Shown in pieces: positions 1 through 16,841 of a stretch of DNA of 16,841 nucleotides (within the stretch, counting starts at the first letter, position 1; every line of letters starts with the position of its first letter). The stretch is taken from positions 1-16,841 of the forward strand of contig NZ_JACHCR010000041.1 of NCBI RefSeq assembly GCF_014205845.1, given 5' to 3'. Source of the stretch: Mucilaginibacter cryoferens (GTDB lineage: Bacteria > Bacteroidota > Bacteroidia > Sphingobacteriales > Sphingobacteriaceae). The notes under the pieces were generated by a model that saw only the letters and a list, made by a program, of their open reading frames with translations, searched no databases and was not told where the DNA came from. The translations under genes were made by a program, and so were the position numbers.

Positions 1-87
1 CTACCTCTTCCCATTCCGAACAGAGAAGTCAAGCCCGCCAGAGCCGATGGTACTGCGGTAAAACGTGGGAGAGTAGGTCGGTGCCCA
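1..87 (+). rRNA. rrf: 5S ribosomal RNA, 3' part (cut by window start)
   Basis: The sequence carries the conserved 5S blocks CCCATTCCGAACAGAGAAG, CCGATGGTACTGC and GTGGGAGAGTAGGTCGG in the right order and spacing for the 3' two thirds or more of a bacterial 5S rRNA. The 5' end lies before the window, so 16S and 23S genes are presumably upstream. The exact 3' end (about 86-88) is set by expected pairing with the missing 5' end and is therefore approximate. Confidence 0.95.
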
Positions 88-115
88 ATCTTAAAGGCCG
101 AAAGGCTGAATCGCG

Positions 116-147
116 AAAGCTCTTATCTTAACAGGTAAGGGCTTTTT
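116..147 (+). terminator. Rho-independent terminator of the rRNA operon
   Basis: A stem of about 13 base pairs, including two G-U pairs (116-128 with 133-145), is followed by a T run ending at 147. It lies about 30 bases after the 5S rRNA, the normal place for an rRNA operon terminator. A small GCC-GAAA-GGC hairpin sits between the 5S gene and this stem. Confidence 0.8.
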
Positions 148-987
148 GCGTTCGTATACTTTGGAACCTAACCATCCCCTCGGCAATAAGGTGTTCGCTT
201 TTGACTAACACCGTTGGGGTGTTCGGGGACGAACACTTAAGGTGAAGATAGTCAGTGTGATAGGTGTTCGGGGTCTCGCTCCCGATTAAGAATTGGCAGC
301 TTAAACCCACAAAACCACGGTTACAGCCCGGGTTGCCCCGGTTTGGGAACGAGCAGTTAAATAAACTGGAACAAAGCTTGAATAATAGGCTATTATTCGC
401 TGATAAAAGTGGAATAAATAGCCGCTTTTACCGAAAATATAATAACAACTTTCAAATGCACTTTTATGAGCACCTGGAGGGGTACTTTAGTTTACGGCTT
501 CTCCGATACGGGTGTACTACCAGGATAAGCCGGTAATCCCACCCGGATGCCGGAACTTGTTATTGGATGAATTGTTAACCAGGAGAGCCGGCAATTGAGA
601 TTACGGGCGTTTGTTAAACTAACAACAGCAGGACCCTCGGCGATTTGTCCGCTGGGTTATTGTCGGCCAGTTACGAATGTGGGAAGTGACTGAGTGTTTG
701 TAAGGCGGCGTGCCGTTAAGTGCAAATTTAGTGTATACGCCGGGGTATCGTTGTGTTGGCGGGAGCCTATGAGAATGCGATCATATCAAGGCGTGGCGTC
801 TTTGATATCAGCGGAGGCGTGTATGGTGCGTTTGAGGCGGTGGCTAGGCTTTGGTGCTTTGCCGGGTAAAACACCTTGAAGGGTTGTTTAGGGCCATTTA
901 CGACCGATGTTATGTGGCTGTTATTTTGGTGTTAAATTATTTTCAAATTGATACTACAAATTTGCCCGAAATTTTTACTTTTGCGCC
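148..987. other. Gene-free stretch between rRNA operon and tRNA-Ser
   Basis: About 840 bases with no ORF that looks like a protein. The longest reading frame (264-536, about 90 codons) has no recognisable domain and a composition like noncoding DNA. Local structure is visible: the word GGTGTTCGGGG occurs at about 218 and 262; a hairpin GTGTTCG-GGGA-CGAACAC lies at 219-236; a perfect 8-bp-arm hairpin lies at 380-398; and a further imperfect hairpin lies at about 404-430. The right half (540-900) is richer in G and C than the defence island and featureless to me. Confidence 0.6.
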
Positions 988-1074
988 GGAGAGCTGGCAG
1001 AGTGGTCGATTGCGGCAGTCTTGAAAACTGTTGAACTGTGAAAGGTTCCTGGGGTTCGAATCCCTAGCTCTCCG
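988..1074 (+). tRNA. tRNA-Ser (anticodon UGA)
   Basis: The acceptor arms GGAGAGC (988-994) and GCTCTCC (1067-1073) pair perfectly, with discriminator G at 1074. The anticodon stem GCAGT/ACTGT (1015-1019 with 1027-1031) encloses loop CTTGAAA with anticodon TGA at 1022-1024. A long variable arm lies between the anticodon and T arms, and the T loop contains GGTTCGAATCC. The 87-base length and variable arm fit a class II serine tRNA, reading UCA and, by wobble, other UCN codons. CCA is not encoded. The gene stands alone and has its own terminator a few bases downstream. Confidence 0.97.
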
Positions 1075-1080
1075 CTCTAG

Positions 1081-1118
1081 AAAGAGGCTGCGTCCCAATC
1101 CGGGTGCAGCCTCTTTTT
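1081..1118 (+). terminator. Rho-independent terminator after tRNA-Ser
   Basis: An 11-bp perfect stem, AAAGAGGCTGC (1081-1091) with GCAGCCTCTTT (1106-1116), has a 14-base loop and ends in a run of five T. It starts seven bases after the tRNA, so it very probably ends the tRNA transcript. Confidence 0.9.
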
Positions 1119-1639
1119 GTATTTTTGCACCTTGGGGCCATACCTGTGCCGCACGTTGGTGTGTATGCCGCTTTGCAATGGGCTGGTTGTTTGTGCCCTA
1201 TTCGCCCATCTAATATGCCACGGGCTGCTGAGTGCAAAGATCTCCCCCATCTAATAGCTCGAACGCCCACAAATCCGAAAGTGTCAAAATCTGCAGCGCT
1301 CCACGTTTAACATTACCTCTATAGCGTTTCCCCGTTGGCAGAAACGGGGCCGGGCTTTACATTCATACGCCTGCAGGCATTACGCGCGGGCCGGTATCCA
1401 TTTCAGTCCAACGCGAAGCTGCGGATACAAACCTACCTTTCGGTATAGAAACAAGTTTTTGGTGCTGAAACTAAAATGCTAACGCACGCGTGTCGCGGGT
1501 GTTTTATACAAGCAACAAGCCATTGTTTTCAATGTGCTTCTAATCATGGAGTTTATTTGTCAGTGGGGCACACGGAATTACTGAGTCGAATTTTGGAGGA
1601 TAAATCAAATGTATATTTATAAATTTACTGATATGTGTG
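1119..1639. other. Intergenic stretch at the left edge of the defence island
   Basis: No credible coding sequence is present. It contains the ~100-base dispersed repeat annotated at 1323-1424. Base composition shifts from mixed GC to AT-rich toward 1600, where the leftward island genes end. I found no duplicate of the tRNA 3' end at the far side of the island, so an integrase-type attachment site is not supported. Confidence 0.5.
1323..1424 (-). repeat. Dispersed intergenic repeat, copy 1 (inverted relative to the copy at 11162)
   Basis: Read on the minus strand, this segment begins CCGCAGCTTCGCGTT, continues with TGGATACCGGCCC, TAATGCC and GCGTATGAA, and ends in a hairpin (CCCCGTT/AACGGGG, 1330-1349) followed by AACGCT. 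The same blocks in the same order occur on the plus strand at 11162-11255. The two copies sit in opposite orientation just outside the first and last genes of the defence island. The terminal hairpin and the lack of an ORF suggest a small noncoding repeat of the MITE or REP kind, but its class is unknown to me. Confidence 0.75.
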
Positions 1640-2653
1640 TTAATCATTTTTTTTTATAGACTTTATTTTTTTAATCTCCTTATCAAAGTCACTTTCAAAG
1701 TTTTGATCCTGAATGCCCCTGAATTTATCGTACTCTTTTTCCACTAATTTTATGGCTACTTCGTGGCTCACCTTCCCTGCATCCTTCAATATTTGATACT
1801 CGTTGAATTGCAAGAATGCATCTAAACGGTTTATCCAGTCGCCCATTTTCATGGGTGTTTGCCTCGATGCCTGTAATTCTGCAAAATCAAGATACATCGT
1901 AACCACCCTCTCCAGTTCTTTGATCTCCTTTTCTATGAGGTAGTTTTTGGCTACACCTATATCACCCTTCAATACTTTCCCGCCGGGCGCATTTTTAAAA
2001 GTTTGCAAACCCATATTAGGTTTATCGGCACTTGCTCTTTCGGCAATGATTTGCGCTGCGGTTTTACCCGATATAGCAAAGTGTAGTTTATTTTGAACAG
2101 TCTTGAAAAACTTTTGGGTTATATCAGCATCCTTGTTATAATCGATGCTACATTGCTCGTATATATCAGTTATTTTAAGGTAAAAGCGCCGTTCGCTGGC
2201 GCGGATCTCCCTAATGCGGTCTAAAAGCTCGTCAAAATAATCTTTGCCAAAACGTTTACCCTGTTTTAATCTTGCATCATCTAAGACAAAACCTTTGACA
2301 ATATATTCCCTAAGTGTTTTAGTTGCCCATATGCGGAACTGTGTAGCCTGATAGCTATTAACCCGGTATCCGACGGCTATGATTGCGTCTAAATTGTAAA
2401 AGGAAGTAAGATACTTTTTACCATCACTGGCAGTTGTTTCCATTTTGGAAACAACTGAATCTTCTTTTAGCTCATTACTTTCGAAAATATTCTTCAAGTG
2501 TTTACTAATGGCGGGCACTTCCACGCCAAAAAGCTCTGATAAACGTTTTTGAGTTAACCAAAACGTTTCATCATTGAAAATTACTTCAATTTTCACATCG
2601 CCCGTAGGAGTGTTGTAAAAAATTATGTCATTAGACTGAGGGTTATCGCTCAT
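1640..2653 (-). CDS. RhuM-family protein (left copy)
   Basis: A 337-residue protein of the virulence RhuM family, whose biochemical role is poorly known. The family signature is clear: an N-terminal part resembling phage antirepressor-type DNA-binding domains (helix-turn-helix-like residues about 34-57), then the blocks TTASDGKKYLTSFYNLDAI and AVGYRVNSYQATQFRIWATK, then LREYIVKGFVLDD. The C-terminal third is helical and ends in a lysine-rich tail. The start ATG at 2653 overlaps the stop of the upstream chimera gene by four bases (ATGA), so the two are probably translationally coupled. RhuM genes are often found beside restriction systems; a second, clearly diverged member lies at 9987-10994. 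Family assignment is firm; any function in defence is inference from context. Confidence 0.88.
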   Translation of the reverse strand: MSDNPQSNDIIFYNTPTGDVKIEVIFNDETFWLTQKRLSELFGVEVPAISKHLKNIFESNELKEDSVVSKMETTASDGKKYLTSFYNLDAIIAVGYRVNSYQATQFRIWATKTLREYIVKGFVLDDARLKQGKRFGKDYFDELLDRIREIRASERRFYLKITDIYEQCSIDYNKDADITQKFFKTVQNKLHFAISGKTAAQIIAERASADKPNMGLQTFKNAPGGKVLKGDIGVAKNYLIEKEIKELERVVTMYLDFAELQASRQTPMKMGDWINRLDAFLQFNEYQILKDAGKVSHEVAIKLVEKEYDKFRGIQDQNFESDFDKEIKKIKSIKKND

Positions 2654-3099
2654 GCTATCGCCTGTTTTATCAAACCAACTATATAATCCAAGTTTTCTAT
2701 ATCGCTTACTATTAATTCATAATCTCCATTGCCATTATGCCCTTTTAAAATTGATACATCTCTCATTAAATTTAAAGGGTCGTTCAATTGGCCTTTCTTT
2801 AAATTAATCCATAATTTGATTGTCTTGTCCTGTATTTCAATATCAACAATGTTGGTTTTCTTTTTAAAGGCGATATAAGTTTTTTTAGGTATAATGTCGA
2901 TTCCTGAGTTGAGTTTTAAGATGGCTTGTTTGAAGGTTTGGTATAACTTAATCACCGCTTCCAGATTTATGGTATCAAATAATTTCATTACGTAAGGCTG
3001 AATCCCGTAATTATCGGTTTCAGCCAAAATAAGCCAGGGTTTGGTTCTCCCCCCGGTCATGATGCGTTCAAACGAGATGGCTTTGTAAACTGGTAGCAA
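2650..3099 (-). CDS. Small chimera: HipA-like N-terminal stub joined to a DUF5655 domain
   Basis: The 149-residue product has two parts. Residues 1-41 (containing ERIMTGGRTKPWL and PYVMKLF) resemble the first strands of HipA-like kinases, with the lysine of the KLF strand. Residues about 45-149 match the DUF5655 domain found at the end of many restriction-associated proteins (blocks KKTYIAFKKKTNIVDIEI, KLWINLKKGQLNDP, HNGNGDYELIV and LDYIVGLIKQA). The rest of a kinase is absent. This looks like a deletion that fused two genes in frame; it may be functional or a remnant. The only start that keeps the HipA-like segment is TTG at 3097-3099, with an in-frame stop shortly upstream; the first ATG would remove residues 1-13. 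It is coupled to the RhuM gene by a four-base overlap. Domain names are from memory of the families, not a search. Confidence 0.65.
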   Translation of the reverse strand: MLPVYKAISFERIMTGGRTKPWLILAETDNYGIQPYVMKLFDTINLEAVIKLYQTFKQAILKLNSGIDIIPKKTYIAFKKKTNIVDIEIQDKTIKLWINLKKGQLNDPLNLMRDVSILKGHNGNGDYELIVSDIENLDYIVGLIKQAIA

Positions 3100-3212
3100 T
3101 AGTATTTAATATGACGTAAGTTTATAAAATTACTTTATCTATTTGGCAATTGCAATAAGGTGCTGGTTATTAATAGGAGTAGTTGCATTATACTATCTAA
3201 ATTGAGGTATTT

Positions 3213-3243
3213 CCAAATTCCTACGCACTGCGTAAGAATTTGG
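3213..3243. other. Long perfect-arm hairpin
   Basis: CCAAATTC (3213-3220) pairs with GAATTTGG (3236-3243), and after one mismatch TACGCA pairs with TGCGTA around a minimal loop. No T run follows on either strand. It stands eight bases from the terminator at 3251-3277 and shares its loop-side word ACTGCGT. Confidence 0.6.
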
Positions 3244-3250
3244 AAAAGAG

Positions 3251-3277
3251 AAAACCCGACGGACTGCGTCGGGTTTT
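3251..3277 (-). terminator. Bidirectional Rho-independent terminator downstream of mrr
   Basis: An 11-bp perfect stem, AAAACCCGACG (3251-3261) with CGTCGGGTTTT (3267-3277), encloses a 5-base loop. Four A on one side and four T on the other make it able to work in both directions. It lies 110 bases after the mrr stop, so it probably ends the leftward invertase-mrr transcript and separates it from the chimera-RhuM pair, which would then need its own promoter in 3100-3250. Confidence 0.85.
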
Positions 3278-3386
3278 AAAAAGATAAAGACCATTAAGGG
3301 GCAAAAAACGTTTTCTTGTCAAAGAGACATGTAATGCGATTAGCACTTTTCAAACATATTAATGTTGCCAGCACAATGTTTAAAAA

Positions 3387-4313
3387 TTAATTATCTTCTT
3401 CGAAATAATCACTATCTATTTTTTTAATCTCATACATTCGTTGCGGTGAAACTCCAAGATTATAGTCTATCATTAGTTGAGTTAATTGCTCGCCATCAAT
3501 AAGTACAATTTTTGTTTCGTTGCGTGGCATGTATCCTAGTGCATCTTTAGTAAATGACGAAGTTGTAATAAATATACCTTTTTTAGCGCCTTGTCCGGCC
3601 AAAGCACCAACAAATTTGTGGAGCTCTGGCCGACCAACAACGTTGGATGCTTGCCAGCGTTTTGCCTGGATATATATTATATCTAAACCCAATTTGTCTT
3701 CCTTAATTGTACCATCAATACCTTCATCCCCTGTTTTGCCAATCGCTTTACCTGCATCTTTAATTGATCCGCCATATCCCATCTTGACTAATAGTTCCAC
3801 TACTAACCGTTCAAAGAAAAGCGGTGACAATCGTTTTACAGTGTCTAATAACTCTTGAGCTAATGACTGCCGAATTGCCTGGTATGAGTTTTCTATCGTT
3901 TCTTCCGGCGTTTGCTTATCTGTTTCGCGTAATACCTCAATTGAAGAAATTTTTTCCCCTTCTTCTCTTTTTAAGCTTTGAAAATCAACAAACTCAGAAA
4001 ATCGCCTTAAAAGTGTATTGTCAATTTTTTTTGGTTTCTCTTTTAAAACTGCCAAACCCCTTGAAGTAATTGCTAATGCTCCACGTTTAGGCGAATCAAG
4101 AAGCCCCGCTTTTTTCAAATATGTACGCGCCCATCCTACGCGATTTGAAAAAAGGAATGCTTGCCCACTCGGTAGCAATTCTTTTAATTCATCTTCAGAC
4201 AGCTTAAATTCAATCGCTAATATTTCAACAATATCTTTGAATAAATAAGTTTTTTTGTCGGCAACTTGCCTTAAGAGGGGCAGCATTACCGATTGATAAT
4301 CAGGTATGGGCAT
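3387..4313 (-). CDS. mrr: Mrr-type modification-dependent restriction endonuclease
   Basis: A 308-residue protein with the two-domain Mrr layout. Residues about 1-95 form a winged-helix N-terminal (Mrr_N) domain. Residues about 160-285 form the Mrr nuclease domain, with core GDEGIDG (195-201), catalytic-type QAK at 216-218 and the flanking block FFERLVVELLVKMGYGG. This is the PD-(D/E)XK variant in which Q replaces the usual acidic residue, typical of Mrr. Family members cut DNA bearing foreign methylation (type IV restriction). The length is normal and the active-site residues are intact. The gene starts 47 bases after the invertase gene in the same direction, so both may be on one mRNA that ends at 3251-3277. 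Its closeness to a switching methyltransferase is notable, because Mrr enzymes can turn on self DNA when methylation changes. Confidence 0.9.
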   Translation of the reverse strand: MPIPDYQSVMLPLLRQVADKKTYLFKDIVEILAIEFKLSEDELKELLPSGQAFLFSNRVGWARTYLKKAGLLDSPKRGALAITSRGLAVLKEKPKKIDNTLLRRFSEFVDFQSLKREEGEKISSIEVLRETDKQTPEETIENSYQAIRQSLAQELLDTVKRLSPLFFERLVVELLVKMGYGGSIKDAGKAIGKTGDEGIDGTIKEDKLGLDIIYIQAKRWQASNVVGRPELHKFVGALAGQGAKKGIFITTSSFTKDALGYMPRNETKIVLIDGEQLTQLMIDYNLGVSPQRMYEIKKIDSDYFEEDN

Positions 4314-4360
4314 TTAGGTTATTTTTAGCTAAGTTATCAATTCAAATATAATAAAGAGAT

Positions 4361-4957
4361 TTAGCCCGCTGCATCTTTAATGAACGATGAAACTGTTAGT
4401 CGATGCACTCCTAAAATCCTGCCAATTGCACTATATGATATTTTTTTCTTTATCAGCGATTGAATTTCATCCTCCTTACCCGTTAGTTTTCGGGTTTGTG
4501 ATCTACTACCTTTAGGTCGTCCCAATATTTGTCCTTCAGCTTTACGTCTTGCTAATGCTTCCTTGGTGCGCTGAGATATCAGGTTTCTTTCAATTTCTGC
4601 CGATAGGCCAAATGCGAATGCCAATACTTTTGAATTAATATTGTTGCCTAATTCATAATTCTCTTTAACGGTATAAACCATAACATCCTTCTCCATACAA
4701 TCGTGTAGAATTTTCATAATCTGCATCAAGTTCCGGCCCATACGGGAAAGTTCGGAAACTATAAGTACATCCCCTTTTTTCATACGGTTCAGTAATTCTC
4801 CAAATTTACGTACGTCAAGTTTCTTAGTTGAGCTAATAGTTTCCTCAATCCATTCGTCTATTACTAAATGTTTAAGATCGGCAAATTTTAAGATTTCGTA
4901 GCGCTGGTTTTCTGTTGTTTGCTTGTCGGTGCTAATGCGGATGTATCCGTATTTCAT
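4361..4957 (-). CDS. Serine site-specific recombinase (DNA invertase)
   Basis: A 198-residue member of the resolvase/invertase family. Residues 1-140 form the catalytic domain: YIRISTDKQT with nucleophile Ser9 and Arg7, SELSRMGRN (68-76) with the conserved active-site arginines, and AEIERNLISQRTKEAL (120-135) forming the start of the long dimer helix. The C-terminal DNA-binding helix-turn-helix lies at about 160-193 (SYSAIGRILGVHRLTVSSFI). Size and domain order are those of small invertases such as Hin, Pin and the Bacteroides Mpi type, not of large phage integrases. It begins 94 bases outside an inverted repeat that bounds a segment with two alternative 3' ends of a restriction-modification gene, so its likely job is to invert that segment. 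It reads away from the segment and is not itself flipped, so its expression should not depend on the switch state. Confidence 0.92.
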   Translation of the reverse strand: MKYGYIRISTDKQTTENQRYEILKFADLKHLVIDEWIEETISSTKKLDVRKFGELLNRMKKGDVLIVSELSRMGRNLMQIMKILHDCMEKDVMVYTVKENYELGNNINSKVLAFAFGLSAEIERNLISQRTKEALARRKAEGQILGRPKGSRSQTRKLTGKEDEIQSLIKKKISYSAIGRILGVHRLTVSSFIKDAAG

Positions 4958-5050
4958 GATTGTTTAGTTTATTAATGGATTTTATTTAGACTGTAAGGAG
5001 ATAGTATAATAAAAATATGCCATAAATAGCTTCACTGTTTTATGAAAAAC

Positions 5051-5071
5051 AATGAGCGTTTATGTTAGGCA
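5051..5071 (+). repeat. Left inverted repeat of the invertible segment
   Basis: The 13-base core AATGAGCGTTTAT is identical to the minus strand at 6824-6844. The following eight bases differ at only two positions (GTTAGGCA here, ATTAGTCA there). The core includes an ATG and the next three codons in the reading frame of both cassettes, so crossover anywhere inside it keeps the frame. Weak similarity (GTTT and GAAAAA blocks) continues outside the segment. Proposed recombination site for the adjacent invertase. Confidence 0.8.
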
Positions 5072-5984
5072 GAACATAAATGTTACAAATAATCTTTCCA
5101 GTAAAAATAGTTGGATTATCTCGAATGAAATCGCGGCAAAAATAAAAGCCAAAATTGAAGCAGTCGGGATACCGTTAGCAAAATGGGATATTCAGATTAA
5201 CTATGGTATTAAAACAGGTTATAATGAAGCATTTATAATTGACCAAGCAAAACGTGATGAATTATTACGAATATCTCCCGAATCTGATCAAATTATACGT
5301 CCGATTCTTCGCGGCAGAGATATAAAAAAATATCTGTTAAATGATGAAAAATTGTTTTTACTATTTATTCCATGGCATTTTCCATTACACAATGACAATA
5401 CAGAAAAAGGTGTGTCTCAAAAAGCCGAAGCTTTATTTAAGAGTGAATATCCAGCTGTGTATGACCATTTGCTAAAATTTAAATCCCAGCTAGAACTACG
5501 GAATAAAGCAGAAACCGGAATAAGATACGAATGGTACGCGCTACAGAGGTTTGGCTCTAATTATTGGGAGGAGTTTGACAAACCCAAAATTATTTATCCA
5601 AACATGACGAAATTTTTGCCATTTTATTACGACACAAATGGGTTTTATACGAATCAAAAATGTTTTGTCATTACAGGCTTTCATATAGAATACTTAACTG
5701 CGTTCCTTAATTCTTCTATTTTTAAATTCTGTTTTCGTGAAAATTTCCCTGAATTACAGGGAGGAACGAGAGAATTAAGTAAAGTGTTTTTTGATTTAAT
5801 TCCAGTAAAACAGATTGATGACGAAATCAATAATGTTTTTAAAAAGAAGGTTGACCAAGTCCAATTTTTAAAAAGACAAGGAATCGAAACAATTAGTGTT
5901 GAAAAAGAGATAGATAGTATTTTATTCGATTTATATGAATTGACTATCGAGGAAAGAGAAGCTATTGGATTTTTCGAAATTTAA
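5052..5984 (+). CDS. Silent alternative C-terminal specificity cassette of the Type IIG enzyme
   Basis: 310 codons homologous to residues 970-1262 of the leftward Type IIG gene but on the opposite strand. Residues 1-94 match the scaffold region, with the invariant blocks WII (21-23), TGYNEAFIIDQ (55-65) and IIRPIL (81-86). Residues about 95-280 hardly match and should contain a different target recognition domain (TaqI-like C-terminal specificity type). There is no methyltransferase or nuclease motif, so it cannot be a complete enzyme. An in-frame TGA at 5043-5045, nine bases before the ATG, and the lack of a visible ribosome site argue that it is stored rather than translated. Its end overlaps the expressed cassette tail to tail by 23 bases (5962-5984). 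It is intact, with no frameshift or stop, which implies recent selection and hence recent use through inversion. Confidence 0.88.
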   Translation: MSVYVRQNINVTNNLSSKNSWIISNEIAAKIKAKIEAVGIPLAKWDIQINYGIKTGYNEAFIIDQAKRDELLRISPESDQIIRPILRGRDIKKYLLNDEKLFLLFIPWHFPLHNDNTEKGVSQKAEALFKSEYPAVYDHLLKFKSQLELRNKAETGIRYEWYALQRFGSNYWEEFDKPKIIYPNMTKFLPFYYDTNGFYTNQKCFVITGFHIEYLTAFLNSSIFKFCFRENFPELQGGTRELSKVFFDLIPVKQIDDEINNVFKKKVDQVQFLKRQGIETISVEKEIDSILFDLYELTIEEREAIGFFEI

Positions 5985-8900
5985 TGTTATTGATATAACC
6001 TATCTCATCATTTGTTAAACCATACATTTGATAAACAAATTGATCAATTTGTAGTTCAATACTTTGGTCGTTATTTATTTTTGAAATATTTAATAATTTT
6101 AATAGTTTTTCTTGGTCATCAAAAGAAATGTCCGGTACAGGTAGTTGCTCTACGAACATTGGTTTATATTCGAAATAGCCACCGTTTCGGGTGACACCTA
6201 ATTGTTTTATATAAAAATCAGCAAGTTTAGAATTTAATATTGCGATAAGATAAACTTGATCAGTGGCTATAAAAGAAGAAGGCGCATTAATATAGTAACC
6301 TGCGTCTACGAGAGCAAATTGCCCCTTTAAAGCTAAATTTCCCCACGCTATTTTTTGTTTTTCAAAGTCTTTGTAATACGCCACATTGTCTTGAATCTCA
6401 AACCATTTATACGGCCCCGGTTTTCTTCCCGTAGATTCATTATTATTTCGAGGGCGTAGACTACTATAATAGGCTTCTAAGTGCGCTTTAATAACAGGAT
6501 ATTTCTCTATATCAATTCCTTTTCGTGTGAATATAATCCATTTGTTATCCCAGTTAAACTGATAACGCTTAATGTTTTTGCCAGACAAAATCGGACGTAT
6601 AATTTCTGCATTTTTAGGTGAAGATGCGACCAATATATCTCTTGTGTTTTGATCAATTATGAATGCTTCGTTATAACCTGTGAGAATACCTCTATAAATA
6701 TTGATATCCCAATCTTTCAATGGCGTTCCGACTCTTTCGATCTTGTTTTTTATCTCAGCTTCTAAAGCTGATAGTATTATCCAGCCATTTTCCGCTTTGA
6801 AGCCTTTTTGCACAGTTCTGCGTTGACTAATATAAACGCTCATTTTTTCTAAACTACCTAAACTTTTATCAAGCAGGCAGGTTTCAGTTGATCCACCGTA
6901 TGGCGTGTTCTGACAAATCAAAATGTTCGCATCAACTGTTGCCGATTCAAATACCTGAAAGCCACCGAAATCTATTAATAATAAAGGATTGGTATGTTCC
7001 AAAAAGAATCTACGGGTGGCCTCGCCGTAATTTGCTCTCATCCATTTATTAGAGGTGATATATCCAAAAAAGTAACCGGGTTTTAAAAGCCGCTGAGCTT
7101 GCTCGTAAAATAAACAATAGATATCGCCGGTACGTGTAAATGTTTTATAGCCACATTTCTGCAATACATCCGCATCGGCTCCCATCTTTTGTAATTGGAT
7201 GTAAGGTGGATTTCCGATAATAACTTCGAAACCTTCAAAGTCCCCTTTTTCGTCCAATACTTCCGGGAACTCAAAACGCCATTCAAATGCGTTGCGATAT
7301 AAGGCATTGTTTTCTATCTCTTTTATTTCAAGTTCGATCTTATCAATGTTCAATGTAAGACGTCGAACTTCTAATTCCATCTCTTTTTGAGAACGTTTTT
7401 GCCCAAAGAGATCAAAATTATTTTGAGCTAACGCATGTTGACCTCTCAATTCAGAAAGTCTTTTTCGACGTGGATCTCGGCGACCTACTGTTTCATGGAA
7501 TTGGTCTTTTATCTTTTTTATAAACTCTTTTAATTCTTCTTTCGCAACCTTATCCGAAGCTTCTTTATACGCTTGAACCGCAGTTTGATAATCAAAAACA
7601 CTAAATTTTTGCTTGCGAAAAACTTCTGATAAATCTTCTGTTAACGAATACTTGCTTAATAATGAATTGCCCTGTTTAATATTAATATCAATATTGGGTA
7701 GCGTTTCTAACTCGATATAGTCGCCTGGCTTGTAATAGGTATGTTTTAGTAGCTCAATCCATAAACGCAAACGGCAAATTTTTACTGAGTTAGGATTGAT
7801 ATCTACACCGAATAAGCAATGCTCAATGATTTTTCTTTTTTCTTCAAACAGCGTACTTTGTATCCGTTGTTCTGAGCTCGAAATTACGTTGCCTCTATCC
7901 GAAGTTGACTTTATGGAGTAATCAAAAAACTTTAGTGTATCGGGATAAACAACTACTAATTCATCATTAGCTATACTAACTTCAATTTCTGATAGGCAGC
8001 TGCCGGATGCATCTGCCAAAATTCCTAATTCGGATTTTATGCTAATAATTTCGTTTAATCCAGAAACAAGAAAGTGACCAGAACCGACAGCAGGGTCGGC
8101 TATTTTGATATCATTTATTAGTTCATTAAATTTTAGGATATCTTTAGTATTACGTTTCTCACGTAAATAGTTTTTTAAATCGCTGATGGTTTCGCATTCC
8201 CAGCTATAGGCATCGTTGAATTTTTTTAGAACAGCTTTGCGTATAGTTTCACGACATAAAAAAGTGGTGATAGCCCCGGGTGTATAAATAGAACCATCTT
8301 TATAGCCATTGATTTTTTCAAACACCAACCCCAATACAGCGGCGTTAATAATTGTTTTATTCTCTTCCTGTACTTCTTCCTTACCTATGGATGCAAAGTT
8401 GTACGCGTCTAAAAAGTCAAATAGGTAATGTAGCGTTCTTTTGCTACTGACATCTTTATTATTGCCTGCTCGTTTAAGAACAGAATTAGCGTATAGATCA
8501 ATATTTGAATTATCATCAAGTGCATTAACCTTAATAGTGTATTCTTCCAGGTCGGAAAACTCAAAAAGTGAACTATTTAAATAAGGTATGTGACTGTATT
8601 TGCTTTGTATGATGGCAGATCGGTCTTTAGCTTGTTTAGCTAAAACCTGGAAAAATAATTTATATAATTCGCTGTAATCGTTAACTACCTGTTGATTTAG
8701 AAAGCGGTATTTGCGGTCACCTTTATGATATTTAATTAGTTGCGCTTCAAGTAGCTTTAAAAAGAGTATCCTGTTAACCCAAGTAATGCTCAATTCTAAC
8801 GCCGCGTTAAATAATTGTTCTTCGGTGGTATCGCCTTGTAAATATTGGTTAGGTGTTTTACGCAATGAATTTTCAACCTCTAAAATATTGATAGCGTTTT

Positions 8901-9750
8901 CAATAAAAGATGCCGGATGTCGTTTCCCCTCCGGTAAACGGCGGATGATTTTACGCCCGCCATCCTTCACTTCCTCTAACCCAATTATGTGTAATAACTC
9001 GCTGAAAAAGCCTTTATCCAATGAATTGCTGTCATTTAAAAAAGGCAATTTCAAAAGATTGACCGGAGTGAAAAATTTGTAAAGAGGTATTAGCTCATTA
9101 TCATTACTTTTATTTAAAAGAGGCAGAAACTTTTTAAGGTCGAAATAAGTAAAGCTTATTTCATTATCAAAAAGATCTAAAAATGGTTTAGCTATCTCCT
9201 TATAGAAATGATCTGTAGAGGCACTTACTTTTTGCTTGTTCTCCCATTCGTTAAATGTCTTTAGTAACTGTTTATTTTCATTGAATATTCTTTCAAATAT
9301 TGTAGCGTCAAAAATAAACCATTCATAAATATTGGTAATTACTAAATGGGTTAATGAGTTATTTTTATCTTTTGACCTTTCACGCAGATAATATAAAATT
9401 AGCTCGTGCATTGCCTTGGTGTTCAGGTTGGTTTGAGTAACCATATCGGCTTTGTTGTTTGGGCGTTTAACTTCAAACAATACACCTGCGGCAGTAGTGG
9501 CGTCCTTGCCTAAATGTATAACAAAATCGGTTTTACCTTTAGTCGCTATTAAATGATCGGGATTGTAAAATGTATTTTTCAAAAAATCCATTAGGTGGAT
9601 TTTTACATTCTCTTCACTTTCTTTTTCGTCTATCAAACCCAGCATCAGTTGCAGGTTCTTTTTAAATTGGTCGAGATCAACCCGGCGTGGACTTATCAAT
9701 CGATAAGCCTTGTTCAGGCTTGCTTTTAACTCGGCAATGTTTATGGTCAT
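5962..9750 (-). CDS. Type IIG restriction-modification enzyme (Eco57I-like), phase-variable specificity
   Basis: A 1262-residue single-chain enzyme expected to both cut and N6-adenine-methylate DNA at one recognition site. Domains in order: an N-terminal PD-(D/E)XK-type nuclease (TDFVIHL with Asp75, then FEVKRP with Glu93 and Lys95); a helical connector; a gamma-class methyltransferase with SAM motif DPAVGSGHF (552-560), acidic loop FGVDINP (647-653) and catalytic NPPY (847-850); a charged helical insert at about 720-815; and a C-terminal TaqI-like specificity region from about 970. The presence of a nuclease motif separates it from BREX PglX methylases, which are of similar size. Met970 lies exactly at the inverted repeat (6843), so everything after it belongs to the invertible segment; after inversion the protein would have 1279 residues. 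No separate methylase or specificity gene is nearby. All key residues are intact, so it looks active. The AT-rich sequence is consistent with horizontal gain. Confidence 0.93.
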   Translation of the reverse strand: MTINIAELKASLNKAYRLISPRRVDLDQFKKNLQLMLGLIDEKESEENVKIHLMDFLKNTFYNPDHLIATKGKTDFVIHLGKDATTAAGVLFEVKRPNNKADMVTQTNLNTKAMHELILYYLRERSKDKNNSLTHLVITNIYEWFIFDATIFERIFNENKQLLKTFNEWENKQKVSASTDHFYKEIAKPFLDLFDNEISFTYFDLKKFLPLLNKSNDNELIPLYKFFTPVNLLKLPFLNDSNSLDKGFFSELLHIIGLEEVKDGGRKIIRRLPEGKRHPASFIENAINILEVENSLRKTPNQYLQGDTTEEQLFNAALELSITWVNRILFLKLLEAQLIKYHKGDRKYRFLNQQVVNDYSELYKLFFQVLAKQAKDRSAIIQSKYSHIPYLNSSLFEFSDLEEYTIKVNALDDNSNIDLYANSVLKRAGNNKDVSSKRTLHYLFDFLDAYNFASIGKEEVQEENKTIINAAVLGLVFEKINGYKDGSIYTPGAITTFLCRETIRKAVLKKFNDAYSWECETISDLKNYLREKRNTKDILKFNELINDIKIADPAVGSGHFLVSGLNEIISIKSELGILADASGSCLSEIEVSIANDELVVVYPDTLKFFDYSIKSTSDRGNVISSSEQRIQSTLFEEKRKIIEHCLFGVDINPNSVKICRLRLWIELLKHTYYKPGDYIELETLPNIDINIKQGNSLLSKYSLTEDLSEVFRKQKFSVFDYQTAVQAYKEASDKVAKEELKEFIKKIKDQFHETVGRRDPRRKRLSELRGQHALAQNNFDLFGQKRSQKEMELEVRRLTLNIDKIELEIKEIENNALYRNAFEWRFEFPEVLDEKGDFEGFEVIIGNPPYIQLQKMGADADVLQKCGYKTFTRTGDIYCLFYEQAQRLLKPGYFFGYITSNKWMRANYGEATRRFFLEHTNPLLLIDFGGFQVFESATVDANILICQNTPYGGSTETCLLDKSLGSLEKMSVYISQRRTVQKGFKAENGWIILSALEAEIKNKIERVGTPLKDWDINIYRGILTGYNEAFIIDQNTRDILVASSPKNAEIIRPILSGKNIKRYQFNWDNKWIIFTRKGIDIEKYPVIKAHLEAYYSSLRPRNNNESTGRKPGPYKWFEIQDNVAYYKDFEKQKIAWGNLALKGQFALVDAGYYINAPSSFIATDQVYLIAILNSKLADFYIKQLGVTRNGGYFEYKPMFVEQLPVPDISFDDQEKLLKLLNISKINNDQSIELQIDQFVYQMYGLTNDEIGYINNIKFRKIQ
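6824..6844 (-). repeat. Right inverted repeat of the invertible segment, inside the Type IIG gene
   Basis: Read on the minus strand it begins AATGAGCGTTTAT, followed by ATTAGTCA, matching the plus strand at 5051-5071 with two differences over 21 bases. It encodes Met-Ser-Val-Tyr at residues 970-973 of the enzyme, at the junction between the methyltransferase core and the specificity region, an ideal place for a domain swap. Confidence 0.8.
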
Positions 9751-9986
9751 TAGGTTTTATATAACAAGGGTATTAAATTAGATATTTTTTATGAAATTAT
9801 GTATAATAGATTACCTCAATTATTTTCGAAAGCGATTTTCTAAGATATTTGCACAAGCCCTTAAACATTAAACCCGATTGGCAATGACACCGGCCTCGCG
9901 GTTTAAGCCTTGCGCAGTATAAGCATAAATTGAAGCTGCATTAATAAAAACACAGGTATTGATTTAAGTGATCGGCGTTATTAATA
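9751..9986. promoter_or_regulatory. Intergenic region upstream of the Type IIG gene
   Basis: 236 AT-rich bases between the right RhuM gene and the Type IIG start (ATG at 9748-9750). No Shine-Dalgarno is visible before the start. The region must hold the Type IIG promoter unless the gene is read through from the RhuM gene. It also contains the degenerate repeat copy at 9880-9935. I could not pick a promoter with confidence. Confidence 0.4.
9880..9935 (+). repeat. Degenerate third copy of the dispersed intergenic repeat
   Basis: The blocks GACACCGGCCTCGCG, AAGCCTTGCGC and GTATAAGCATAAA line up in order with the middle of the copy at 11162-11255 (GATACCGGCCCCGCG, ATGCCTTGTGCGC, GTATGAACGTA). 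The ends of the repeat are missing. Similarity is judged by eye and is weaker than between the two outer copies. Confidence 0.45.
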
Positions 9987-10994
9987 CTAACCTTCCCGTT
10001 TCTTTTGGGGTGTTATTCTTTTTATGCTTTTATCAATTTGCTTTAAAAAATGTTTTTCAGCTTCCGAAATGTTGTTTTTGGCTTGTTCTTTATATTTTTC
10101 AAACTCCGTTTTAGCTTTTTTTAAAGCCTGGTCATGACTAATGGTACCGGCATTTTGCAAAATCTCATTCCCTGTCATCCGTACAAAATCATCCAAACGG
10201 GCTATCCAGTCTTTCATATACATTGGTTTCCTGTTTAGCGCCTGGAGTTCGGCCAGTTCCAAATAGGCAGTTACCATGCGGTTTAGCACATTCAATTCGT
10301 TTTCGTCGAGATAGTTTTTTGCAATTTCAACTTCCTGGCGCGTGGGTTTGATTCCTTTTATGTGTGTAAGGCCAAGATTTGTTTTTGTGGCATCTATACG
10401 TTGGTAAATTATTTCGGCAGCGGTGTGGCCATGGGCAGCCCAATGCATTTTATTTTGTACGGTTTGAAAAAAGAGTACAGAAATTTCAAGTTTAGGGTCG
10501 TAATCAATACTGGTAGCGTAAATGTCAAGTACTTTGCGCCAAAATACCTTTTCGGATGATCGTATATCACGGATGCGGGCAAGTAATTCTTCAAAATAGT
10601 TTCCGCCTCCGGCTTGTTTTAACAGGTCATCGTTCATTGTAAAACCTTTCACAATGTATTCCCGCAGTCGCGCTGTAGCCCATTGGCGAAATTTGGTGCC
10701 TTGATGGCTTTTTACGCGGTAGCCAACGGAAATAATTACATCAAGGTTGTAAAATGTTGTATCATAATTTTTATTGTCTGTTGCAGTTGTTCGGAATTTC
10801 CGAACAACTGAACTTTCGTCAAGTTCAGCCTCGTCAAAAATATTTTTAATGTGTTCACTAATCGTAGATTTAGCTTTTTGAAAGAGTTCTACTAATTGTC
10901 CTTGTGTAAGCCAAACAGTTTCATCTTCCAGGCGGGTTTCAATTTTTGTATTGCCGTCTTCGGTTTGGTATATGATTATCCTGCTATCATCCAT
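9987..10994 (-). CDS. RhuM-family protein (right copy)
   Basis: A 335-residue paralogue of the gene at 1640-2653, with the same blocks: an N-terminal DNA-binding-like segment (ETVWLTQGQLVELFQKAKST), FYNLDVIISVGYRVKSHQGT, FRQWATARLREYIVKGFTM, the middle block FFQTVQNKMHWAAHGHTAAE, and a lysine-rich C-terminus. The two proteins agree strongly in these blocks but differ widely elsewhere, so this is not a recent duplication. The start is well supported: ATG at 10992-10994 with an AAGGAG ribosome site seven bases upstream, the clearest in the window. It is the first gene of the leftward island and lies directly upstream of the Type IIG gene. A role in regulating or assisting the restriction system is possible but unproven. 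Confidence 0.88.
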   Translation of the reverse strand: MDDSRIIIYQTEDGNTKIETRLEDETVWLTQGQLVELFQKAKSTISEHIKNIFDEAELDESSVVRKFRTTATDNKNYDTTFYNLDVIISVGYRVKSHQGTKFRQWATARLREYIVKGFTMNDDLLKQAGGGNYFEELLARIRDIRSSEKVFWRKVLDIYATSIDYDPKLEISVLFFQTVQNKMHWAAHGHTAAEIIYQRIDATKTNLGLTHIKGIKPTRQEVEIAKNYLDENELNVLNRMVTAYLELAELQALNRKPMYMKDWIARLDDFVRMTGNEILQNAGTISHDQALKKAKTEFEKYKEQAKNNISEAEKHFLKQIDKSIKRITPQKKREG

Positions 10995-11001
10995 GATTTA
11001 A

Positions 11002-11029
11002 CTCCTTGTTAGGGATTTAAACGAAGATA
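11002..11029 (-). promoter_or_regulatory. Ribosome binding site and candidate -7 element of the right RhuM gene
   Basis: On the minus strand AAGGAG (11007-11002) precedes the ATG by seven bases. Further upstream TATCTTCG (11029-11022) matches seven of eight positions of the Bacteroidota -7 consensus TAnnTTTG. A convincing -33 TTTG was not seen, so the ribosome site is firm but the promoter is tentative. Confidence 0.5.
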
Positions 11030-11161
11030 CTAAAAGCAATAGCATTTAAATAATTATTTGCGCCTGTGCTTCCCCTACCAATAGATGTTTTGCTGAGCTA
11101 TAGGTATTTAACCACATACAAATCAAAACACCTTTGCAAAGTCCGAAGCCCACGATTACCG

Positions 11162-11255
11162 CCGCAGCTTCGCGTTAGTGATGGAAGTGGATACCGGCCC
11201 CGCGCCTAATGCCTTGTGCGCGTATGAACGTACAGCACGGCCCGAAGGGAACGCT
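11162..11255 (+). repeat. Dispersed intergenic repeat, copy 2
   Basis: It starts CCGCAGCTTCGCGTT, contains TGGATACCGGCCC, TAATGCC and GCGTATGAA, and ends in a reduced hairpin CCC-GAA-GGG followed by AACGCT. It matches the minus strand of 1323-1424 over its whole length. Its position, 168 bases beyond the first island gene, makes it the right-hand partner of the inverted pair around the defence island. No ORF is present. Confidence 0.75.
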
Positions 11256-11426
11256 CTTTAAATTCAAAAGTTAAAAGTCAAAATTCAAAAAGGAAAGGGA
11301 ACGTTCATTAGTTCACTGGTTGATTAGTTTGTTGGTGGATAGTTTGATAGCGCTTTTGATAGGCATAAGGTTGCATTATATGAGTATTCCAGGCCCTTAA
11401 GCGCCTGCCAATCATCGTCTATTCAA
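11256..11426. other. Intergenic filler before the asd promoter
   Basis: AT-rich sequence with short internal repeats (AATTCAAAA occurs twice near 11260-11290, joined by AGTTAAAAGTC). No gene or RNA is visible. It lies between the right repeat of the island and the chromosomal gene asd, so the island boundary should be at or near here. Confidence 0.4.
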
Positions 11427-11465
11427 CTACCAAATTGGTAGATTATATAAAAATGTGCATATTTG
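11427..11465 (+). promoter_or_regulatory. Candidate asd promoter with overlapping dyad operator
   Basis: TTGG at 11435-11438 and CATATTTG at 11458-11465 are separated by 19 bases and each differ by one base from the Bacteroidota -33 (TTTG) and -7 (TAnnTTTG) elements, in the expected spacing. A perfect dyad CTACCAA-A-TTGGTAG (11427-11441) covers the -33 element, where a repressor could act. The asd start follows 35 bases after the -7 element. Confidence 0.45.
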
Positions 11466-11499
11466 GGGTTTAGAGTTTATTATTTAACAAATTAACACA

Positions 11500-12507
11500 A
11501 TGAAAATCGCAGTTGTAGGTGCTACCGGCTTGGTAGGTACCAAAATGTTGCAGGTTCTGGCAGAACGCAACTTCCCCGTTACAGAATTAATTCCCGTAGC
11601 TTCCGCTAAAAGTATTGGTAAAGAAATTACTTTTAAGGGTAAGCAGTATAAGGTGGTTTCTGTTGAGGATGCGATTAAGATGAAGCCGGATGTTGCTATT
11701 TTTAGCGCCGGCGGCAGCACTTCATTGGAGCAGGCTCCGCTTTTTGCGGCGGCCGGTACTACGGTTATTGATAACTCGTCGGCCTGGCGTATGGACCCAA
11801 CCAAAAAACTGGTTGTGCCCGAAGTTAATGCCGATGTATTAACTGCCGAAGATAAAATTATTGCCAACCCAAATTGCTCAACCATACAAATGGTGGTGGC
11901 GCTAAAACCGCTGCACGATAAATATAAAATTAAAAGGGTGGTGGTTTCTACCTATCAATCTGTAACCGGTACGGGTGTTAAAGCTGTTGACCAGCTGTTT
12001 AACGAGCGTAAAGGTATTGACGGACCGAAGGTTTACCCATACCAGATAGACCTGAACGTAATCCCTCAGATTGATGTTTTCACCGACAACGGTTACACCA
12101 AAGAGGAGATGAAAATGATACTGGAAACCCAAAAGATTATGGGCGACAACAGTATTAAGGTTACCGCTACTACGGTGCGCATCCCGGTTATGGGCGGTCA
12201 CTCGGAGTCGGTTAATATTGAGTTTTTGCACGATTTTGATTTGGGCGAAGTGCGCGAGCTGCTGGCTGCGTCGCCGGGTATTGTGGTGGTTGATGATACG
12301 GCCAACCTTAAATACCCAATGCCGTTAGACGCGCACGATAAAGACGAGGTTTTTGTAGGCCGGTTACGCCGCGACGAAAGTCAGGCCAATACCCTAAACT
12401 GCTGGATAGTATCAGACAACCTGCGCAAAGGTGCTGCTACCAACGCCGTACAAATTGCCGAGTACCTGGCTGCCAAGCATTTGATAGGCGCGCCGGTAGA
12501 GGCGTAG
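11500..12507 (+). CDS. asd: Aspartate-semialdehyde dehydrogenase
   Basis: A 335-residue cytosolic enzyme that reduces L-aspartyl 4-phosphate to L-aspartate 4-semialdehyde with NADPH, the branch point to lysine (and diaminopimelate for the cell wall), threonine and methionine. Seen: N-terminal dinucleotide-binding motif GATGLVG (7-13), DNSSAWRMD (91-99), active-site NPNCST with nucleophile Cys126, and RIPVMGGHSESV with the substrate arginine (228) and catalytic histidine (234). Length and residues are complete. The start ATG at 11500 follows an AT-rich leader and puts the Rossmann strand at the usual place. It is preceded by its own candidate promoter and followed by two terminators, so it is probably a single-gene transcript. 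It marks the return to ordinary, higher-GC chromosome after the island. Confidence 0.97.
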   Translation: MKIAVVGATGLVGTKMLQVLAERNFPVTELIPVASAKSIGKEITFKGKQYKVVSVEDAIKMKPDVAIFSAGGSTSLEQAPLFAAAGTTVIDNSSAWRMDPTKKLVVPEVNADVLTAEDKIIANPNCSTIQMVVALKPLHDKYKIKRVVVSTYQSVTGTGVKAVDQLFNERKGIDGPKVYPYQIDLNVIPQIDVFTDNGYTKEEMKMILETQKIMGDNSIKVTATTVRIPVMGGHSESVNIEFLHDFDLGEVRELLAASPGIVVVDDTANLKYPMPLDAHDKDEVFVGRLRRDESQANTLNCWIVSDNLRKGAATNAVQIAEYLAAKHLIGAPVEA

Positions 12508-12517
12508 CCTCACCCAC

Positions 12518-12540
12518 CCCTCTCCAAAGGAGAGGGCTTT
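12518..12540 (+). terminator. Hairpin after asd
   Basis: CCCTCTCC (12518-12525) pairs with GGAGAGGG (12529-12536) around AAA and is followed by a short T run. It starts ten bases after the asd stop. I recall this CCCTCTCC-AAA-GGAGAGGG hairpin as common between genes in related genomes, so it may also be a repeat. Confidence 0.7.
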
Positions 12541-12554
12541 AAGAAGATAATTTG

Positions 12555-12590
12555 AATAGGGATACCCACACGGTTATCCCTATTTTTATT
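12555..12590 (+). terminator. Second Rho-independent terminator after asd
   Basis: A perfect 10-bp stem, AATAGGGATA (12555-12564) with TATCCCTATT (12575-12584), is followed by TTTATT. Together with the hairpin at 12518-12540 it gives asd a double terminator and insulates the next gene. Confidence 0.8.
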
Positions 12591-12652
12591 TGATAGCTAT
12601 AAATTGTAACTATTATTTATCATTGCAGCGGTTTTTTACTAACTTGTTACCA

Positions 12653-13435
12653 ATGAAAGCCTTTAAGCTAATCGTTGTTTTATGTTGCTGTTTGGTTACG
12701 GCAAAGGTATCGGCCCAAAATATCAGCAGTCCGCAGGCTATCGAGGCCGATCTGCTGCGGATTTTTAACCGGGTTAATTATTATGGTAACCACAAAAAGG
12801 AGTGGAAGGCTGTTGATTCGCTCAAAAAGATGAACAGTATGTTTGCCTACAAGCTTAAATATTATACATCTAAATATCCGTTCACTATCGATCTGAAGTT
12901 TACGTCGCTGGTTAAAGAGCGGCTGGTGATCGCTACATCGGCCGATGGCCAGTTTCGTACCTACTCCTGGGATACCCGGTTGGGTACCACTGGATACGAT
13001 TTTGATAATATACTGCAATACAAGGTTGGCGGGCAAACGCTATCGCTGTTAAAAATGGATGCGCCGGGTAAGGAGGCTTACTGGTTTCCGAAGATATACA
13101 CGCTGGTAGCTAATAACAAAACGGTGTACCTGGCGGTTTATAATTCTATATTATCGGCCACCAAAGCGGGGCAGGGTATAAGGGCTTATGCCATTGAAAA
13201 AGGAGTGTTGAACGGTAGGGTGCCGATGGTTAAAACCCCCACCGCGGTGCTGAGTAGGCTGTATTACGAGTACAGCCTGCAATCGGTAGCCGACTGGGAC
13301 ACTTTCCCCAGTATTACTTTTGATAGCAAGGCCAAAGTTATCCTCACCCCACTGGTTGACTATAAAGGCAACATGACCCGCAAGTTTATCACCTACAGAT
13401 TTAACGGGCAGTTTTTTGAGAAGGTAAAAAGTTAA
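12653..13435 (+). CDS. Secreted protein of unknown function
   Basis: A 260-residue product not recognised as any named family. The N-terminus is a clear signal peptide: MKAFK, a hydrophobic stretch with three cysteines, then a probable signal peptidase I site after VSA (mature protein starting QN). The body is rich in aromatic residues and beta-type segments, as in exported Bacteroidota proteins, with no transmembrane segment, repeat or catalytic motif that I can see. I chose ATG at 12653 because it places the signal peptide at the N-terminus; a TTG in the same frame at 12590 would add 21 residues that overlap the asd terminator. It ends five bases before the HicB-like gene. Probably periplasmic or surface-exposed. 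Confidence 0.75.
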   Translation: MKAFKLIVVLCCCLVTAKVSAQNISSPQAIEADLLRIFNRVNYYGNHKKEWKAVDSLKKMNSMFAYKLKYYTSKYPFTIDLKFTSLVKERLVIATSADGQFRTYSWDTRLGTTGYDFDNILQYKVGGQTLSLLKMDAPGKEAYWFPKIYTLVANNKTVYLAVYNSILSATKAGQGIRAYAIEKGVLNGRVPMVKTPTAVLSRLYYEYSLQSVADWDTFPSITFDSKAKVILTPLVDYKGNMTRKFITYRFNGQFFEKVKS

Positions 13436-13440
13436 TATAT

Positions 13441-13626
13441 ATGGATAAAATAACCTTCCTTATTGAACGTGCGGAAGAAGGTGGATTTAACGCGAGGGCT
13501 ATAAACCAATCTATATTTACCCAGGCAGAAACGTTGGCACTACTTGAAATTAATATTGCTGACGCCATTGAATGCCATTTTGACGATATTCGTCCCGGCT
13601 TTGAATTAAAGTTAGTTGATCTATGA
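13441..13626 (+). CDS. HicB-like small protein (orphan antitoxin candidate)
   Basis: A 61-residue protein with the fold signature of the HicB-like N-terminal domain: ITFLIERAEEGGFNARAI, then SIFTQAETLALLEINIADA and ECHFDD. Members of this type normally precede a HicA mRNA-cleaving toxin gene and neutralise it. Here no HicA follows. An ATG overlaps the stop (ATGA at 13623-13626), as expected for a coupled partner, but the frame leaves coding-like sequence within ten codons, enters the palindromic repeat at 13653 and stops at about 13718. The C-terminus is shorter than I expect for the family. The gene may be a leftover of a broken toxin-antitoxin pair. Homologues are sometimes mislabelled as 2-oxoisovalerate dehydrogenase subunits; there is no such enzyme here. 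Confidence 0.6.
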   Translation: MDKITFLIERAEEGGFNARAINQSIFTQAETLALLEINIADAIECHFDDIRPGFELKLVDL

Positions 13627-13652
13627 AGCTGTGTAAAAACACAAAAGCATAC

Positions 13653-13749
13653 CGTCATTGCGAGGTACGAAGCAATCTCTACACAGGCAGGTTGGAAATG
13701 CAAATCCTCTCTGTATAGCATAGAGATTGCTTCGTGCCTCGCAATGACG
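13653..13749. repeat. Palindromic dispersed repeat (REP-like), complete copy
   Basis: The 28-base arms 13653-13680 and 13722-13749 are inverted copies with one mismatch. The arms read CGTCATTGCGAGG(T/C) then ACGAAGCAATCTCT. The 41-base centre has further weak pairing. This CATTGCGAGG...GAAGCAATC unit recurs at the end of this window (16810-16841). It lies between the HicB-like gene and the LysR gene and may work as a two-way transcription barrier. Confidence 0.88.
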
Positions 13750-13810
13750 CTTGAATATATGTTTCATTAGAACTACAAAAGCATTAATAAATCAAATTTA
13801 GACAACCTCT

Positions 13811-14710
13811 ATGATCTCTTTCGCTCACCGTGTTTTTATGGAAGTTGCTGCCAATTTGAGTTTCTCAAAGGCGGCACAGGTGCTGTTTGTAACCCAGCCG
13901 GCCATCAGCAAGCACATTAAAGCGTTAGAAGATCAGTACAAAGTGCCGCTGTTTGAACGCAAGGGCAACAGCATATTACTTACCGAAGCCGGTAAAAAGC
14001 TGAACGAATACCTGCAGCAGGCCACCGAAATTGAACGTAAAATTGAGTACGATCTATCGGTGCTCAGCAACCTGTCGCAAGCGGCGGGGCATTTGCGTTT
14101 GGGGGCCAGTACTACCATCGCGCTGTATATATTGCCATCTATACTATCGGGCTTTCAGCGCGAATATGCCAATGTAGATATTCAGCTGGTGAACCGTAAC
14201 TCCGAGTATATTTTAAACGCGCTGCTTAACCATGAGGTGGATATTGGCATTATTGAGGTAGATAATAAGCTTACCACGGTATCGTATAAGCCGTTTATGA
14301 GTGATGAGGTGATTCCGGTATGTTCGGCAAAAAGTCCGCTGGCGGGGCGGTCGTTAAGTTTAAAGCAGTTTGTAAAAACACCGCTGGCAGTAAGGGAGCG
14401 TGGTTCGGGTACGTTGAACGCGGTGTTAAAGTCGCTTTCGGCGCTGCATATTAAACCGGCCGACTTATCGGTAAAAATCCGTCTGGGCGGCACCGAGGCG
14501 CTTAAAAACTTTCTGCTGGCCGATCAGTGCCTGGGCTTTATGCCCCGCCCATCCATCATCCGCCAGCTGGCCGAAGGCGACCTGGTTGAAGTACCTGTAG
14601 AAGGATTAAAAATAACCCGCGATTTCTTCTTCATCCGCCGTAAAGGCACCGAAGATTACGGGCTCACGAGTAATTTTATCAATTACGCGCTACAGCATAT
14701 TGAGTCTTAA
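13811..14710 (+). CDS. LysR-type transcriptional regulator
   Basis: A 299-residue protein of standard LysR length and layout. Residues 1-60 form the winged helix-turn-helix, with the typical block SFSKAAQVLFVTQPAISKHI and ALEDQYKVPLFER. A linker helix follows, then from about 90 to 290 the two-lobed effector-binding domain (LRLGASTTIALYILPSIL, VDIGIIE and GLTSNFINYAL). It is expected to act as a tetramer on a nearby promoter after binding a small ligand. LysR genes often lie divergent from their target, but upstream here is the palindromic repeat and a rightward gene, so the target is not apparent and may be elsewhere or its own gene. The ATG at 13811 puts the HTH at the normal distance from the N-terminus. 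Confidence 0.93.
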   Translation: MISFAHRVFMEVAANLSFSKAAQVLFVTQPAISKHIKALEDQYKVPLFERKGNSILLTEAGKKLNEYLQQATEIERKIEYDLSVLSNLSQAAGHLRLGASTTIALYILPSILSGFQREYANVDIQLVNRNSEYILNALLNHEVDIGIIEVDNKLTTVSYKPFMSDEVIPVCSAKSPLAGRSLSLKQFVKTPLAVRERGSGTLNAVLKSLSALHIKPADLSVKIRLGGTEALKNFLLADQCLGFMPRPSIIRQLAEGDLVEVPVEGLKITRDFFFIRRKGTEDYGLTSNFINYALQHIES

Positions 14711-14825
14711 GTTGTAGGTCGGAGGTTTTAAGTTGGAAGTTTTAGGTCGGAAGTCCCAAGTCAGACTTTTCTCTTTTCTATACTTAGAACGTAACACTTA
14801 AAACGTCCAACATAAGAATCCAGAC
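14711..14825. repeat. Degenerate short tandem repeats between convergent genes
   Basis: Imperfect repeats of AGGTCGGAGGTTTTAAGTTGG-like units (AGGTCGGA at about 14716 and 14745, with AAGTTGGAAG between), then a C- and T-rich tail. No coding potential. It lies between the ends of the LysR gene and bshA and could pair into weak stems, but no standard terminator is clear. Confidence 0.5.
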
Positions 14826-15989
14826 TTAAGCTAAATTACCCTTACACTTCTCCACTTTACCTTTGCATTTCTCAATCACTTCCAGGTAATAGTTTTCGTA
14901 AACGGGCAATATGGTTGCCAGGTCGAACTGTTTGGCGCGGGCAAGGGCGTTATTTTTAAAAGTTTCCAGGCGGGCTTCGTCTTCCAGTATGTAGATGGCT
15001 TTGGCGGCCATGGTGTCAACATCGCCAACATCACATAAAAAGCCGGTTTCGCCGTCAACATTCAGCTCGGGCAAACCGCCGGCGTTGCTGCTTATTACGG
15101 GTACCTTGCAGGCCATGGCCTCTAAGGCTGCCAAACCAAAACTTTCTGATTGCGATGGCATCAGGAAAAGGTCGGCTACCGAGAGGATCTCTTCAATGGC
15201 ATCCTGCTTGCCCAAAAAGCGTACGTTGTCGGTAACACCCAGGTCGCGGCACAGCTGTTCGCAGCCAGAGCGTTCGGGACCGTCGCCTACCATCAGCAGT
15301 TTGGATGGGATAGTTTTAACCACTTGGGCAAATATCTTCACCACATCTTCGGTACGTTTTACCTTGCGGAAGTTGGAGGTATGCACCAGCACTTTTTCGC
15401 CCGATGGGGCTATAGCTTTTTTAAAGTGATCTTTGGCTTTGAGGCTAAAACGGTTAAGATCTATAAAGTTGGGGATCACCTTAATATCGTTCTCTATCTC
15501 AAAAAACTTATAGGTATCCTCGCGCAGGTTTTCTGATACGGCGGTTACACCGTCGGATTTATTGATGGAGAAGGTAACCACCGGCTTAAACGTACGATCT
15601 TTACCCACCAGGGTAATATCGGTACCGTGCAGCGTGGTAACCACCGGGATATAAATACCATAAGTTTCCAGTATCTGCTTGGCCATAAAGGCCGCCGAGG
15701 CATGCGGAATGGCGTAATGCACGTGCAGTACATCCAGCTTCTCGTGGCGCACCACATCAACCAGTCGGCTGGCCAGGGCCAGTTCATAGGGCGGAAAATC
15801 AAACAGCGGATAATTACTTACCGAAACCTCGTGGTAAAACAGGTTTTCGGAAAAAAGATCCAGGCGTGCAGGCTGGTTATAGGTAACAAAATGCACCTGG
15901 TGACCGCGGTCTGCAAGGGCTTTACCAAGTTCAGTAGCAACCACTCCGCTTCCGCCGAAGGTTGGGTAACAAACAATTCCGATCTTCAT
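14826..15989 (-). CDS. bshA: N-acetyl-alpha-D-glucosaminyl L-malate synthase (bacillithiol synthesis)
   Basis: A 387-residue GT-B fold family 4 glycosyltransferase. It joins GlcNAc from UDP-GlcNAc to L-malate, the first step to bacillithiol, the low-molecular-weight thiol of Bacillota and many Bacteroidota. Seen: the N-terminal glycine loop PTFGGSGVVATELG (10-23), HVHYAIPHA (89-97), LHGTDITLVG (120-129), VSENLRED (151-158), and in the C-terminal domain the EX7E-type motif SESFGLAALEAM with Glu282 and Glu290. These blocks are characteristic of BshA among related glycosyltransferases. The last 15 residues contain a duplicated EKCKG(K/N) unit with two cysteines (375 and 382), probably encoded by captured repeat DNA. 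The gene is divergent from the VOC-protein gene; bshB and bshC are not in the window. Confidence 0.93.
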   Translation of the reverse strand: MKIGIVCYPTFGGSGVVATELGKALADRGHQVHFVTYNQPARLDLFSENLFYHEVSVSNYPLFDFPPYELALASRLVDVVRHEKLDVLHVHYAIPHASAAFMAKQILETYGIYIPVVTTLHGTDITLVGKDRTFKPVVTFSINKSDGVTAVSENLREDTYKFFEIENDIKVIPNFIDLNRFSLKAKDHFKKAIAPSGEKVLVHTSNFRKVKRTEDVVKIFAQVVKTIPSKLLMVGDGPERSGCEQLCRDLGVTDNVRFLGKQDAIEEILSVADLFLMPSQSESFGLAALEAMACKVPVISSNAGGLPELNVDGETGFLCDVGDVDTMAAKAIYILEDEARLETFKNNALARAKQFDLATILPVYENYYLEVIEKCKGKVEKCKGNLA

Positions 15990-16112
15990 TTATGTGTTAT
16001 AATTCGCTGCAAGTTTAACAGCAATTTATGGCAAATGTGTTACCACTGTGTAAAATCATTTAACTTAGTTAACTTGTTTTTACAAATCAATTACCTACAA
16101 ATATAACCTACT
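15990..16112. promoter_or_regulatory. Divergent promoter region of bshA and the VOC gene
   Basis: A 123-base AT-rich gap between two divergent starts (bshA ATG ending at 15989, VOC ATG at 16113). It must contain both promoters. Several near matches to TAnnTTTG occur (for example TAAACTTG on the minus strand) but none has a -33 partner at the right spacing, so I do not mark exact elements. Confidence 0.5.
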
Positions 16113-16535
16113 ATGGCAAACAGTATCAATTTAACAATCAACGCTATACAGCACATCGGCGTCCCGGTTACCAACATCGTGGCATCGCAGCAATTTTACA
16201 GCCAGCTGGGCTTTACCAATGTAATGGAAGCCCCCTTTATAGATAATGGCGACACCGGCACCTGCGTAATGATGCAGTTTAACAGCATGGTAATAGAGCT
16301 GTACCAACTGCCCCCGGCAGCCCTTGCCGAAATTCGCAGCCGCAGCAACGGCCATATAGATCACGTAGCTTTTGATGTAAACGATATCGACGAAGCTTTT
16401 AAAACCATCTCCCAGGCCGGCTTTAACGTGCTGGAACCCGCCCCGGTTTTTCTTCATTTCTGGAAAAACGGCTGCAAATACTTCAACATCACCGGCCCAG
16501 ATGGAGAGCGACTGGAGTTTAACCAGATACTGTGA
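16113..16535 (+). CDS. VOC-fold (glyoxalase/dioxygenase superfamily) protein
   Basis: A 140-residue single-chain vicinal oxygen chelate protein made of two beta-alpha-beta-beta-beta modules (about 10-65 and 80-138). The four usual metal ligand positions are present: His14 (IQHIGVPV), Glu62 (MVIELYQ), His84 (HIDHVAFDV) and Glu135 (GERLEFNQ), so a metal-dependent lyase, isomerase or fosfomycin/glyoxalase-type transferase is possible. H-E-H-E is the glyoxalase I pattern, but the size and sequence do not identify the substrate. Its divergence from bshA is suggestive, since some thiol transferases of this fold use bacillithiol, but that link is inference. An ATG at 16113 gives a normal N-terminus. 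Confidence 0.85.
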   Translation: MANSINLTINAIQHIGVPVTNIVASQQFYSQLGFTNVMEAPFIDNGDTGTCVMMQFNSMVIELYQLPPAALAEIRSRSNGHIDHVAFDVNDIDEAFKTISQAGFNVLEPAPVFLHFWKNGCKYFNITGPDGERLEFNQIL

Positions 16536-16620
16536 TTTTTGGGGAGCAAGGATTTAGGCAGCAAGGAGCAAGGAGTAAAGATTTTTGGAGTAAGGATTTT
16601 TGGATGATGGATTTTTCAGG
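16536..16620. repeat. Degenerate purine-rich repeats after the VOC gene
   Basis: Imperfect units such as GGAGCAAGGA, GGAGTAAAGATTTTTGG and GGAGTAAGGATTTTTGG follow one another. They are of the same loose kind as those at 14711-14825. No gene. Confidence 0.5.
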
Positions 16621-16624
16621 GTGT

Positions 16625-16668
16625 CCGTCCGCTTTGGGGTATCGGTGTTTGGGCGGACGGGGGGCTTT
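16625..16668 (+). terminator. Probable terminator of the VOC gene
   Basis: CCGTCCGC (16625-16632) pairs with GCGGACGG (16653-16660), followed by GGGGCTTTT. The loop is 20 bases and the T run is short, so termination is likely but not certain. It is 89 bases after the stop codon. Confidence 0.55.
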
Positions 16669-16673
16669 TGGGT

Positions 16674-16757
16674 TTTAAAACTATGTGATTGGGAGATTAC
16701 GTTTAATTCGTAAAGAAAGTTCTGATAGTCAATGCTTTAAAACTATGTCATTGCGAG
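16674..16757. repeat. 22-base direct repeat pair
   Basis: TTTAAAACTATGTGATTGGGAG at 16674-16695 (written here as TTTAAAACTATGTG plus ATTGGGAG) recurs at 16736-16757 with two substitutions. The second copy runs into CATTGCGAG, the starting word of the palindromic repeat family. Confidence 0.65.
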
Positions 16758-16796
16758 TGACAACCGGGGGTAACCCAGAAAAAACAGTAATGACAT
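16745..16796. repeat. Inverted repeat with 8-base arms
   Basis: ATGTCATT (16745-16752) and AATGACAT (16789-16796) are perfect inverted copies enclosing 36 bases. The left arm continues into GCGAG, so this may be a decayed palindromic-repeat copy. Confidence 0.5.
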
Positions 16797-16809
16797 CTTA
16801 AAAAAAGAC

Positions 16810-16841
16810 CGTCCTTGCGAGGAGGTACGACGAAGCAATCC
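16810..16841. repeat. Palindromic dispersed repeat, one arm, cut by window end
   Basis: CGTCCTTGCGAGGAGG followed by TACGACGAAGCAATCC is a longer-armed variant of the arm at 13653-13680 (three extra bases in each half: GAGGAGG and ACGACGAAG). The expected inverted partner lies beyond the window. Confidence 0.75.

Follow-up and report, generated by a model that had tools for sequence, protein, structure and literature searches.

In Bacteroides fragilis, the master DNA invertase Mpi inverts promoters at numerous locations, and BREX PglX, an adenine methyltransferase with a specificity part that can be inverted, bears a likeness to the enzyme described here. In invertible Type I hsdS loci, the change affects a separate S subunit. 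The basic idea of inversion in Type II restriction-modification (R-M) genes is already published: Milman et al. 2023 (NAR) reportedly described gene-altering programmed inversions, Type II R-M included, in which part of a gene is swapped for a silent alternative, and their work is not known to cover modular shuffling at two or three sites, the pairing of R and K classes or the mapping of base contacts. Inversions among several recognition segments yield several methylation specificities at Type I hsdS loci such as pneumococcal cod/SpnIII (PMC4948785), which resemble the present locus in this respect. Type IIG enzymes with an activity that varies within a population are also known, e.g. Cj0031, which is switched ON and OFF by the length of a simple-repeat tract; simple repeats are the only switch named in the Type II section of a 2025 review (PMC12456177).

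A comparable gene arrangement has been reported for Prevotella intermedia 17F, where the Type IIG gene Pin17FIII (22231-25584, 1117 amino acids) lies 23 bp by coordinates from a convergent gene encoding 305 amino acids, Pin17FORF9595 (25608-26525), as in the locus analyzed below (PMC5608340). The methylome of that strain contains the motifs GGNYAG, CCNYAG and GGYGAB; cloned Pin17FIII produced GGYGAB only, Pin17FORF9595 by itself yielded no methylation, and its coexpression led to no further methylation; the authors considered that the remaining motifs were possibly made by other genes of the system (PMC5608340). Unlike the case presented here, no inversion is proposed for the pair in the sections of that paper describing it (PMC5608340).

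The window that we analyzed is a stretch of 16,841 nucleotides, the entire contig C41 of the 6.95-Mb genome of Mucilaginibacter cryoferens, and contains the following features.

4361..4957, minus strand: Mpi-family serine DNA invertase, 198 amino acids, outside the invertible segment (NCBIfam NF009949)
5051..5063, plus strand: site A, silent copy, an exact 13-bp inverted repeat of the expressed copy
5052..5289, plus strand: N-module N2, silent, K-type (QINYGIKTG)
5052..5984, plus strand: silent half on the opposite strand, 310 amino acids, matching TaqI_C
5290..5306, plus strand: site B, silent copy, an exact 17-bp inverted repeat of the expressed copy
5307..5984, plus strand: V-module V2, silent, TaqI_C specificity domain and stop (Pfam TaqI_C at residues 84-252 of the silent half)
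5962..9750, minus strand: Type IIG restriction-modification enzyme as sequenced, 1262 amino acids, with nuclease, m6A-type methyltransferase and modules N1(R-type)-V1 (PADLOC REase_MTase_IIG PDLC03612, E 7.2e-268)
5965..6588, minus strand: V-module V1, expressed, TaqI_C specificity domain (Pfam TaqI_C at residues 1053-1205)
6589..6605, minus strand: site B, expressed copy, AAATTATACGTCCGATT, with CC as the putative crossover dinucleotide (consensus over 83 copies)
6606..6843, minus strand: N-module N1, expressed, R-type (NIYRGILTG), from residue 970 to site B
6832..6844, minus strand: site A, expressed copy, AATGAGCGTTTAT, with GC as the putative crossover dinucleotide (consensus over 36 loci)
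9031..9750, minus strand: N-terminal endonuclease domain, about residues 1-240, with D75 and E93-x-K95

Judged by its Pfam and PADLOC matches, sequence and predicted fold, the enzyme is a single-chain Type IIG R-M enzyme, with nuclease, methyltransferase and recognition domain in one polypeptide. It matches the Pfam families DUF7149, DUF7814, Eco57I and TaqI_C, its chain contains DPAVGSGHF, NPPY and TaqI_C, and its nuclease domain has invariant D75/E93/K95 residues and a BpuSI-like predicted fold. We rejected an identity as BREX PglX: the enzyme reaches 88.3 bits with the BREX-1 PglX model, where the cut-off is 500, falls far under the cut-offs of the BREX-2, -5 and -6 PglX models as well, and differs from PglX in having a nuclease-like domain of its own. 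Nor is this a Type I hsdS inverton; the recognition modules form the C-terminus of the Type IIG chain, with no separate HsdS subunit, so that nuclease, methyltransferase and recognition modules share one chain beside the invertase gene. The recombinase scores 327.4 bits with NF009949 ('master DNA invertase Mpi family', cut-off 272) and is the sole match to itself at E <= 0.001 across the 6.95-Mb genome. It thus belongs to the same family as Mpi of B. fragilis, from which it differs in adjoining a coding-sequence switch; inversion catalysis is putative and is suggested by junctions in relatives.

An initial annotation, made from the letters alone, had described the invertase gene, the expressed half and the silent half on the opposite strand as adjacent, and all of these elements lie where it placed them. 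The two halves (293 and 310 amino acids) do align without gaps over their first 94 residues, 52 of them identical, and the Ser9 that it named in the recombinase falls in the peptide YIRIS. It had further predicted that inverting 1794 bases would replace residues 970-1262 by 310 others in frame; in silico inversion of 5051-6844 indeed leaves an open enzyme of 1279 amino acids (969 + 310). Its single pair of inverted repeats, site A, stood, but a second and longer exact pair inside the halves, site B, had been overlooked. Besides sites A (13 bp) and B (17 bp), comparison of the halves gave one more exact inverted repeat of at least 11 bp, an 11-mer, making three in all. The 13-bp repeat (5051-5063 / 6832-6844) is followed immediately by one mismatch and then TTAG. 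Scanning the 16,841-base window for ATGAGCGTTTATNTTAG with up to 3 mismatches returned two sites, both of them copies of site A, where 0.30 were expected and at least two occurred in 6 of 200 shuffles.

The DNA similarity of the halves stops at site B (5306), and the Pfam TaqI_C match starts about there (residue 1053 of the enzyme, residue 84 of the silent half); each half therefore consists of an N-module, from A to B, and a V-module, from B to the end. Exchange at either site would give an intact alternative gene, and all four N/V combinations are open in frame (1262, 1279, 1279 and 1262 amino acids). The contig traverses both sites without a break.

In the window, the silent half is an intact reading frame with its own ATG, as might be expected of a separately expressed partner subunit, or it could be a decaying remnant. 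We regard this explanation as extremely unlikely. Among 10 silent copies, an ATG at site A occurs in the window only (others read e.g. GGAGCG or ACCAGCG), and one relative (L075) has a homologue as its expressed half. The opposite-strand gene of P. intermedia 17F likewise contributed no methylation, alone or coexpressed (PMC5608340).

Instead, the locus very likely serves to shuffle the specificity of a single-chain Type IIG enzyme in a programmed way, by means of the invertase and two kinds of site. The Mpi-type invertase would use site kinds of similar core, TGA/GC/GWTTT at A and CGW/CC/GATT at B. An A x A inversion would exchange the whole recognition half and a B x B inversion the V-module alone. 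Because the junctions at A and B are both in frame, the window could encode four enzymes: N1V1 (as sequenced), N2V2, N1V2 and N2V1. With nuclease and methyltransferase on one chain, cutting and protection should change together, whereas recombination of A with B would shift the frame and turn the enzyme OFF. Three points are inferred: action of the invertase on both A and B, inversion in this strain, and a separate target for each isoform. The anatomy, the reading frames, the recurrence of the layout and the alternative couplings in relatives are properties of the sequences themselves. The interpretation first given in the initial annotation, an invertase-driven specificity switch of a single-chain Type IIG enzyme, is supported.

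In order to follow the layout across genomes, we sampled 300 genomes from the order, of which 33, the window's own included, had an enzyme match at E <= 1e-30, and added 79 loci that came from the best 80 of the 116 matches in named genomes. Removal of 5 duplicate loci and of those lacking a core hit left 109 distinct loci, window included. Core, expressed half, opposite-strand half and invertase occur together in 46 of them by tblastn, and in a further 26 the contig ends within 1100 bases after the core. The full layout is found in Bacteroidota and also in a Helicobacter and in Lachnospiraceae, Anaerolineales and Methanomicrobiaceae MAGs, and involves two core subfamilies. Among the best 80 of 116 matches, the closest named relatives by enzyme are Mucilaginibacter, including M. 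aquariorum and M. psychrotolerans (84-85% identity in the best segment).

Comparison of nine Mucilaginibacter-type loci revealed alternative couplings of N- and V-modules. V1-like modules (72-75%) are joined to an R-type N-module in L041 and L096, as in the window, and to a K-type N-module in L034; V2-like modules (63-67%) are joined to a K-type N-module in L075, again as in the window, and to an R-type in L034 and L038. In L034, on a 6.8-Mb contig, K-V1 is expressed and R-V2 silent, the reverse of the R-V1 and K-V2 of the window (V identities 75% and 66%). Two proteins from the protein database, with closer cores, agree: in P0230 (core 96%) the N-module is R-type and 85% like N1 while the V-module is 55% like V2, and P0242 (core 82%) joins a K-type N-module to a V-module 74% like V1.

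A larger set was obtained with the P0015 core as query, for which 120 of 8000 matches were listed. The four organism-named entries are Leyella stercorea, and these Leyella-type proteins likely represent one species. Among the matches listed, at least 71 proteins have cores at least 98.5% identical and a full recognition part; their N-modules form two clusters, R and K, and 8 of the 15 V clusters are seen with both N classes. When V is split into Va and Vb at a further candidate site, C, 69 of the listed proteins with cores at or above that identity fall into 2 N, 3 Va and 6 Vb clusters, giving 24 of 36 possible combinations, and all 3 Va clusters pair with more than one Vb cluster. These entries are probably mostly from metagenome assemblies, and short-read chimeras at repeats could mimic module swaps, single cases included.

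If the invertase worked at site A only, in a single register as in the initial annotation, the identity at site B would reflect protein conservation (EIIRPI) or occasional gene conversion. This explanation accounts for the recurrence of the layout and for the position of site A, 95 bp from the invertase gene, but not for the reversed coupling in L034, nor for L069, L143 and L150, in which site B marks the start of the silent half and the invertase gene is 29-56 bp away. The two sites were also compared within and between loci. At site A, in the 36 of 46 full loci that were alignable, copies from the same locus agree at 17.06 of 18 positions versus 13.38 of 18 across loci, a value reached in 0 of 10000 permutations. 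At site B, in the 39 loci having a silent N-module, codon identity at shared residues is 0.86 within and 0.69 between loci (0 of 2000 permutations). The control motif GYNxAF gave 0.45 within versus 0.43 between loci (509/2000), W[DN]I 0.55 versus 0.47 (136/2000) and KIExxGxP 0.64 versus 0.40 (0/2000), or 0.50 versus 0.41 (23/2000) after removal of 8 long-tract loci. Since KIExxGxP and W[DN]I are also raised within loci, ordinary gene conversion contributes, and such homogenization at control motifs favors action at site A alone; site B nevertheless exceeds the controls both between and within loci, and the high between-locus codon identity is special to it.

Assemblies tend to break where two arrangements coexist, and several contigs terminate at the sites. 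In the close relative G168 (core 86%, invertase 92% identical to the window), the final 121 bases of the core contig, from site A, reappear in the invertase contig past its own site A, and the invertase contig terminates at the end of site B. The core and invertase contigs both terminate at the end of site A in G089 and at the end of site B in G070, and the L091 and L109 contigs terminate exactly at site B. In G202, 260 bp from site B are common to both contigs up to their ends, at motif C; in G306 the paired contigs, which contain runs of N, both break at site C. Across 20 fragmented genomes, the shared tract reaches the contig end in 9 and does not in 11. Counting an end if it lay within 25 bases of a site start or ended in the site B motif, we found that 9 of 26 contigs on the core side and 7 of 13 on the invertase side end at A, B or C. 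Four of these ends, at site B, were assigned by visual inspection, since more bases are required for the pattern. The latter 13 were picked from 22 invertase places by leaving out DNA running beyond the TRD region and one duplicate genome. The corresponding chance values, 1.6e-4 (core side) and 3e-5 (invertase side) for three 25-base targets in about 900 bases, are indicative only because site C was partly defined from such data. A candidate for a clean site A deletion in M. flavus (L080) was rejected: the core match stops and the invertase lies 50 bp on, but there is no AGCG within 2900-3300. The site A junction in G168 fits an invertase confined to site A. Against that restriction, which we consider improbable, stand the contigs that stop precisely at site B: those of L091, L109 and G168, and those on both sides in G070.

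Site C has the motif GGA[GC]GATTT, in YWEDF-like peptides. Of up to 44 loci examined, 16 share a tract of 16-34 bp at this motif; its codon test, on the 6 loci parsed, is weak (0.80 within, 0.65 between, 167/2000 permutations). In the window, no site C was found, as from 75 bases past site B the two V-modules share no tract of 16 bp or more.

Products of recombination between A and B were sought as truncated proteins. Among the matches listed, 33 Leyella-type proteins are shorter than 1000 amino acids, and 12 of these end in NL[ST][DY]SARQ...WV, the out-of-frame product predicted when the left arm of an A site is fused to the right arm of a B site; the in silico A-B hybrid of L105 reads NLSDSARQGYQEVWI and then a stop. 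Nine of the 12 tails carry serine (the A dinucleotide) and three threonine (the B dinucleotide), and P0128 looks like the reciprocal A x B product. The two dinucleotide forms suggest that one recombinase may use both A and B, crossing over at GC/CC, and that the enzyme would be turned off by an exchange between A and B. Three short proteins have a different tail, NLRIFLSQK, that does not fit the hybrid prediction. No A x B hybrid DNA was found; a pattern scan of viral contigs gave 2 matches, both in unrelated phage-like DNA without enzyme core or invertase.

The same module exchanges could arise slowly in evolution by homologous recombination, in which case the invertase would be a passenger and switching would not be programmed. 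Exchange of the RecA type is familiar from hsdS genes, and in several Bacteroidales loci the N-modules contain long identical tracts, the longest 279 bp, that homologous recombination could use. The window repeats, by comparison, are just 13 and 17 bp, which is short for this process; an invertase gene is present at the locus in 46 of 109 cases, with many others truncated by contig ends; contigs break at the sites within single-genome assemblies; and the hybrid tails come in two forms differing at the putative crossover dinucleotide. We therefore judge this route very improbable, and favor shuffling by the invertase.

The N-modules show a further regularity. Of the 46 full-layout loci, 8 are unreadable for N class on one or both sides; 36 of the remaining 38 pair one R-type (RG[IV]LTG) with one K-type (YGIKTG or similar) module and two are R/R, against 50% under random pairing (P 3.6e-9, with loci treated as independent). 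The family profile aligns with CamA, in a register counted from the alignment and checked by Pro166 in NPPY. By this alignment, the residue before GI corresponds to CamA Gln346 and the residue before TG to Ile349, and the classes differ at these positions (Arg/Leu in R-type, Tyr/Lys in K-type). In CamA, Gln346 and Ile349 make contact with the A3:T3 pair, which precedes the methylated A6 by three base pairs (PMC8187626). Site B aligns near CamA residues 374-375 and site C near 444-445. Arg425, Gln438, Trp439 and Arg441, which contact base pairs 1-3, would then fall in the Va span, and Tyr455, Ser472, Ala473 and Tyr521, which contact base pairs 4-5, in the Vb span.

These correspondences suggest a combinatorial code, a proposal for and against which we see evenly balanced chances. 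One serine invertase would shuffle up to three modules (N, Va and Vb) at the in-frame sites A, B and C, so that a genome could have between 4 specificities, as in the window, and 8, in addition to A x B off-states, with modules contacting different base pairs: N at -3 from the methylated A, Va the 5' bases and Vb the bases beside the target. The P. intermedia motifs GGYGAB, GGNYAG and CCNYAG make up three of the four combinations that {GG,CC} x {YGAB,NYAG} allows; under the code, they would be the reference and two single-inversion states, and the fourth, CCYGAB, is predicted. If A5 is the target, motif position 2 is -3, the position assigned to the N class. By analogy of layout alone, module shuffling may explain the motifs not assigned to a gene in P. 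intermedia. The Rikenella microfusus motifs CCGACY, CCRGAG and SCCAAB (PMC5608340) do not fit a simple 2 x 2 scheme.

Our search for multi-site Type IIG shuffling in the literature on inversion covered titles and abstract openings of openly licensed papers (CC0, CC BY and CC BY-SA), and among those listed none dealt with it; within that literature, module-by-module shuffling at two or more sites, near-obligate R/K pairing and the match to base contacts appear new. Draft assemblies can break at such loci, which is a warning for their interpretation, and published motif assignments that do not fit one gene may be resolved. Since the modular split matches base contacts in a solved relative, the recognition code would be readable and testable, and, if modules map to base contacts, they would form a natural set of interchangeable recognition parts. 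If the proposal is true, the locus encodes a defence enzyme whose cutting and self-marking would change together, in several steps and with no partner subunit, and within one population, cells would differ in the DNA that they restrict and in their methylation.

The silent N-module, the segment of the opposite-strand recognition half between the inverted repeats A and B, was not read in six of the related loci (L046, L069, L070, L098, L143 and L150), and the expressed N-module is of the R-type in all six. In several of them, site B forms the start of the silent half.

In three short Leyella-type proteins (under 1000 residues; P0178, P0212 and P0229), the tail that follows site A is NLRIFLSQK.... 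This is not the out-of-frame ending predicted for recombination between site A and site B, NL[ST][DY]SARQ...WV.

In five related loci (L044, L076, L077, L080 and L096), the contig also starts shortly before the core gene, at a distance of no more than ~330 bp upstream, and a further variable or repeated element could lie there. In one of these, L080 of M. flavus, the core match stops near residue 946 and the invertase gene lies 50 bp further on; the recognition half is absent at this Type IIG locus, which is possibly a natural loss form.

The switch locus is surrounded in the window by the following genes:

1640-2653, minus strand, RhuM-family gene on one side of the switch locus, matching the PADLOC candidate defence group PDC-S05
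2650-3099, DUF5655
3387-4313, minus strand, Mrr-type Type IV restriction endonuclease, with Mrr_N and Mrr_cat matches
9987-10994, minus strand, RhuM-family gene on the other side, matching PDC-S05

The two RhuM-family genes and DUF5655 look like a small defence island around the switch locus. The Mrr-type gene immediately follows the invertase gene, and a 74% identical relative is located immediately upstream of the Type IIG gene in a Dysgonomonas locus (L083).

The G+C content of the switch locus (4361-9750) is 34.5%, versus 45.6% for positions 11001-16841 of the window, so the locus may have been acquired by transfer. Switch loci also occur on three contigs classed as viral by IMG/VR (L174-L176), and in L176 a section of a V-module, the segment from site B to the end of a recognition half, appears to be inverted in place. 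Outside Bacteroidota, the complete layout (core, expressed half, opposite-strand half and invertase) was found in a Helicobacter sp. (L098) and in metagenome-assembled genomes (MAGs) of Lachnospiraceae (L102), Methanomicrobiaceae (L103) and Anaerolineales (L148); these occurrences point to horizontal transfer, although those in MAGs may be binning errors.
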